Part shown: piece after piece, positions 1 through 64,000 of the stretch
How the letters are laid out: every line of letters starts with the position of its first letter
Numbering within the stretch: position 1 is the first letter of the stretch
Assembly: GCF_936916975.1 (NCBI RefSeq)
Contig: NZ_CAKZGO010000023.1
Location: 1-64,000 of the forward strand
Reading direction: 5' to 3'
DNA: 64,000 nt
Origin: an uncultured Dongia sp.
GTDB lineage: Bacteria > Pseudomonadota > Alphaproteobacteria > Dongiales > Dongiaceae
Notes under the pieces: model-generated
What the model saw: only the letters and a program-made list of their open reading frames with translations
What the model was told of the DNA's origin: nothing
The model's database searches: none
Position numbers and translations under genes: made by a program

Positions 1-1
1 A

Positions 2-1108
2 TCAGTCGTCGCAGGAAGCGAAGCAACATCGCTTCATGGAGCCAAAGCGATAGCCACGGGTATCGCAGCTTCAGCGCTGGCACTTATAGTCGCTCTTAGC
101 CCAACATTCGCTGCGGGCCAAGACGCCGTCCTGACCTCGGGCAAAGGCGGTTTCATCTACACTGCAGATGAGTACGGGAACTCGATATCGGCCATCGATC
201 TTGAAAGTCGACTGGTCACGATCACGCCTATCGATGTCTCCCCGCACAATATTCAAATCTCGGCCGATGGCACTCGTTTGTTCGCCGTGGAAAGCCCGTC
301 AATGCACGAGTCAACGTCCGGTCATTCCACTACCGGACACGATGAAATGAGCGGCGGGCAGCTACTTACTTTCGACACCACAAATCTCTCCGCGGGTCCG
401 ATTTCTGTCACGCCCGTTGGCGAGCATCCGGCACATGTCGTGGTCGACGCCGCGGGCCTCTATGCGTTCGTAAGCTTGTCCGGGGAGAACGCTGTCGCCG
501 TCGTGGATCTCAAGAAGAATGAGGTGATGCGTTCTATCAGTACTGGAACGTTTCCCCACGGGTTAAGGATTAGTCCAGACGGGCACGAGATCTATGTCGC
601 AAATGTGAAGGACAATAGCATCTCAGTCCTCGATACGACGACACTTACTGAGCTGAAACGAATTCCTGTAGGTGTGACCCCGGTTCAGGTTGGTTTCGTT
701 CCAGATGGTAGTCGTGTCTACGTCTCGCTGCGGGATGCCAACAGCGTCGCCGTCATTGATACCAAGACCCGCTCTGTCATTTCAACGATCGAGGTTGGCC
801 GCAATCCCATCCAGGTTCACTCAACACCGGACGGCCGCTCCATCTATGTCGCCAATCAAGGCACAGAAGATAACCCTAACGACACCGTCTCCGTAATCGA
901 CACCAGCACAAATGCGGTCGTGGCAACCATTCACGTCGGCAAGGGAGCGCACGGTGTCACAGTTAGTGCCGACGGGGCCTACGTCTTTGTCAGCAACATT
1001 GTCGACGGAACCGTATCGCAAATTGCAAGCGACAGTCTGGCTGTCGTCGACACGATTGCAGTCGGCAAGGGACCAAACGGCATCACGTTCCAGAACAGTG
1101 GTGAATGA
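2..1108 (+). CDS. YVTN beta-propeller repeat protein, exported (5' end outside window)
   Basis: The frame is open from base 2 to the TGA at 1106-1108, so the start lies before the window; a TTG at 278 is only an internal codon. The visible N-terminus has a hydrophobic stretch ending in a signal-peptidase-like site (SPTFAAGQ, near base 115), which indicates export. The rest is a series of roughly 42-residue repeats with the YVAN/YVS and DTTT/IDTKT pattern of YVTN-type beta-propellers (for example IYVANVKDNSISVLD and YVSLRDANSVAVID). A His-rich segment (near base 300-350) sits in one loop and might bind metal. Such proteins accompany copper genes, but the ligand is unknown. Its exact role is inference; the fold is well supported. 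Confidence 0.85.
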   Translation, partial: SVVAGSEATSLHGAKAIATGIAASALALIVALSPTFAAGQDAVLTSGKGGFIYTADEYGNSISAIDLESRLVTITPIDVSPHNIQISADGTRLFAVESPSMHESTSGHSTTGHDEMSGGQLLTFDTTNLSAGPISVTPVGEHPAHVVVDAAGLYAFVSLSGENAVAVVDLKKNEVMRSISTGTFPHGLRISPDGHEIYVANVKDNSISVLDTTTLTELKRIPVGVTPVQVGFVPDGSRVYVSLRDANSVAVIDTKTRSVISTIEVGRNPIQVHSTPDGRSIYVANQGTEDNPNDTVSVIDTSTNAVVATIHVGKGAHGVTVSADGAYVFVSNIVDGTVSQIASDSLAVVDTIAVGKGPNGITFQNSGE

Positions 1109-1140
1109 AAGATAGGGCCTAGAAAGGCCAGCCGTGTCAG

Positions 1141-1193
1141 TCACGAGCAGGCGCGAAATTGCCCACATGGGAACTTTGCGATCCCGCTCGTGA
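1141..1193. repeat. Inverted repeat upstream of the Spy-like gene
   Basis: TCACGAGC at 1141-1148 is repeated inverted as GCTCGTGA at 1186-1193, a perfect 8-bp pair 37 bases apart. Between them lies GCGCGAAAT (1151-1159), a half of the palindrome found before the DUF305 gene at 19104. It lies 34 bases upstream of the Spy-like start, so a regulatory role is possible but unproven. Confidence 0.3.
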
Positions 1194-1227
1194 TTGGCGC
1201 ACAACATAACCAAAGGAGATCTACGTC

Positions 1228-1764
1228 ATGACTTTACTTCGCAATGCTCTGCTGATCGGCGTCATGCTGACGATGACCACGCCAGCCGTGGCCGAAGACG
1301 CCCATCACCCAACAACCGATGCCCCTGCGCCGACTGGAAATATCCAGCCTGGCATGATGGGACCGGGAATGATGGGGCCTGAAATGATGGGAATGATGAA
1401 ATCGATGTCTCACATGATGGACCCGGTTCATATCGAAGGCCGCATAGCCTTTTTGCAGACAGAACTCAAGATCACCGACGCCCAGCAGCCTCTCTGGAAG
1501 GCCTATGCCGACGTTATGCGCAAAGCCAGTCACAGTCAGAAGGAAATGATGGAGAAGATGCAGATGGGCATGATGTCAAATCAATCGCCTATGCCAAACG
1601 ATCTTCTTCAGCAGATCGATCGCCATGAACAGATGCTATCGGCCCGCCTCGACCAGTTGCGCCAGATGAAGGCTTCTTTGGCACCGCTCTATGATGCTCT
1701 CGATGGCACACAGAAGCGCATCGCCGATGAATTGCTTATGCCCCATGGCATGGGATCGATGTAA
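1228..1764 (+). CDS. Spy/CpxP-like periplasmic Met-rich protein (LTXXQ family)
   Basis: A 178-residue protein with a cleavable signal peptide (residues 1-22, ending AVAED). Residues 30-65 are a Met- and His-rich linker with repeated GMMGP/EMMGMM units, a usual copper(I)-binding composition. Residues about 68-175 are helical and match the Spy/CpxP LTXXQ pattern (LKITDAQQPLWKAYADV). The start is supported by the Shine-Dalgarno AAAGGAGA about 9 bases upstream. Family members are periplasmic chaperones or metal sensors of envelope stress; here the copper neighbours suggest periplasmic copper buffering. Family assignment is good, the copper role is inferred. Confidence 0.82.
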   Translation: MTLLRNALLIGVMLTMTTPAVAEDAHHPTTDAPAPTGNIQPGMMGPGMMGPEMMGMMKSMSHMMDPVHIEGRIAFLQTELKITDAQQPLWKAYADVMRKASHSQKEMMEKMQMGMMSNQSPMPNDLLQQIDRHEQMLSARLDQLRQMKASLAPLYDALDGTQKRIADELLMPHGMGSM

Positions 1765-1822
1765 CTCCACGCGCAAGTATCGTTCGCGCCGGAAAGTTCA
1801 TCGACGAAAAGGAACAACCGCA

Positions 1823-2149
1823 ATGTCAAACGTACATCAACATGGCGATATGCCGCCCAGCCACCAGCACAGTGGACAGCATTCTCAGCATGATCATCAG
1901 GACAATCCACCAAGCTTCTGGAAGTCAAAGACGGTCCTCGTGCTGGTCGCATTCGCGGCGATCGCGACGTTCCTACTTCTATCTGAGCATCGAGCCCATT
2001 TCCTTGGTGCATTGCCGTATTTGCTCATTCTGGCGTGTCCCTTATTGCACATCTTCATGCATGGCGGACATGGTGGGCATGGTAGTCATGGCGACCATCA
2101 GATCGGAGGGGATAAATCTAAATCTGTTGGGAAAGGAGACGAGTCATGA
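1823..2149 (+). CDS. DUF2933-type small membrane protein, His-rich
   Basis: Starting at 1823 (AAAGGA 7 bases upstream) this encodes 108 residues; longer readings from 1691 would overlap the previous gene heavily. Residues 1-30 are rich in His (MSNVHQHGDMPPSHQHSGQH), then two hydrophobic segments (about 38-56 and 63-80) and a His/Gly-rich tail (MHGGHGGHGSHGDHQ). This arrangement is that of DUF2933 proteins, which commonly lie beside copper ATPases and a membrane methyltransferase-like protein. The function is unknown; the His-rich ends suggest metal binding. The stop overlaps the next start by 4 bases, so the two are translationally coupled. Confidence 0.8.
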   Translation: MSNVHQHGDMPPSHQHSGQHSQHDHQDNPPSFWKSKTVLVLVAFAAIATFLLLSEHRAHFLGALPYLLILACPLLHIFMHGGHGGHGSHGDHQIGGDKSKSVGKGDES

Positions 2150-2814
2150 CCGACCAAAGTCCGGCCTATGGCCTTTGGGGCCTCGTGATCCTTAACTCGG
2201 TGATCTTTATCTTCTTCGCGTTCAGCTTCTTCAAGCCCCGTACGACGCGGGATTGGCGGTCCTTCGGGGCATTCAGCGCCTTCATGGTGGCTCTTTTCGC
2301 GGAGATGTATGGATTCCCACTGACAATCTACGTTCTGTCAGGATGGCTTCAGACCAAATTTCCCGGCGTCGACTGGTTTACCCATGACGCCGGGCATCTC
2401 TTGGAGATGATGTTTGGGTGGAAAGGGAATCCTCACTTTGGGCCATTCCATCTGCTGAGCTTCCTGCTGATCGGGGGCGGGTTCTTCCTGATCGCCAAAG
2501 CTTGGCATGTCCTCTTTCATGCCCAGAAGAAGGGAGTTCTGGCTCGTTCAGGACCATATGATTACGTCAGGCATCCGCAATATGTGGGTTTTGTCCTCGT
2601 TCTTCTTGGATTCCTCGTCCAGTGGCCAACGCTCCTGACGCTCGCGATGTTCCCTGTTCTTTTGCTGATGTATGCGCGCCTCGCGAAACAGGAGGAGCAA
2701 GAAGTAAGAAGGCAATTTGGGGAGGAATACGATCGCTACGCCGTGAATGTTCCTGCGTTCATCCCGAAATGGTCAAAACTCGTTCACGGACTGAGCGGAG
2801 CCAGCACCCAATGA
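2146..2814 (+). CDS. Isoprenylcysteine carboxyl methyltransferase-like integral membrane protein
   Basis: 222 residues with about five or six membrane segments. The C-terminal half has the signature of the ICMT/phospholipid methyltransferase superfamily: [14 protein letters not shown] (about residues 138-151) and a later acidic [16 protein letters not shown] motif, which together form the SAM-binding region. Bacterial homologues with this context sit between DUF2933 and a metal ATPase; their substrate is not known. It overlaps both neighbours by 4 bases (ATGA), so it belongs to one copper operon from 1823 to 5458. The fold assignment is firm, the methyl acceptor unknown. Confidence 0.82.
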
Positions 2815-5237
2815 AAAAAGCAACAATTGACGTTGGTGCGATGCTGGGAGCACTCGACCATCTGGCCATTCAGAAGCGCGTCCGCGCCATGCATGGCGTG
2901 CTGGATGTTGAGATGAACGCTGGGTCGTCGACCGCAACCGTCTCCTATGATGAAGCTCTTCTCAGTGTGCAATTGCTCAAAGAACAAGTTGAGGCGTGTG
3001 GCTTCCATTGTCGCGGTGAGAGCGTCCCGACGCATTTGTGCAAAGTTGATAAGACGCCCTCATCGCAGACGAGGAACCCGCCGCGCGACTACTCATATCC
3101 TGAGCACGCCCACCATCATGGACCTGCTCAGGATCATAAGAAGGCTGCATCCGGCTCCCTCAAGCATGCTGCAGCCCATGACATGATGGCTCATGAGATG
3201 GGCCATGGTGCGGGCATGGACATGGACGGCATGGTCAAGGACATGCGGAACAGGTTCCTGGTAAGCCTTGTATTCAGCATTCCACTCTTCGCCATGTCAC
3301 CTATGGGTATGGGTGAGCCGTGGTTGACGCCCCCAGCGGGTGTCGACCCAGAAATCATGATGTTCGTGTTCGCCAGTGCCGCGATCTTATACCCGGTATG
3401 GCCCTTCCTGGTCGCTGCATGGAGGGCTTTGTTGAATGGCGTCCTAAACATGGCAACGCTTGTCGTTCTCAGTGTTGGCACTGGCTATCTCTTCAGCATA
3501 GGCGCCACCTTCTTCTTTGAGGCGCAGCAGTTCTATGAGGCATCGGCCGTCCTTCTCGTCTTCATTCTGCTCGGGCACTGGCTTGAGATGCGGGCTCGGG
3601 CAGGAGCGTCGGCCGCGATTAAAGCACTCCTCAATCTGGCTCCGCCCAAAGCTGTTGTCCTCCGAGAAGGCAAGGAGGTTGAGATACCCACGGCTGACGT
3701 GCAGGCCGGAGATGTGGTTATTCTCCGGCCAGGCAACAAAATTCCCGTCGACGGTGAGGTAACCGAGGGCGAATCCGCCGTCGACGAGTCGATGTTGACG
3801 GGCGAATCGATGCCGATCACCAAGCGGATCGGAGACGCGGTGATTGGCGCAACGATCAACAAGAGCGGGACACTGCGCTACCGGGCGACGAAAGTCGGCT
3901 TGGATACCGCCCTGGCCCAGATCGTGAAGTTGGTCCAGGAGGCACAAAACTCGAAAGCGCCCGCGCAGCTCCTCGCGGATCGAGCGTCCCAGGTGCTGGT
4001 CCTCGCCGCCATTCTGATTGGCGTAGCGACCTTCATAGCTTGGTACTGGTGGCTAGGTCAGCCGCTCCTCTTTGCATTGACCCTGACCATCACCGTTTTT
4101 GTGATCGCTTGTCCAGATGCACTCGGATTGGCGACACCCATGGCAGTGATGGTTGGAACGGGTCTCGGCGCGACTCACGGAATCCTGTTCAAGAACGCCG
4201 CCGCTTTGGAAGAAGCGACAAAATTGAATGTGATTGTGTTCGACAAGACAGGCACCCTGACCATGGGGCAGCCGAAGGTAGTGGAAGTTGTTGCAGCCGA
4301 CGGACAGGCCGAAGAAGAGGTTCTCCGGGTCGCGGCGGCCGTGGAAGGTGGCTCAGACCACCCCCTGGCTCTTGCCATCGTGGAGCGGGCCAAAGGGCTG
4401 GAAGTGCCCGCTATCTCGGGATTCCTGAACATTGAAGGCAAAGGCGCTCAGGCCGAGGTTCTCGGAAGCCGCGTTTACCTTGGCAATCGCCGCCTGATGA
4501 CGGAGCAGAGCATCGACTTCCTGGGCCTTGAGAACAAGGCGGAAGAACTCAAGGGCGCAGGTCGCACTGTCGTACACGTCGCAAGGGCGGGAAAGCTCCT
4601 TGGCCTTGTGGCGATTGCAGATGCGCCCCGGCCGACAGCAAAGAGGACGATCGCGCGCCTCCGGGAGCGCGGTGTGCGTGTAGCCATGCTGACTGGCGAC
4701 AATGCTGGAACAGCCAAACGGATAGGCGACGATCTTGGGATCGATATCGTCCTATCGGACGTACTACCCGGACAGAAGGCCGACAAGATCAAGGAACTTC
4801 AATCCCAAGGGCTGAAGGTCGGCATGGTTGGTGACGGGGTGAACGACGCCCCAGCATTGACCCAGGCCGATGTGGGATTTGCGATCGGTGCGGGTACAGA
4901 CGTGGCGATTGAGAGCGCCGACATCGTGCTCATGAAGAGTGATCCTCACGACGTGCTGGGCGCTCTTGAGCTCTCGCGGGCGACGCTTCGGAAGATGCAT
5001 CAGAATTTGTGGTGGGCGGCCAGTTACAACGTAATCGCCTTTCCACTCGCAGCGGGGGTCTTCTACCCATTCCTACTGAGCCCCGAAATCGCGGCACTGG
5101 CGATGTCGGGTAGTTCCGCACTTGTGGCGGTCAACGCTCTTCTTCTCAAGAGAACTCGCCTCGACGAAGCCTCGACATCATCGCCAACATCTTCTGGCGA
5201 TCAAACAAACCTAGCAGTGAGGAGTACGGCACTATGA
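2811..5237 (+). CDS. Heavy-metal translocating P1B-type ATPase with a CPD motif
   Basis: Starting at the ATG at 2811, which overlaps the previous stop, gives 808 residues; upstream in-frame codons lie inside the methyltransferase gene. Residues 1-65 resemble an HMA domain but lack CxxC. A His/Met-rich linker follows ([19 protein letters not shown]). Core P-type elements are all present: TGES ([10 protein letters not shown]), the intramembrane metal motif [12 protein letters not shown] (C434-P-D436), the phosphorylation site DKTGT (D478), the HP motif (GGSDHPLA) and [11 protein letters not shown] replaces the CPC or CPH of well-known copper pumps, so the metal is uncertain; location points to copper efflux. 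The pump should be active because its catalytic residues are intact. Confidence 0.92.
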
Positions 5238-5458
5238 TGATGGGTTCATATATGATGATGGATAACTGGTCAGCCATGCACTGGATCATATTCACCATAG
5301 TGGTTGCAGTTTTCCTATATCCGATTGGCAGAATTCTGCGCCGGATCGGACTGTCGCCTTTCTGGTCAGTTCTTGCCCTGATCCCCCTGGTCAACATCTT
5401 CGCTTTATGGGCCCTCGCGTTGAGTGATTGGCCCCGCGACAAGTCGACATCGGCGTGA
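5234..5458 (+). CDS. Small membrane protein (74 aa) coupled to the CPD ATPase
   Basis: Overlaps the ATPase stop by 4 bases. The N-terminus is Met-rich ([12 protein letters not shown]), followed by two hydrophobic segments (about residues 17-36 and 43-63) separated by a short RRIGLSPF loop. I recognise no named domain. Two-helix proteins of this kind are frequent at the end of metal ATPase operons and could be an accessory subunit or a membrane metal-binding peptide; this is inference from position and Met content only. Confidence 0.7.
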
Positions 5459-5563
5459 CGTTCGGAGGGATTGAGAGGCGCTTCTCGCGCAATGGCTACA
5501 TCTCAAGCCCAAGGCAACCATAAGAACCCTGGCGTTCCGGGGGACAAAGAAGAGGAACATTTG

Positions 5564-6928
5564 ATGGCCCTTTCAATATCGTTTTTGGGTGGAGCTGGAA
5601 CTGTTACGGGATCGAAGTACCTTCTGGAGACCAACGGCGACCGCGTTCTTATCGATTGCGGTCTATTCCAAGGCGTGAAGGCTCTCCGGCAGCGCAACTG
5701 GGCGCCATTCCCGGTCGAACCGCAGTCAATCAAGGCGGTCGTGTTGACACACGCTCACCTCGATCATTCGGGCTATCTACCTGCCCTCGTGAAAGGGGGC
5801 TATGCTGGCGCGATCTATTGTTCGCCTGCGAGCGAGGATTTCTGCAAGATCCTGCTACCTGACAGTGGTCATATTCAGGAGAAGGATGCCGAGTTCGCCA
5901 ATCGACACGGCTTCTCCAAGCACAAGCCCGCCCTTCCACTCTACAATCGTGAAGAAGCTGAGGCATGTCTCGATAGCTTCAAGGCTATTCCTTTCGATGA
6001 TGACAGGCCGTTGCCCGGCGGAGCGAAAATCCGCCTCCGGCGCGCCGGGCATATCCTAGGAGCATCGATCGTTGAACTGGAGTGGGCAGGGCAAAAGATC
6101 GTCTTCTCTGGCGACTTGGGCCGATACGACGATCCTATGATGGTCGATCCCAGCCAGGTGTCGAACGCAGACTACCTGATCGTGGAGTCAACCTACGGGG
6201 ATAGACGACATGATCGACAAGATCCAGAGGATCGCCTCGCTGAAATCATCAACCGAACCGTCCGACGGGGTGGCACAGTCGTCATTCCAGCCTTTGCGGT
6301 GGGGCGCGCCCAGTCCCTCCTGTATCACCTGGAGCGTCTGAAATCGGCTGGCCGGATCGGCGATGTACCAGTCTTCCTCGATAGCCCCATGGCCATCAAT
6401 GCAAGCGATTTGCTGTGTCGTCATCTGAAGGATCACAAGCTGACAGATGGCCAATGCAAGAAAGCATGCGCCGTTGCGACATATGTTCGAGATGTTGCCG
6501 CGTCGAAGGCGCTGACCGTCAATCGAATGCCAAAGGTTATCATTTCCGCCAGTGGCATGGCCACTGGTGGACGCGTCCTTCACCACCTTAAAAGCTACGC
6601 ACCCGACACGAACAACACGATTCTCTTTTGCGGATTTCAGGCGGCGGGAACACGCGGCGCCGCCATGGTCGGAGGCATCAAAGAAATCAAGATCCATGGC
6701 GAGTACATTTCGGTGCGGGCTGATGTCGAGAATCTACCCATGCTCTCAGCACACGCCGATGCGGACGAGATCATCAAATGGCTGCATGGATTTGAGCGAG
6801 CGCCCCGCACGACCTTTATCACGCACGGAGAGGCATCTGCATCGGACGCCTTGAGGCGCCGAATTGAGGAAGAACTGGGCTGGCCCTGTGTCATTCCAGA
6901 ACACGCCCAGAGGGTAGATCTGGCATGA
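5564..6928 (+). CDS. Metallo-beta-lactamase/beta-CASP RNase-like hydrolase
   Basis: The start at 5564 follows AGAGGAA and places MALSISFLGGAGTVTGSKY at the N-terminus, as usual for the family; this gives 454 residues. The metal site motif THAHLDHSGYLPAL is near residue 62. The beta-CASP region includes DSPMAI and ISASGMATGGRVLHHL, and the last third has the family motif LSAHADADEI. These are hallmarks of CPSF/YSH1-like RNA nucleases that act on single-stranded RNA. The stop overlaps the next start by 4 bases, so it is coupled to AMP phosphorylase and PRPP synthetase; the trio may take RNA to nucleotides to ribose phosphates. Substrate is inferred. Confidence 0.9.
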   Translation: MALSISFLGGAGTVTGSKYLLETNGDRVLIDCGLFQGVKALRQRNWAPFPVEPQSIKAVVLTHAHLDHSGYLPALVKGGYAGAIYCSPASEDFCKILLPDSGHIQEKDAEFANRHGFSKHKPALPLYNREEAEACLDSFKAIPFDDDRPLPGGAKIRLRRAGHILGASIVELEWAGQKIVFSGDLGRYDDPMMVDPSQVSNADYLIVESTYGDRRHDRQDPEDRLAEIINRTVRRGGTVVIPAFAVGRAQSLLYHLERLKSAGRIGDVPVFLDSPMAINASDLLCRHLKDHKLTDGQCKKACAVATYVRDVAASKALTVNRMPKVIISASGMATGGRVLHHLKSYAPDTNNTILFCGFQAAGTRGAAMVGGIKEIKIHGEYISVRADVENLPMLSAHADADEIIKWLHGFERAPRTTFITHGEASASDALRRRIEEELGWPCVIPEHAQRVDLA

Positions 6929-8460
6929 CAACCACAACAATGCCTGCCCTGGACGATAACGATGCGCATGCTCTGGAGGCACGCCGTTTGGGTATTCACA
7001 CACAGCAGGAAATGCTGGTGTTCATGCGCACCGACTGTCCTGTCTGTCGGTCAGAAGGGTTGTCCGCGCGTTCCCAAGTACGGATCAAGTCCGCTAAGCA
7101 AGAGATTATCGCCACGCTCTACCCCGTATCCGCCGATTTTCTGGGAATCCACGATGTGGGTCTGTCGGAGGCTGCGTGGCGCGGTCTTGAGGTTGCCGAT
7201 GGCGACACGCTAACGGTTCGTCATGCAGAGTCAGCGGAATCGTTGGGCAAGGTGCGCCACCGAATCTACGGCCATCGCCTTGATAGGGAGGCTTTTGGCC
7301 AAATCATGTCCGACATCGTGGCGGGGCGCTTCTCGGATGTGCATCTGGCGGCCTTTGTGACAGCCTGTGCATCTGTCCCGCTGGATGAACGCGAAACAAC
7401 CGACCTCACACGCGTGATGGTCGATGTTGGGGAGCGGCTCTCTTGGCCGGGATCACCCATTGTCGACAAGCATTCCGTTGGCGGGCTGCCGGGAAACCGG
7501 ACCACGCCCATCGTAGTTGCGATCGTGGCCTCGCATGGCCTCATCATGCCGAAGACCTCCTCGCGGGCGATTACGTCCCCTGCAGGCACAGCCGACACCA
7601 TGGAGACAATGGCCCCAGTCAATCTTGACTTAGCCGCAATCCGGCGGGTTGTGGAGCAGGAATCTGGATGCATCGTCTGGGGTGGTTCGGTCCGTTTGAG
7701 CCCGGCAGACGATATCCTCATTCGAATTGAGCGAGCGCTGGAAATCGATACCGAGGGCCAGCTCATTGCCTCAGTCCTCTCTAAGAAGATAGCCGCCGGA
7801 GCCACCCATCTGGTGCTGGATATCCCCGTGGGGCCGACCGCCAAGGTTCGCAGCAACGAGGCCGCCATGGCGCTCTCGGGGCGCCTGGTTGAGGTGGGGA
7901 ACACCTTTGGTCTAAGTACCAGGGTATCCATAAGCGACGGCCGTCAACCTATTGGGCGAGGCATAGGACCCGCCTTGGAGGCCCGCGACGTTCTCGCCGT
8001 CCTGCAAGGAATTTCCGGAGCGCCGTTAGATCTTCGCGATCGCGCTTGCACACTTGCCGGGGTCCTTCTTGAGTTGGGCGGACGGGCCAGATCTGGAGAG
8101 GGCAAGGGGGTTGCAGAACAGACCATCGCTGACGGTCGAGCTTGGGCGAAGTTTCAGCGAATCTGCGAGGCGCAGGGCGGTATGAGGGTACCGGGGGTTT
8201 CAAGCCATCGTCATCCGCTTGTCGCTAGCCAAAGCGGCATCGTGGCGGACATTGACAATCGCAAGCTCTCCAAGTTGGCGAAGCTCGCGGGCGCCCCAGA
8301 GGCAAAGGCGGCTGGCGTCGAGATGCATGTAAGGCTCGGCGATGCGGTGACTCAAAGCGAACCCCTTTGCACAGTGCATGCCGAGTCAAAGGGCGAACTG
8401 CAGTATGCGCTCGATTACGCTGCGCTTTACGACGAGATCTTTCAAGTGGAGCCATCATGA
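6925..8460 (+). CDS. AMP (nucleoside monophosphate) phosphorylase, thymidine phosphorylase superfamily
   Basis: 511 residues. The N-terminal segment of about 105 residues (IKSAKQEIIATLYPV...) precedes the classic phosphorylase core, as in archaeal AMP phosphorylases, which are about 500 residues rather than the 440 of bacterial DeoA. The phosphate-binding signature is present (DKHSVGGLPGNRTTP, about residues 176-190), as are KTSSRAITSPAGTADTME and the C-terminal alpha/beta domain. Expected reaction: AMP + Pi to adenine + ribose 1,5-bisphosphate. It overlaps both neighbours by 4 bases. Named AMP phosphorylase from length and domain layout; a thymidine-type activity cannot be excluded. Confidence 0.85.
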   Translation: MTTTTMPALDDNDAHALEARRLGIHTQQEMLVFMRTDCPVCRSEGLSARSQVRIKSAKQEIIATLYPVSADFLGIHDVGLSEAAWRGLEVADGDTLTVRHAESAESLGKVRHRIYGHRLDREAFGQIMSDIVAGRFSDVHLAAFVTACASVPLDERETTDLTRVMVDVGERLSWPGSPIVDKHSVGGLPGNRTTPIVVAIVASHGLIMPKTSSRAITSPAGTADTMETMAPVNLDLAAIRRVVEQESGCIVWGGSVRLSPADDILIRIERALEIDTEGQLIASVLSKKIAAGATHLVLDIPVGPTAKVRSNEAAMALSGRLVEVGNTFGLSTRVSISDGRQPIGRGIGPALEARDVLAVLQGISGAPLDLRDRACTLAGVLLELGGRARSGEGKGVAEQTIADGRAWAKFQRICEAQGGMRVPGVSSHRHPLVASQSGIVADIDNRKLSKLAKLAGAPEAKAAGVEMHVRLGDAVTQSEPLCTVHAESKGELQYALDYAALYDEIFQVEPS

Positions 8461-9347
8461 ACGGCCCGGTTATCATAGCGCTACCAGGAAACGAGAAGAT
8501 TGCCGCGCAACTCGCGATAGAGCTGGGTGGCACCCCCGGTGAACTGGAGACACGCCAATTCCCAGATGAAGAGACGTATCTGAGGGTTGCCACTGACGTA
8601 TCCGGTCGGACAGTTATTGCGGTCTGCACATTAGATCGACCCGATGCCAAATTCCTGCGATTGATGTTCACGTTGGCGACGGCCCGTGATCTTGGCGCAA
8701 GAAGCGTCGGTCTAGTGGCACCATATCTCTCCTACATGAGGCAGGATAAGCGCTTCCATGATGGCGAGACCATAACCTCAAGGAATTTTGCAGGCCTATT
8801 ATCTCGGGAGTGCGACTGGCTTGTCACTGTTGATCCTCACCTGCACCGATACGCATCACTTGACGAAATCTATTCGGTGCCGAGCGGTGTCGCGCAATCG
8901 GCGCCATTGCTTGCAGATTGGATTGGCAAGAGCGTAGAGCGGCCGATCATCATCGGGCCAGATATGGAAAGCGAGCAGTGGGTGCGCGCGGTTGCTGCCA
9001 ATGCGCAGATTCCTTACGTGGTCCTCGAAAAGACCAGATTTGGTGATCGCAAGATCAGTATCGAGATGCCCGACATGACCCAATGGAATGATCGCACACC
9101 AGTTCTAATCGATGACATTATTTCTTCGGCCCAAACCATGATTGAAACCTGCCAGCATCTTATTGGCAGAGGACTGCCAAAGCCCGTCTGCTTGGCCGTA
9201 CACGCTCTTCTTTCCAATGATGCTTATCAGTCTCTCAGGGAGATCACGTCGACCATTGTGACCACGAATACCGTTGTCCACGAAACGAACCGTATCGACG
9301 TATCCGCAGTCATATCTGCTGAAGTATCCAAACTGATCGATCTCTAA
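8457..9347 (+). CDS. Ribose-phosphate pyrophosphokinase (PRPP synthetase) family protein
   Basis: The ATG at 8457 overlaps the previous stop; the product has 296 residues, slightly shorter than the usual 310-320. It shows the PRPP synthetase pattern: N-terminal FPDEETYLRV, the catalytic loop region YMRQDKRFHDGE, the divalent-ion signature VDPHLHR and a PRPP-binding loop VLIDDIISSAQTM, which differs from the usual DDIIDTAGT. It may make PRPP from ribose 5-phosphate, or use the ribose 1,5-bisphosphate expected from its coupled neighbour; the latter is speculation. This is probably not the housekeeping enzyme, given the location and diverged loop. Confidence 0.88.
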   Translation: MNGPVIIALPGNEKIAAQLAIELGGTPGELETRQFPDEETYLRVATDVSGRTVIAVCTLDRPDAKFLRLMFTLATARDLGARSVGLVAPYLSYMRQDKRFHDGETITSRNFAGLLSRECDWLVTVDPHLHRYASLDEIYSVPSGVAQSAPLLADWIGKSVERPIIIGPDMESEQWVRAVAANAQIPYVVLEKTRFGDRKISIEMPDMTQWNDRTPVLIDDIISSAQTMIETCQHLIGRGLPKPVCLAVHALLSNDAYQSLREITSTIVTTNTVVHETNRIDVSAVISAEVSKLIDL

Positions 9348-9400
9348 GGCAAAGAGTATTGTTGATAAGCGAAAATGTTCTCTTGAGGTGAATTCAGATC

Positions 9401-10681
9401 ATGGACGTTAAGGAACACGATGAAGGAGACGCACCTCTGGTCATAATCGCCGTCTTGATGTTCGCGGTCTTCACAGTGTCGATCGGCTACGGCATTACTC
9501 TGCCTCTTCTTCCGTCTTCGGTGGAGAGCCTCCTTAACCTTGTGCCACAGGCGGTCGAGGTGTCACGGAACACCGGATACTTGGCAGCGATCTATTTATT
9601 GGCGCTGTTCGTCTTTGCTCCCATCTGGGGTCGGTTGTCAGATCGTATCGGCCGACGCCCAGTTCTGCTGATCGGTATGATTGGTTTCAGTGCATCTATA
9701 TCAGTGCTGTTCCTCTTTGAGCATCTTTGGGCGCTCTATGCAGAGCGACTTTTGAGCGGGGTGTTCTCAGCGGCGGTGACCCCAATTGCACTGGCCGCCA
9801 TTGCCGATGTCACCAAAACCGACGAGAAGCGAGCGCGTCAACTAACCTTGATCAGCCTGTCTGGAATTGCGGGATTTCTGCTCGGCCCGATGCTCGGCGT
9901 TTTTGTCTCGGGGGCATCAGAAGAATATCTTGCGGGCGTGGGTAGCCAAAACCAGCTCCTAGTGCCGCTGACCTCGATAGCCATACTTGCTTTGCTTTCG
10001 ACAGTGACGATTTGGACGGTGATCCCTGCGCTGAGCAAATCAGAGAAAGGTGATAGGTCAATAAGAGGAAATGTGGGGCATCCGGGTTCACTAATCTGGA
10101 CAATGCTCGGCCTGACATTCACGGTATCCTTTGCCATCGGCCTGTTCGAAGTCGACCTGGCGCTTAGAGGAAACCGAGAGGCCGGGCTGAACCAGTACCA
10201 GATTGCTGTGATGTTCACTGAGTGCAGTCTTGTCATGCTGGCAGCACAGGGCGCTGTATTTTCGCCTTGGATCAAGCCTCAAATAACCCGGTGGCTTATC
10301 GCACCAGCCCTACTTGTTCTTGGGGCAGGTCTCTATTTGGCATCAAGCGCCTCTACCTTCCTGGAAATGCTGGTCGCTGTTGGCGCCGTTGCCGGGAGTG
10401 CTGGCATCATATCGCCGATCCTAACTTATTGGATTTCACTAAAGGCAGGAGCGGCGCAAGGAGCAGAAATTGGCAAGCAAACTGCCGCCACAAGCCTCGG
10501 CGGCGCCGCTGGCTCTTTTGCGGGTGGCACGTTGATAGGTATTGAGCCTGTACCTGGCCTCTCATTTGTCGTCATGGCTGCCGCAATTGGAGTCGGCGCG
10601 GTGATTGCCGCCGGACTGCCCCGTCGATTGGAGATTGGCCATGCGGAAGGACTACGCGCCAAGGTTGGGCGGACCCAATGA
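9401..10681 (+). CDS. MFS transporter
   Basis: 426 residues with twelve predicted membrane segments. The MFS motif A is clear after the second helix (WGRLSDRIGRRPVLL, about residues 77-91) and a weaker equivalent follows in the second half. A Shine-Dalgarno TTGAGGTG sits about 10 bases before the ATG. The N-terminus is acidic and cytoplasmic. The gene follows the salvage trio by 53 bases and precedes PPK2, so it may carry a nucleobase, nucleoside or drug; the substrate cannot be read from sequence. Confidence 0.85.
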   Translation: MDVKEHDEGDAPLVIIAVLMFAVFTVSIGYGITLPLLPSSVESLLNLVPQAVEVSRNTGYLAAIYLLALFVFAPIWGRLSDRIGRRPVLLIGMIGFSASISVLFLFEHLWALYAERLLSGVFSAAVTPIALAAIADVTKTDEKRARQLTLISLSGIAGFLLGPMLGVFVSGASEEYLAGVGSQNQLLVPLTSIAILALLSTVTIWTVIPALSKSEKGDRSIRGNVGHPGSLIWTMLGLTFTVSFAIGLFEVDLALRGNREAGLNQYQIAVMFTECSLVMLAAQGAVFSPWIKPQITRWLIAPALLVLGAGLYLASSASTFLEMLVAVGAVAGSAGIISPILTYWISLKAGAAQGAEIGKQTAATSLGGAAGSFAGGTLIGIEPVPGLSFVVMAAAIGVGAVIAAGLPRRLEIGHAEGLRAKVGRTQ

Positions 10682-10769
10682 CGACAGAGCGTGCCGATCT
10701 ACCAGTGATGGTCCGATTGCACTGTCCTCATTTGCGATGCAGCCAACGACAATAGAAGGAATTCGCGCC

Positions 10770-11546
10770 ATGCGGGCAGATCGACGTTCAAAGGTTGATA
10801 GCGATAAGGCACTGCTTCGAGCAGCACAGATTGACCTGGTTCGGCTGCAAAGACATGTAATAGAAACGGGTCAAAAGGTTCTGGTTCTCTTCGAGGGTCG
10901 TGATGCCGCCGGGAAGGATGGCACGATAAAGCGGGTAAGTCAGCACATGAGCCCACGTGACACGCGTATTGTTGCATTGGCGCCGCCGTCAGATCGTGAC
11001 AGGCGCTCATGGTACTTCCAGCGACATGTGGCCCATTTTCCTGTCGCGGGCGAGATCGCTCTCTTCAACCGCAGTTGGTACAATCGTGCGGGAGTGGAAC
11101 GCGTGATGGGTTACTGCACCAAAAAGGAGTATGAACAGTTTCTTGAGACGGTGCCAATGTTCGAGACGCTTCTCACCCATTGCGGTGTAAAGCTCGTCAA
11201 GTACTATCTCGATATTTCCAAGGCAGAACAGCGCCGACGCCTAAAGGATCGGCGCGATGATCCGCTGACCCAATGGAAGACAAGCCCAGTCGATGATCAG
11301 GCGGTGAAACTGTGGAAGGCCTATAGCAAAGCGAGAGATGAGATGCTTCTGAGCACTCATACCGACGCTGCGCCATGGAGAATTGTTCGGGCCGACGATA
11401 AGCCCAAAGCACGGCTGAATGTGATACGCGATTTGCTGACGCACTTTGACTTTGGCGGTCAGGCTAGACAGACGGAGCCGCCAGATGATGAAATCGTGTT
11501 TAAGTTCCACGGTGACGCGCTTCGCAATGGTCAAATTGCGCGATAG
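10770..11546 (+). CDS. ppk2: Polyphosphate kinase 2 (PPK2) family protein
   Basis: PPK2 signature elements are continuous: Walker A-like LFEGRDAAGKDGTIKRV, then YFQRHVAHFPVAGEIALF, then NRSWYNRAGVERVMG (lid region). The enzyme transfers phosphate between polyphosphate and nucleotides (NDP to NTP, or NMP to NDP). I chose the ATG at 10770 because AGAAGGA lies 9 bases upstream, giving 258 residues; the ATG at 10737 (269 residues) is an alternative. FNR replaces the more usual FDR before SWYNR. It could supply ATP from polyphosphate to the PRPP synthetase upstream, and polyphosphate turnover is also linked to metal tolerance in other bacteria. Enzyme family is firm; subclass is not settled. Confidence 0.88.
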   Translation: MRADRRSKVDSDKALLRAAQIDLVRLQRHVIETGQKVLVLFEGRDAAGKDGTIKRVSQHMSPRDTRIVALAPPSDRDRRSWYFQRHVAHFPVAGEIALFNRSWYNRAGVERVMGYCTKKEYEQFLETVPMFETLLTHCGVKLVKYYLDISKAEQRRRLKDRRDDPLTQWKTSPVDDQAVKLWKAYSKARDEMLLSTHTDAAPWRIVRADDKPKARLNVIRDLLTHFDFGGQARQTEPPDDEIVFKFHGDALRNGQIAR

Positions 11547-11587
11547 AATGTCCGAGTTAGGCTGCGACCACTAAAGAGGTAACGATT

Positions 11588-12034
11588 GTGAGGCGTAGAA
11601 CATTTCTTGCAACATCGGCTTTGGGCGCTTTGGCGTCACCGTTCTTAGCATTGAGAGCGTCCGCGTCTGAGGGGAGTCTGACGCTCATCAAGGACCCCAA
11701 CTGCGGCTGCTGCGAGGGCCACGCCAGCTATCTGGAGGAAAATGGCTTCAGCGTTCAGATCCAGGAATCGGCCGATTTGAATTCCGTGCGGAAGCAGTAT
11801 GGCGTGCCTGAAGCGCTGGCAGGATGCCACACGATCCTGGCTGGAGCGTATGTTATAGAGGGTCATGTGCCAGTGGCTGCGATCAAGAAGCTTCTTGTCG
11901 AACGCCCCGCTATACGAGGTATTTCGTTGCCCGGAATGCCTGCTGGATCTCCCGGCATGGGCGGTGAAAAGGAAGGTCCTCTAGTTGTTATGGTCATTCA
12001 AGATGGGATGCCAAAGGTCTTCTGGACCGAATAG
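11588..12034 (+). CDS. DUF411 family metal-binding protein, exported by Tat
   Basis: GTG start with AAAGAGG about 9 bases upstream; 148 residues. A twin-arginine signal (RRRTFLATSALGAL) ends near residue 27. The mature domain has the DUF411 motif KDPNCGCCEGHASYL followed by GCHTILAGAYVIEGHVP, a Cys/His set thought to bind copper. Residues 115-130 form a short Gly/Met linker (PGMPAGSPGMGG). DUF411 proteins recur in copper and silver resistance clusters. A periplasmic copper-binding role is likely; chaperone or reductase activity is unknown. Confidence 0.88.
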   Translation: MRRRTFLATSALGALASPFLALRASASEGSLTLIKDPNCGCCEGHASYLEENGFSVQIQESADLNSVRKQYGVPEALAGCHTILAGAYVIEGHVPVAAIKKLLVERPAIRGISLPGMPAGSPGMGGEKEGPLVVMVIQDGMPKVFWTE

Positions 12035-12037
12035 CCA

Positions 12038-12736
12038 CTACCTCATCAACCACCAGCCATCTTCGTTGATGGCATAAACGGGTCGGTAATGCCGAATGGT
12101 GCTGGCCAACACAACCGTCTTGATCTGATTGTCGAGAAGGAGAGCGTCACTACCCTGGTAGACGATCAAGACAGCATGCCCGAGGTTCAGGTTGAGGTCT
12201 TGGAGCGCGATGATGCGCATGTCCTCTACAGGGACGCCGAGCTCCTTCAGTGCCATGTATTTCGAGATCGCGTAATCCTCGCAATCGCCGCTCTTCTTCA
12301 AGAATTCGAACGGTATCTCCCAGTAGTCCTCCTTCCCCCAATTGTTGATGTCGAGGATATAGCGGCTTGAGTTGAGCGCCTTATGGACTGCCTTAATCTG
12401 GGACAGTCGGTCCTGGCCCTTCAAGCTGGCGATCAGCTCGGGCCACCCCTTCGTCGTACAGGTGGACGTATTGCATTTGACAGTGCCACCTTTCCAGCGC
12501 CCAAGCATGCCCGTCCACTTGGGAAACTTCTTGATGTTTTTGGAAGGCAGCTCGACCTTCGTGCCAAAGACCTTCGGATAGACCTTCGCTGACGCAGAGG
12601 GAACGCCGCCGACTAGAAGCGATGAGACCACAAGTACGCATGCGCTCAACAGAATGACATAGCGTCCGAACACAAAGGGCGCACGCCGAAACGCGGAGGG
12701 ATCTGACTGAATCAGAAACGGCATGGTCGTGGCCAC
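12038..12736 (-). CDS. Bacterial transglutaminase-like cysteine peptidase (BTLCP family)
   Basis: 232 residues from a GTG at 12736; an ATG at 12724 would give 228. One hydrophobic N-terminal segment (about 25-47, ending PSASAK) acts as signal or anchor. The catalytic triad elements are visible: GDCEDYAISK (Cys), NLNLGHAVLIV (His) and LLDNQ (Asp). BTLCP proteins are periplasmic peptidases, best known as LapG, which cleaves a surface adhesin; others have unknown targets. No LapD partner is near. It is convergent with the DUF411 gene (3-base gap), and a CueR-type promoter at 12797-12827 reads into it, suggesting copper control. Confidence 0.88.
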   Translation of the reverse strand: MATTMPFLIQSDPSAFRRAPFVFGRYVILLSACVLVVSSLLVGGVPSASAKVYPKVFGTKVELPSKNIKKFPKWTGMLGRWKGGTVKCNTSTCTTKGWPELIASLKGQDRLSQIKAVHKALNSSRYILDINNWGKEDYWEIPFEFLKKSGDCEDYAISKYMALKELGVPVEDMRIIALQDLNLNLGHAVLIVYQGSDALLLDNQIKTVVLASTIRHYRPVYAINEDGWWLMR

Positions 12737-12796
12737 CAGTGGTCAGAGTACTTTCCGAGCACCAATCAGGCGGGCGCATCGGCAGCTTGCCCAGCT

Positions 12797-12827
12797 ATCC
12801 TAAACCTTACCATGTTGGAAGGTGCAA
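12797..12827 (-). promoter_or_regulatory. CueR/MerR-type promoter for the BTLCP gene
   Basis: On the minus strand, TTGCAC (12827-12822) and TAGGAT (12802-12797) are separated by a 19-base spacer, the extended spacing of MerR-family promoters. The spacer holds an imperfect palindrome with arms CTTCC and GGTAAGG, very like the CueR site of copA promoters (ACCTTCC...GGAAGGT). The start codon is about 60 bases downstream. No cueR gene lies in this window. Confidence 0.6.
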
Positions 12828-12966
12828 GACTGTCAGCGCTGAGCGCTGAGATAACTGAATGAGGACATTAACCTTGCCGCTCAACGCCGTCGGCTGCTGC
12901 CAAATCTTTCGATTTGATAAAGATGTCGCAACGCACCAGATATTTTTCTGTAACAGCTACTTGTAC

Positions 12967-12995
12967 TTGACCCAGATTACGTTATTTCGCATAAC
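12967..12995 (+). promoter_or_regulatory. Candidate sigma-70 promoter with palindrome GTTAT-N5-ATAAC
   Basis: TTGACC (12967-12972), a 17-base spacer and CATAAC (12990-12995) form a plausible promoter 34 bases before the small secreted protein at 13029. The -10 overlaps the palindrome GTTATTTCGCATAAC (12981-12995), so a regulator bound there would block or modulate initiation. Confidence 0.45.
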
Positions 12996-13028
12996 GGCGA
13001 TATTGCCACTGCAAGATAAGACAGTCCT

Positions 13029-13424
13029 TTGACGCTGACCCGGCTGACACGCCTCATTGTTGCGACATTGTTCCTGACGACTGCCACATTTGGCGCCGTC
13101 ACCAATGCGCATGCAATTTGCGATGAAAGCTCCAGCTATCAGCAGCAACCTGGTCATAACCATCAGCATCCCGACGGCAACGCCGATCTCGACACGCCGA
13201 TGGATATGTCCGAGAAGGACGACAAGCTATCGTTGGCAGACGGCGTGTTGGGCAATGTCGCGACGGTCTGCCATAGCGGGTCCGTCGGTTGCCCAGGGTG
13301 CGTGACACCCTCTGACCAAGCTCTGCATGCTCCGACTGCATCGACCCTGGCATTTCGCCACGCATCGGAATCAGGCGAATCTGCCGACCCAAGCAGCAAT
13401 CTGCGCCCTCCAAAGTTCTCCTAA
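13029..13424 (+). CDS. Small secreted His/Cys-containing protein of unknown function
   Basis: 131 residues from a TTG; no better start is available in frame. A signal peptide spans residues 1-28 (FGAVTNAHAICD). The mature part has a His-rich stretch (QQQPGHNHQHPDG) and a Cys group (VCHSGSVGCPGCV). The layout recalls DUF2946/CopL-like copper-island proteins, but I cannot assign it. The gene lies just downstream of a candidate promoter (12967-12995) and may be the first gene of the run 13029-16890. Confidence 0.6.
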   Translation: MTLTRLTRLIVATLFLTTATFGAVTNAHAICDESSSYQQQPGHNHQHPDGNADLDTPMDMSEKDDKLSLADGVLGNVATVCHSGSVGCPGCVTPSDQALHAPTASTLAFRHASESGESADPSSNLRPPKFS

Positions 13425-13568
13425 GGCCCGCCGATTTTGACCTGACCTGAGAATTTCTCGGGCCGGGAGGACTCCGTCCAGCATCAAAATATCGGCATTG
13501 CCGGGAATACCATGTTCGACAGGTTCGAACGGGAAGTTCCCTCGCGCTTTCATGCTTGGAGAATACCA

Positions 13569-13877
13569 ATGAAGTTCGTCCTTCCAGCGATAGCTGGGGC
13601 CGCGATGACGCTCGTCGCACTCGTAGCCGCCCATGCTGAACAAGATGGCCCTCAGTTAAACCATCCCGCCGACACGTCACAGGCCTACCAAGGTGCTGAC
13701 GACATCAATCCATTCGACTTTGCCGTACCTCTGCTGACCAGAGAGGCGCCTGTGCCGTCCTACGGCCAGCGCCCGGCCGACCCAAGCACATCGACGACCG
13801 AACCGATGCCTATGGACGAGAGCATGCCGGGCATGGATCACAGCAACATGCCGGGGATGTCCGGCAGCGACAATTGA
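13569..13877 (+). CDS. Small exported Met-rich protein of unknown function
   Basis: Start at ATG 13569 with TTGGAG 7 bases before it; 102 residues. A signal peptide covers residues 1-23 (ending VAAHAEQ). The mature chain is Pro-rich and ends in a Met/His cluster (PMPMDESMPGMDHSNMPGM), a copper(I)-ligand composition similar to PcoE/CopM-type small proteins. No domain is recognised. It is 13 bases upstream of the TolC-like lipoprotein and so part of the same transcript; a periplasmic copper-binding role is inferred. Confidence 0.72.
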   Translation: MKFVLPAIAGAAMTLVALVAAHAEQDGPQLNHPADTSQAYQGADDINPFDFAVPLLTREAPVPSYGQRPADPSTSTTEPMPMDESMPGMDHSNMPGMSGSDN

Positions 13878-13890
13878 TCGGGTAGATAAG

Positions 13891-15060
13891 ATGAAAACCA
13901 TCAATGCATCACGAAGCGGACGGATTCCGCGCCCAGGTTTACTTAAGGCCGCCTTGCTCGCGAGCGTTGCGATCATCGCCGCTGGCTGCTCTGCCACCAA
14001 CCTAGAGAACTTTCCCAATACGGAACGGGTGATAGAGCGGGCCGACTACCTGGATCGCAAGCCGATCCCCAGCCTTACAGACTACCAAGAAGCCGCCCAA
14101 GTCCGGGTCAAGGAGTTGCTGTCTCAACCGCTGACCGTCTCGGCCGCCATGGAAATTGCCATGCTAAACACGCCGAAACTCCAACAGCATTATCAAGCCT
14201 ACCAGATCTGGGATGAAGACCTGGTCGAGGAGCTGTCCGTGGCCGGGCGGAAAGAAACCGACCCGACGACAACGTCCATGGACTGGACCGCCGCCAAAAT
14301 CGCCCTCATGAAGTCGGTGAACACGGTCTACCGCTACAACTTCCCACGTGAGTATTTCGAAGTTGCCGAAGAATTCATCGATGTCGGCGAGGAAGTCCGC
14401 AAGACTTACTTCGAGGCCATCGCAGCACACCAGCTCCAAGCTATGCTGGAGACCACGGTGACAGCAACGCAGGCCGCAGCAGAGCTGGCCAATGCGCAGT
14501 ATCAAGCTGGGACCGCCAGCCTTCGATCCCAGGCCATGCAGCAAATGACGCACGCTGAAACCGTCAAGGCATTGGCGGAAGCGAAGCTCGAAGCGATCTC
14601 CACACGGGAAGCACTGAACCGTCTCCTCGTTCTGTGGGGCGACGACGCAAACTGGACGGCGCCGGAACGACTGCCGGATCTTCCTGCGGCGCGGCCCAGC
14701 TACGCCAACCTGGAAGAGTATGCCCTAGAGCGGCGCTTCGATGCGCTGAGCGAGAGAAAGTCATGGGCGCTCTGGCATACGTCGGTCGACGTTCGATCCG
14801 AGGTGCGAGAGAACTACGCCACTCTTCTCACGCGGTACGACCTCGCCAAATACCAGCAAGAGACCGTCCTGCCACTTTCTGAGGCCGTGCTGGGGGAAAC
14901 CCAGAAGGAATACAACGGCATGCTCATGGGCATCTACGATCTGATCGACGACACCCAAGGACAGATTGAGGCAGGCCGCGAATACGTCGAGGCCCTCAGG
15001 GACTTCTGGATTGCACAAGCCGAACTGTCTCAGGCAGTCGGCGGTAAGTTGCCCGAATAA
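13891..15060 (+). CDS. TolC-family outer-membrane lipoprotein
   Basis: 389 residues. A lipoprotein signal ends in the lipobox IIAAGC (near residue 33). The remainder is largely helical with two related halves, typical of TolC/OEP outer-membrane factors (for example ELANAQYQAGTASLRSQAMQ and a second copy near YNGMLMGIYDLIDD). It is shorter than classical TolC (about 450-490), as are the versions that accompany copper oxidases. No RND or membrane-fusion genes are adjacent, so its partner is unclear. It is 11 bases upstream of the multicopper oxidase, consistent with a CopB-like position in a periplasmic copper operon. Confidence 0.82.
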   Translation: MKTINASRSGRIPRPGLLKAALLASVAIIAAGCSATNLENFPNTERVIERADYLDRKPIPSLTDYQEAAQVRVKELLSQPLTVSAAMEIAMLNTPKLQQHYQAYQIWDEDLVEELSVAGRKETDPTTTSMDWTAAKIALMKSVNTVYRYNFPREYFEVAEEFIDVGEEVRKTYFEAIAAHQLQAMLETTVTATQAAAELANAQYQAGTASLRSQAMQQMTHAETVKALAEAKLEAISTREALNRLLVLWGDDANWTAPERLPDLPAARPSYANLEEYALERRFDALSERKSWALWHTSVDVRSEVRENYATLLTRYDLAKYQQETVLPLSEAVLGETQKEYNGMLMGIYDLIDDTQGQIEAGREYVEALRDFWIAQAELSQAVGGKLPE

Positions 15061-15071
15061 GGAGCTGACAC

Positions 15072-16361
15072 ATGAACCGCAGAGAATTCTTCACCGCTTC
15101 GGGTATCGGACTTGCTGCAACGGCGGGTTTGATTTCGAAGGCAGTCGCCCAACCCGCCGAACCCGAGTTCTTCAATGATCCCAATACCAGGCAGCCGCTC
15201 GCGTCAGATGGACGATCTTACACTCCCGTTGTGACCCTGAATGGTGGGTCTTTGCCCTGGCGCATGAATGACGGGGTGAAAGAGTTCCATCTCGTTGCCG
15301 AACCTGTTCAGCGTGAGTTCGCGCCAGGCATGCTCGTCAACTGTTGGGGCTACAACGGTTCTTCGCCTGGCCCAACGATCGAGGCTGTCGAAGGTGACCG
15401 CATTCGTATCTTCGTTACCAACAAACTGCCCGAGCACACGACGGTTCACTGGCATGGCCTGTTCCTGCCGAGCGGAATGGACGGTGTCGGTGGCCTATCC
15501 CAGCCGCACATCCCAAAAGGTAAGACCTTCGTCTACGAGTACACACTTCGTCAGAGCGGCACGTTCATGTACCACCCGCATTCGGACGAAATGGTGCAGA
15601 TGGCCATGGGAATGATGGGCATGTTCATCGTTCATCCTCGTGACGGTTCACATCGCGTGGATCGAGATTTCTGCTTCCTGTTGTCGAGCTGGGACATAGA
15701 TCCGGGCACCTTTACGCCGAACACCGCTGAGATGACGGATTTCAATATGTGGACCTTCAATAGCCGAGTATTTCCCGGGATCGATCCATTGGTCGTGCGG
15801 AAGGGCGATCGTGTTCGTATTCGTATCGGCAACCTATCCATGACCAACCACCCCATCCATCTTCACGGGTACTCGTTCAAGGTTGCCGGAACGGACGGTG
15901 GGTGGGTGCCAGCGTCGGCTCAATGGCCAGAAGTGACGACCGACGTTCCAGTCGGTGCCATGCGCGCCATTGAGTTTGTCGCCGACGTGGAAGGTGACTG
16001 GGCCTTCCACTGTCACAAGTCCCATCACACGATGGGTCCGATGGGGCACGAAGTGCCCAACATGATTGGCGTCGATCAGAAGAAGGCAACGCCCAAAGTT
16101 GCCAAACTTCTGCCCGACTACATGTACATGCCGATGGGCGAGAACGGCATGGCGGAAATGCAGGACATGGCCGCTATGGGTATGACCCTGCCAGAGAACA
16201 CGCTCCCCATGATGACAGGCGAAGGACCGTTTGGTCCCATCGAGATGGGCGGCATGTTCACGGTCCTAAAAGTCCGTAAAGACATCGCACCTGGAGACTA
16301 TGCCGACCCAGGTTGGTACGAACATCCTGAAGGCACCGTTGCTTACGAACTGAAATCTTAA
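15072..16361 (+). CDS. Multicopper oxidase, Tat-exported
   Basis: 429 residues with a twin-arginine signal (NRREFFTASGIGL) ending near residue 26. All four copper-ligand clusters are present: HWHGLFLP, MYHPHSDE, NHPIHLHG and FHCHKSHHTMGPMGHE, giving type 1, 2 and 3 copper sites. A Met-rich stretch lies near the C-terminus (YMYMPMGENGMAEMQDMAAM), as in copper-oxidising CueO/CopA-type enzymes. Probable role: oxidation of Cu(I) to the less toxic Cu(II) in the periplasm. AGGAGCTG precedes the ATG. It belongs with the TolC-like and cupredoxin genes. Confidence 0.93.
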   Translation: MNRREFFTASGIGLAATAGLISKAVAQPAEPEFFNDPNTRQPLASDGRSYTPVVTLNGGSLPWRMNDGVKEFHLVAEPVQREFAPGMLVNCWGYNGSSPGPTIEAVEGDRIRIFVTNKLPEHTTVHWHGLFLPSGMDGVGGLSQPHIPKGKTFVYEYTLRQSGTFMYHPHSDEMVQMAMGMMGMFIVHPRDGSHRVDRDFCFLLSSWDIDPGTFTPNTAEMTDFNMWTFNSRVFPGIDPLVVRKGDRVRIRIGNLSMTNHPIHLHGYSFKVAGTDGGWVPASAQWPEVTTDVPVGAMRAIEFVADVEGDWAFHCHKSHHTMGPMGHEVPNMIGVDQKKATPKVAKLLPDYMYMPMGENGMAEMQDMAAMGMTLPENTLPMMTGEGPFGPIEMGGMFTVLKVRKDIAPGDYADPGWYEHPEGTVAYELKS

Positions 16362-16404
16362 CGGCGTACTTTCTACAACCCACTGAGATGAAAAAGGACA
16401 GTCT

Positions 16405-16890
16405 ATGAAAAACCTCGTTGCAACCTTCGCCATCGCCACTTCCATGATGGCAATCTCCACCTTTGCCTTCGCAACTGGCACACACGATGGCGGTCATCAC
16501 ACCTTTGGTGAGCCTGGCAAGGCAGATCAAGTTACTCAAACTATCGACGTTGAGTTGGTAGACGAAAATGGCGATATGAAAATTCTGCACGCCCCGCTCA
16601 AGATCAAGAAGGGCGACGTAGTCAAGTTCGTCATCACCAACAAAGGTGCCATCGATCATGAATTTTCCATCGGCGATTCGCCCAGTCAGCGCGCTCATGC
16701 GTTGATGATGGAAAAAATGCCGGACATGAAGCATGAGAACGACGCAACTGCCGTCACTCTGGCACCCGGCGAAACCAAGGAACTAATCTGGGCCTTCACG
16801 AAGACCGTCAGCAGCAATATCGAACTGGCTTGCCAGATGCCCGGTCACTATCAGGCAGGCATGGTCAGCAAAGTGAAGATGGTGAAGTAA
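16405..16890 (+). CDS. Cupredoxin (plastocyanin/azurin-like) periplasmic protein
   Basis: 161 residues, signal peptide 1-22 (TFAFATGTHD). The cupredoxin core has the first His ligand in AIDHEFSIG and the C-terminal set ACQMPGHYQAGM, giving His, Cys, His and Met as for a type 1 copper site. A His-rich start of the mature protein (HDGGHHTFGE) may add metal affinity. It likely carries electrons or copper for the multicopper oxidase 43 bases upstream. A GC-rich hairpin follows the stop at 16915. Confidence 0.92.
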   Translation: MKNLVATFAIATSMMAISTFAFATGTHDGGHHTFGEPGKADQVTQTIDVELVDENGDMKILHAPLKIKKGDVVKFVITNKGAIDHEFSIGDSPSQRAHALMMEKMPDMKHENDATAVTLAPGETKELIWAFTKTVSSNIELACQMPGHYQAGMVSKVKMVK

Positions 16891-16914
16891 CCAAGACGAA
16901 ACCTCCTGCAACTT

Positions 16915-16939
16915 GGGTCCCCGACAACGCCGGGGACCC
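16915..16939 (+). terminator. GC-rich hairpin after the cupredoxin gene
   Basis: GGGTCCCCG (16915-16923) pairs perfectly with CGGGGACCC (16931-16939) around a 7-base loop. It follows the cupredoxin stop by 25 bases. No T run follows, so it is either a weak terminator or an mRNA 3' stabiliser. Confidence 0.55.
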
Positions 16940-16965
16940 ACTTCCTTCAGAGCAACCACACCATC

Positions 16966-17256
16966 GTGTCACAAACAAACACCAAGCTATCGGTCATCAT
17001 ACTCTCGACATTCATACTGCAGATCTCTACCGCTGCTGGAGCGCAGGCGGGTGACTTTTCCTTGGAAACAATCTCCATTCAGGAAGGATGTGCGCCTAAG
17101 ACGGTCGTGAAAGTGGTGTCAGACAGCCACGTTTCAGTATGGAAAATAGAGTGCGAAGGAGGCGATCAGAAGAAGATCTATGTAGAGTGCCAGAAGCAAG
17201 AGTGTCGCGCGAAAACGCGCGATGATCGTTCCGACACGACGACTGGCCATCGGTAA
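16966..17256 (+). CDS. Small exported protein of unknown function
   Basis: 96 residues from a GTG at 16966. A hydrophobic signal-like segment (KLSVIILSTFILQISTAAGA) is followed by a short domain with four Cys (EGCAPKTVVKV, WKIECEGG, VECQKQECRAK), likely two disulfides or a metal site. No family recognised. There is no obvious Shine-Dalgarno, so the start is uncertain. It lies between the copper-oxidase operon and the cyclase gene. Confidence 0.5.
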   Translation: MSQTNTKLSVIILSTFILQISTAAGAQAGDFSLETISIQEGCAPKTVVKVVSDSHVSVWKIECEGGDQKKIYVECQKQECRAKTRDDRSDTTTGHR

Positions 17257-17290
17257 CAATGATTCAGGGTACGACCCGGCCCACCAAACC

Positions 17291-18586
17291 ATGACGACTG
17301 CATCAACCAAAAACGAACACTCGGATGGAGCGATCCAAAGTTACACGGATCGTATTGAAATCCTGCTCACGGGCTTTAGGCTGGTCGTGCTTGTCGTCCT
17401 GTCGATGACCTTAGCATCGCTCAATGTTCTGCCCGCTCAACATTCAGTTCTCATCTCTCTATCCGGTCTGGCTATTGGGGCGGTCATCAGCGCGTTCTGC
17501 GCCATAAAGCGAGTTCGAAACAGGTTCGTGCCCTGGGCTTTAGCGACCGTGGATGTGGGCTTGCTACTTCACTGCCTGTTTGTTGCCTCGGTGTCCCTGG
17601 GGCTTCCGCTGGACGTGGCCTTGAGTACCCCAGGCGCTTGGTTGATCTTCATCTATCTGATTATGGGGGTACTCAGGCTAAACGCCCCCTTGGTGCTCTA
17701 TAGCGGGAGTCTGTTCGTTGTCGGATGGTATGCGATCACCGTGGCGATACCGTTGACGCCCGGTAACACTGATATTGCACATGCGACGGGACATTTCGTT
17801 CAGGCGGGTGCCGCGAACGAAGCACTCCGAGCTTTTGTCATTCTCGTGTCGACGATGGCTCTCGCGGCGGCGGCATGGCATTCGAAGAGATCCTTAACGA
17901 ACTCCCTGCGGGAAGCTGCGTCGAGGGAACGCTTGGCTGCCCACTTTCCCAAGGCCATCTTGGACCGACTGTTGCTCTCTCGAACGAAGAGGCCGGATCT
18001 CGTTCATGCCAAGGCAGCCATTATCTTCGTCGACATCTGCGGCTTCACGGCGTTGTCGGAAACGATGGCGGCAGGCATCCTGGCGGAATTTCTGGCAGAC
18101 TACCGATCACGGGTCGCCAAGGCCGTCTCTGAACATGAAGGCATTGTTGATAAATTCATAGGTGATGGCGTCCTCGTCGTGTTCGGATTGCCGGACAGCA
18201 GACATGACGACGCACACCGTGCCCTTGAATGTGTCCTGAAGCTGCGTACCGACTTGGCTATGTGGATTAGGTCCAACGACCTACCGGAACTCAAGAACAT
18301 TTCATTTGGGATCGGCGTCCACTATGGAGACGTGATCGCGGGATTGATCGGTGATCAGGAGCGCGTGGAATACACGGTACTGGGTGATACCGTGAATGTC
18401 GCAGCCAGGCTACAGCAGTTGGCAAATGCCAATGGTGGCGACACAGTGTTGAGCGAAGAGTTCATGGTGGCGGCGGGATTGTTGCGGAGCGAATATGCCG
18501 ACTGGATATCGTCCACTCCGGTCCGTGGGCGCAAAGGGATGATCAACGTGATCAGGATTTCCGGCAGCAAGGTCATGGCGGCGTAA
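17291..18586 (+). CDS. Membrane-bound class III adenylate/guanylate cyclase
   Basis: Residues about 30-200 contain six hydrophobic segments forming a membrane sensor; residues about 220-400 are the class III cyclase domain, with the metal-binding VDICGFTALSE, KFIGDGVLVVFG and GVHYGDVIAG...VLGDTVNVAARL. These include both catalytic Asp and the transition-state Asn/Arg region, so it should be active. I start at ATG 17291 (431 residues); ATG 17222 would overlap the previous gene by 35 bases. Its place inside copper genes suggests cAMP signalling linked to metal or redox stress, which is inference. Confidence 0.85.
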   Translation: MTTASTKNEHSDGAIQSYTDRIEILLTGFRLVVLVVLSMTLASLNVLPAQHSVLISLSGLAIGAVISAFCAIKRVRNRFVPWALATVDVGLLLHCLFVASVSLGLPLDVALSTPGAWLIFIYLIMGVLRLNAPLVLYSGSLFVVGWYAITVAIPLTPGNTDIAHATGHFVQAGAANEALRAFVILVSTMALAAAAWHSKRSLTNSLREAASRERLAAHFPKAILDRLLLSRTKRPDLVHAKAAIIFVDICGFTALSETMAAGILAEFLADYRSRVAKAVSEHEGIVDKFIGDGVLVVFGLPDSRHDDAHRALECVLKLRTDLAMWIRSNDLPELKNISFGIGVHYGDVIAGLIGDQERVEYTVLGDTVNVAARLQQLANANGGDTVLSEEFMVAAGLLRSEYADWISSTPVRGRKGMINVIRISGSKVMAA

Positions 18587-18599
18587 AGAACGGATCATT

Positions 18600-19073
18600 A
18601 TGACGAATCAGCGGACTAAAGTGACAATCCTCACCATTGCCGTGGCTGGAGTCCTTGTGGCGGGGGCAGTCCTCTGGTTTGCGCCTTGGTCAAGGGACCT
18701 AACGATCGACAGTCAGGACACTGCACTCGTTGCTCTGGGCAGTGACATCTATCGCAAGCATTGCGCCGCATGTCATGGGGCTAGTCTCGAAGGGCAGCCA
18801 AATTGGAAGGAATGGCTGCCGAATGGGAAACTCCCTGCGCCGCCACACGATGCTTCCGGGCATACTTGGCATCATGCTGACCAACAGCTCGTCGACATAA
18901 CCAAGTACGGTTTTGCGAAGTTCGCGGGCCCAACCTACCAGACTGATATGCCAAAATTCGAGGGAACGCTCTCGGACGAGGAAATCAGGGCTGTCGTCGG
19001 ATTTATTAAGAGTACATGGCCCGAGCGCGAACGTGCTGCACAGGAACGAATTGAAACTACGCCCGTTGAGTAA
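18600..19073 (+). CDS. Membrane-anchored c-type cytochrome
   Basis: 157 residues with one N-terminal membrane segment (about 10-28) and a single haem site HCAACHG (near residue 57). Possible distal Met ligand in TDMPKFEGTLSDEEI. The C-terminal KSTWPERERAAQ helix matches class I cytochromes found next to copper-resistance genes. It could accept electrons from the multicopper oxidase/cupredoxin side. It begins 13 bases after the cyclase stop, so it is probably cotranscribed. Confidence 0.88.
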   Translation: MTNQRTKVTILTIAVAGVLVAGAVLWFAPWSRDLTIDSQDTALVALGSDIYRKHCAACHGASLEGQPNWKEWLPNGKLPAPPHDASGHTWHHADQQLVDITKYGFAKFAGPTYQTDMPKFEGTLSDEEIRAVVGFIKSTWPERERAAQERIETTPVE

Positions 19074-19103
19074 ACGCAGCCGCTTGCGCGTAACAAAGTA
19101 GCC

Positions 19104-19117
19104 ATTTCGCGCGAAAT
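19104..19117. promoter_or_regulatory. 14-bp palindrome upstream of the DUF305 gene
   Basis: ATTTCGCGCGAAAT is a perfect palindrome 32 bases before the DUF305 start. Its half ATTTCGC also occurs at 12984-12990 before the small secreted protein and, inverted, at 1151-1159 before the Spy-like gene, suggesting one regulator for several metal-binding proteins. Confidence 0.4.
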
Positions 19118-19149
19118 AGTATGCGATCCCTCAAACAAGGAGAATTGCC

Positions 19150-19476
19150 ATGCGCAACAAATTTCTTAATGTGCTCGCCATCGCGGCAATTGCCGGGACT
19201 GCTTCAATGGCGTTTGCCGAAGAAACCGATGCAGCCAAGGCCTATATGGCCGCCATGCATAACTCCATGAATATGAACATGGAAATGTCTGGTGATCCAG
19301 ATGTCGACTTCGTTCAGATGATGATCCCTCACCACGAAGGGGCTGTCGAAATGGCCAAGGTCGCTCTGCAATACGGCAAGGACCCAGAAGTTAAGAAAAT
19401 GGCGGAAGGTGTCATTGCTGCCCAGCAGGAGGAAATTACCTGGATGAAGCAATGGCTCGACCTTCACAAAAAGTAG
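19150..19476 (+). CDS. DUF305 family exported protein
   Basis: 108 residues, signal peptide 1-22 (ASMAFAEE). The single-domain DUF305 motif is plain: DVDFVQMMIPHHEGAVEMAK, then VIAAQQEEITWMKQWL. The Met/His helix bundle (MHNSMNMNMEM plus PHH) is a proposed copper or silver ligand set. DUF305 proteins are common in copper islands as periplasmic metal-binding proteins. ACAAGGAGAA precedes the ATG at good spacing. Confidence 0.9.
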   Translation: MRNKFLNVLAIAAIAGTASMAFAEETDAAKAYMAAMHNSMNMNMEMSGDPDVDFVQMMIPHHEGAVEMAKVALQYGKDPEVKKMAEGVIAAQQEEITWMKQWLDLHKK

Positions 19477-19496
19477 GCAAGCGATCGGATCAGCTC

Positions 19497-19518
19497 AACC
19501 TTCCTGCCTGGGAAGGTT
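19497..19518. promoter_or_regulatory. Perfect AACCTTCC-N6-GGAAGGTT inverted repeat
   Basis: An 8-bp perfect inverted repeat with a 6-base centre, 21 bases after the DUF305 stop. Its arms equal the CueR half-site, so it could be a copper regulator site for copA (start 19662); it could also serve as a terminator for the DUF305 gene, though there is no long T run. The -35/-10 flanks are poor. Confidence 0.4.
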
Positions 19519-19547
19519 TGGCAATCTTCCTGTTGCGCTGATCATCT

Positions 19548-19579
19548 TTGAACCTCCCCAGGGGGGTCAGTGATAGACT
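19548..19579 (+). promoter_or_regulatory. Candidate MerR/CueR-type promoter of copA
   Basis: TTGAAC (19548-19553) and TAGACT (19574-19579) are 20 bases apart, the long spacing of MerR-activated promoters. The spacer carries the near-palindrome ACCTCCCC/AGGGGGGT. The copA ATG is 82 bases downstream. No regulator gene is adjacent. Confidence 0.45.
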
Positions 19580-19661
19580 GGCGCCTCAGCTACTCTCCGA
19601 GTGACATGACCGCCTGTGTCGTGCGGATGCTCCGGGTGTAGTCCCACCAGGAGAACGGCCA

Positions 19662-22052
19662 ATGAAACACGTTCATACCCATTCAGGCGGGCACTCCCCG
19701 ACAAGTACCTCAAGCGTGATGGCAACAGACCCTGTCTGTGGGATGTCGGTAGATTCGTCCAAGACTGTTCACAAGCACGACTATGACGGCCAGCAGTACT
19801 TCTTCTGCAGCGCTTCCTGCAGATCAAAGTTTGTGTCTGATCCGCACCAGTACATGCACAAGGAACAAGCTGCGAAGATCGAAGCGCCGTCGACAGGCCG
19901 TGCCGACGGCGTGGTGTACACCTGTCCAATGCATCCACAAATTCGCCAATCTGGTCCGGGATCATGCCCGATTTGCGGGATGGCGCTGGAACCGCTGACA
20001 CCATCGGCCCGAGATGAGCCGAATGTCGAGCTGATCGACATGACCCGTCGCTTTTGGGTCGGCCTGGCCATTACCGTGCCGCTGTTTGCTCTGGAGATGG
20101 GTGGCCATTTTCCTATTCTTAATCTGCACGGAATGATTCCTTCTTCAATTCTGAACTGGCTCCAGCTTGCTTTGGCATCTCCGGTGGTCCTCTGGGCAGG
20201 CTGGCCGTTCTTCGTGCGGGCCTGGGCATCGGTCAAAAACCGCAGCCTCAACATGTTTTCCCTGATCGCACTGGGCACGGGCGCCGCCTACCTCTTCAGC
20301 GTCGTAGCCACCGTGGCTCCTCAGATATTTCCGGCCGGATTTCGCGGCATGGATGGGTCGGTTGCCGTCTATTTTGAGGCAGCCGCCGTGATCACCGTTC
20401 TGGTACTTCTCGGGCAGGTGCTGGAACTGAGAGCACGTGAGCATACAGGTGGTGCGATCAAGGCACTCCTCGATCTCGCTCCCAAAACTGCGCGCCGCAT
20501 TCGGGACGATGGCACGGACGAAGAGATACCTGTCGAGAATGTCTTAATTGGCGACCGAATTCGTATCCGACCAGGAGAGGCCATTTCGGTCGATGCGAAG
20601 GTGGTCGAGGGCCGCAGTTCCGTAGATGAGTCGATGGTAACTGGAGAGTCTCTTCCAGTCGAGAAATCAGCAGGCATGTCAGTTATCGGCGGTACGCTGA
20701 ATGGCACAGGCGCCCTCATTGTGCGAGCTGAGAAGGTGGGTGCAGACAGCATGCTGGCCCAGATCGTCAGTATGGTGGCAGATGCTCAGCGCAGCCGCGC
20801 GCCAATTCAACGATTGGCTGACGCTGTTTCCGGATGGTTTGTTCCTGCTGTCATCCTGATCGCCATCGTAGCTTTTGCCGCATGGGCATTCTCGGGTGTC
20901 GAGCAACCGCTGGCGCATGGCCTGGTCGCCGCGGTCTCCGTACTTATCATCGCCTGCCCCTGTGCGCTCGGCCTAGCGACCCCCATGTCTATCATGGTCG
21001 GCATTGGCAAGGGCGCCATGGCTGGCGTGCTTATTAAGGACGCAGCCGCGCTGGAAAGGATGGAGAGCGTCGATACCCTCGTCGTCGACAAGACGGGTAC
21101 CTTGACGGAAGGGAAACCGAAGGTAGTTGCGGTCCTTGGGTCTGCCGATCTGCCAGAGGATGAAATCTTGTCATTTGGCGCCAGCCTGGAGAAATCAAGC
21201 GAGCATCCACTGGCCGCGGCGATTGTGGCTGCCGCCCTGGAAAGAAAGCTGGCGCTGTCAGAGGTGGCGGATTTCGAGTCCGTCACTGGGAAAGGTGTTG
21301 CGGGAGTTGTGAACGGGCGGCACGTGGCGCTCGGTAATCTGAAGATGATGGAGAGCGTCGGAGCCACTGTGGGAGATTTGGAGCGGCGAGCAGACGATCT
21401 GCGGAAGGATGGAGCCACCGCGTTATTCATTGCCGTTGATGGCAGAGCAGTTGGCGCCATTGCGGTGGCAGACCCGATCAAAGCAACAACACCCGATGCT
21501 CTTCGTGCTTTGCGAGATAGCGGTCTTCGAATTGTGATGCTGACAGGGGACAACAAGACCACTGCTCTGGCGGTCGCTGCAAAGCTGGGCATTGACGAGG
21601 TCGAAGCCGAAGTTCTGCCTCAGCACAAGAATCAGATCGTCAAGAAGATGCGTGCCGAGGGCCATGTTGTTGCCATGGCCGGAGATGGCGTCAACGACGC
21701 ACCCGCGTTGGCTGAGGCCGATATCGGCGTTGCCATGGGGACCGGGACGGACATTGCCATCCGCAGTGCCGGGGTAACCCTGGTGAAAGGTGATTTATCC
21801 GGCATTGTCAGGGCGCGCGAGCTGAGCCGGGCAACTATGCGCAATATCCGGCAAAACCTGTTCCTGGCTTTCGTCTATAACGCGCTCGGAGTGCCAATAG
21901 CGGCTGGACTCCTCTATCCGGCCTTTGGTGTCCTGCTGTCGCCCATTATCGCCGCGGCCGCTATGGCCCTAAGTTCAGTATCGGTCGTTGGAAATGCACT
22001 GCGGCTGCGGTTGGCGCCAATATCGGGAGTGGTCCGTCAGTCCCCTCGTTAG
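19662..22052 (+). CDS. copA: Copper(I)-exporting P1B-type ATPase
   Basis: 796 residues. In place of HMA domains the N-terminus has a YHS domain ([23 protein letters not shown]) and a second Cys domain with [21 protein letters not shown]. Eight membrane segments follow with TGES, the copper motif [12 protein letters not shown] (C432-P-C434), DKTGT (D476), SEHPLA and GDGVNDAP. This is a typical CopA-like Cu+ efflux pump of the YHS-bearing group. GGAG lies 8 bases upstream of the ATG. Two candidate copper-regulator sites lie in the 185-base leader. It is the second metal ATPase in the island and, unlike the CPD pump at 2811, has the standard copper site. Confidence 0.95.
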
Positions 22053-22213
22053 CAAGGCAGGCAAGGTCGCCTGCCAATGGCAAAAGAGGAGGTGAGAATG
22101 CGTGCGCAATCTTTAGAAGATGGTGGGCTGGCCTGATGCAGTTGAGGTCCCGATGCCATTGGCAGACCTCTGGTTGACGCATCTCATTATCTAATACATT
22201 GAAATACATATAG

Positions 22214-22249
22214 AATACGTCGCCGTTGAATTTCTTAAGTCGTCGTATT
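22214..22249. promoter_or_regulatory. Candidate operator of the MNT/HEPN pair
   Basis: AATACG (22214-22219) and CGTATT (22244-22249) are inverted, with a further CGTATTAC copy at 22266-22273 and AATACAT copies near 22193-22209. The cluster lies within 90 bases upstream of the antitoxin start, where autoregulation of such pairs is usual. Confidence 0.3.
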
Positions 22250-22282
22250 ACATTGGCTGTTAAATCGTATTACGAGGATCTA

Positions 22283-22780
22283 ATGCCATTACCAGTTCAG
22301 TCCGTGCGGGCCAGCTCCGAGCATCGCCCAATCCTCGCGGCAGTCGCCAAACTGCTTAAGGAGGGCAGAGCGGAAGATCTCCATAGGTTCCTGACAACAA
22401 ACACCGCGATCGGTATTGGGCCATTCAGAAGCGAGGACGCGGCGCTTGGTTTCCTTCGAGACCGTCTGGTGTTCGCTCTGCGCCCCGATGCTATCTGGTT
22501 GTTCGGCAGCCGCGCCCGCGGCGATGCCCGTCACGACAGTGACTTCGACCTTCTGGTCGTGCTGCCCGAGGGCCGCGGCGATGACGCCTACTCTTATGAA
22601 GCTGTGGCTCAGCCCGTCATTGCCAGCGGCTTGCCGTACGACATCGTTCCGGCACGGTGGTCCGAGATTATGGATGGCATGAAGCAGCCTGGCAGTCTGG
22701 CTTCTCGGGCGATCAAGGAAGGCCGATTGATCTACAAGCGTCGGAAGTTCGACCTGCCTGCAGGCATTGTTGGCGAATGA
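22283..22780 (+). CDS. MNT-type nucleotidyltransferase (antitoxin-like) of an MNT/HEPN pair
   Basis: 165 residues from ATG 22283, with GAGG 6 bases upstream; a TTG at 22226 is less likely. The minimal nucleotidyltransferase motif GSRARGDARHDSDFDLLVV (near residue 73) has the GS and DxD residues needed for catalysis. In MNT/HEPN systems this enzyme AMPylates and silences the HEPN toxin. Its stop overlaps the HEPN start by 4 bases. It sits between the copper and arsenic clusters. Confidence 0.85.
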   Translation: MPLPVQSVRASSEHRPILAAVAKLLKEGRAEDLHRFLTTNTAIGIGPFRSEDAALGFLRDRLVFALRPDAIWLFGSRARGDARHDSDFDLLVVLPEGRGDDAYSYEAVAQPVIASGLPYDIVPARWSEIMDGMKQPGSLASRAIKEGRLIYKRRKFDLPAGIVGE

Positions 22781-23184
22781 CCGACGCTTTCGAGAGCTTC
22801 ATCGAGCTGGCACGGCAAGATATAGATGCCGCCAAAAAGCTTGTCCGAGAGGCTGATCACTCTGGACGAGCCGCTTTCTTTGTCGAACAGGCGGCAGAGA
22901 AGATGATCAAAGCAGTTCTAACTGTCGAAGGCATCATCTATCCGGCGTCGCATCACCAGCTTGGTGTCCTTGCCGCCTTGTTACCCTCGGATCATGAATG
23001 GCGATCTGATTTTTCGAGTTTCGACGCATTCACGTCTTTCGCGACGAAGTTCCGATATCCCACGCCCAGCGGCAGATTGCCCGTCAATCCAGCCGCATCG
23101 GATGTCAGCGAATACATCGAAGAGGTCGCCGCGATCCTCGATGATGTCCTGGATTGGTGCAGAGATGCAGCGCGAGGAAAATAG
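22777..23184 (+). CDS. HEPN domain protein (toxin-like partner of MNT)
   Basis: 135 residues, nearly all helical, with HEPN features: DIDAAKKLVREADHSGRAAFFVEQAAEKMIKAVL, shown here as one helix pair (about residues 15-48; key residues D16, K21, Q38, K42), and the conserved FRYPTPSG near residue 90. The Rx4-6H RNase motif of classic HepT toxins is not visible, so nuclease activity is uncertain. The 4-base overlap with the MNT gene fixes it as a cognate pair. Confidence 0.82.
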   Translation: MTDAFESFIELARQDIDAAKKLVREADHSGRAAFFVEQAAEKMIKAVLTVEGIIYPASHHQLGVLAALLPSDHEWRSDFSSFDAFTSFATKFRYPTPSGRLPVNPAASDVSEYIEEVAAILDDVLDWCRDAARGK

Positions 23185-23334
23185 TCACCAGCTTTTCGCT
23201 GGGCTCTAGTTTCTCTCAATTTTCAGATCGTGGCTGCGGATACTGTTCTCTATAGGAATGGACACAAATGCATTCTAGGCCCGCCCTCAAGTTGGGGACC
23301 TGATCGAAAAATCCCACCTGTTCCAGAAAACGAA

Positions 23335-23370
23335 AAAGCGGCTGGCAAGCTTCGGTTTGCCAGCCGCTTT
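23335..23370. terminator. Strong bidirectional-looking hairpin terminator
   Basis: AAAGCGGCTGGCAA (23335-23348) pairs perfectly over 14 bp with TTGCCAGCCGCTTT (23357-23370) around an 8-base loop. The flanking A and T runs suit termination in both directions. It closes the MNT/HEPN transcript 150 bases after its stop and isolates the arsenic cluster. Confidence 0.85.
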
Positions 23371-23424
23371 GCTGTCGAACACGGTCATATGGCCGCCCCA
23401 GTCGATCGAGGCTTTAGTGGAAGC

Positions 23425-23435
23425 ATTGTAACAAT
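23425..23435. promoter_or_regulatory. Candidate ArsR operator before the arsR-arsC fusion
   Basis: ATTGT-A-ACAAT is a perfect palindrome 43 bases before the start. A second inverted pair, AATTC (23459-23463) and GAATT (23474-23478), abuts the ATG. Either could be the operator for autoregulation. Confidence 0.35.
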
Positions 23436-23478
23436 ACTTTCACGTGCTTAGACAAAGTAATTCGACTATTCTGGAATT

Positions 23479-24354
23479 ATGAAACTCGAAAATATCGCGT
23501 CCGCTTTTAACGCTTTGGGCCAGAGCACCAGGCTCGATTTGATCCAGGCACTCCTCGCCGCTGGTTCTACAGGTATGCCTGCTGGGGATATTGCGGACCA
23601 GCTTGGTATTGCGCCGTCGACCCTATCTTTCCATCTCCGCGCCCTGGAACAGGCCGAGCTGGTCGTCGTGCGGCGTTACGGCCGGAGCCTGGTCTACGCC
23701 GCTCATATGGCGCGGCTCAGGGAACTGCTTGCATTCCTCGCCGTGACCTGTTGCGGGTTTGACTCGGGTCACAACTCGGAGCTTGGCCGCTTCCTTGAAT
23801 CCCTCAACCCGGAGATCAAAGCCATGCAGCCTGATCCTTTCAATGTCCTATTCCTGTGTACGCGCAATTCGGCCCGCTCGATCATGGCCGAGGCAATCCT
23901 CTCGAAGGTCGGCGGGACGCGATTCCGCGCCTATTCAGCCGGATCAGATCCCGCCCAAGAAGGGCCATTGCCGGAGGTTCTGGCGCAGCTCAAGGCCTTG
24001 GGCCATGACGTTTCCGGCCTCCGGTCCAAATCATGGGACGAATTCATCCAGCCCAATGCGCCACAGATCGATTTCGTCATCGCGCTCTGCGATACTGTCG
24101 CTGGCCAGGTTTGTCCGGATTTTGGCGTTAGCGTTGTCACGGGTGCCTGGCCGCTGCCTGATCCATCGAAGTTCACGGGCAGTGCCATCGAACGTGCAAC
24201 ACTCATCAATGAAATCTACGCAGGTCTCCGTCGACGCCTGGATATCTTCATTAACCTGCCACTCAACTCGTTGAATCGCATGTCCTTGAAGGCCAGGCTC
24301 GATGAGCTCGCCGATCCGCATGTGCTTTCTCAAGCCTCGACGGCGACAAGGTAA
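23479..24354 (+). CDS. ArsR regulator fused to a thioredoxin-type arsenate reductase
   Basis: 291 residues. Residues 1-95 are an ArsR winged helix ([20 protein letters not shown]) ending in a Cys pair (AVTCCGF). Residues 118-265 are a low-molecular-weight-phosphatase ArsC domain with the P-loop [16 protein letters not shown] and the resolving Cys pair in [15 protein letters not shown], plus the DP motif (PLPDPSKF). The fusion would sense arsenite and reduce arsenate to it. ArsR-ArsC fusions are known but not common. No Shine-Dalgarno precedes the ATG. It begins an operon with the GAPDH and arsJ. Confidence 0.9.
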
Positions 24355-24358
24355 AATC

Positions 24359-25405
24359 ATGCGCGTAGGTATTAGTGGCATGGGTCGCATTGGTCGCTTG
24401 GCCCTGCGAGCGGCGTTGGGTGCCGCGGAGCGTCCTGACGACGACCCGCGTAAAGACAATCGCCTTGAGATCGTCCACGTGAATGAAATCAAAGGCGGTG
24501 CCGCCGCCACGGCGCATCTCCTGGAATTCGACAGCGTCCAAGGTCGCTGGCGCCGGGCGGACATTGCCACGGATGGCGACGCGGCGATCCTCGTTGGCAA
24601 TCGCCGTATCACCTTCTCGGCCGAAGCCGACCCTTCGTCGATTGCCTGGGCTGATCTCGGCGTGGATGTGGTGCTGGAATGCACTGGGAAGTTCCTAACG
24701 CCCGCCATACTGCAGGGGCATCTTGATCGCGGTGCCAAGCGGGTGATCGTCGCAGCTCCGATCAAAGTAGATGGCGTACTCAATGTGGTAGTTGGGGTGA
24801 ATGACCACCTCTATGACCCTGCGAAGTACCCGATCGTCACGGCTGCGTCTTGCACGACCAATTGCCTCGCCCCAGTGGTCAAGGTGGTGCATGAAGCTAT
24901 TGGTATCCGGCACGGTCAGATCACCACGATTCATGACCCCACCAACACAAATGTCGTGACGGATGCTCCGCACAAGGACCTCCGGCGCGCGCGCAGCGCC
25001 ATGTTGTCGCTCCAGCCAACGACCACGGGAAGCGCCACTGCCATTGCGCTCATCTATCCTGAACTGAAAGGCAAGCTGAACGGCCATGCAGTGCGGGCGC
25101 CTGTGCTCAACGCGAGCCTCACCGATTGTGTCTTTGAGTTGCGGCGCGAAACGACGGCCGAGGAGGTCAACGCGCTCTTCCAGGAGGCCGCCACCGGGCC
25201 ACTCGCCGGAATCCTCGGCTATGAGACGCGGCCTCTCGTCTCGGTCGACTATGCCCAAGACACGCGGAGCAGCATTATCGATGCACCTTCCACTTTGGTG
25301 ACGGATGGCACGATGCTCAAGGTCTACGCCTGGTACGACAATGAGATGGGCTATGCCTGTCGCATGGTGGATCTCGCCTGCATTCTCGCCAAAGCCGGAA
25401 TCTGA
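24359..25405 (+). CDS. ArsJ-associated glyceraldehyde-3-phosphate dehydrogenase
   Basis: 348 residues from ATG 24359, 4 bases after the fusion stop. The NAD-binding [15 protein letters not shown] and the catalytic Cys motif [11 protein letters not shown] are intact, with the C-terminal [12 protein letters not shown] of GAPDH. In arsenic islands this enzyme makes 1-arseno-3-phosphoglycerate from glyceraldehyde 3-phosphate and arsenate; the product leaves through ArsJ, the next gene. It is diverged from glycolytic GAPDH, as expected for this subfamily. Confidence 0.92.
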
Positions 25406-25411
25406 GAAATC

Positions 25412-26728
25412 GTGCTCGTGTCCACTACCTCGCCACAGGCTGCGACCGCAGCCCGCAACTACGCGATCGTCACGGCGGCCTATTGGGGCTTTACGCTGAC
25501 CGACGGTGCCCTGCGCATGTTGGTTCTGCTGCACTTCTACCGCCTCGGCTATTCCTCTCTCACTCTGGCTTTCCTGTTCCTGCTTTACGAAGCGGCGGGA
25601 ATCGTCGCCAATCTCGTTGGCGGCTGGTTGGCGACACATTTCGGTATCCCCCGCATGCTGATGGCGGGGTTGGTGACCCAGATCGCTGGATTCTTGATGA
25701 TGTCCGCCTTGATGCCGGAATGGAGCGCTGCTGCATCCGTCGCCTGGGTCATCGCGGCGCAAGGTATCTGCGGCGTGGCGAAGGACCTCACCAAGACGGC
25801 TAGCAAGTCCGCCATCAAGCTCACCGCGGGCGATGCGTCGGGGAAGCTCTTCCAGTGGGTCGCCTGGTTCACTGGCAGCAAAAACGCAATGAAGGGCTTC
25901 GGGTTCTTCCTGGGTGGCGTGCTGCTGGAGTTCCTTGGCTTTCGCGGCGCCTTGTGGGCGATGGCTGCGGCTCTCGGTTTCGTGCTCATAGGCGTACTGC
26001 TTTCGCTGCCGCCAAAACTGGGCAAGGCGCAGGCTTCTCGTTCGGCTCGCGAATTCTTCGCCAAGGGGCGTGGCATAAATTTATTGGCAGCGGCGCGGGT
26101 ATTCCTGTTCGGCGCGCGAGATGTCTGGTTCGTGGTTGGCTTGCCGATCTTTCTTTATTCGGCTGGCTGGACCTTCACAATGGTCGGCAGCTTCCTCGCA
26201 GTTTGGACCATCGGCTATGGAATTGTGCAGGCTGCTGCCCCCGCTCTGGTGCGACGCGGCGGCCATGACCATGAAGCGGGGATCTCTGCCGCACGTTGGT
26301 GGTCCTTCCTACTGACCCTCGTTCCGGTATTGATGGTGGCTTGGCTGCTGATCGGCCAATATAAGGTCAATCTAGCGGCTGACTGGCCAGCACCATTTGG
26401 CGAATGGCTGTCGTGGGGCCTGCAACATCCAGATGGACCCATTGTCGTGGGATTGGTCCTGTTCGGTATCGCTTTCGCAGTCAACTCTTCTGTCCATTCC
26501 TATCTGGTCCTCGCCTATGCGGGTACGGAGAAAGCAGCAGAGGATGTCGGGTTTTACTACGCAGCCAATGCGGCGGGCCGTTTCATGGGCACGCTACTTT
26601 CCGGGCTACTCTATGGCTGGGGCGGCCTCGCGGCCTGTCTCGGCGGCTCAGCCATTATGCTGACGACGTGCTGGCTAATCGCGCTGGCGTTGCCACCGCT
26701 TGGAGTGGGCATCCGGTCGACAAAGTGA
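25412..26728 (+). CDS. arsJ: ArsJ organo-arsenical efflux MFS transporter
   Basis: 438 residues starting with GTG 25412, 6 bases after the GAPDH stop; about twelve membrane segments. ArsJ features include TDGALRMLVLLHFYRLGYS in the first helix region, DLTKTASKSAIKL and the NAMKGFGFFLGG segment. It exports 1-arseno-3-phosphoglycerate, which then breaks down to arsenate outside the cytoplasm, so the GAPDH/ArsJ pair gives arsenate resistance. Pairing with the upstream GAPDH supports the name strongly. Confidence 0.93.
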   Translation: MLVSTTSPQAATAARNYAIVTAAYWGFTLTDGALRMLVLLHFYRLGYSSLTLAFLFLLYEAAGIVANLVGGWLATHFGIPRMLMAGLVTQIAGFLMMSALMPEWSAAASVAWVIAAQGICGVAKDLTKTASKSAIKLTAGDASGKLFQWVAWFTGSKNAMKGFGFFLGGVLLEFLGFRGALWAMAAALGFVLIGVLLSLPPKLGKAQASRSAREFFAKGRGINLLAAARVFLFGARDVWFVVGLPIFLYSAGWTFTMVGSFLAVWTIGYGIVQAAAPALVRRGGHDHEAGISAARWWSFLLTLVPVLMVAWLLIGQYKVNLAADWPAPFGEWLSWGLQHPDGPIVVGLVLFGIAFAVNSSVHSYLVLAYAGTEKAAEDVGFYYAANAAGRFMGTLLSGLLYGWGGLAACLGGSAIMLTTCWLIALALPPLGVGIRSTK

Positions 26729-26814
26729 TGCGCGCGAAGCCATTGTCGTGGCACGAGATCATGTTGACCAATCAGCAAGCCCACCGGATTGGACTTGATC
26801 CCGCATTGGCCGAC

Positions 26815-27876
26815 CTATTGCTTTCGCGTCGGTGACAGCCCAAGCCGCCGCACAGCGGGACCGCATTCATACCATCCCTTGCTTGAGTTGACGATTTTCA
26901 CCACGGACAGCATCACGGGGACCTCGATAAGGACGCCGACGACGGTTGCCAGTGCTGCGCCGGAATGGAAACCGAACAGGCTAATAGCAGCAGCCACGGC
27001 AAGTTCGAAAAAGTTACTGGCGCCGATCAAAGCCGACGGTGCCGCCACGCAATGCGCTTCCCCGGTCCAACGATTCAGCATATAAGCCAGCCCCGAATTG
27101 AAATAGACCTGTATCAGGATCGGCACGGCGAGTAGGGCGATAATCGTTGGTTGGGCGATGATCTGTTCACCCTGGAAGCCGAACAGTAAGACAAGCGTCG
27201 TCAGCAAAGCGACCAAGGAAAGCGGCCGCACCATGTGCAGGGCGCGCTCGAATGCCTCGGTGCCAGCCGCCAGCAATATGCGGCGCAGAACCTGGGCAAT
27301 AATGACCGGGATAACGATATAGAGTCCCACGGACAGGAGGAGTGTATCCCAGGGGACGGTGATCGCTGACAAGCCCAGCAGCAAACCGACCAAGGGCGCG
27401 AATGCGAACACCATGATCAGGTCGTTGAGTGCCACCTGGCTCAAGGTGAAGTGCGGCTCGCCATCTGACAGATTGCTCCATACGAATACCATCGCCGTGC
27501 AGGGTGCTGCTGCCAGGAGAATGAGACCTGCGATATAGCTGTCGATCTGGTCAGCCGGAAGATAGGGCCGGAAAAGCCAGCCGATGAACAACCACCCGAG
27601 CGCGGCCATCGAGAACGGCTTGATCGCCCAATTGATGAAGAGTGTCACGCCGATTCCGTGCCAGTGCTCCTTCACGCGCCCGAGCGCCGCGAAGTCGATC
27701 TTCATGAGCATCGGAATGATCATCGCCCAGATCAGCACTGCAACAGGCAGATTCACCTTAGCGACTTCAGCGGAACCAATGGCCTGGAATATGGCTGGAA
27801 AGAAGTGTCCCAGGGCAATACCGACGACGATGCATAGAGCGACCCAAAGAGTCAGATAGCGTTCAAACACGTTCAC
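26815..27876 (-). CDS. acr3: ACR3-family arsenite efflux permease
   Basis: 353 residues with ten membrane segments. ACR3 motifs are clear: the N-terminal FERYLTLWVALCIVVGIALG, the conserved Cys in LLAAAPCTAMVFVWS, and the Glu-bearing FGFQGEQI. It moves arsenite out using membrane potential, with no ATPase needed. It follows arsR on the minus strand (71 bases) and is convergent with arsJ. ACR3 here complements the arsenate route of the preceding operon. Confidence 0.95.
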   Translation of the reverse strand: MNVFERYLTLWVALCIVVGIALGHFFPAIFQAIGSAEVAKVNLPVAVLIWAMIIPMLMKIDFAALGRVKEHWHGIGVTLFINWAIKPFSMAALGWLFIGWLFRPYLPADQIDSYIAGLILLAAAPCTAMVFVWSNLSDGEPHFTLSQVALNDLIMVFAFAPLVGLLLGLSAITVPWDTLLLSVGLYIVIPVIIAQVLRRILLAAGTEAFERALHMVRPLSLVALLTTLVLLFGFQGEQIIAQPTIIALLAVPILIQVYFNSGLAYMLNRWTGEAHCVAAPSALIGASNFFELAVAAAISLFGFHSGAALATVVGVLIEVPVMLSVVKIVNSSKGWYECGPAVRRLGLSPTRKQ

Positions 27877-27947
27877 TTAGGATATCTCCGGACGGGTCTG
27901 CGGATTCGTGATCGGTGGGTGAAAGGATGCCCTTCGGCTAAGGCCGA

Positions 27948-28286
27948 TTATGGGCAGCAAGGCGCAAGCACGGCGTCGAGCAGCTTATTGCAGGCGTTTG
28001 GCTTGCCGTTACAGCAATCCTTGACCAGAAATTCCAGAAGGCTTTTGATGCCATCCAACTCTGCTGCATAATAGATCGTGCGACCTTGACGCTCCGATTG
28101 GGTCAATCCGGCCCGTGTCAAAATTGCCAAATGCGCCGACATCGTGCTTGGCGGAACACCAAACTTGAGAGCCAATTCACCAGCCGGAACGCCATCTGGT
28201 AGTCGCTGCATCAGCAAACGAAACACATCGAGGCGTGTTTCCTGGGCCAAGGCGGAAAGTGATGATATCGCTTGCGTCTTTTTCAT
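27948..28286 (-). CDS. arsR: ArsR/SmtB-family arsenite-responsive repressor
   Basis: 112 residues from ATG 28286; longer frames have no reason to be used. The winged-helix motif GVPPSTMSAHLAILTRAGL is present, and the C-terminal region has Cys pairs DCCNGKPNAC and APCCP that may form the As(III) site, unlike the classic CVC of E. coli ArsR. A perfect palindrome sits just upstream (28289-28304). It should repress itself and acr3, and perhaps the divergent nitroreductase gene. Confidence 0.92.
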   Translation of the reverse strand: MKKTQAISSLSALAQETRLDVFRLLMQRLPDGVPAGELALKFGVPPSTMSAHLAILTRAGLTQSERQGRTIYYAAELDGIKSLLEFLVKDCCNGKPNACNKLLDAVLAPCCP

Positions 28287-28288
28287 AA

Positions 28289-28304
28289 TTCTATAATCAT
28301 AGAA
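28289..28304. promoter_or_regulatory. ArsR operator palindrome
   Basis: TTCTATAATCATAGAA: perfect 6-bp arms around a 4-base centre, 2 bases upstream of the arsR start on the minus strand. AT-rich imperfect dyads of this size are typical ArsR sites. It lies in the divergent gap to the nitroreductase gene (28390). Confidence 0.65.
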
Positions 28305-28389
28305 ATAATGATCGCTTGTCAAGGCGACGACTGTAAAAGTTCTGTGACGGGCCAATAGGGCCGCGTGCCTGTCTGGGAGGACAGAAATA

Positions 28390-29007
28390 GTGCCGAACCC
28401 CTGTTTGGAGGGTCTGATCGCGCGCCGCTCAATTGCTGTAAAGCGCTTGGGCTTACCGGGCCCGTTGCCCGCGGAACTGCAGTCCATATATGAAGCCGCC
28501 ACGACTGCACCCGATCATGGCGCCTTACTTCCTTGGCGTTTGATCGCCATTGGTGATCAGGCGCGAGAGCAACTGGCGCAGCGTTTTGTTGAGGCAAAGC
28601 GTCGGGAACGGTCAGATTTGTCCGATATTGAGATCGAGCGGGAAAGGGAAAAAGCCCTCCGGCCCCCCACACTCTTGGCATTTATCGCACGACCGACCCT
28701 CAATCACGCGACCGTCCCAGTCGAAGAACAGTTGGCGTCGGCAGGGGCCGCAATGCAGAGTGTCCTCTTGGCGGCGCATTTCTTGGGATACGGCGCTATC
28801 ATCTTAAGCGGTAGCCGCTGTGCCGATCCGGCAGTGCGTGCCAGCCTGCGAATCCAAGAGCACGAATATTTCCTGGGGTTCATCAGCATCGGCTCGATTG
28901 TCGACGAGCCACGCTTCGGAAAGCGGCCGGAAGTTCTTGAGATCATGTCGCAAATAGATAGCCTTGATATCACGCCGTCCTCGGAGTTCGTCAAAACGCC
29001 AAGTTGA
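28390..29007 (+). CDS. Nitroreductase-family FMN oxidoreductase
   Basis: 205 residues from a GTG. N-terminal GLIARRSIAVKRL (FMN phosphate contacts), AATTAPDHGALLPWRLIAI and the later GAAMQSVLLAAHFLGYGA match the YdjA/NfnB nitroreductase fold. It lies between arsR and aioX; similar genes occur in arsenic islands, but the substrate is unknown. The Arg-Ser near position 13 is retained, so FMN binding is expected. Confidence 0.85.
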   Translation: MPNPCLEGLIARRSIAVKRLGLPGPLPAELQSIYEAATTAPDHGALLPWRLIAIGDQAREQLAQRFVEAKRRERSDLSDIEIEREREKALRPPTLLAFIARPTLNHATVPVEEQLASAGAAMQSVLLAAHFLGYGAIILSGSRCADPAVRASLRIQEHEYFLGFISIGSIVDEPRFGKRPEVLEIMSQIDSLDITPSSEFVKTPS

Positions 29008-29034
29008 AGTAGCGATGATCAAAGGATCACGCCA

Positions 29035-29904
29035 ATGGATATGAAGAGACGGAAACTGCTCGGGGGCGTCGCGGGACTGGCTGCTTCGCAAGCGCTGCCG
29101 TTTGTGGGCCGCGCTTCGGCTCAAACCTCCTTTAGCTTTGGCCTGACCCCGGTCTTCCTGGATTCTGACATCGAACTGCTCAATGAACTCCAGGGCTACC
29201 TATCTCAAGCCATGAAGCGATCTGTCTCGCTCGTAAAGCGTCGAACGTACCAGGAGATTACCGCACTCCTTTTGTCGGGAGAATTGGATGCCGCGTGGAT
29301 TTGTGGCTTTCCGTTTGTGCAGCATGCGGACAAGCTGGCCTTGGTCGCAGTCCCTCTCTATCGGGGGAAACCGCTCTATCAGTCCTACATCATCGTCCCA
29401 TCGGCTCGGCAGATCACTGAATGGGACCAGTTGCAGGGTGACATCCACGCCTTTTCTGATCCAGACAGCAACTCGGGTTATCTGGTGACAGCGGCTCTGT
29501 TGGCGGAACATGATCTGACCCCGGCCAAGTTCTTCGCCAAGACCTTTTTCACGTATGGACATCGGAATGTGATCCGGGCCGTGGCATCCGGTCTGGCTCA
29601 AAGTGGCAGTGTCGACGGGTACGTCTGGGACGTGATGAACGCACGTGAACCAGCTCTCGTATCCCAGACCAAAGTCCTGCGTCGTTCAGAATTGTTGGGT
29701 TTCCCACCCATCGCGTGCTTGCGCGGCAATCTGGATACCGAAGAAATCGGGCAACTGGCAGACGCGCTTGTCTCAATTTCCAAGAACGAGCAAGGACGCA
29801 AGGTTCTCGCAATGCTGCAGCTTGATGGCTTCGCAGTCGAGCCAGAATCGACCTTCGCTGGGATCGCCGCCAAATACTCGCTCATTCAACTCAAAGGCGG
29901 ATAA
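29035..29904 (+). CDS. aioX: AioX periplasmic arsenite-binding protein
   Basis: 289 residues; AAAGGA sits 8 bases before the ATG. A twin-arginine-like signal (KRRKLLGGVAGLAA) ends near residue 31 (GRASAQ). The rest is a PhnD/type 2 periplasmic binding fold (FGLTPVFLDSD, LLLSGELDAAWICGFPFVQ, DPDSNSGYLV). The Cys in WICGFP and the Cys in FPPIACLRG could be arsenite ligands; the first is known to matter in studied AioX proteins. It binds arsenite and signals to AioS, encoded 7 bases downstream. Confidence 0.9.
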   Translation: MDMKRRKLLGGVAGLAASQALPFVGRASAQTSFSFGLTPVFLDSDIELLNELQGYLSQAMKRSVSLVKRRTYQEITALLLSGELDAAWICGFPFVQHADKLALVAVPLYRGKPLYQSYIIVPSARQITEWDQLQGDIHAFSDPDSNSGYLVTAALLAEHDLTPAKFFAKTFFTYGHRNVIRAVASGLAQSGSVDGYVWDVMNAREPALVSQTKVLRRSELLGFPPIACLRGNLDTEEIGQLADALVSISKNEQGRKVLAMLQLDGFAVEPESTFAGIAAKYSLIQLKGG

Positions 29905-29911
29905 GCAGAAG

Positions 29912-31396
29912 ATGAACCGCCTCCACCGCATGTACCGAGCCATGCCGTTGGCACTCAAAGTGCCAATGCTGGTTGCGGTTCTGACGGTGGTGGTTGCCAC
30001 GGTCATCTCTCAAGTGGTGCTATCCCGTCTCGCCCAAGAGCAGGAAGCATCCCTGCGTAGTCTGGCAACGGCTTTCATGGATGGTGTTTCTACTGCAGTG
30101 ACGCCAGGACTTCTGCGCCAGGATGTCTGGGAGACCTTCGATAGTCTGGACCGCGCCCGCCGCCAGTATGGCGCCGTCAAAGCTCTTTACGTCGTCGTCC
30201 TGCAGCCGAACGGCCAGGTTCTGGCTGCGTCCGAACCCGAGCAATTCCCAGTCACATCCAATCTCCCTGAAGACTTGGCCAATCTCGTCACTGATGGCCA
30301 GGGGTTGACGTTGGATGAAGGGAAGGGACGAGCCTGGACGGTTCGACAGATCGATCAAGAGACGTTTCGGATCGGAACCGTGTTCGCCGAACTCGACATC
30401 AGTGAAATTCTGGCTGTCCGGAACGAGGTTCTTTGGACTCTCATCCTCGTGAATGCCGGGCTGACCGCGATTTTCAGTTTCGCTGGGTATGGGCTCGTCC
30501 GTCGGATGGTCGCACCACTCTCCGTCATCCAGCAGCACCTGATCGCCGCAGGTTCTGGTCGCCCTGAACTCATTTCGGATCACGAGTTGCGCCGGGCGGC
30601 ACCGGAGTATGGGGAGTTGTATCAGCGCTTCAACGCCATGATCCGCGGCCAAGCCGAGCGTGAAGCCCTGGCGGCAGAGCTGGCAAATCAGGAGAAGTTG
30701 GCGATGCTGGGGCGTCTGGCCTCTGGCATGGCCCACGAGGTCAACAATCCCCTCGGGGGCCTCATGAATGCCGTGGACACGCTCGATATCCATGGAGACA
30801 AGGAAAGTGTTCGCCGTCGGACGGTCGATCTCCTACGGCGAGGCCTGGCCGGAATTCAGAATGTCGTGCGCGCCGCCCTGGTAACCTACAAGGCGGCACC
30901 CGGTCCCAAGCGGCTTACCAGAGACGATCTGGAAGACCTACCTTTCCTGATCCAGCACGAAACAGGCGCTAAACAGCTCGTTCTCGACTGGCAGAACGAG
31001 TTATCTCAGGATATTGAAGTCGATGCCTCCGCCGTACGGCAGATCGCCCTCAACATTCTCCTCAACGCCTGTGCCGCGTCTCCAGAGCATGGCACCATCC
31101 TGTTTCGGGCGACTGTTAAGGACTCGGTCTTAAGTATCTCGGTCACTGACGATGGGCCCGGATTGCCCGAGACTGCCCGTGCTGCGGCTGCGGCTGGTGC
31201 GGCAGGCGCCGGAGCCCCCGTCGGCAGGGGCCTCGGTCTCTGGACGGCCTCAAGGCTTGCTGTCAGACTAAACGGAAAAATGACCCTGCAATCAGGCCCC
31301 AGCCAGGGTGCGACCATCGTGTTGGTCGCACCGCTAGGTGAAGAGCGGGAGGAAACGAATGTTATCGCCGCAGCGCGCGCGGATCGGACTGGTTGA
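29912..31396 (+). CDS. aioS: AioS sensor histidine kinase
   Basis: 494 residues. Two membrane segments (about 12-34 and 170-192) flank a periplasmic sensor of about 135 residues; a HAMP-like region leads to the phosphorylation site MAHEVNNPLGG (H275). ATP-binding motifs follow: NILLNACAAS, VTDDGPGLPE and GRGLGLWTASRL. An Ala-rich insertion interrupts the G1-G2 loop (ARAAAAAGAAGAGAPV). It responds to AioX-arsenite and phosphorylates AioR, whose gene overlaps by 38 bases. Confidence 0.92.
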   Translation: MNRLHRMYRAMPLALKVPMLVAVLTVVVATVISQVVLSRLAQEQEASLRSLATAFMDGVSTAVTPGLLRQDVWETFDSLDRARRQYGAVKALYVVVLQPNGQVLAASEPEQFPVTSNLPEDLANLVTDGQGLTLDEGKGRAWTVRQIDQETFRIGTVFAELDISEILAVRNEVLWTLILVNAGLTAIFSFAGYGLVRRMVAPLSVIQQHLIAAGSGRPELISDHELRRAAPEYGELYQRFNAMIRGQAEREALAAELANQEKLAMLGRLASGMAHEVNNPLGGLMNAVDTLDIHGDKESVRRRTVDLLRRGLAGIQNVVRAALVTYKAAPGPKRLTRDDLEDLPFLIQHETGAKQLVLDWQNELSQDIEVDASAVRQIALNILLNACAASPEHGTILFRATVKDSVLSISVTDDGPGLPETARAAAAAGAAGAGAPVGRGLGLWTASRLAVRLNGKMTLQSGPSQGATIVLVAPLGEEREETNVIAAARADRTG

Positions 31397-32675
31397 GGAC
31401 GATCCGATCATGGGCGAGTCCATCGCCCATCGGCTTGACCTTGAAGGCTATCATGTCGCCTGGTGGAAATCTGGCCAGGACGCCTTGGATGCAATCAAGG
31501 GCGATTCACCGGATCTGCTTGTCTGTGATATCCGCCTGCCGGACATGAATGGCGAGTCTTTGTTCAACAAGCTCGTCCCCAACAAGCCCGGTCTCCCGAT
31601 CCTGTTCATCACTGGCTTTGCCCAGGTCGATCAAGCCGTGCGCCTCATGCGGGCTGGTGCCGCCGATTACGTCGCCAAACCCTTCGCCATGCCGGACTTC
31701 CTGGCCAAGATCACCGCACTCCTCAATCGACCGGGCAGTACCACTCATGTCCTGGGTTTCTCTCCGGCGATCGCCCGTGTAGAGGATATGCTCCGGCGTA
31801 TCGCCAATATCGACTCCACTGTCTTGATGACGGGTGAAAGTGGCTCCGGTAAAGAAGTGGCCGCCCGTTTCCTTCATGCGGAATCGAACAGGCGTGACCG
31901 CCCATTTATGGCTGTAAACTGTGCAGCCATTCCGGCCGACCTTCTAGAAAGCGAGCTTTTTGGCCACGAACGTGGCGCTTTCACAGGCGCCACGGCACGG
32001 CACATGGGTTATGTCGAGCGCGCCAAAGACGGCTTTCTGTTTCTCGATGAGATCGGCGAGCTGCCCTTGGGTCTTCAAGCGAAACTGCTTCGCCTGATTG
32101 AAAGCCGCAAGTTCCAGCGGCTCGGCGGTGAGACCGAATTGACGTGTGGTGCCCGGATTGTTTGCGCCACCAACATCGATCTGACGGCGGCTGCTCAGCA
32201 GGGCAAGTTCCGGTCGGATCTGCTTTTTCGCATCCGAGTCATCGAAGTAAGAGTTCCGCCGCTGCGTGAGCGCCGTGACGATGTCGCCCCCTTGCTGGAG
32301 CTGTTCCGGAAACAATTTGCGGCATCCTTTGGTCATCATGTAACGGGCTTCCAGCCTGACGTTATTGAGGCAGCCCTTCTTCACAATTGGCCGGGCAATG
32401 TGCGCGAACTCCGGAACCGCGTTGAGCGCGCCGTTGCCTTGTCTGATGGTCCATGGATCAGCCAGGAAGCCCTGTTCCCGGACCTGATACCCGAAAGTCT
32501 CGGTTCCGGCTCCTTCACTTCGCTGGCCGTTATGCGAGAGCAAGTCGAACGGCAGCATATCCGGTCCGCGCTCGATCGCTCCGAAGGTCGAGTGGAGGAT
32601 GCAGCCAAGCTGCTGGGTGTCTCGCGATCCACCTTGTTCGATAAGATGCGCCGCCTGCGGCTGGAACACACATAG
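31359..32675 (+). CDS. aioR: AioR sigma-54-dependent response regulator
   Basis: 438 residues from ATG 31359 (GGGAGG 6-7 bases upstream). Receiver domain 1-115 with phosphoacceptor region LLVCDIRLPD; AAA+ domain about 135-365 with GESGSGKE (Walker A), the sigma-54 contact loop GAFTGA and FLFLDEIGELPL (Walker B); a Fis-type helix-turn-helix at the C-terminus (VEDAAKLLGVSRSTLFDKM). It activates the aioBA promoter, which here has a good -24/-12 element. Confidence 0.94.
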   Translation: MLSPQRARIGLVEDDPIMGESIAHRLDLEGYHVAWWKSGQDALDAIKGDSPDLLVCDIRLPDMNGESLFNKLVPNKPGLPILFITGFAQVDQAVRLMRAGAADYVAKPFAMPDFLAKITALLNRPGSTTHVLGFSPAIARVEDMLRRIANIDSTVLMTGESGSGKEVAARFLHAESNRRDRPFMAVNCAAIPADLLESELFGHERGAFTGATARHMGYVERAKDGFLFLDEIGELPLGLQAKLLRLIESRKFQRLGGETELTCGARIVCATNIDLTAAAQQGKFRSDLLFRIRVIEVRVPPLRERRDDVAPLLELFRKQFAASFGHHVTGFQPDVIEAALLHNWPGNVRELRNRVERAVALSDGPWISQEALFPDLIPESLGSGSFTSLAVMREQVERQHIRSALDRSEGRVEDAAKLLGVSRSTLFDKMRRLRLEHT

Positions 32676-32785
32676 GAGTCCGAAAGACCGGGCGGCAATC
32701 TGCGGCACAGTCCAGGAATCTGGACTCTACTGCTTTGCAGCAGAAGAAAGCCCAATAAACAGATACCGAATTCCGCGCCGCAACG

Positions 32786-32800
32786 TGGCATAGCTCCTGC
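32786..32800 (+). promoter_or_regulatory. Sigma-54 (-24/-12) promoter of aioBA
   Basis: TGGCAT (32786-32791) and TGC (32798-32800) place GG and GC 12 bases apart, matching the TGGCAC-N5-TTGC consensus at all key positions except one T. It is 44 bases upstream of aioB and downstream of a sigma-54 activator gene (aioR). A small dyad CTGCT/AGCAG at 32729-32742 upstream might be part of an activator site. Confidence 0.85.
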
Positions 32801-32843
32801 TCTACCAGGGTCAATAAAAATACCAACCCTGGGGAGATCTCAA

Positions 32844-33368
32844 ATGGCAAAACGGTGTGAAAAGCTCGTCGACATTGGTCGGCGGCAGTTTTTGCGCGGG
32901 AGCGGCATGGCCGCCGCCGCTGGCGTCGTCAGTGTCGTCGCATCGGCGCCCGCGAAGGCGAACTCGCCGCTGGCACGCGTGGACTATCCAAGCAATCGCC
33001 TGGGCAATATCAAAGACCTCAAGGCGAATGAACCCCTCGATGTCAGCTATCCTGACGAGAATGCGCCGGGTGTCCTGCTGAAGATGGGCAAGCCCGTGCC
33101 GGGCGGCGCAGGTCCGGACGGCGATATCGTCGGCTTCACCACAATCTGCCCGCATAAGGGCTTCCCGCTGTCCTATAGCGCGTCGGACAGCACCTTCAAC
33201 TGTCCCGGCCACTACTCTCGCTTCGATGCCGAGGCTGGTGGTCTGCAGGTCTGGGGCCAAGCCACACAAAATCTCCCGCAATACACGCTCCGCGTGGACG
33301 ACAAGGGCGACATCTATGCCGAAGGCGTGGATGAGCTGCTCTACGGTCGCCTCAGCAACGTGCTTTAA
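32844..33368 (+). CDS. aioB: Arsenite oxidase small (Rieske) subunit
   Basis: 174 residues. A twin-arginine signal (IGRRQFLRGSGMAAAAG) ends near residue 42. The Rieske [2Fe-2S] ligands are present as CPHKGF and CPGHYSRFD (near residues 103 and 121). It pairs with AioA in the periplasm and exports the fully folded complex through its Tat signal, since AioA has none. GGGGAGA lies about 8 bases before the ATG. Confidence 0.95.
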   Translation: MAKRCEKLVDIGRRQFLRGSGMAAAAGVVSVVASAPAKANSPLARVDYPSNRLGNIKDLKANEPLDVSYPDENAPGVLLKMGKPVPGGAGPDGDIVGFTTICPHKGFPLSYSASDSTFNCPGHYSRFDAEAGGLQVWGQATQNLPQYTLRVDDKGDIYAEGVDELLYGRLSNVL

Positions 33369-33380
33369 GGGAGAACGGAC

Positions 33381-35918
33381 ATGGCTTTCAAACGACAGAT
33401 CGACCGCCTGCCGATCATCCCGGCCGACGCCACGAAACACAACGTCACCTGCCACTATTGCATCGTTGGGTGCGGCTACCACGCCTACACGTGGCCGACC
33501 AATAAGCAGGGTGGCACCGACCCCAAATCCAATGCCTTTGGGGTGGACCTCTCGCAGCAGCAAGCTGCCGAAACAGACGCTTGGTATTCCCCGTCGATGT
33601 ACAACATCGTCAAGCAGGATGGCAAAGACGTTCATATCGTGATCAAGCCGGATCACGAATGCGAAGTGAATTCGGGCCTTGGCTCGGTTCGTGGCGCCCG
33701 CATGGGTGAATCCCGCTTCAGCGAAACCCGCAGCACCCAGCAACAGCGCCTGACTGATCCGATGGTGTGGCGCTACGGTTCCATGCAGCCGACCTCATGG
33801 GAAGACGCCTATGACCTGGTGGCACGCGTCACCGCCGCCGTCGTCAAAGAGCAAGGCGAAGATGGTCTCTTCGTCTCCATGTTCGATCACGGTGGATCGG
33901 CGGGCGGATACGAAAACACCTGGGGTACGGGAAAGCTCTACTTCGGTGCCATGAAGATCAAGAATGTCCGCATCCATAATCGTCCGGCATACAACTCAGA
34001 AGTCCATGCCACACGCGACATGGGCGTCGGCGAACTCAACAACTGCTACGAGGACGCAGAACTTGCCGATACGATCGTTGCCGTCGGCACGAACCCTTTG
34101 GAAACGCAGACCAACTATTTCCTCAACCACTGGATTCCGAATCTGCGGGGTACGTCCCTCGACAAGAAGAAGGCGCAGCTTCCTGACGAGTCACACGAGC
34201 AGGCGCGCATCGTCATCATCGATCCGCGCCGTACCGTAACGGTCAATGCCTGCGAAATGGAAGCAGGCAAGGACCGTGTCCTTCATCTGGCCCTTAATTC
34301 GGGCACAGATCTGATCCTGTTCAACGCCATCTTTACCCATATCGTTGAGCAGGGATGGACAGATAAGGAGTTTATCAAGAAGAGCACTGTCGCCGAAGGG
34401 ACAAAGCGGCCGGATCTCTATCCAGCGCGTGGTGAAGCCGACGGCAAGCCGGGGCATCTCACCAACTTCTCCGGCGCCGTCGAGGGTTGCAAAGTCTCTC
34501 TCGAAGAAGCTGCCAAAGTAACCGGACTAAAGGCCGAAGATATCGCCAAGGCTGCTGAATGGATTGGCAAACCAAAGGAAGGCGGAAAGCGTCGGCGCGT
34601 GATGATCGGTTATGAAAAGGGCTTGATCTGGGGAAATGACAATTACCGCACCAATGGCGCCCTGGTGAACATCGCACTGGCAACTGGGAATATCGGCCGT
34701 CCCGGTGGCGGCGTGGTGCGTCTCGGCGGCCACCAGGAAGGTTACGTGCGCCCAAGCGACGCACATGTTGGTAGACCCGCCGCCTATGTCGACAAACTGC
34801 TGATCGAGGGTAAGGGTGGCGTCCATCACGTCTGGGCGTGCGATCACTATAAGACCACGTTGAACGCCCACGAATTCAAGAGCGTTTACAAGAAACGCAC
34901 TGACATCGTGAAGGACGCCATGAGCAGCGTTCCATATGGCGATCGGGATGCTATGGTGCAGGCGATACTGGGAGCGATCAAGAAAGGCGGTTTGTTCTCG
35001 GTCGATGTCGACATCATCCCGTCCCAGATCGGCCAAGCCAGCCACGTATGGCTGCCTGCGGCAGAATCGGGCGAAATGAACCTGACCTCGATGAATGGCG
35101 AGCGTCGTATGCGCTTGACGGAGCGGTACATGGACCCGCCCGGCAATGCCAAGCCGGATTGCTTGATTGCGGCCGGGCTTGCTCAACACATGGAGCGGGT
35201 CCTGCGCGACATGGGCGATGCCAAATATGCCGACCAGTTCAAAGGGTTCGATTGGAAGACAGAGGAAGACGCCTTCCTCGATGGCTACCAGAAGAACGCC
35301 GGAGGCGGCGAGTTCGTGACCTATGACGCCTTGAGAGCCATGGGGACCAATGGTTTTCAAGAGCCCGCCACGGGGGTCAAGGATGGCAAAATCGTTGGTA
35401 CGAAGCGCCTCTACACCGAAGGAACATTCTCGACCGAAGACGGCAAGGCTCGGTTCATGGATGCGCCCTGGCGCGGCCTACAGGCTCCCGGCAAAGAGGA
35501 AGAAAAGGCGAAGTTCAAGTTCCTCATCAACAATGGTCGCTCCAATCTGGTCTGGCAGAATGCTTTCCTGGATCAGGCCAACGACTTCGTCATGGATGCG
35601 TCGCCTTATCCGTTCATTGAGATGAACCCGGACGATATGGCCACGCTCAAGCTGGGCGCTGGCGACCTTGTGGAGGTCTTCAACGACGCCGGATCGACCC
35701 AGGCGATGGTCTATCCCACGCCCACGGCCCGGAAAGGGGAGACTTTCATGCTGTTTGCCTTTCCAACGGGTGTCCAGGGCAACGTCGTCAATGACGGCGT
35801 GAATGAACTGGTCATCCCCAATTACAAGCAGAGCTGGGGTGATATCCGGAAGATCGCCACGGCGCCGGAAGTGACCAGATCCCTGAGCTTCAAATCACGT
35901 GAATACCGGGTCGACTAG
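33381..35918 (+). CDS. aioA: Arsenite oxidase large molybdopterin subunit
   Basis: 845 residues, the usual length. The N-terminal 3Fe-4S motif is [11 protein letters not shown], with a non-Cys fourth position as in known AioA. The bis-MGD-binding regions follow ([47 protein letters not shown]). It oxidises arsenite to arsenate and passes electrons through the Rieske subunit to a cytochrome c. It begins 12 bases after aioB with AAGGGAGA upstream. The ligand to molybdenum is not a Cys or Ser, as expected for this DMSO-reductase branch. Confidence 0.97.
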
Positions 35919-35938
35919 CCCAATCCCTCCCTACCACC

Positions 35939-35963
35939 GCGGGGTGACACTCAGTCACCCCGC
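35939..35963 (+). terminator. Hairpin between aioA and the cytochrome c gene
   Basis: GCGGGGTGAC (35939-35948) pairs perfectly with GTCACCCCGC (35954-35963) around a 5-base loop, 20 bases after the aioA stop. It is followed by ATTTCCCCC, not a T run. It may attenuate transcription so that less cytochrome than oxidase is made, or protect the aioBA mRNA end. Confidence 0.6.
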
Positions 35964-35991
35964 CATTTCCCCCAAGAATGAGATCGGCACG

Positions 35992-36429
35992 ATGGAATCG
36001 ACCAATTCGAAGCTGGTGGGCATCGCCACCAGCATGCTGGTGATCATGATCAGCAGGGTGGTGATCATCGCCATGGTGATGGTGATGCCGATGATGATCA
36101 CCATGGTCATGTCCGCCCATGCCCAGGACATGAAGAGCGGGGAGGCGATGTTTCGGCAATGCGCCGCCTGCCATACTCTGGAAGCAGGCAAGAACAAGAT
36201 CGGTCCTTCGCTCCACGGCGTCTTCGGCCGCAAAGCAGGAACTGTGGACGGCTTTACCTATTCTGACGCCATGAAGAATAGCGAGATCACGTGGGACGAG
36301 AAGACGCTTGCCGAATACCTGCGAGCACCAAAGAAGATGGTGCCGGGTACGAAGATGACATTCGCAGGCATCAAGAATGACACCAAGCTCCAGGATCTGA
36401 TTGCCTATTTGAAGCAAGCCATGCAGTAG
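35992..36429 (+). CDS. Class I cytochrome c, probable electron acceptor of arsenite oxidase
   Basis: 145 residues from ATG 35992; an earlier start would run through the hairpin at 35939. The signal segment (about 10-42, ending SAHAQD) is unusually Met-rich with about nine Met in thirty residues. The mature domain has CAACH (near residue 58), [15 protein letters not shown] and a C-terminal Met ligand in [10 protein letters not shown]. This is the cytochrome c552 type encoded after aioA in other arsenite oxidisers. Confidence 0.9.
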
Positions 36430-36438
36430 GAGACGGCC

Positions 36439-37431
36439 GTGCAAGATCCGTTTGGGCGACACATCAGTTACCTCAGGGTCTCCGTAACGGATCGCTGCGA
36501 CCTTCGTTGCGTCTATTGCATGGCCGAGGATATGACCTTCCTGCCTCGAAAAGAGGTGTTGTCGATCGAGGAACTCGACCGTCTCTGCAGCGCCTTTATC
36601 AGGATGGGCGTTCGAAAGCTTCGACTGACGGGTGGTGAGCCGCTGGTTCGCAGGGAGATCATGAGTTTGATCCGGTTGTTGTCCCGACACCTTGTCTCTG
36701 GCGATCTAGACGAGCTGACGTTGACGACCAATGGCACTCAATTGGCCAAACATGCTGAAGCCCTGGCTGCCGCCGGGGTGAAGCGGGTGAATGTCTCGCT
36801 CGATACCTTGCGACCGGAGGCGTTCAAGGCGATCACACGTTGGGGAGACCTCGACAAGGTCTTGGAGGGTCTGGCAGCCGCCCGGCGCGCCGGGCTCAAG
36901 GTCAAAATCAACACCGTGGCCCTGAAGGGTGTTAACGATGGCGATGTCGACGATATCGTTGCCTGGTGTGGCGATCAGGGATTCGATATCGCCTTCATCG
37001 AGGTGATGCCGATGGGCGATATCGGCGGCGAGCGGCGTCTGGAGCAGTATTGGCCGCTGTCTAAGCTCCGCGCCGACCTGGAGCAGCGCTGGACGTTGAC
37101 GGACACCAACTTCCAGACGGGCGGCCCGGCCCGCTATGTCGATTGCGCCGAGACCGGGCAGAGGATCGGCTTCATCACCCCGATGACCCATAATTTCTGC
37201 GAAAGCTGTAATAGAGTCCGGGTGACCTGCACGGGGCAGCTCTTCATGTGCCTAGGCCAGGAGGACAGCGCTGATCTACGTGCGGCACTGCGGTCCAGTG
37301 AGGGCGACGAAAAGCTGGAAGCGGCGATCCGGGAGGCGATCGCCCGCAAACCGAAGGGGCACGATTTCATCCTGGATCGCCGGGCATCCAACGTGGCGGT
37401 ATCCCGGCATATGTCGGTGACGGGCGGCTAG
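36439..37431 (+). CDS. moaA: MoaA, GTP 3',8-cyclase for molybdopterin synthesis
   Basis: 330 residues from a GTG 9 bases after the cytochrome stop. The radical SAM motif CDLRCVYC lies near residue 19; the second iron-sulfur set is FCESCNRVR plus a later Cys (LFMCLG), and the chain ends in the Gly-Gly (VTGG) needed for activity. It makes the first molybdopterin precursor, needed by AioA; a dedicated copy within aio operons is common. It is the last gene of this transcript. Confidence 0.95.
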
Positions 37432-37452
37432 AGCGAAAGCGTTTGATCTCGT

Positions 37453-38766
37453 TTATCGGGCAAATGTATCCATCGGGCGTCCGACATCTTCTTCCGGAGC
37501 GTCGTCGTTGTTGGCGTCGAGCTCTTTAAGGCCTGAAATAAGGTATTTCGCCCGTCGAACAATAGACTCCGCGGCGACCTTCAACAGTTCATGCTTGCCA
37601 CCTGGCATATGCTCTACTTCTTCGACTGCTTTCTCGATCTCCTTGATGACACGCCCTGAGACAGCCTCAACTCTATTTAAGACCATAGTGGGATTCAGTC
37701 CGCAGGCAGAGGCCTCTCGCTGCCAGTGACGACCTTTAATATAGTCACCCCGAGTCTTGCCTGCGATTGTGTTTGCCAGATTTCTGGTAACGTTTTCCCA
37801 AGCCTCACTGCACATGACATCGTAGATTGGTGCCAGAGAGGCGCCTCCAGCAGTTATGATTACCGAGTAGTTCTTGGCGTGGGCATCGGTATTGCAGACG
37901 ATCACATTAAAGATGAGATAGTCCAAAAATCTCGGTACATCTGCGATGTTCACCTTGTCACGGATGAACTCGAACATCTTCGACAGTCTTGGGCCCGGCC
38001 TGCCTGTGGAGTTTCGCTCATACTTTGAACCTGGAAAGTAGCCGAGCGCCTGGCAGAAATCTTCCTGATGGATGCGCCGCCACCTATCACCCACCTTTAA
38101 TCGGTCATATCGATCAATAAGAAGGTATGTACGTGTTCCCGCTCGCCCAGTCGTGACTGTCGGTGTATTTAACTCGCACCGCTTGGCCAGAACCATGCAC
38201 AGGGCTTCGTTTTGAACGCTGCCCCATAGGCGTGGAATATCTGGCTTTAGTATGTGTGTTGATGGTGAACCATTCACTGGTATGCGGATCTTGCCTTCTG
38301 CATCAAGTACTACGCCAATCTTTGATTGCGCCCCCGCAAGGGACATCGAGATACCATCCTCTCCTACCAGGAATGGTTTGTTTGGCAGTTCGTTGATGAT
38401 TTTTTCGAGAGCGGCTTGATCTGGAACCTGCTTCGAATCTGCGATTGTGCTGCCTCGCTCTTTGAACGATAGCGCGCCCGCGGTGTCTCGGCCGACTTCA
38501 GACAGGATGCCGATGATGTCTTGCTGTGAAGTTTTCAGGTTGAAGCTCACCGCCGAGAGCTGAGTGCTTTCAGGCAGCAAGTTAGCAATCCACGGAGTAA
38601 ACAGCTCTGGCTCTACGGTTTCTATGTCGAGTGGCATTGCCGTTGAGATGGGAAATGCACCCCTTAGACCTCGCCAAGCCGCATCATAGTGAAATCGAAC
38701 CCCGCCATTTTCGCTCTCAATGGTCCCTATCGGGCGCGTCTCAAAAAATACGGGGAGCGTTGTCAT
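37453..38766 (-). CDS. hipA: HipA-family kinase toxin
   Basis: 437 residues from ATG 38766. The N-terminal HipA coupling domain (PIGTIESENGGVRFHYD) is followed by kinase elements SMSLAGAQSKIGVVL, the catalytic NTDAHAKNYSVI and the metal-binding IYDVMCSE. HipA kinases phosphorylate tRNA synthetases (GltX and relatives) and stop growth. The gene overlaps hipB by 26 bases. It has more AT-rich codon use than the aio genes, suggesting separate acquisition. The C-terminus ends in an acidic tail. Confidence 0.92.
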   Translation of the reverse strand: MTTLPVFFETRPIGTIESENGGVRFHYDAAWRGLRGAFPISTAMPLDIETVEPELFTPWIANLLPESTQLSAVSFNLKTSQQDIIGILSEVGRDTAGALSFKERGSTIADSKQVPDQAALEKIINELPNKPFLVGEDGISMSLAGAQSKIGVVLDAEGKIRIPVNGSPSTHILKPDIPRLWGSVQNEALCMVLAKRCELNTPTVTTGRAGTRTYLLIDRYDRLKVGDRWRRIHQEDFCQALGYFPGSKYERNSTGRPGPRLSKMFEFIRDKVNIADVPRFLDYLIFNVIVCNTDAHAKNYSVIITAGGASLAPIYDVMCSEAWENVTRNLANTIAGKTRGDYIKGRHWQREASACGLNPTMVLNRVEAVSGRVIKEIEKAVEEVEHMPGGKHELLKVAAESIVRRAKYLISGLKELDANNDDAPEEDVGRPMDTFAR

Positions 38767-39070
38767 CTTCTTCTTCCATGTCAGGGAGATCCGGTAGTTC
38801 CGCTCCGTGTTCAGTCGCTTGAGCGTTTGCAGCCGGAGTCTGAGCGATGGACAACCCCAGAGCCTTGGAGACGAGGAGTGCATATCCGAGATAGCACTTG
38901 GGCTTACCGCTCTCTAAGTCGATGATGAAGCGGCGCCCTACGCCAGTTGCCATAGCGAGGTCCTCTTGCTTCATTCCCATGGCCACGCGACGGGCACGAA
39001 CTCTTTCCCCGAATTGACGAGTGATGTCCTCCATTCGGGATAGTTCAAGGGGGGGGCGCTGACTGCTCAT
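38741..39070 (-). CDS. hipB: HipB-like helix-turn-helix antitoxin
   Basis: 109 residues from ATG 39070. A Cro/C1-type helix-turn-helix spans residues 18-70 (QFGERVRARRVAMGMKQEDL, then GVGRRFIIDLESGKP). The acidic tail (LPDMEEEDDNAPRIF) may contact HipA. As in other hip loci it should repress its own promoter; four similar palindromes lie immediately upstream at 39086-39251. Confidence 0.9.
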   Translation of the reverse strand: MSSQRPPLELSRMEDITRQFGERVRARRVAMGMKQEDLAMATGVGRRFIIDLESGKPKCYLGYALLVSKALGLSIAQTPAANAQATEHGAELPDLPDMEEEDDNAPRIF

Positions 39071-39085
39071 ATTAGGCTCGTTCAA

Positions 39086-39251
39086 TGTTCCTATATAGTA
39101 ACATGGGCTCAGATTCTGCAAGTTTCAAGGCCAAATGTTCCTATATGGGAACATTTTATCTGCGGCTCAGGGTGACTTCAAAAAGTTCCTATATAGGAAC
39201 ATTCAATACAAATGGAGGGGGAAAAGCCCGAAATGTGCGTATATGGGAACA
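39086..39251. promoter_or_regulatory. Array of four HipB-type operators
   Basis: Four 18-base copies of a GTTCCTATATAGGAAC-type palindrome at 39086-39103, 39136-39153, 39184-39201 and 39234-39251. Start-to-start spacings are 50, 48 and 50 bases. The third copy has perfect arms; the others have one to three changes. They begin 16 bases upstream of hipB and extend towards the divergent arsR, so the HipAB complex could bind cooperatively. Confidence 0.85.
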
Positions 39252-39290
39252 TTGTCTAACCACCTAATTCAAATAATACTGAAATACCAA

Positions 39291-39319
39291 TTGACCGCAA
39301 TGCCTCTCGACAACATAGT
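39291..39319 (+). promoter_or_regulatory. Sigma-70 promoter of the third arsR, leaderless layout
   Basis: TTGACC (39291-39296), 17 bases, CATAGT (39314-39319). The arsR ATG begins 7 bases after the -10, where transcription would start, and no Shine-Dalgarno precedes it. A leaderless mRNA is likely. Confidence 0.6.
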
Positions 39320-39325
39320 ACTTCC

Positions 39326-39640
39326 ATGAAACTCGAAACAGCAGCTCAACAGCTTTCATCCCTCGGGAACCCAATCCGCCTCAAGCTCTTCCGAGCATTG
39401 GTGCGGGCAGGCGACGATGGCGTCCCGTGCGGCACCCTGCAGGACAAGCTGGGGATCGCCGCTTCCACGCTCTCGCACCATATCAAACACCTGATGGATG
39501 CCGGATTGATCCGACAAGAACGTCAAGGGACGACATTGTTCTGCCATGCCAACTACCCCTCGATGCAGGCCCTAGTCGGGTACCTGGTCGACGAATGCTG
39601 CCTGGACCAGAAGTGCAAAACCGACGAGGCGGCGGCCTGA
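39326..39640 (+). CDS. arsR: ArsR-family regulator of the flavoprotein operon
   Basis: 104 residues. Winged helix with GIAASTLSHHIKHLMDAGLI and C-terminal Cys pair DECCLDQKC as likely As(III) ligands. The N-terminus MKLE and the first 13 bases are the same as those of the ArsR-ArsC fusion at 23479, so the two are related. It is divergent from hipB and is followed by the flavoprotein 57 bases later. Confidence 0.92.
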   Translation: MKLETAAQQLSSLGNPIRLKLFRALVRAGDDGVPCGTLQDKLGIAASTLSHHIKHLMDAGLIRQERQGTTLFCHANYPSMQALVGYLVDECCLDQKCKTDEAAA

Positions 39641-39697
39641 AGTCGCCCCTTTTTTTGATCAAATATTTCGATAAAGTTTGAAATAGGAGACCGTGAC

Positions 39698-41116
39698 ATG
39701 ATCGACATCGAAAGCCTTCCAGTCGCTGTGATCGGCGCCGGGCCGATCGGCCTCGCTGCTGCCGCTCATCTCGTGGAGCGCGGCATGAAAGTGAAAGTCT
39801 ATGAAGCTGGTGCTTCGGTCGGTGCCAACGTACGCGATTGGGCCCATGTCCGGATTTTCACCACCTGGGAGCAAAGCGTCGATACCGCCAGCGTTCGATT
39901 GTTGGAAAAGCATGGCTGGAAACTGCCCCAGGCCAACAAGCTCCCGACGGGTGGTGAGATTTACGACCAGTATCTAAAGCCGCTGGCAGCGGTGCCGGAG
40001 CTTGCTGGTGCCATCGAGACCGATGCCAAGGTGTTGTCGATCACGCGCCTGGGCCTGGACAAGGTTACTTCAAAGGGCCGAGACAAGAGACCGTTCGAAA
40101 TCCGTGTCGCCGGGCCCAAAGGCGAAGTTCGGGTCGAATACGCCCAGGGCGTCGTCGATGCTTCCGGCACCTGGCAAAATCAGAATCCGGCCGGAGCCTC
40201 CGGCACCCCGGCGCCGGGCGAAGATCGGCATGCCGATCGGATCGCTTATGGCATGCCGGATGTGCTGGGTGCCGTCCGGAAAGACTATGCCGGGAAGCGG
40301 ATTGCCGTCATCGGCGCTGGTTATTCTGCAATTAATGTCATTCTGGATCTGACGAAACTCGCAGAAACGGCACCCAACACCAAAGTCACCTGGGTGGTAC
40401 GCGGCACCAACATGAATAAGACCTATGGCGGCGGTGCCAACGATCAGTTGGAGGCCCGCGGTGCGCTCGGCACAGCCCTGAAGCGGCTTGTCGACCAAGG
40501 CAAGGTTCAACTCGTCACCGGGTTCTCCACCTCGGCCATTCGCAGCCAGGGTAGCGACCTTCAGCTTGTCGGCACGCAAAATGGCAAGGAGATCGCCCTG
40601 CCGACCGCCGACCGGATCATCGTTTGCACGGGGCAGCGGCCAAATCTCGAAATGACCCGAGAACTGCGGCTTGAACTCGACCCATGGCTTGAAGGTGTCA
40701 AAGCCCTGGGACCGCTGATCGACCCAAATGAGCATTCCTGCGGCTCGGTGCCACCACACGGCCATCGGGAGCTTTCGCATCCCGAACCGGGCTTCTACAC
40801 CATCGGCGTTAAAAGCTACGGCCGGGCGCCAACCTTCCTGCTGTTGACCGGGTATGAGCAGGCACGATCCGTGGCCGCCGTATTGGCGGGCGATCTGCAG
40901 GCGGCGGACAATGTCCAGCTTGTCCTGCCGGAGACCGGGATTTGCACGACCGATTTTGAGGCTGACGCAAATGGCTGTTGTGTCACTCCGGCCCAGGTAG
41001 CCACCAGTTCGTGCTGCGGTGGCCCAGCGCTTGCGGAAGTCGACGCCTGTTGCGTAGCCGACGTAGCCGCCAAGGAAGCTGGCAAGAAGGGCTGTGGCTG
41101 TGGAGAGGCCGCTTGA
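39698..41116 (+). CDS. FAD/NAD(P)-binding flavoprotein with Cys-rich tail, arsenic-linked
   Basis: 472 residues, AGGAG 8 bases before ATG. Two Rossmann motifs: VIGAGPIGLAAAAHL (FAD, near residue 11) and VIGAGYSAINVILDL (NADP, near 206). Residues 425-472 hold a Cys-rich tail with pairs CC (three of them), SSCCGG and a final CGCG. The core resembles flavin monooxygenase/ArsO-type enzymes of arsenic islands. The tail looks like an arsenite or metal trap, possibly delivering arsenic to the active site. Reaction unknown. The next gene overlaps its stop. Confidence 0.82.
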   Translation: MIDIESLPVAVIGAGPIGLAAAAHLVERGMKVKVYEAGASVGANVRDWAHVRIFTTWEQSVDTASVRLLEKHGWKLPQANKLPTGGEIYDQYLKPLAAVPELAGAIETDAKVLSITRLGLDKVTSKGRDKRPFEIRVAGPKGEVRVEYAQGVVDASGTWQNQNPAGASGTPAPGEDRHADRIAYGMPDVLGAVRKDYAGKRIAVIGAGYSAINVILDLTKLAETAPNTKVTWVVRGTNMNKTYGGGANDQLEARGALGTALKRLVDQGKVQLVTGFSTSAIRSQGSDLQLVGTQNGKEIALPTADRIIVCTGQRPNLEMTRELRLELDPWLEGVKALGPLIDPNEHSCGSVPPHGHRELSHPEPGFYTIGVKSYGRAPTFLLLTGYEQARSVAAVLAGDLQAADNVQLVLPETGICTTDFEADANGCCVTPAQVATSSCCGGPALAEVDACCVADVAAKEAGKKGCGCGEAA

Positions 41117-42342
41117 GTTCAGGCACCGATAGCGGGGGCGATCTTCGGCGATCTCCCCGCGTCGTCGTTCCAGTCTTGGGTATTACCCAGATCCTTGCCT
41201 GGGGATCATCCTATTATCTCCCCGCCGTGCTGGCGAAGCCGACGGCGGAGGCGACGGGGTGGTCGTTATCGTGGATTGTCGGCGGTCTATCATTGGGATT
41301 GTTGGTTGCAGGGTTCGCGTCGCCGTTCATTGGCCGCCGGATCAAACATTCCGGTGGCCGTCCGGTCCTGATTGCCAGTTCGCTTCTGTTGGCCATCGGG
41401 CTGGCGGGGCTGGCGATCTCGCCGAATCTGCCCGTCTACTTGCTGGCATGGCTGGTTATCGGCGTTGGCATGGGCGCCGGACTGTATGACCCTGCCTTTT
41501 CAACGCTGGGTCGTCTCTATGGTCATGGGGCTCGCCAACTCATCACTGCCCTGACGCTATTTGGCGGCTTTGCCAGCACGGCATGCTGGCCCCTGTCGGC
41601 CTTCTTCGTATCAGAGATGGGGTGGCGAGGCGCTTGTGGCGCCTATGCGCTCATCCATCTCTGCATCAGTTTACCGCTGTACATATTTGCCTTGCCCAAG
41701 GAACGTGGGGAAGGGAACATCGGTCAGGAGGATACAGCGCCAAACAAAACGGCAAATCATGCCCCACCGCCACTCTTATTTCTCCTATTGGCAACGACGA
41801 TTATGGTGTCCGCCTCCGTATCGACGGTGATTTCCGTTCATCTTTTAACGATCTTGCAGGCACACGGTATTTCTCTGGCTGCTGCGGTTGCCCTCGGGGT
41901 CCTGGTTGGCCCATCGCAGGTCGGAGCCAGGTTTATCGAAAGCTTAATTGGACAGTATCATCATCCGATCTGGACGAAGTTGGCTTCGGTCTCTTGCGTC
42001 GTCGTTGGCCTGGGACTGCTGTGGGGCGGATTCCCATTTGTCTTCGTAACGCTAATCTTCTATGGCGCCGGAATCGGACTAGAATCCATTGCACGCGCGA
42101 CCCTTCCACTATCGCTGTTTGGTCCCGCGAACTATGCTCCAATTATGGGACGACTGGCACGCCCGAGCCTACTCGCTCAGGCCGCTGCCCCATCGATTGG
42201 TGCCATACTGATAGAAATCTTTGGCTCCACCGCTGCACTTGGCGCCGTGCTGATCATTGCTGTCGTAAACCTGGCCATGGCGCTGCTTCTCTATAGATTG
42301 ATCACCGTTAGAGGATTGCGCAGTACTCTCCACGCCGACTGA
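41113..42342 (+). CDS. MFS transporter coupled to the flavoprotein
   Basis: 409 residues starting at TTG 41113, which overlaps the previous TGA; GGAGAG lies about 7 bases upstream. About twelve membrane segments with ITQILAWGSSYYLPA in the first and a motif A-like FIGRRIKHSGGRPVL after the second. It resembles the YbfB/oxalate-formate antiporter-like MFS branch. Coupling to the flavoprotein suggests it exports that enzyme's product, perhaps an arsenical; this is inference. Confidence 0.82.
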   Translation: MSSGTDSGGDLRRSPRVVVPVLGITQILAWGSSYYLPAVLAKPTAEATGWSLSWIVGGLSLGLLVAGFASPFIGRRIKHSGGRPVLIASSLLLAIGLAGLAISPNLPVYLLAWLVIGVGMGAGLYDPAFSTLGRLYGHGARQLITALTLFGGFASTACWPLSAFFVSEMGWRGACGAYALIHLCISLPLYIFALPKERGEGNIGQEDTAPNKTANHAPPPLLFLLLATTIMVSASVSTVISVHLLTILQAHGISLAAAVALGVLVGPSQVGARFIESLIGQYHHPIWTKLASVSCVVVGLGLLWGGFPFVFVTLIFYGAGIGLESIARATLPLSLFGPANYAPIMGRLARPSLLAQAAAPSIGAILIEIFGSTAALGAVLIIAVVNLAMALLLYRLITVRGLRSTLHAD

Positions 42343-43015
42343 AAGCAATGCAGCCTGTGGGCGCCTTTTGCAATCGGTCGCCGTCGGTCACCCTCTGATT
42401 CATTCCGCACTCAAAAATGCCCACCACTCATCTTTCGTCAACGTCGACGACCGCTGTTTGATCTTCGGGCGCCTCGGTAAGGTCGTCAGGAAATGGCAGT
42501 GACTGGTCGGACCGAGGGAATCGCCGCCTTGCAGCGAAATCGCCGGGACAGCAGAGTTCGAGATGGTCAAGGCGAAGAAGAAAGCGCGAAGGTAAATGGT
42601 GATGGTACGCATGGTCAGGTAGCTCCAATCCGGTTTCAGGGTGGCGATCTGGTCGCCTCACTGGGGATATTGAGCTGCCTTTTCGAAACGTCCTCCGTCG
42701 GCATCAAAATCTTTAGCACCGACTTCTTGAGTTAGGCGCGTCTTCAAAGGCAGGCCAATTCGCCAGCCGGATGGATATTGGTTCTCAGGATCATAGTGGG
42801 ACTTCAAGATCACCGAGCTACTCACGAGATCGGTCCGATGGATAAAATGCGGACTTTCTGGCCGTCGCGCATTGCAGAATGGATCTCAAGGAAGTCGTCC
42901 TCGGATCCGATGCATTTCAAGAAAAATCAAGGAATTCGTAACCGATTGTTGAAGATTGTCCGGCATTTTGCTTGGCAGTTTGAAGCAGTTCACAAAAGTC
43001 GGTAGCCACAGAACT
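42343..43015. other. Gene-poor gap between arsenic and defence regions
   Basis: I find no supportable gene in these 673 bases. Short frames exist, such as a 70-residue one on the minus strand (42400-42612) with a hydrophobic start, but they have no recognisable similarity. The position, where gene content and GC change, suits an old insertion junction. No direct repeats or transposase remains were seen. Confidence 0.5.
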
Positions 43016-43795
43016 ATGTCATCCAATGCCACATTGCTGGATTCCCCCCATATCGACCGCTCCATTTTTCGTCATCTGAAAATCCGAGCGATGACCCACA
43101 AAGGAAATGCGCGACCATCGAATCAAGATCGCATTGCCGTCAACGCCTGGTCGACCTCCGACACCCTGGAGAATGCCTTCACATTTGAAGAAGCGACAAG
43201 GTCTCGGGTCTGCTGCCTGGTGGCAGATGGCATGGGAGGGCGAAATGCTGGAGAGCTCGCGAGTGAGCTCGCCGTCAAATTTATCCTCGATCGAATTCAA
43301 GAATTGATCACACTGGAAGCAATCGGTACCGCACTGATAGATACCAATCGACTCCTGCATTCCGCCATGACCCCGGAAACCGTCGGGATGGGTGCCACGA
43401 TTGCTGGATTGGTCTTTCATGGTACCGAAGCTATCCATTTCAATATTGGTGACTCCCGCATCTACCTGTGGAGAGATGGCGAACTGAACCTAATCTCAAC
43501 AGACGATACGCTCAGTGCCCATCTTGGAGGTCCGAAGACAAGCTCCAGGATTACGCAGGTGCTGGGCGGGTCAAGCCCCGACCGGGTGCTGCAACCTCAT
43601 GTGGGCAAAGTGCGCCTGGAAGCTGGAACCAAGTTTCTCATTTGCAGTGACGGCGTCAGCGACCTCATTGATGACGATGAAATGGGCGAAATCCTCACTT
43701 CTTCTGGAAGTCAGGACACCGACGCACTCGTATCCTTGGCTCTCCATCGGGGTGGTAGAGACAATGCTTCGGCCCTAACAATTGAAGTGGTCTGA
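43016..43795 (+). CDS. PP2C-family serine/threonine phosphatase
   Basis: 259 residues from ATG 43016. All PP2C metal and phosphate motifs are present: NARPSNQDR, VADGMGGRNAGE, GMGATIAGLVF, NIGDSRIYLW, LICSDGVSDLID and RDNASALTIEV. It should be an active Mn/Mg-dependent phosphatase. No Ser/Thr kinase or FHA protein is nearby in this window, so its partner is unknown. It is convergent with the TPR gene at 43874-44383. Confidence 0.9.
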   Translation: MSSNATLLDSPHIDRSIFRHLKIRAMTHKGNARPSNQDRIAVNAWSTSDTLENAFTFEEATRSRVCCLVADGMGGRNAGELASELAVKFILDRIQELITLEAIGTALIDTNRLLHSAMTPETVGMGATIAGLVFHGTEAIHFNIGDSRIYLWRDGELNLISTDDTLSAHLGGPKTSSRITQVLGGSSPDRVLQPHVGKVRLEAGTKFLICSDGVSDLIDDDEMGEILTSSGSQDTDALVSLALHRGGRDNASALTIEVV

Positions 43796-43873
43796 CACCC
43801 AAAGCGGGCGATCAACACCCGTGAAGGTGCGTGTCGGCGATTCAACCGCTCCCGGCGAAGCCACCACATTCCC

Positions 43874-44383
43874 TCAGGGTGCCAGGCTCAGATCAGATCG
43901 GATTTCCTCCAGGATCGCCTGAGCACCAAGATGGTCCAGAGGATCAAGCTGAAGCAAAGCTTGCAGGTATTCGATCGCAGCTTCCGCATGCCCTCCAACT
44001 TCGTGATAGAGGCTGGCAAGGTCGAAGAGTGCTCTCAGGAGAGGACGCGTACCGAGATGGGTCCAATGCTCCACAGCGTACCGCTCACCAAATTCTTTCC
44101 AAATCGCTGAACTGATTTGGATGCCCTTGCGCAGACAGTGAGCTCTCAGTCCAGCGGAATGCGCGAATTCGGCCACCGCGAAAAGCACATTTGCGCATCG
44201 GGGAGCGATGAGGCAAGCATAGCTCAGCAGCGCTCTACGGCATTCAGGGTCCGTTTCCTGCCTTGCTAGGGATAGGACGGAGTCCGCTGGGCTGAACAGC
44301 ATTGGGCCACGTACTGTCACTAGAATGCGTGATTGAGCGTTGCTGTCGACAGCTTGATAGAGGATTGGCAGACTTGCGGGCAT
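43874..44383 (-). CDS. TPR-like helical protein of unknown function
   Basis: 169 residues; AGGAG lies 7 bases before the ATG on the minus strand. The sequence is helical with a TPR-like C-terminal unit (LFDLASLYHEVGGHAEAAIE, then LQLDPLDHLGAQAIL). No signal peptide. The N-terminal part (residues 1-60) is not recognised. It is downstream of the TIR operon by 155 bases and could be its last gene, or a partner of the convergent PP2C gene. A protein-interaction role is inferred. Confidence 0.7.
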   Translation of the reverse strand: MPASLPILYQAVDSNAQSRILVTVRGPMLFSPADSVLSLARQETDPECRRALLSYACLIAPRCANVLFAVAEFAHSAGLRAHCLRKGIQISSAIWKEFGERYAVEHWTHLGTRPLLRALFDLASLYHEVGGHAEAAIEYLQALLQLDPLDHLGAQAILEEIRSDLSLAP

Positions 44384-44537
44384 GTATCATCTCCTGAGTT
44401 GGGGAGATGATCGTCCGATGCTTTGCAAGAAACCAATTTCCTTTCTGGGAGGATATCAACCTGCCATTGTCGAGCAACAACACAATTGGACTCGCGGGCA
44501 ATTGGCAGTTGCAGGGAAAGTTGCTAGTTGCGCATGG

Positions 44538-45341
44538 TCATGCTGCAGAAGGAGTCTTGATCACATCAATAATCTCCACAGCAATTTCTTCCACAGTATG
44601 CGTCGCGGTATTTCGTGCAAGACGATCGGCAAGCGATGGCGAATACTGAATAACTTCTCTTTTAGAGACTTTGTGCCACACGGGGAGTAAGTTTTGATCG
44701 CCCGAAACAGTTCGTGTGACAAGTCCATCAAGTTCATACTCTGGCCATCCGCGACCAAAGAACGCTTGAGAGAGAACGACCACGCCAAAGCGGCTGCGGG
44801 AAATTCCTTTGTCAATCTTGCGACGAAGACTGTCGCCAATCCTTAGCTCAAACTCGTCATACCAAACATCCAATCCGGCCGCCCGTAGAGCGGTTGCCAG
44901 CGGACGCACTACCTCGTCTTTGTCTTCAGATGCGTGCGAAATGAAAACATCAAAAGTCCGGGTATCTGCCGACTCTGCTGATACTGGTGGACCTTCTTCT
45001 CTCACATCACGAACGAGGGTGGGAATGCTGCGCAGTGGAGCTTCGTTGATCTCTGGCAATGGCTGAAGTGCCGCGGCCGGAATGACGCGGATGCTGGATC
45101 TGGTGGTTCCGACGAGACCTTGCATATCTACCACGACATGCCAAGTACCCGAGCGCGGAACTGGCAATCGCACGGGTGATTTCTTCGCGAGGCCACCGAT
45201 GTATTGGTGGTTGCGACCCGCTTTATAGCTGTTGAAATTGGAGGTATCCATGAGCCTTACATTGGCTGCGCTACCCTTCAAAATGACTTCAACGACACTG
45301 CCACCCGTGACATGGTGCAAATCGTAATGCGAAAAGGACAT
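44538..45341 (-). CDS. DUF1883-TIR domain protein (predicted NADase effector)
   Basis: 267 residues; AGAGGAA precedes the ATG. Residues 1-90 match DUF1883 (SFSHYDLHHVTGGSVVEVIL; GTWHVVVDMQGL). Residues 129-262 are a TIR domain: DVFISHASEDKDEVVRPLA, GLDVWYDEFELRIGDSL and RGWPEYELDGL, whose Glu (E203) is the catalytic residue in NAD-cleaving TIRs. Such proteins kill or arrest the cell by using up NAD or make signalling nucleotides. It is the last of three closely spaced minus-strand genes, so a phage-defence effector role is likely but not shown. Confidence 0.88.
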   Translation of the reverse strand: MSFSHYDLHHVTGGSVVEVILKGSAANVRLMDTSNFNSYKAGRNHQYIGGLAKKSPVRLPVPRSGTWHVVVDMQGLVGTTRSSIRVIPAAALQPLPEINEAPLRSIPTLVRDVREEGPPVSAESADTRTFDVFISHASEDKDEVVRPLATALRAAGLDVWYDEFELRIGDSLRRKIDKGISRSRFGVVVLSQAFFGRGWPEYELDGLVTRTVSGDQNLLPVWHKVSKREVIQYSPSLADRLARNTATHTVEEIAVEIIDVIKTPSAA

Positions 45342-45355
45342 TCTAGGTAATTCCT

Positions 45356-46048
45356 CTAGTTTCGTATGGGCGACGCTCGCATCAATGCCCAGTCAAAGGT
45401 ACGAATGGGGAATACTCCGGCCGACAAGGCAAATGCCTCAGTTTGGAGGCGGTAGGCGTCATACAGCTCGAACCAGTCTCGTATGAAGGCTTCGTATTTT
45501 CTTGATGATGATCTGGCGCTCAGCGTTCCTTTGATGGAGGGGTTCAACGCAGTCCGAGCGAAGGAGTCATACATTGGGGCTGCATTGGGAAAGCAGAGCC
45601 AGAGAATTTTAGATGCCAGTGATACCTGATCAATCCCCGTGACAGCTTCACAGTGGCCCTCTAGCTCATCGAAATAGGCGACCAGATTGTCGCGGGTTAA
45701 AGCGGTCAGGCCACCAGGACGACCGCTTTGGCACTGGATCGATTTATCGACATACTTCAGCGCAGCGTTAACAGTCTTTTCTGCTTGAAAAAGCGGCGAC
45801 ACTTTGAGTTTTGTTTTCCATGTTCGCCGGATGACCGAATACTCATGTAGCCACGATCTGATTATCCAGTGGCGACCTGGATATTTTGGATCGCGGATTG
45901 CAGTTAAGGCCGCCCTGTCGCGGGCAAGATAGTTTTCGCGGAGGTCGCGAACAATATCGCTAGTTGTGGGTGTGTCGGGGATGATGCCATTTCTCAATCC
46001 GACAATCTTGCCCAGCCTACGCGCTGTTTGCGTGCTCATACCCGACAT
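45356..46048 (-). CDS. Unknown protein in the TIR operon, OGG-like motif
   Basis: 230 residues; AGAGG lies 8 bases before the ATG. It is soluble and mostly helical. The segment LASKILWLCFPNAAPMYDS (about residues 142-160) resembles the SK-x-LHW-x-P-x3-P-x-DS pattern in proteins annotated as 8-oxoguanine-glycosylase-fold defence components, but I cannot confirm this. It lies 14 bases upstream of the TIR gene and 21 downstream of the DUF2235 gene. Function unknown; could be a nucleic-acid or nucleotide sensor. Confidence 0.7.
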   Translation of the reverse strand: MSGMSTQTARRLGKIVGLRNGIIPDTPTTSDIVRDLRENYLARDRAALTAIRDPKYPGRHWIIRSWLHEYSVIRRTWKTKLKVSPLFQAEKTVNAALKYVDKSIQCQSGRPGGLTALTRDNLVAYFDELEGHCEAVTGIDQVSLASKILWLCFPNAAPMYDSFARTALNPSIKGTLSARSSSRKYEAFIRDWFELYDAYRLQTEAFALSAGVFPIRTFDWALMRASPIRN

Positions 46049-46069
46049 CTCAATCGCCTCTATGCGTTG

Positions 46070-47479
46070 CTATTTATACAAGTCGAGGGAAATAGAGTTC
46101 TTATGATCGCGGAGATGTGCAGGCCGATATGCGTCATAGACATCGTACTGCAGTACTTCCTTCGCCTTCAGCCTTTCCAACACCGACGGATGCAGCGGCG
46201 CATCAGGCTTGATGTCTCTGTCAATCTTCCGCGCCCATTTGAAAGGCAATCGCCTGGTCTCGTCGTGCTGCATTCCGGTGGGATCCGGATACAGCTTCAT
46301 CACTGATGGCTCGTGTATGAGGCCAACGCTGACGGCGGCATCCAGCATCCATTTCAGGGAGATGTCGGACAGCCTGGACTCTTCTTCTGGATAGGAACCG
46401 CCGATATCGGAATGGCACCCTGCAAACCAGAGCTGTTCAAACCACTGTGGACCACCCTTGGGGCGTTCAGGCCATTCGCCAGGTGATCCCCATGGCACTC
46501 TATTGAATGATTTGCGCCGTTCATCGATCGCGAGCGCATGGCGGGCATACATGACGTTCGTATTGAGGCTGGTGTCATAGAACTTCATGCGCATATCGAG
46601 CAGATGGAACGGGAGCCACCAGCGGAAGTGGGGTAGGCCAAACTCCCATCGAATTCGCGTCTTCAGATTCCACAGGTAGGCTCCACCTACAACCACCAGG
46701 AAGGTAACAGCGAACCAAAAGGTCCAGTCCGCTGTCATCCCGGCCAACGGAATGAGCCACCAGCACAAAGTTGCCATGGCAACCACGCCAGCCAGGACAA
46801 TGCCCAACAGCATCAAGAAGGCGACTGGACTGCCAAGAGCCGCCACGGTGTCAAAGACGCCGACGAAGTGCGGGAACACATTGGGCACCGCGCCGTCCCC
46901 GGATCCATACTTTTGCCGGAACCTACGGGCGAGCTCCTGGCGCTGATCTAGGAGCAGGTTTTGGCGGTCTGACGCCTCCTTGCGGGGGCGAGAGTGGGTG
47001 TGCTGGTAGACCTTCTTGACGGCTTCCTTTGCGATCTGGCGTGAGGTTGCCATATCGACTTTCAGCGGTTGTCCATCTCCCATGATGGTCGGGACGCCGC
47101 ACATGCCAATGACGCCGCCGAGGCACCGGACCGTGTAGGCCCCTCGGCTGAACCCAATGAGGAAGACCTTGTCACCAGGCCGCCAATGCCGCACCAGAGC
47201 TGCATAACAATCGATGATGTTCCCTGTGAGGCCAAGGCCGAGGGCTTGGGAAACGGTATTCTCGATGTGGTCCCGCAAGGCCAGAAGGAATCCCTGGCCC
47301 TGGGGCTTTGTGCCGATCCCAGGATCATAAAATGTTACCTGTTCCGACGGATTAACGGATGACTCCGGCCCACCACGAGTAGCCCGGAACAGCTTGTAGA
47401 TGTTGCTGCGCGGTTCATCGAACAGGACGCCACCGCGCTGGCCCGTTCCATCTGAATAGATGATGATGTTCTTTGACAT
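46070..47479 (-). CDS. DUF2235 alpha/beta-hydrolase with central membrane segments
   Basis: 469 residues. The DUF2235 hydrolase parts are present: an N-terminal IIYSDGTGQRGG, nucleophile elbow GFSRGAYTVR (S111), FVGVFDTVAALGSP (Asp) and WFAGCHSDIGGSY (His). Two or three membrane segments (about 220-275) interrupt the domain. DUF2235 includes type VI secretion phospholipases (Tle1), but no VgrG or immunity gene is nearby. As first gene of the operon with the unknown and TIR genes, it may act at the membrane as a defence effector; that is inference. Confidence 0.88.
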   Translation of the reverse strand: MSKNIIIYSDGTGQRGGVLFDEPRSNIYKLFRATRGGPESSVNPSEQVTFYDPGIGTKPQGQGFLLALRDHIENTVSQALGLGLTGNIIDCYAALVRHWRPGDKVFLIGFSRGAYTVRCLGGVIGMCGVPTIMGDGQPLKVDMATSRQIAKEAVKKVYQHTHSRPRKEASDRQNLLLDQRQELARRFRQKYGSGDGAVPNVFPHFVGVFDTVAALGSPVAFLMLLGIVLAGVVAMATLCWWLIPLAGMTADWTFWFAVTFLVVVGGAYLWNLKTRIRWEFGLPHFRWWLPFHLLDMRMKFYDTSLNTNVMYARHALAIDERRKSFNRVPWGSPGEWPERPKGGPQWFEQLWFAGCHSDIGGSYPEEESRLSDISLKWMLDAAVSVGLIHEPSVMKLYPDPTGMQHDETRRLPFKWARKIDRDIKPDAPLHPSVLERLKAKEVLQYDVYDAYRPAHLRDHKNSISLDLYK

Positions 47480-47632
47480 CCGTTCCCCCCAAACACCCAG
47501 GACGACTTATATCAGTTGTGGGGGTTATCAAAAAGGGAATATCCTACTTATATCGCAGTTTTGGGTAACGCCGAATACGGGGCTGTGTTTCTCGATGTCG
47601 CCGACAAAACTCAAGATATAGAAGCCGAACTA

Positions 47633-48217
47633 ATGGCAAAGAACCAGGTCACGATCGAGAGCTTGCGGGAAGAGTTCACCGCGTTTCGGGACGAGTGCAT
47701 ATGGCATCGCATCTGTTACCGAAATTATACTGAACTTTATGACTCGGGCGAAGATACCCTCAAACTCCTAGGCGAAGTGGCGGTTCAGTTTTTCACTGAC
47801 CTCAACAAAGTCATGATCGACTATATGTGGCTTCTCTGCGCCAGGATAACGGACCCAGCCATAACGAGGGACCGCCCGAACCTTACGGTGCCTCATATCA
47901 ATGCCTCGCTGGATCAGCTCGGATTGCTGAGCGACGAAATTAGGAAAATCACAGACGGCCTTCTTGCCTACCGTGGCCTGTTGAAGGACGGCAGAAATCG
48001 CCTTGTTGCGCATCTTGACCTTGAAGCGGTGATGAGCGGCGAAGCTCAAGGTGCCCATGAAGAGGCGGAAATGGAAGCCTTCTTTCAGAACGTACAGGCT
48101 TACGTTGACGAAGTAGGCAACGCCATCGGCATCGGGCCGCTGGACATCTCGCCTTCGGGTGCAAAGGGTGATGCCTTGGATTTGATTCGCATCTTAAGGG
48201 GTAAAGCGACGAGGTAG
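47633..48217 (+). CDS. HEPN/AbiU2-like protein
   Basis: 194 residues from ATG 47633; a TTG at 47516 would leave only 36 bases to the divergent DUF2235 gene and adds a poorly conserved-looking lead. The helical layout and the motif GRNRLVAHLDLE (near residue 155) fit the R-N-x4-H signature of HEPN RNases of the AbiU2 type. A membrane-free protein, it may cleave RNA during phage infection. The name rests on one motif, so confidence is moderate. Confidence 0.65.
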   Translation: MAKNQVTIESLREEFTAFRDECIWHRICYRNYTELYDSGEDTLKLLGEVAVQFFTDLNKVMIDYMWLLCARITDPAITRDRPNLTVPHINASLDQLGLLSDEIRKITDGLLAYRGLLKDGRNRLVAHLDLEAVMSGEAQGAHEEAEMEAFFQNVQAYVDEVGNAIGIGPLDISPSGAKGDALDLIRILRGKATR

Positions 48218-48270
48218 TGGATGGCTGACCGCCAATACCTCAGAGTCTCGATTGCGCCAACAAATTGGGG

Positions 48271-49980
48271 ATGACAATGCCCTGCGAGACAATTTCTGCA
48301 ACCGACCCGGCATGTCTTTCGGCGGCCATAGGCGGGCAGGCGACAATCTTCAGTTTCGGCGATGCGCTGACAACGCTTACCCTGATCATTGTCTTCTACA
48401 CCTTCACTGATGCTCGGTATCGGTTTCGCTTGGCCATCACAAAGCTTCCCCTCGAAGTCGGCGGCTTTATCCTCTTGGCTGGCGCAGGCGCCCTCAGCTT
48501 GATCGTCGACACTTGGTTCGCGATGGGCTGGCCACTACCGAATTTTCTCAGCAGCCAAGTCCTCTGGCAGGCATGCCTAGCGGCCGTTATCCTCGCCGTC
48601 GTGGCAACCTGGATGTATCAGGGTTTCGTCAGCCCTCCGATATTCTCACACAAGAACGCGAAGGAGTATTTTGACGCATTTTATCGATTGATGCTACGCG
48701 GCACCGACGATGATATGAAGATGATTGCTAGCGAATTGTCGCGCTCGGCGCGGGCGTTAGTTCGTCTATCGCGGGAGCAGCGTGAGCGGGACTCTCAGCC
48801 AGATCCGGACTGGCTCTATAAGCAGGAGAAAGCAGAGACGGGGAGTTATGCTTTCCACACACTGCTCCTGATGGGCAGCAGAAAGTTGTGTCGTCATATC
48901 GTCTCTTCTTCACCGATAACAGCGATACTGATATTTGATGAGATGACCGCCCTTAAAAGGTCGATCGAGGCGCTCGGACCATTTGCGGTCAATATATCAA
49001 CTGAAGCAATCGCCAACAAAGATTCTCCTCTGTATCACGAAGGCAGCGGTTACTACGAGGGTTTGATGGGTTACTGGCAGCCGTTCAGTCAAGCGGTTTA
49101 TGGAGATAGTTCTATCGTTCGTGGCCTTGGTCAACATAATCGCTCTCCGCTTGACGTATCGCACCTTCCGCGTCGGGAATGGGACGCCGATCAGTTCAAA
49201 GCCTACTGCAATGCAGTGCTGCTGACGTGGAGCGACTTTTTGAATAGCGGCAACGCCGACGGACATTCGACGACATTATCCAGGGCAATCGGCGATATCG
49301 CCGCGGCCACGAACTCCCTATATAAAGTCGATGGACTTGAAAGTGGATATGATGAACGCGAGTTCCAAATCCTTAGGGTTGCAATCGACTTTTTCAAAGA
49401 GGCAATTGATCTCATCGCCAAGGCGGATCACACACCTAGAATTTCGCGCCATAAACCGAAGCCACGAAAATTCAATCAGCACAGAGATGTCTATGATTGG
49501 ATCGCTGAGGCGCTTTTTGAAGTAATTTTCAGCACCAGCAAAGTTACAAAACCTATCGATCTTGCATGGTGGGCCCAACACAACAGTACTTGGGGCGAGC
49601 TGTTTTACGGCGATTCAAAGCCATGGAACACTGTGCGGCGTAAGCTCCGCCGTCTTCTCTACAATGAGGCTTCGGAATTTGCGCGTTCCGCAAACTTCAA
49701 GAATGCGAGGATACTGGGATATTGCCTTCATGTGATGGGTCCGGCTCTCCATCCAAAGGACTCAATAGCGCGGTATTATTATCCCCTCCATAAGGCAATT
49801 CTTTCCATCGCCAAAGAGCATTTCCTGACGGTACATCGAGATCATCCTCAGGTAGCTGAAGCTTGCTTAATGGGAAACCTGACTTTGGATCTTGAAGGCA
49901 AACGTCTCGTGAAGACCTATGTCAGTATTTTAGGTAAGGATGGCGCAAAAGAATATTTGGAGCTCGACGATGCCCATTGA
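48271..49980 (+). CDS. Large unknown protein with three N-terminal membrane segments
   Basis: About 569 residues from ATG 48271 (GGGG just upstream; ATG 48277 is also possible). Hydrophobic segments at about 24-42, 55-75 and 92-115 anchor it; the remaining 450 residues are cytoplasmic, helical and rich in Arg and aromatic residues. No domain is recognised. It follows the HEPN-like gene by 53 bases on the same strand, so the two could be a sensor-effector pair. No catalytic motif seen. Confidence 0.75.
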   Translation: MTMPCETISATDPACLSAAIGGQATIFSFGDALTTLTLIIVFYTFTDARYRFRLAITKLPLEVGGFILLAGAGALSLIVDTWFAMGWPLPNFLSSQVLWQACLAAVILAVVATWMYQGFVSPPIFSHKNAKEYFDAFYRLMLRGTDDDMKMIASELSRSARALVRLSREQRERDSQPDPDWLYKQEKAETGSYAFHTLLLMGSRKLCRHIVSSSPITAILIFDEMTALKRSIEALGPFAVNISTEAIANKDSPLYHEGSGYYEGLMGYWQPFSQAVYGDSSIVRGLGQHNRSPLDVSHLPRREWDADQFKAYCNAVLLTWSDFLNSGNADGHSTTLSRAIGDIAAATNSLYKVDGLESGYDEREFQILRVAIDFFKEAIDLIAKADHTPRISRHKPKPRKFNQHRDVYDWIAEALFEVIFSTSKVTKPIDLAWWAQHNSTWGELFYGDSKPWNTVRRKLRRLLYNEASEFARSANFKNARILGYCLHVMGPALHPKDSIARYYYPLHKAILSIAKEHFLTVHRDHPQVAEACLMGNLTLDLEGKRLVKTYVSILGKDGAKEYLELDDAH

Positions 49981-50436
49981 TCAAGCCCTCGTGACCCTTC
50001 CGCCACAATGGCGAACATCCTGATTCTTGCGTGTGCCGCAATTGGGCGATACTTACCCTTAAGAATAGCTTCGATCTTCCCTTGCAGGATTCCTCCAACG
50101 ATCTTGCTAAGAGTTGCTGCAATCACGAGAGCGCTTTGTATCGCTGCGGGCGGCTACTTTGCGTTAATCGATTCTGCTCGCGCGCAACAGGACCCGGCGA
50201 GTTTATGTACTGCTGGAATGCTAGAGAGTCGGGATGACTCCATTTCCATAGGATCATCGATCTCCTATGGCGACAGCCTTCAGGAAGTGGCACTGTATCG
50301 GCTGGTAACAGGGATTGATAAAACGTCCTTAGAGGGAGAGTTTCTGATGCTTACGTCGATAGGAAGATGGGGTATTCTTGCGCCCCCCGCCACCTAAGAC
50401 ACTCAAGCGGTCGTTAACAAGTTAACGTGCTCGGAT
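49981..50436. other. Gap without a supported gene
   Basis: A plus-strand frame at 50008-50397 would encode 129 residues with a hydrophobic lead and an ARAQQ-like cleavage site, but it starts close to the previous stop without a clear ribosome site and matches nothing I know. I leave it unannotated. No terminator stands out. Confidence 0.4.
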
Positions 50437-51753
50437 TCAATCATTGGATCTTGTCCTGAACGGACCGTAAGCTGGATCAGTGCCTCCAAAATCGAAAGTG
50501 ATCCAGTCGTCGTCTTGCTCATGGGCTCGATCCAGGCAAACCAGATCCATCATCCGCCCCTCTGCAAATGCTCGCTCAAACGGACTCTGCCGAAATGCGC
50601 CTCCCTGACCCTTCTTCCAGCCATTCCGATGGTTGAATTCGTCGATGGAGATTTTTCCCGCAAGCAACTCAAGGAACGCTCTACTCGATACCGACACTTT
50701 GGTTCCGCTCATTTTCCGCCCCACATATCCGCCATTGATTTCCTTCTCCTTACACATCTGCGCAGCAATCGTTGCGCTGCGCATCGGTGTGGGGATTGAT
50801 GCAATTGCGCTGTTGACTAGTCGATGAAGCTTATCTTTGTCCGCGAAGGTCTGGGACACAAACAGCTTTGCCCCTATCGCAGGCTTATATGGTCCAAACA
50901 CCTGGGGCCTCATTTGCACCCCGATCGTCACCACAAATGATATCTTGTTGCGTTTTGCGAGAAACGCTCTGACCACATCTTCAAGATGGTAGCCAAACGG
51001 TGACTTTAGATTTGAGTGGAGGAGCGTACAGTCACCATCACAAAGTATGATTCCGCGTGGGATAACACTTGGGAGGCCACCAAAGACCTGCCTCTTGTCA
51101 TCCAGCGCACTCCAAACCGGATTGCGCTGCAGAGATTCAGTGGCCGAATACGCCGCGTACCGCCCCGCCATGGAAGTTCGTTTTCTGTCTACCCAGATGC
51201 TAAAGCGAATATTGGATTCATTGACGTGCAGTTCATCACGTTCCGCGTTTGACTCGGTAATATGCCGAAAAAACGGACGAAAGAGGTCTTTCAAAAAGCG
51301 TGGCATGATCTGAATGGCGGGCAGAAGAAGGGTGGTAGTCCTGTTTCCCAATGGGCCTTCTAATCGGTCGTCAATGTCGAAAAAGATATGACCTGGCGAC
51401 ACGCCAGCCTTCGTCGCCTCGCGTCGAAGATGTTCCAGAAACTCGACGACGCGATTATCCCGGTCAAGTTTGCTGTCGGACACCGTTGCGATATCCGCAA
51501 CGAATCCAAGAGTCTCCTCTCCAGGGTAACTGAACCAAAGGTCGGGCCGTTTTCCAGATTCCAATGCCCGCTCATACTCGATTCGGCCATGTCTGCTGAA
51601 TGCGTGGAGAATCGCGACTTCCCAGTAGTTGCTCATTCGGCGATCCCCTGGCCGATTGAGCTTTCCCACCACTGTTTCGAGATCTTTCGCGCCTAAAATG
51701 TCGGCAAGCTCGTCGAGCTGCTTTTGAACCAGGCGCCGGGGATAAACGAACAT
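50437..51753 (-). CDS. Unknown protein, possible PD-(D/E)XK-like nuclease fold
   Basis: 438 residues; AGGAA lies 9 bases before the ATG on the minus strand. The N-terminal third has WEVAILHAFSRHGRIEYER followed by GKRPDLWFSYPGEETLGFVA and ADIATVSD, which recalls the E...PD...(D/E)xK order of restriction-type nucleases but with the last motif altered (DIA in place of ExK). The rest is not recognised. It is divergent from qatA with a 276-base gap. A nuclease or inactive nuclease-fold defence role is suggested by location only. Confidence 0.7.
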   Translation of the reverse strand: MFVYPRRLVQKQLDELADILGAKDLETVVGKLNRPGDRRMSNYWEVAILHAFSRHGRIEYERALESGKRPDLWFSYPGEETLGFVADIATVSDSKLDRDNRVVEFLEHLRREATKAGVSPGHIFFDIDDRLEGPLGNRTTTLLLPAIQIMPRFLKDLFRPFFRHITESNAERDELHVNESNIRFSIWVDRKRTSMAGRYAAYSATESLQRNPVWSALDDKRQVFGGLPSVIPRGIILCDGDCTLLHSNLKSPFGYHLEDVVRAFLAKRNKISFVVTIGVQMRPQVFGPYKPAIGAKLFVSQTFADKDKLHRLVNSAIASIPTPMRSATIAAQMCKEKEINGGYVGRKMSGTKVSVSSRAFLELLAGKISIDEFNHRNGWKKGQGGAFRQSPFERAFAEGRMMDLVCLDRAHEQDDDWITFDFGGTDPAYGPFRTRSND

Positions 51754-52029
51754 TCGTCTCGATTCCTGCTGCGATCGCTCCGCGGTCCGGACGCGCCATT
51801 TTCGAACTGTTTAAAAAGATCAGGCGCCAGGGTGTTCGTTTGAGGGATACCTCATCCCAACCCGGATTGCGGCTCCTGGCGTAATAAGTTGATTGAGCGC
51901 AGCTACTTAACTAGCCAGCAAAACACCACCAACACTACTGCTACCTTAGTGTGTGTTGCTTGTCAGCCTTTATCGCGACGCGTGCGCCGTGGTAGCCTCG
52001 CGTTTTCGGCACCGATTCGGGGGCATTCT

Positions 52030-53985
52030 ATGAGCGGACAAGGCCCGGCGACCTACATCAGCGACCAAGAAACGAAAGTAGATTTTCTGCGAAATGATGC
52101 GATCGCGAAGACTATCGTCACTTTAGTCACTGAGCGGGACGATCGCCCCATCACTATTGGCGTACACGGCGACTGGGGAGCAGGCAAATCGAGCGTTCTA
52201 GAGATGGTCGAAAGCGGCGTCGTCGCCCGCAACGACAAGGGGCTGCTTTGCCTGAAGTTCAACGGCTGGCAATTTCAGGGATTCGAAGACGCCAAGATTG
52301 CCTTGATCGAAGGTGTTGTAACGGAGCTGATCGCCAAGCGGTCTCTCATGGAAACATTCAAAGTTGAAGCGACCAATATCCTGAAACAGGTCAATTGGCT
52401 GAAGGCTGCCCGACGCGTGGGCGGCCTTGCATTGAATTATTTTGCGGGACTGCCAAGTCCGGACCAGATCGCGTCGTTGTTTAGCTTGGTCAAAGATAAG
52501 CTTACAGACCCTGCGACTTTCGTAACCCCCGAGAACGCAAAGGCGGTCGCGGACGAACTCAACCAGCTTTGGAAACCAGAAGCCGACACTCGTTCCGTCC
52601 CTGATGAGATACGAGAGTTTCAGGCAGCCTTTTCTACGCTCTTGAAGAAGGCGAATGTAACGCGATTGGTTGTCTTGGTCGATGACTTGGATCGATGCTT
52701 ACCGGAAACCGCGATCGAAACTTTGGAAGCGATCCGCCTCTTTGTCCTGTTGCCCAGGACAGCTTTCATCATTGGTGCGGACGAGGCGATGATCGAGTAT
52801 GCGGTCCGTCGCCACTTTCCAGAACTGCCCGACGGCGGCAAGTGGCGTGACTACCCAAAAGCATATCTGGAAAAACTCATCCAGGTCCCCTTCAGAATTC
52901 CTGCAATGGGAGAGACCGAAACTCGGATCTATGTAACGATGTTGCTCGTCGCTGCCCAAATCGGCGAGGACGCGGTCGAATTCGACATGCTACTGAAGGT
53001 CGCGCATGATCGCTTGTCCGAACCGTGGCGACGCCGCTCTATTGAGGAAGGCGACGTAAAGGAAGTTCTTGGACCGAAGTACTCTGAGGCCGTGAAGAAC
53101 GCCGTCGTCATGGGTGGCCGAATCGCCCCACTGCTTGCTCGTGGAACCAGCGGAAACCCTCGCCAGGTGAAGCGGTTCATCAATGCGTTAAACCTGCGCC
53201 TTAAGGTTTCCAACGCACGTGGATTTGGCGGCAAGATCGATTCTCAGGTCCTTGCGAAGATCATGCTTGCCGAACGGTATTTGCCGGAGCACGTGTTTAA
53301 TCACTTTGCCCAGGCTAGTGCGGCTGCAAAAGACGGGATCTCCCTCGACTTGCAGCAGGCGGAACAGCAGAAGCGTGCGGCCAAGACGGATGCGAAGGAC
53401 CAGGACGGCTCGCAGGATGGTATGGGTCAAAATCAGGTCACTGCCGAGTGGATCACCCGACCAGACGTTGCGCGCTGGCTGACACTTGAGCCGCAATTGG
53501 GCAAGCTCGACCTGCAACCCTACCTCTTTGTCATCAATGATTCGAAAAGTTTCCTGGGAGCGGACGATACCCTATCCCCGAATCTGCTCGGCCTGCTTGA
53601 GAAATTATGTGGTGGCGAGGTTGCGGCTCGATCTGCCAAGGCGGCGGTGGGGAGCCTTAACGACGCTGAGGTAGTCGCGCTTTTCAAAGAGATCAGATCC
53701 CGGGCGCTGTCCGAACAGGACCTCGCTCAAAAACCGGATTCCCTCATTGGATTGACGGAGCTCGTCAGCGCACACAATGCGTTTGACCTCCAGTACGTGG
53801 AGGTTCTGTCAGAACTACCTCCAAAGAAGCTTGGGCCCTGGGCGGCCGCTGGCCACGAGAAGGCGGTTAAAAGTGATGCCGCTAGGACCCGCCTAAATCA
53901 GGTGAAAGCGAGTTGGAAGCTGCATGGTGGCGCCGCGCTGAAGGCCGCGCTTGAAGTCGGAAACAGGAGCTCGAAGAGGTCATAA
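52030..53985 (+). CDS. qatA: QatA, KAP-family P-loop NTPase of the Qat defence system
   Basis: 651 residues from ATG 52030 (GGGGG 7-8 bases upstream); frames reaching back to 51889 add no conserved sequence. Walker A GDWGAGKS (residues 47-54) and Walker B LVVLVDDLDRCLPETAIETL are those of KAP NTPases, though membrane segments typical of some KAP proteins are absent. It is the first gene of four that match the anti-phage qatABCD operon in order and domain content. Its ATPase probably senses or drives the defence complex. Confidence 0.92.
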   Translation: MSGQGPATYISDQETKVDFLRNDAIAKTIVTLVTERDDRPITIGVHGDWGAGKSSVLEMVESGVVARNDKGLLCLKFNGWQFQGFEDAKIALIEGVVTELIAKRSLMETFKVEATNILKQVNWLKAARRVGGLALNYFAGLPSPDQIASLFSLVKDKLTDPATFVTPENAKAVADELNQLWKPEADTRSVPDEIREFQAAFSTLLKKANVTRLVVLVDDLDRCLPETAIETLEAIRLFVLLPRTAFIIGADEAMIEYAVRRHFPELPDGGKWRDYPKAYLEKLIQVPFRIPAMGETETRIYVTMLLVAAQIGEDAVEFDMLLKVAHDRLSEPWRRRSIEEGDVKEVLGPKYSEAVKNAVVMGGRIAPLLARGTSGNPRQVKRFINALNLRLKVSNARGFGGKIDSQVLAKIMLAERYLPEHVFNHFAQASAAAKDGISLDLQQAEQQKRAAKTDAKDQDGSQDGMGQNQVTAEWITRPDVARWLTLEPQLGKLDLQPYLFVINDSKSFLGADDTLSPNLLGLLEKLCGGEVAARSAKAAVGSLNDAEVVALFKEIRSRALSEQDLAQKPDSLIGLTELVSAHNAFDLQYVEVLSELPPKKLGPWAAAGHEKAVKSDAARTRLNQVKASWKLHGGAALKAALEVGNRSSKRS

Positions 53986-53987
53986 TC

Positions 53988-54866
53988 ATGGGAACGTCGA
54001 CGCCTTTTTCCGGAGGCACCAATTCCAATCCTCTCCTGCCAAGTTGGCTTCAGACCGGGGATAACGAGCCAATGGATGGCGACAGTGGGGCCGGAGACAG
54101 CAATGGCAACCCAGGCGACAGCAATAGCGGAGATGGCTATTCGCCGTCGCCTGACCAGGACGGCACCCCGCCTCCACAAGTACCGACGAGCAATTTCAAA
54201 CCGGGAAGAACCGACTTCAACAAGCTCGCGAGATCAGGAGGGGGGGACAACGCTAGGCTTGCCAAGTCGGTGGGTCACTACATCGCTCACGCAGCAGGCG
54301 GCAGTAAGATGGCCGCACGCCGTATGGCGTCGGACCGAAATGCCACCTTCCGGCTGGCAAGCTTCCTTGGTTCGGCCGCACAAACCTCAGTTCGAGAGGT
54401 TCTGCAGTTAGTTAACTTAGGACATCTGGCTGACAGGCCTATCCGAGAGATCTACCTAGAGTTAGTCGACTTAGTTTGCGAGCCAGGTGGCGATCTTGAC
54501 GAGTCCTATACGCGAGATGCCTACCTCGAAGCGATTGGCGAGGTCTTGTCCGAAGGTGAAGACGGATTGGAAAAGCCTTCGGCCGAAAAAATCGCTGAAA
54601 TCTTGGAGGCGTTCGCCACGAAGACGATAAGCAATCGGATACTGAACGCAATCGGCAACCAAGTCATCGTCCTTCCTGAAGAAGTTACACTTTCACGCTC
54701 CATCGAAAAGCAGTTGAGCCAGTTTATTCACGGAGCAGTCTCCGATGCGTTTGCAAAATTGGGGCCGAACCTGCATCCGCAGGTCACGCAACAGATCGTC
54801 GATGATCTCTACGAACGTTCGTTGTTCATCCTTCAAACAATGGCTGATGCACAGGCGGAGGACTGA
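53988..54866 (+). CDS. qatB: QatB, component of the Qat defence system
   Basis: 292 residues, 2 bases after the qatA stop. The N-terminal MGTSTPFSGGTNSNPLLPSW is typical of QatB, followed by a low-complexity Gly/Asp/Pro stretch (about 25-75) and a helical domain (about 85-290). No enzymatic motif is seen and its biochemical role is not established. Its identity rests on position between qatA and qatC plus the start sequence. Confidence 0.87.
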   Translation: MGTSTPFSGGTNSNPLLPSWLQTGDNEPMDGDSGAGDSNGNPGDSNSGDGYSPSPDQDGTPPPQVPTSNFKPGRTDFNKLARSGGGDNARLAKSVGHYIAHAAGGSKMAARRMASDRNATFRLASFLGSAAQTSVREVLQLVNLGHLADRPIREIYLELVDLVCEPGGDLDESYTRDAYLEAIGEVLSEGEDGLEKPSAEKIAEILEAFATKTISNRILNAIGNQVIVLPEEVTLSRSIEKQLSQFIHGAVSDAFAKLGPNLHPQVTQQIVDDLYERSLFILQTMADAQAED

Positions 54867-54868
54867 CA

Positions 54869-56230
54869 ATGACTCGTTACGTTGTGTCCGCCAAGTTTGG
54901 CGTTAAAGACACGCATAGACCTCTCGTCAACTCCGATGAACGACATGCTCAGATGGCATTTCTCAACGAGTCTCAGCATCTCCGGTATGGTCTTGACGAC
55001 ATCCTGAAGTGCCTCAAGAGGCTGAAATTGAAACCAACTTCGGTTGGTTTCGATTTCCTTGTACTGGCAACCATGGTTCACTCCGCGGACACTCGCGTGA
55101 ATAGGATTCAAACAAGCCAAGATGCCTGGACGCGAGAGTTGCGGCTCGTTGTTCCTGTCTTGAACCATCATAAGTGGATCAAGGCCACTGATGTCCTCCA
55201 GAGGATGCTCCGTTTCTTAACAGGCGATCTTTGGTCGATCGACTTTCGGCCCTGGCCCAGCAAGGTCAAAGCTCCGATCTCAGATGGACTGAAGCTGACA
55301 ACCAACGGGCTTGATTCGATCTCGCTTTTCTCCGGTGGCCTAGACAGCCTTATCGGCGCGATCGATCATCTTGAGAATGGGGCGAAGACGCTGTTCGTAA
55401 GTCACGGCGGCGAGAGCACGGTAAGCAAGTTGCAGTCCGACCTCTTTGATGAGCTTCAAAAGCAGTTTGTGGGTCGCGCCAATGTCGACCGGATTCGATG
55501 GGGTCTTCGATTCCAAGGACAGTTGTACCCAGATATGAAAGGTGAAAGTAGCACCCGTGGTCGGTCATTCCTCTTCTTCTCTCTTGCTGTGGCAGCAGGG
55601 ACGAGCCTGAGGAAGGACTTTACTATCCGGGTCCCTGAGAACGGTTTGATTGCCCTGAATGTCCCCCTCGACGTAACGCGACTTGGTAGCAATAGCACTC
55701 GCACGACGCATCCGTTCTACATGCACAGATGGAACGAGCTTCTCTCCATTCTGGAGATACCTGGGGCTTTGCGGAATCCATACTGGAACAGGACAAAAGG
55801 TGAGATGGTATCTGGGTGCTTGAATGAGAAGACCCTCAAGGCGCTCGCGCCGATGTCTATGTCCTGCGCCCACCCATCGCAGGATCGATACATTGGAAGT
55901 GGAAAGCCGCACTGTGGTTACTGTCTACCGTGCATCATTCGGAGGGCTTCATTCATGAGCTCGTGGGGCAAGGACCCGACGGGCTACCAGATCGATCTCA
56001 CCAAGGATCGTTTGGTTTCCACGGCCGCGAATGGCCAGCAAATCCGCGCATTCCAATATGCATTGAGCAGGCTTGCGGCCGACCCAGACGTTGCACAGTC
56101 GCTTGTTTTCAAACCGGGTCCGCTAAGAGAAGATAGTGATATTATCCCTGATCTCGTCGACGTATACCGTCGGGGTATGGGCGAGGTCGCCAAGGTTGTC
56201 GGAGGCCTGAAGGTATATTCTGAAGGTTAA
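54869..56230 (+). CDS. qatC: QatC, QueC-like PP-loop protein of the Qat defence system
   Basis: 453 residues, 2 bases after qatB. The ATP-pyrophosphatase loop SLFSGGLDSLIGAIDHL (SGGLDS at 155-160) and the Cys set HCGYCLPCIIRR near residue 352 match QueC, the 7-cyano-7-deazaguanine synthase, with an added N-terminal domain of about 150 residues. In Qat this suggests a 7-deazaguanine-type modification of nucleic acid or protein; the product is not known. Confidence 0.92.
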   Translation: MTRYVVSAKFGVKDTHRPLVNSDERHAQMAFLNESQHLRYGLDDILKCLKRLKLKPTSVGFDFLVLATMVHSADTRVNRIQTSQDAWTRELRLVVPVLNHHKWIKATDVLQRMLRFLTGDLWSIDFRPWPSKVKAPISDGLKLTTNGLDSISLFSGGLDSLIGAIDHLENGAKTLFVSHGGESTVSKLQSDLFDELQKQFVGRANVDRIRWGLRFQGQLYPDMKGESSTRGRSFLFFSLAVAAGTSLRKDFTIRVPENGLIALNVPLDVTRLGSNSTRTTHPFYMHRWNELLSILEIPGALRNPYWNRTKGEMVSGCLNEKTLKALAPMSMSCAHPSQDRYIGSGKPHCGYCLPCIIRRASFMSSWGKDPTGYQIDLTKDRLVSTAANGQQIRAFQYALSRLAADPDVAQSLVFKPGPLREDSDIIPDLVDVYRRGMGEVAKVVGGLKVYSEG

Positions 56231-56238
56231 ATCTTGCA

Positions 56239-56982
56239 GTGAACTCTCTCGTAGATTTCCATTGTCACCTCGATCTTTATCCTGACTTTCCAAGGGTCGT
56301 TTCCGAGTGCGAGCGAATGCGGATCTATACGCTTGCGGTAACCACCACACCCCGAGCGTGGGAGGGCAATAACCTCGTTACGTCGACGACCAAATTTGTA
56401 AAATCGGCGTTGGGCCTTCATCCTCAGCTAGTTGCGCAGCATCATCACGAGATAGGCCTATGGGAGTCATTGCTCGATCAGACCAGATATGTTGGTGAAG
56501 TCGGTCTAGACGGTGGACCGGGTTACATCTCTTCCATGGACCTCCAGCAGCGTGTGTTCTCGCGAATCCTGGCCGCCTGCGAACGCGTCGGAGGGAAAAT
56601 ACTGACGGTGCACAGCGTCCGCGCGGTCTCCAAGGTCCTCGATTTGGTGGAGCAACTGACCACTCCCAATCGAACAAAGGTCATTCTCCATTGGTTTACC
56701 GGATCGAAGGCTGAGCTCCGTCGGGCGATAGACCTCGGTGCTTATTTCTCCATCAACCCGCGAATGCTCGACAATGAGAGATCCAGAATATTGGTTTCCG
56801 AGATTCCATTGGATCGGGTCCTGACGGAAACCGACGGACCGTTTGCCATGATCGACGGTCGACCGATGAGACCTAGCGATGCACATCTAGCTGTCGATCG
56901 ACTCGCAGCGCTACACCGGATTGCGAAGGACCAGATGGTTCAGAAAGTCCTCACTAATCTGCGCGATATTGTTCTTCCGTAA
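56239..56982 (+). CDS. qatD: QatD, TatD-like metal-dependent hydrolase of the Qat defence system
   Basis: 247 residues from GTG 56239, 8 bases after qatC. TatD motifs: N-terminal DFHCHLDLY (H8, H10), GEVGLDGG (Glu), ILTVHS and ILHWFTGS (His), and TETDGPF (Asp). These are the metal ligands of TatD-family DNases, so it is probably a nuclease. It completes qatABCD. Confidence 0.92.
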   Translation: MNSLVDFHCHLDLYPDFPRVVSECERMRIYTLAVTTTPRAWEGNNLVTSTTKFVKSALGLHPQLVAQHHHEIGLWESLLDQTRYVGEVGLDGGPGYISSMDLQQRVFSRILAACERVGGKILTVHSVRAVSKVLDLVEQLTTPNRTKVILHWFTGSKAELRRAIDLGAYFSINPRMLDNERSRILVSEIPLDRVLTETDGPFAMIDGRPMRPSDAHLAVDRLAALHRIAKDQMVQKVLTNLRDIVLP

Positions 56983-57335
56983 AGGGTTGGGCTGGCGCTC
57001 CGCTGCTCTCCCAAATGACAAAGACTAATTGGGCACAGCTCCAGTCCCGGATTGGTCATCGATTTGGGCCGTAGGGAATTAGTTGAGCTGCCGTTAATTG
57101 GGCTTGGCGCGTCATAAATTGACGGCCCGCATATGTCGCAACAACATTGCTCTTTATCGTCTCGCTCGATTGAGCGGAGAATTTTCGTTCTTTATCAATT
57201 CACTGCCCCCAAGCGCCCAAAGTTGGCTCCTGGGGGCAGATACCAGATTGCTGCGGATTGAGTCGCTTCTGGCGCGATTATGGTGCCAGTTGGCCTTATT
57301 ATGAGTCGCGCGATAGGAGGAAAGACCCCTAGAAC
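56983..57335. other. Junction gap between the qat operon and the core genome
   Basis: 353 bases without a supported gene. The 9-base sequence TAATTGGGC occurs twice (57026-57034 and 57095-57103). No tRNA, integrase remnant or convincing attachment site. The composition changes to high-GC core sequence directly after it. Confidence 0.5.
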
Positions 57336-60300
57336 TCAGCTGCAGCCGCTGGTCGAGCCGCAGGTGGTGCACTTCATGCAGGTGCCGTTGCGCACCAGGG
57401 TGAAGTTGCCGCACTCACCGCAGGCATCGCCTTCATAGCCCTTCATCTTGGCTTCGCGGATCCTGTCGAGGCGGCTATCCACCGCCTGGACGACTGCGGC
57501 GCCAACTGACGTCGTGTGTGTGGTGGTGACCGAGACGGTGCCACTCACACCGTTGCTGCCACCGTTCCCGCCACCGGCATGAGCATGGACGTGATGCGCG
57601 TGATCGTGGGCATGGTCGTGCGCCAGCGCGGTGTTACCGATCGAGCTGCCCATCATCGAAGCGTTCTTCAGCACGATGAGGTTCGATCGCACATAACCGG
57701 TCGAAGTGATACGACGCACGGCTTCAACGCCGCGATCTTCCTTCTCCTTCTCCGGCAGTGCCTGCTCGTCGGCGCCGCTGCCCATGGCGTCATGCAGCAA
57801 ATCCGAGGGCTGCACATGGGCCAAGTCGTTGCGACCGAGATAGGAGACGGCCAGTTCCCGGAAGGTGTAGTCGAGGATCGATGTCGCCATCTTGATGGCA
57901 TCGTTGCCTTCGACCAGGCCATTGGGTTCGAAGCGGGTGAAGGTGAAGGCCTCGACGAATTCCTCGAGCGGCACGCCGTATTGCAGGCCGATCGAGATGG
58001 CGATGGCGAAGTTGTTCATCAGGCTGCGGAAGGCGGCGCCTTCCTTGTGCATGTCGATGAAGATCTCACCCAGCACGCCGTCTTCATACTCGCCGGTGCG
58101 CAGATAGACCTTGTGGCCGCCGACGATCGCCTTCTGGGTGTAGCCCTTGCGGCGTTCCGGGAGGCGCTTGCGGCCCTGCTCGACGATGCGCTCGACAATC
58201 CGTTCCACGATGCGCTCAGCGACGATCGGCGCACGGGCCGCTGCCGGCGCATCGATCACGTCATCGACCGTGTCGTCATCGCCCAGCACCGAGGCCGAGA
58301 GAGGTTGCGAGAGCTTCGAGCCATCGCGATAGAGCGCGTTCGCCTTGATGCCCAGCTGCCACGAGAGCAGATAGGCCGATTTGCAATCCTCGACCGAGCT
58401 CTGGTTCGGCATGTTGATGGTCTTGGAGATGGCGCCGGAGATGAAGGACTGTGCCGCCGCCATCATGTGGATATGGCTGTTGACCGACAGATAACGCTTG
58501 CCGATACGACCGCAGGGATTGGCGCAATCGAACACCGAGAGATGCTCGTCCTTGAGGAACGGCGCACCTTCCAGAGTCATGGCGCCGCAGACGAAGGTGT
58601 TGACGGCTTCATACTCGGCCTTGCTGAAGCCAAGGGCCGTCAGCATGTCGAAGGTGGGGCTCGCCAGTTGCTCCGGCGTGAAGCCGAGCTGGCTCTGGCA
58701 GAAATCGTCGCCGAGGTTCCACTTGTTGAACACGAAGCGGATGTCGAAGGCGGCTTCCAGCGAGCTTTCCAGTTTGGCGAGGATCTCGTCGGTGAAGCCG
58801 CGCGCCTTCAGGCTCTGATGGTTGATATAGGGCGCGTCCTTCAAGGTCGCGTGACCCACAGCATAGCGCACCATCTCATCGATCTGCAGTGGGGTGTAGC
58901 CGAGCGTCGTCAATGCATCGGGCACCATGCGGTTGATGATCTTGAAATAGCCGCCGCCGGCGAGCTTCTTGAACTTCACGAGGGCGAAGTCGGGTTCAAT
59001 GCCCGTGGTGTCGCAATCCATGACGAGGCCGATCGTGCCGGTGGGCGCGATGACGGTCGACTGGGCGTTGCGGTAGCCGTGCTTCTCGCCAAGTTCCAGC
59101 GCCAGATCCCAGGCGCGCTTGGCGGCATCAATCAGGCGCTTGTCGACGCAGCTCTTGTGGTCGAGCACGACAGGGAGGACCGATAGGCCTTCATAGCCGG
59201 TCTTCTCGCTATAGGCGGCGCGGCGATGGTTGCGGATGACGCGCAGCATATGGTCCGCGTTCTTGGCATAGCCCGGGAAGGCGCCAAGTTCACCAGCCAT
59301 TTCGGCCGAAGTCGCGTAAGCCACACCGGTCATGATCGCGGTCAAGGCCGCCGTGATGGCGCGGCCTTCTTCGCTGTCATAGGAAAGGCCGAGCGACATC
59401 AGCAGGCCGCCGATATTGGCGTAACCCAGGCCGAGCGTGCGGAACTCATAGGAGAGCTGGGCGATCTCCTTTGACGGGAACTGCGCCATCAGCACCGAGA
59501 TTTCGAGGACGACGGTCCACAAGCGGACGGCATGTTCGTAGCTCTCGATATCGACCAACCCGTCCGCGCCCTTGAAGGTCATCAGGTTGAGTGACGCGAG
59601 GTTGCAGGCGGTGTCGTCCAGGAACATGTATTCCGAGCACGGATTGGACGCGTTGATGCGGCCGGATTCCGGGCAGGTGTGCCATTCATTGATGGTCGTG
59701 TCGTACTGAACTCCGGGATCGGCACTCGCCCAGGCAGCCTGGCCGATCTTTTCCCACAGGTCGCGGGCCTTCAGGGTCTTGTGGACCTTGCCGTCCGTGC
59801 GGCGGATGAGATCCCAATCGCCATCCTCTTCGACACGCTGGATGAAGTCGTTCGAGATGCGCACCGAATTGTTCGAGTTCTGGCCGGAGACGGTGAGGTA
59901 CGCGTCTGAATCCCAGTCGGTGTCATAGGTCTTGAAATCGATATTGTCGTAGCCTTGGCCAGCGAAGTGGATGACGCGCTGGACGTAGTTGTCGGGAATC
60001 TTCGACTTGCGCGCGGCGCGCACGGCGGCCTTCAAGGCCGGGTTCGATTTCGGATCGAGCTTGTTGGGGCCTTCACCGTCATGAGCGGCCTTGATCACCT
60101 TGTTGAGGTGGTAGTTGCAGGCCTGGCTGCCGGCCACGAGGGCGGCGACCTTCTGCTCTTCCAGCACCTTCCAGTTGATATAGGCCTCGATGTCCGGATG
60201 ATCGAGATCGACCGTCACCATCTTCGCCGCGCGGCGTGTGGTGCCGCCCGATTTGATGGCGCCGGCAGCGCGATCACCGATCTTGAGGAAGCTCATCAGG

Positions 60301-61058
60301 CCGGACGAACGGCCGCCGCCGGATAGCTTCTCGCCATCGCCGCGCAGCTTCGAGAAGTTGGAGCCGGTGCCGGAACCGTATTTGAACAGGCGCGCTTCGC
60401 GGACCCAGAGATCCATGATGCCGCCGTCGCCGACGAGATCGTCGGACACCGACTGGATGAAGCAGGCATGGGGCTGCGGATGTTCGTAGGCCGACTCTGA
60501 GCGCACGAGTTCGCCGCTCTTGAAGTCGACATAGTGGTGACCCTGGGCCGGGCCATCGATGCCATAGGCCCAATGCAGGCCGGTGTTGAACCATTGCGGG
60601 CTGTTCGGCGCGCCCATCTGGCGGGCGAGCATGAAGCGCATTTCGTCGTAGAAGGCGAGGGCGTCTTCTTCCGCGTCGAAATAGCCGCCCTTCCAGCCCC
60701 AATAGGTCCAGGTGCCGACCATGCGGTCGAACACTTGCTTGGCGCTCATTTCGCTGGTGAAGCGCTTGTCGGCCGGCAGTTTTACCAGGGCTTCCCGGTC
60801 AGCCTCGCGGCGCCACAGGAAATCCGGGACATCGCCTTCGACTACGGGACGCATGGCCGCGGGGACACCGGCCTTGCGGAAATACTTCTGCGCCAGCACG
60901 TCGCTCGCCACCTGCGACCAGTCGGCGGGGACTTCGATGTCCTTCAGCTGAAAGACGATCGAGCCATCCGGATTCTTGATCTCGCTGGTGGTGCGGCGGA
61001 AGATGATTTCCGAATATGGCGACTGGCCGGCTTTGGTGAATCGACGTGCAATACGCAT
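57336..61058 (-). CDS. nrdJ: Vitamin B12-dependent (class II) ribonucleotide reductase
   Basis: 1240 residues from ATG 61058, the usual alphaproteobacterial start (MRIARRFT). Class II features include [12 protein letters not shown]-type loops ([14 protein letters not shown]), the active-site region [20 protein letters not shown] and the C-terminal thiol motif [19 protein letters not shown] His/Gly-rich linker ([17 protein letters not shown]) sits before it. It reduces ribonucleoside diphosphates using adenosylcobalamin and works with or without oxygen. Codon bias is high-GC, marking core genome. A long frame on the opposite strand is a shadow. Confidence 0.97.
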
Positions 61059-61349
61059 GTGGTGGCCCCCGAAATTGGTCGTTTTGTGCCCGGTCTGAAC
61101 CGAATCCTCGCCCCTCTGCAGAATCTGGTTCAGCAAAACAGGGTAAAGGATTGGTTCGGCGCAGCTATATCTAGGTGCCTAGACCGGCGCCGTGACCAGA
61201 TATTGATGCCGGGAGGCCCCCAGCGGCAACTAGAAAATATCTATATTTGGTGATTAATAATCTTGACGCCCATAGATGTTGAGGATGCCCTTGGTTTATG
61301 GGCGTTTCTAGGACTTCTTGCAGCGCAAAACGCCGTAATTAACCGATTC
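61059..61349. promoter_or_regulatory. nrdJ upstream region with possible NrdR-box elements
   Basis: CTATATCTAG at 61165-61174 matches the NrdR-box core CWATATATWG with one change; a weaker AT-rich copy lies at 61234-61252. Their spacing (76 bases) is not the usual 31-42, so the assignment is tentative. Inverted ACGCCCATA (61266-61274) and TATGGGCGT (61297-61305) may form a hairpin that ends the EamA transcript. No cobalamin riboswitch was recognised. Confidence 0.3.
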
Positions 61350-62243
61350 TCATTTTTTGTGACGGCCCGCGCCGCTCGAAAAGATAATAGATATCAATAG
61401 GATAAAAGTGCCGATCCACTGCTGCGCCGAGGTCGCCTCCCCCAGGACCAGGGCCGCTGCCGCCAGACTGATGGCCGGTTCCAGGTTGAGGGTCATGGCA
61501 GTTTCGGTGGGCGAGAGAGTCTTCATCGAGCCGAACCAGCAGATCATGGCGGTGACATAGCAGCCGGTCGCCCCCAGATAGCCGACCCAGCCCAGGCTGG
61601 TTTCCGGCAGAGACACGCCACCAACCAGGGCCACGTAGACGGTGGCGAGGCCGATCATCCACAACTGGGCCCAGAAATTGACCACGCGGGAATCGACATC
61701 GTCGAGATAGGCGCCGCCCCATGTGACGAATCCGGCGACGCCAAGTGACGCGATGAGGGCAAGCGTGGTGCCGCGCCAATCGAGGGTGATCTGGCCGGGC
61801 TCAAAAGCGATCCCGCTGAAATCGACGGTAAGGCCGATATCCCGGCCCAGGGCGATCACCAGCCCGCAGAAGGCGGTGACCAGCAGCACGGCGCGCAAGG
61901 GGCTGATCCGTTCGCGCCCGGACAGGGCTGCAAACACCGCCACCAGCAGCGGGTAGGTGTAAAGCAGGATGACGGCGAGGCTGACCTTGATATAGGCGAC
62001 CGAGCCCAGATAGCCGACCGACATCGCCATCAGGCAGATGGCGATCCAGAACGTCGCGCGCATATTGCGCTTCGGCAGCCGGAAACTGACGCCGGCAGCC
62101 TTCAGAATGAGGCCGAGCACGATCATCAGCGCGGAGAAGCGCGACCAGACCAGCAGCATCGGTGTTGCCCCACCCTGATAGGCGAGGCTGGCAAAGGTCG
62201 TGATTAGGCTGACGAAGACAGTGCCGACAAGCAGCAGGCCCAA
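61350..62243 (-). CDS. EamA/DMT-family transporter
   Basis: 297 residues with ten membrane segments in two EamA halves (first half YQGGATPMLLVWSRFSALMI; second FGSMKTLSPTETAMTLNLEP near residue 238). It starts at a TTG, the only proper start in this frame after an upstream stop. EamA proteins export amino acids, metabolites or other small molecules; the substrate is unknown. It belongs to the core side of the window. Confidence 0.85.
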   Translation of the reverse strand: MGLLLVGTVFVSLITTFASLAYQGGATPMLLVWSRFSALMIVLGLILKAAGVSFRLPKRNMRATFWIAICLMAMSVGYLGSVAYIKVSLAVILLYTYPLLVAVFAALSGRERISPLRAVLLVTAFCGLVIALGRDIGLTVDFSGIAFEPGQITLDWRGTTLALIASLGVAGFVTWGGAYLDDVDSRVVNFWAQLWMIGLATVYVALVGGVSLPETSLGWVGYLGATGCYVTAMICWFGSMKTLSPTETAMTLNLEPAISLAAAALVLGEATSAQQWIGTFILLISIIFSSGAGRHKK

Positions 62244-62402
62244 GGCACGCCAATGCGCGCCGCCACGGGAAATAGATGGATCGCTCAGGATAAGCCCCTA
62301 AAAAGATGACGACCGCTTTGCACCGGGTCGGATGTTGCTGCCGAACATGGTGCAAAGCGGGAAGGCCGTCAAACGCCAGCCGGTGAAACGGCGTCGGCAG
62401 AC

Positions 62403-62945
62403 GTGCGGCAGCTGATCCTGTATCCTGTTGGCAACGCCAAAGTTTCCCCAGAGCCTATCTTGCCAGCCAGCAAACATCCCACTTTCCAAATCCGCCGTGC
62501 CGGCATCAGTGATGTGCCGGACCTGGTACGGCTCATCCATGCCTGCTTTGCCGAGCAACGCAGCCTGGTCCCGCCGTCGAGCGCCGATCGGGAAAACGTA
62601 GGGGATCTCAGTGCGCGCCTCGCTCATGGCGCCGCCTTCCTCGTTGTCGTTGGCGGCACCCGGGTTGGCTGCGTCGTCGGCCAACGCCACCCCGATTGTC
62701 TCTACATCGGCCGCCTCGCCGTGCTGCCCACTTGGCGGCGGCAGGGCGTTGCGCAGATGCTTCTGCGTGCAATGGAGGACCATGCCCGGGAAACCGGCGA
62801 AACCCTGCTGGAACTCAACGTCCGCCTGGTCCTCGACGGGAATATCCGCCTGTTCGAGGGGGCCGGCTTCCAGATTGTCGCACAGCGCAGCCACCCGGGT
62901 TTTGCTATGCCGACCTTTCATGTCATGCAGAAACGGCTCGATTGA
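62403..62945 (+). CDS. GNAT-family N-acetyltransferase
   Basis: 180 residues from a GTG. The acetyl-CoA-binding motif is LYIGRLAVLPTWRRQGVAQML (about residues 99-118, R/QxxGxG/A as RRQGVA). N-terminal FQIRRAGISDVPDLVRLI begins the GNAT fold. The acceptor is not known. Divergent from the EamA gene with a 159-base gap. Confidence 0.88.
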   Translation: MRQLILYPVGNAKVSPEPILPASKHPTFQIRRAGISDVPDLVRLIHACFAEQRSLVPPSSADRENVGDLSARLAHGAAFLVVVGGTRVGCVVGQRHPDCLYIGRLAVLPTWRRQGVAQMLLRAMEDHARETGETLLELNVRLVLDGNIRLFEGAGFQIVAQRSHPGFAMPTFHVMQKRLD

Positions 62946-63064
62946 GCCGGAATCCCATTCCTTGCCTGGAAAACGGCCGGATTGTATAGTCCGCCCCGAG
63001 TTATTAACCTGTTGCACTTATTGGCCCTTCTGGGCCGTTTGCAACCCATGACGGCGAATCAGGC

Positions 63065-63418
63065 ATGAGCATCGGCACGCGGCTTTTTACTTGGTTGAAC
63101 GGCGAACAGGTCGGCAGCGACGAGTTCGGCAACAAGTATTATGTCCACCGTCGCACCAAGGGGCAAAAGCGCCAAAAGCGCTGGGTGCTCTACAACGGCG
63201 AAGCGGAAGCGAGCCGGGTGCCGCCGGAATGGCATGCCTGGCTGCACGCGACCACCGCTGTGGTGCCGACGACCCGGGCTGCCGTCAAATCCTGGCAGAA
63301 GCCACACGAGCCCAATCACACGGGGACCGATCTTGCCTACCGCCCGCCCGGCCATACCTTGATGGGTGGTCACCGCGCCAAGGCGACCGGCGACTATGAG
63401 CCCTGGTCGCCGGTTTAA
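63065..63418 (+). CDS. NDUFA12-family accessory subunit of NADH:ubiquinone oxidoreductase
   Basis: 117 residues, with GSDEFGNKYYVHRR and RWVLYNGEAEASRVPPEWHAW, the standard NDUFA12 (B17.2) motifs, and a Pro-rich C-terminus (YRPPGHTLMGGHR, YEPWSP). It is an accessory subunit of complex I shared by mitochondria and alphaproteobacteria, so it supports the taxonomic placement. It is followed 48 bases later by mlaD, a gene pair often kept together in this class. Confidence 0.95.
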   Translation: MSIGTRLFTWLNGEQVGSDEFGNKYYVHRRTKGQKRQKRWVLYNGEAEASRVPPEWHAWLHATTAVVPTTRAAVKSWQKPHEPNHTGTDLAYRPPGHTLMGGHRAKATGDYEPWSPV

Positions 63419-63466
63419 GTGGCAATCCTAAAACCGACCGTCCCGTCCATCGCCAAGGTTTGATCC

Positions 63467-63928
63467 ATGCAGCGCAACGTTCTTGAGACCATCATGGGTG
63501 CCGTGGTGCTGATGGCCGCGGTGGTATTCCTCTACGTCATCTACAGCGGCAGCGGCATCAAGGAAGATCGCGGCGGCTATCAGATCGTCGTCCGCTTCGA
63601 CCGTGGCGGCTCTGTCCTGCCGGGCACGGATGTGCGCATCAGCGGCGTCAAGATTGGCGCAGTGGTGGCACAGGAATTCCTGCCGAAGGAGTTCCAAGCC
63701 AAGATCACGCTCAACATCCGCAGTGATGTCGAATTGCCGACCGACACTTCGGCCATCATCACCAGCGACGGCCTGCTCGGAAATTACTACATCAAGCTGG
63801 AACCCGGCGCCGACGATGCCGTGCTCAAAGACGGCGATGAAATCGTCCACGCCCAGGGCGCCCTTGATCTGGTCGAGTTGATCAACAAATTTGTGGTCGG
63901 CGGCTCCCCAGCCCCGACGCAGGAATAG
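63467..63928 (+). CDS. mlaD: MlaD, outer-membrane lipid asymmetry protein (MCE domain)
   Basis: 153 residues with one N-terminal membrane anchor (about 6-28) and a single MCE domain (VVRFDRGGSVLPGTDVRISGVK, here split as FDRGGSVLPGTDVRISGVK). GLLGNYYIKLEPG closes the domain. It is the periplasmic phospholipid-binding subunit of the MlaFEDB transporter. Other mla genes are not adjacent, as is usual for this class. Confidence 0.94.
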   Translation: MQRNVLETIMGAVVLMAAVVFLYVIYSGSGIKEDRGGYQIVVRFDRGGSVLPGTDVRISGVKIGAVVAQEFLPKEFQAKITLNIRSDVELPTDTSAIITSDGLLGNYYIKLEPGADDAVLKDGDEIVHAQGALDLVELINKFVVGGSPAPTQE

Positions 63929-63953
63929 CGCCCCGCAAGGCAGGCAGATCGCC

Positions 63954-64000
63954 ATGGGCAAGGATAAGGAAAATCCCGGCTTTGAAGTTCCGGTCTGGAA
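63954..64000 (+). CDS. Start of a further gene (3' end outside window)
   Basis: An ATG at 63954 after GGCAGATC opens a frame reading MGKDKENPGFEVPVW to the window end, 25 bases after mlaD. Too short to identify. It probably continues the NDUFA12-mlaD transcript. Confidence 0.45.
   Translation, partial: MGKDKENPGFEVPVW

Follow-up and report, generated by a model that had tools for sequence, protein, structure and literature searches.

The window, that is, the whole stretch of 64,000 nt from an uncultured Dongia sp. that was analysed, contains a dyad, ACCTTCC-N6-GTAAGGT, at 12804–12823 on the minus strand, facing the gene for a transglutaminase-like cysteine peptidase. On balance, we favour that this dyad is an inherited site of a copper operon and that the peptidase gene is a later, lineage-specific neighbour, possibly driven from it incidentally. 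The sequences, their conservation, their synteny and the gene families are established directly; protein binding at the dyad, copper as its signal, the evolutionary sequence and any influence on the peptidase gene are inferred.

A peptidase gene within a copper-resistance island

The ORF at 12038–12736 (minus strand) codes for 232 aa from a GTG codon, with an in-frame ATG at 12724–12722, and a profile search matched its product to PF06035 (Peptidase_C93/BTLCP) with 64.4 bits for a cut-off of 27, which bears out its first-pass annotation as a transglutaminase-like cysteine peptidase. The catalytic Cys, His and Asp columns are kept in the alignment to chains 4u65 and 4fgo, annotated in the search output as a putative cystine protease and a periplasmic protein, respectively, and which we take to be LapG proteins. 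The enzyme would be a periplasmic protease of the Cys-His-Asp type. Its description as LapG-like is correct at the level of the family, which it shares with the periplasmic protease LapG along with the aligned catalytic residues, but with the LapG equivalog model it reaches only 107.2 of the required 320 bits, and on this cut-off we do not identify it as LapG itself.

The further suggestion that copper could trigger the processing of an adhesin by this peptidase, as a step in leaving a biofilm, is unsupported. No LapA retention module (NF033682) was over the cut-off in the 17 genomes searched, with weak matches below it in 14 of them (three of these matches in the own genome), and LapD (PF16448) had no match in the own genome, nor did any control genome match it. 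The excerpts of the matches listed for LapG and copper describe no copper control of the protease, and the term transglutaminase-like cysteine peptidase is absent from the copper/CueR literature among the matches listed.

BTLCP matches occur in all 17 genomes of the family. The closest named relative of the window BTLCP is from a Dongia mobilis MAG; identity is 71 % over 183 residues both with this protein and with the copy on contig C20 of the own genome, and a tree groups the window copy loosely with these chromosomal BTLCPs of the Dongiaceae (fork 83/93, drawn open). It differs from them in being an extra, more divergent paralogue located within a copper island. A search of plasmids with the window BTLCP returned only distant relatives (138 records, all with <60 % identity), and the same search with the island gave 345 partial matches, mostly copper-oxidase, none of them covering 80 %.

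The island itself had passed unmentioned in the first-pass annotation. A gene for a DUF411 protein (11588–12034, plus strand; PF04214, 79.7 bits, cut-off 27) and that for the peptidase meet tail to tail, their stop codons being 3 bp apart. On the other side of the dyad there is a copper operon (13029–16890, plus strand) coding for small secreted proteins (13029 and 13512), an OEP (13891), a multicopper oxidase (15072) and a CopI-like cupredoxin (16405), in the same gene order as in the related genomes G002 and G007. The likely core promoter of this operon is TTGACC-17-CATAAC (12967–12995, plus strand), whose TTGACC has similar surroundings in G002 and G007 and whose −10 CATAAC is our own reading. 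Further downstream are genes for a DUF305 protein (19150–19476, plus strand; PF03713, 73.8 bits, cut-off 27) and for a heavy-metal P-type ATPase with YHS and HMBD domains (19662–22052, plus strand; TIGR01511, 580 bits, cut-off 397). This ATPase, as well as another one at 2622–5237 (plus strand), is over the cut-off of the copper subfamily and also over that of the cadmium subfamily; the motif is CPC in the former and CPD (ACPDALG) in the latter. Upstream of the ATPase at 19662, the sequence TTGAACCTCCCCAGGGGGGTCAGTGATAGACT (19548–19579) is a G-tract pseudopalindrome situated between promoter-like hexamers, which we take to be reminiscent of CsoR operators. The window also contains arsenite oxidase genes (29035–35918, plus strand), with scores over cut-off for both the large subunit (1325 bits) and the small one (201.9 bits). 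Ahead of them come a gene for a PhnD-like binding protein, an ORF that by reading resembles a sensor kinase, and a gene for an NtrC-type regulator. The presence of the arsenite oxidase genes indicates that the island handles arsenic besides copper.

Distribution of the N6 dyad

The complete dyad is 20 bp long with one mismatch, and its CueR/MerR-like half-sites are separated by six central bases; this corrects the shorter CTTCC/GGTAAGG dyad described previously. With zero or one mismatch, the N6 dyad is found at five places in the 5.48-Mb own genome, two of them in this island (the four inspected include all but C4:166941). The second one in the island, ACCTTCCTGCCTGGGAAGGT (19498–19517, plus strand), lies 21 bp after the DUF305 stop codon, upstream of the P-type ATPase gene, and is the only perfect N6 copy in the own genome. 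At two mismatches the count is at background level, with 24 places in all for 21 in the control. The exact pattern ACCTTnC-N6-GGAAGGT occurs at nine places in the 17 family genomes, for two of the reversed pattern, and five of the nine lie by genes of copper loci, namely those at DUF411 in both G002 and G007, the one at DUF305 in G001, and the two of the window. The others are G007:C318, beside a gene whose small secreted product matches no Pfam family, and three places within long ORFs. Judging from these counts, the N6 dyad in its setting is beyond chance.

In both G002 and G007 the island runs DUF411, dyad, h13029, h13512, OEP, MCO and CopI, with no peptidase gene, and the dyad occupies the same place between DUF411 and the operon as in the window; in these two genomes it lies 30–31 bp after the DUF411 stop codon. 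The three orthologous sites, which are all that this comparison comprises, have ACCTTnCCAnGnnGGAAGGT in common, and their flanks diverge. Because the relatives have the dyad without the peptidase, the dyad probably predates it. Among 35 DUF411 loci, partly overlapping, a BTLCP gene adjoins DUF411 in the own genome only, and in the stretches scanned the dyad was absent from all 24 other BTLCP loci. The link of the locus to copper is thus stronger than previously stated, because the gene lies within a copper island and the dyad is an element of copper loci in relatives.

Several observations count against the dyad being an inherited operator of the copper operon. No promoter in the plus direction overlaps it, and its distance to the TTGACC of the operon varies (86 bp in G002, 72 bp in G007 and 143 bp in the window, where TTGACC starts at 12967). 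The DUF411 locus of G006 has no dyad within two mismatches, a profile search gave no MerR-family match on the contig of the window, and three of the sites come soon after stop codons. Among the 30 DUF411 loci scanned, the dyad was seen with zero or one mismatch only at the own locus and that of G002, and thus at none outside the Dongiaceae.

Relation to CueR-type promoters

On the minus strand, a −35-like TTGCAC (12822–12827) facing the peptidase gene and a −10-like TAGGAT (12797–12802), 19 bp apart, enclose the dyad, so the sequence previously described as a promoter with 19-bp spacing is present as described. The two hexamers score 7/12, and at least 7/12 was reached at 3,830 of 20,000 random positions of the window (ca. 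19 %); alone, the hexamers of 12797–12827 are no better than chance. They are absent from the matching place in both G002 and G007, the −10-like element having no equivalent there, and on this comparison the hexamers flanking the minus side of the dyad are weak and specific to the window strain. These same two results make it possible, if rather tentative, that transcription of the peptidase gene begins at an unrelated start or a weak constitutive one, with no copper control, and that its promoter look-alike is coincidental. A scan of 12600–13100 for sigma-70 promoters, accepting 16–18 bp spacers only, found none, which argues against this reading, as does a dyad that is itself beyond chance.

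The absence of another sigma-70-like promoter in that stretch, with the limits on spacers just given, also favours that CueR binds the dyad and that copper turns on the peptidase gene from TTGCAC-19-TAGGAT, as do the 19-bp spacing, the half-sites, the surrounding island and a CueR-family regulator encoded in the own genome, the only one over cut-off (C13:29099; 170.9 bits, cut-off 147.4). The site has in common with CueR-activated copA and copZ promoters the half-sites of the ACCTTCC/GGAAGGT type, the spacing and the copper locus; it differs from them in having six central bases instead of seven, a mismatch in one half-site, one base more separating TTG from ACC, a −35 that is TTGCAC and not TTGACC, and a peptidase as the gene that it faces. 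In the own genome, both TTGACCTTCCCATGATTGGAAGGACCATATG, upstream of the copA gene that adjoins the CueR-family gene on C13, and TTGACCTTCCCATGATGGGAAGACCCATATT, which precedes a copZ-like gene on contig C5, have seven central bases, in a 21-bp N7 form with TTGACC directly at the dyad. N7 dyads were counted at 25 places in the own genome and 13 for the control; the surroundings were inspected at four of the 25, two of which are those of the copA and copZ-like genes. The CueR sites of P. aeruginosa that Table 1 of PMC12833586 gives are also N7.

The excerpt of PMC3431237 gives a distance of 19–20 bp between −35 and −10 around the dyad as the spacing rule for such promoters, which agrees with the window site, and also reports that a PbrR promoter with a spacer one base shorter had higher activity without metal, indicating that a single base of spacing matters in this class of regulators. 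Since the copA and copZ-like sites of the own genome are N7, a standard CueR promoter is rejected as the default identity of the N6 site. The CueR-type layout initially proposed thus stands for the 19-bp spacing, the half-sites and the copper setting, and fails for the centre, the mismatch and the hexamers. With these differences, the chance-level hexamers and the relatives that have the dyad without the peptidase, we consider it unlikely that CueR activates the peptidase gene from this site. Another MerR-family gene, at C42:125915 near a P-ATPase gene, was discarded as a candidate regulator, with no ACCTTCC dyad seen by eye in the 400 bases upstream.

Origin and possible role of the dyad

Three of the sites follow a stop codon, at distances of 21, 30 and 31 bp, which is also what would be expected if the dyad was not an operator, and acted instead as an RNA hairpin, a terminator or a stabiliser, that closes the transcripts of DUF411 and DUF305 at their 3′ ends. 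All the sites can fold, with −17.0, −13.9, −8.0 and −7.3 kcal/mol for stretches of 32 bases, and the motif at G007:C318 (L156:1485–1536) forms the core of a long hairpin that looks perfect (−43.1 kcal/mol) and lies between an arginine-deiminase-like ORF and the gene for the small secreted protein mentioned above. Against this, there is no T-run after the stems, the site is not among the hits of a terminator scan, and one position of the left arm varies (A, G, T, C) without compensation in the right arm, the rest of both arms being invariant. Furthermore, the motif of G001 is situated between two divergent genes, and TTGACC occupies the −35 place there. We therefore hold a role as a transcript hairpin to be doubtful.

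That copper islands of the Dongiaceae use a MerR-type copper regulator with an N6 operator, different from the N7 sites of the copA and copZ-like genes, and that one strain put a periplasmic BTLCP under its control, so that copper would signal proteolysis in the envelope, is quite improbable. Even counting this co-option by another regulator together with activation by CueR, copper-inducible transcription of the peptidase gene appears rather unlikely. The confidence given to these alternatives overlaps with that given to an inherited copper-operon site, because such a site is compatible with a peptidase gene that responds to copper as well as with one that does not.

Returning to the inherited site, the dyad would be a putative protein-binding site of the copper island and part of the intergenic region that separates DUF411 from the copper operon. 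The simplest history would be the later insertion of the BTLCP gene, in reverse orientation, between DUF411 and the existing dyad. We infer that a copper regulator may bind the N6 dyad in the island, with copper as the probable signal. The strain-specific TTGCAC and TAGGAT could then turn the palindrome into a MerR-like promoter, and the regulator reading the dyad might also affect the peptidase gene, simply because of where that gene lies.

Were the dyad an operator, it would represent a copper-locus site with altered spacing of its half-sites, and would clearly illustrate how a gene can come to lie next to a metal-responsive site that was already there. Should copper indeed induce the protease, this would connect metal stress with periplasmic proteolysis in a little-studied family. 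At present, the locus serves mainly as a caution that a sequence resembling a promoter ahead of a gene may be part of the operon next to it.

Elsewhere in the window there is a complete QatABCD anti-phage system (51889–56982, plus strand), with scores against the PADLOC models of 811.9 bits for QatA, 263.7 for QatB, 572.5 for QatC and 372.8 for QatD. A gene for a TIR-domain protein is located at 44538–45341 (minus strand), its best PADLOC match being PDC-S66 (228 bits), with 133.7 bits for a ThsB-like match.
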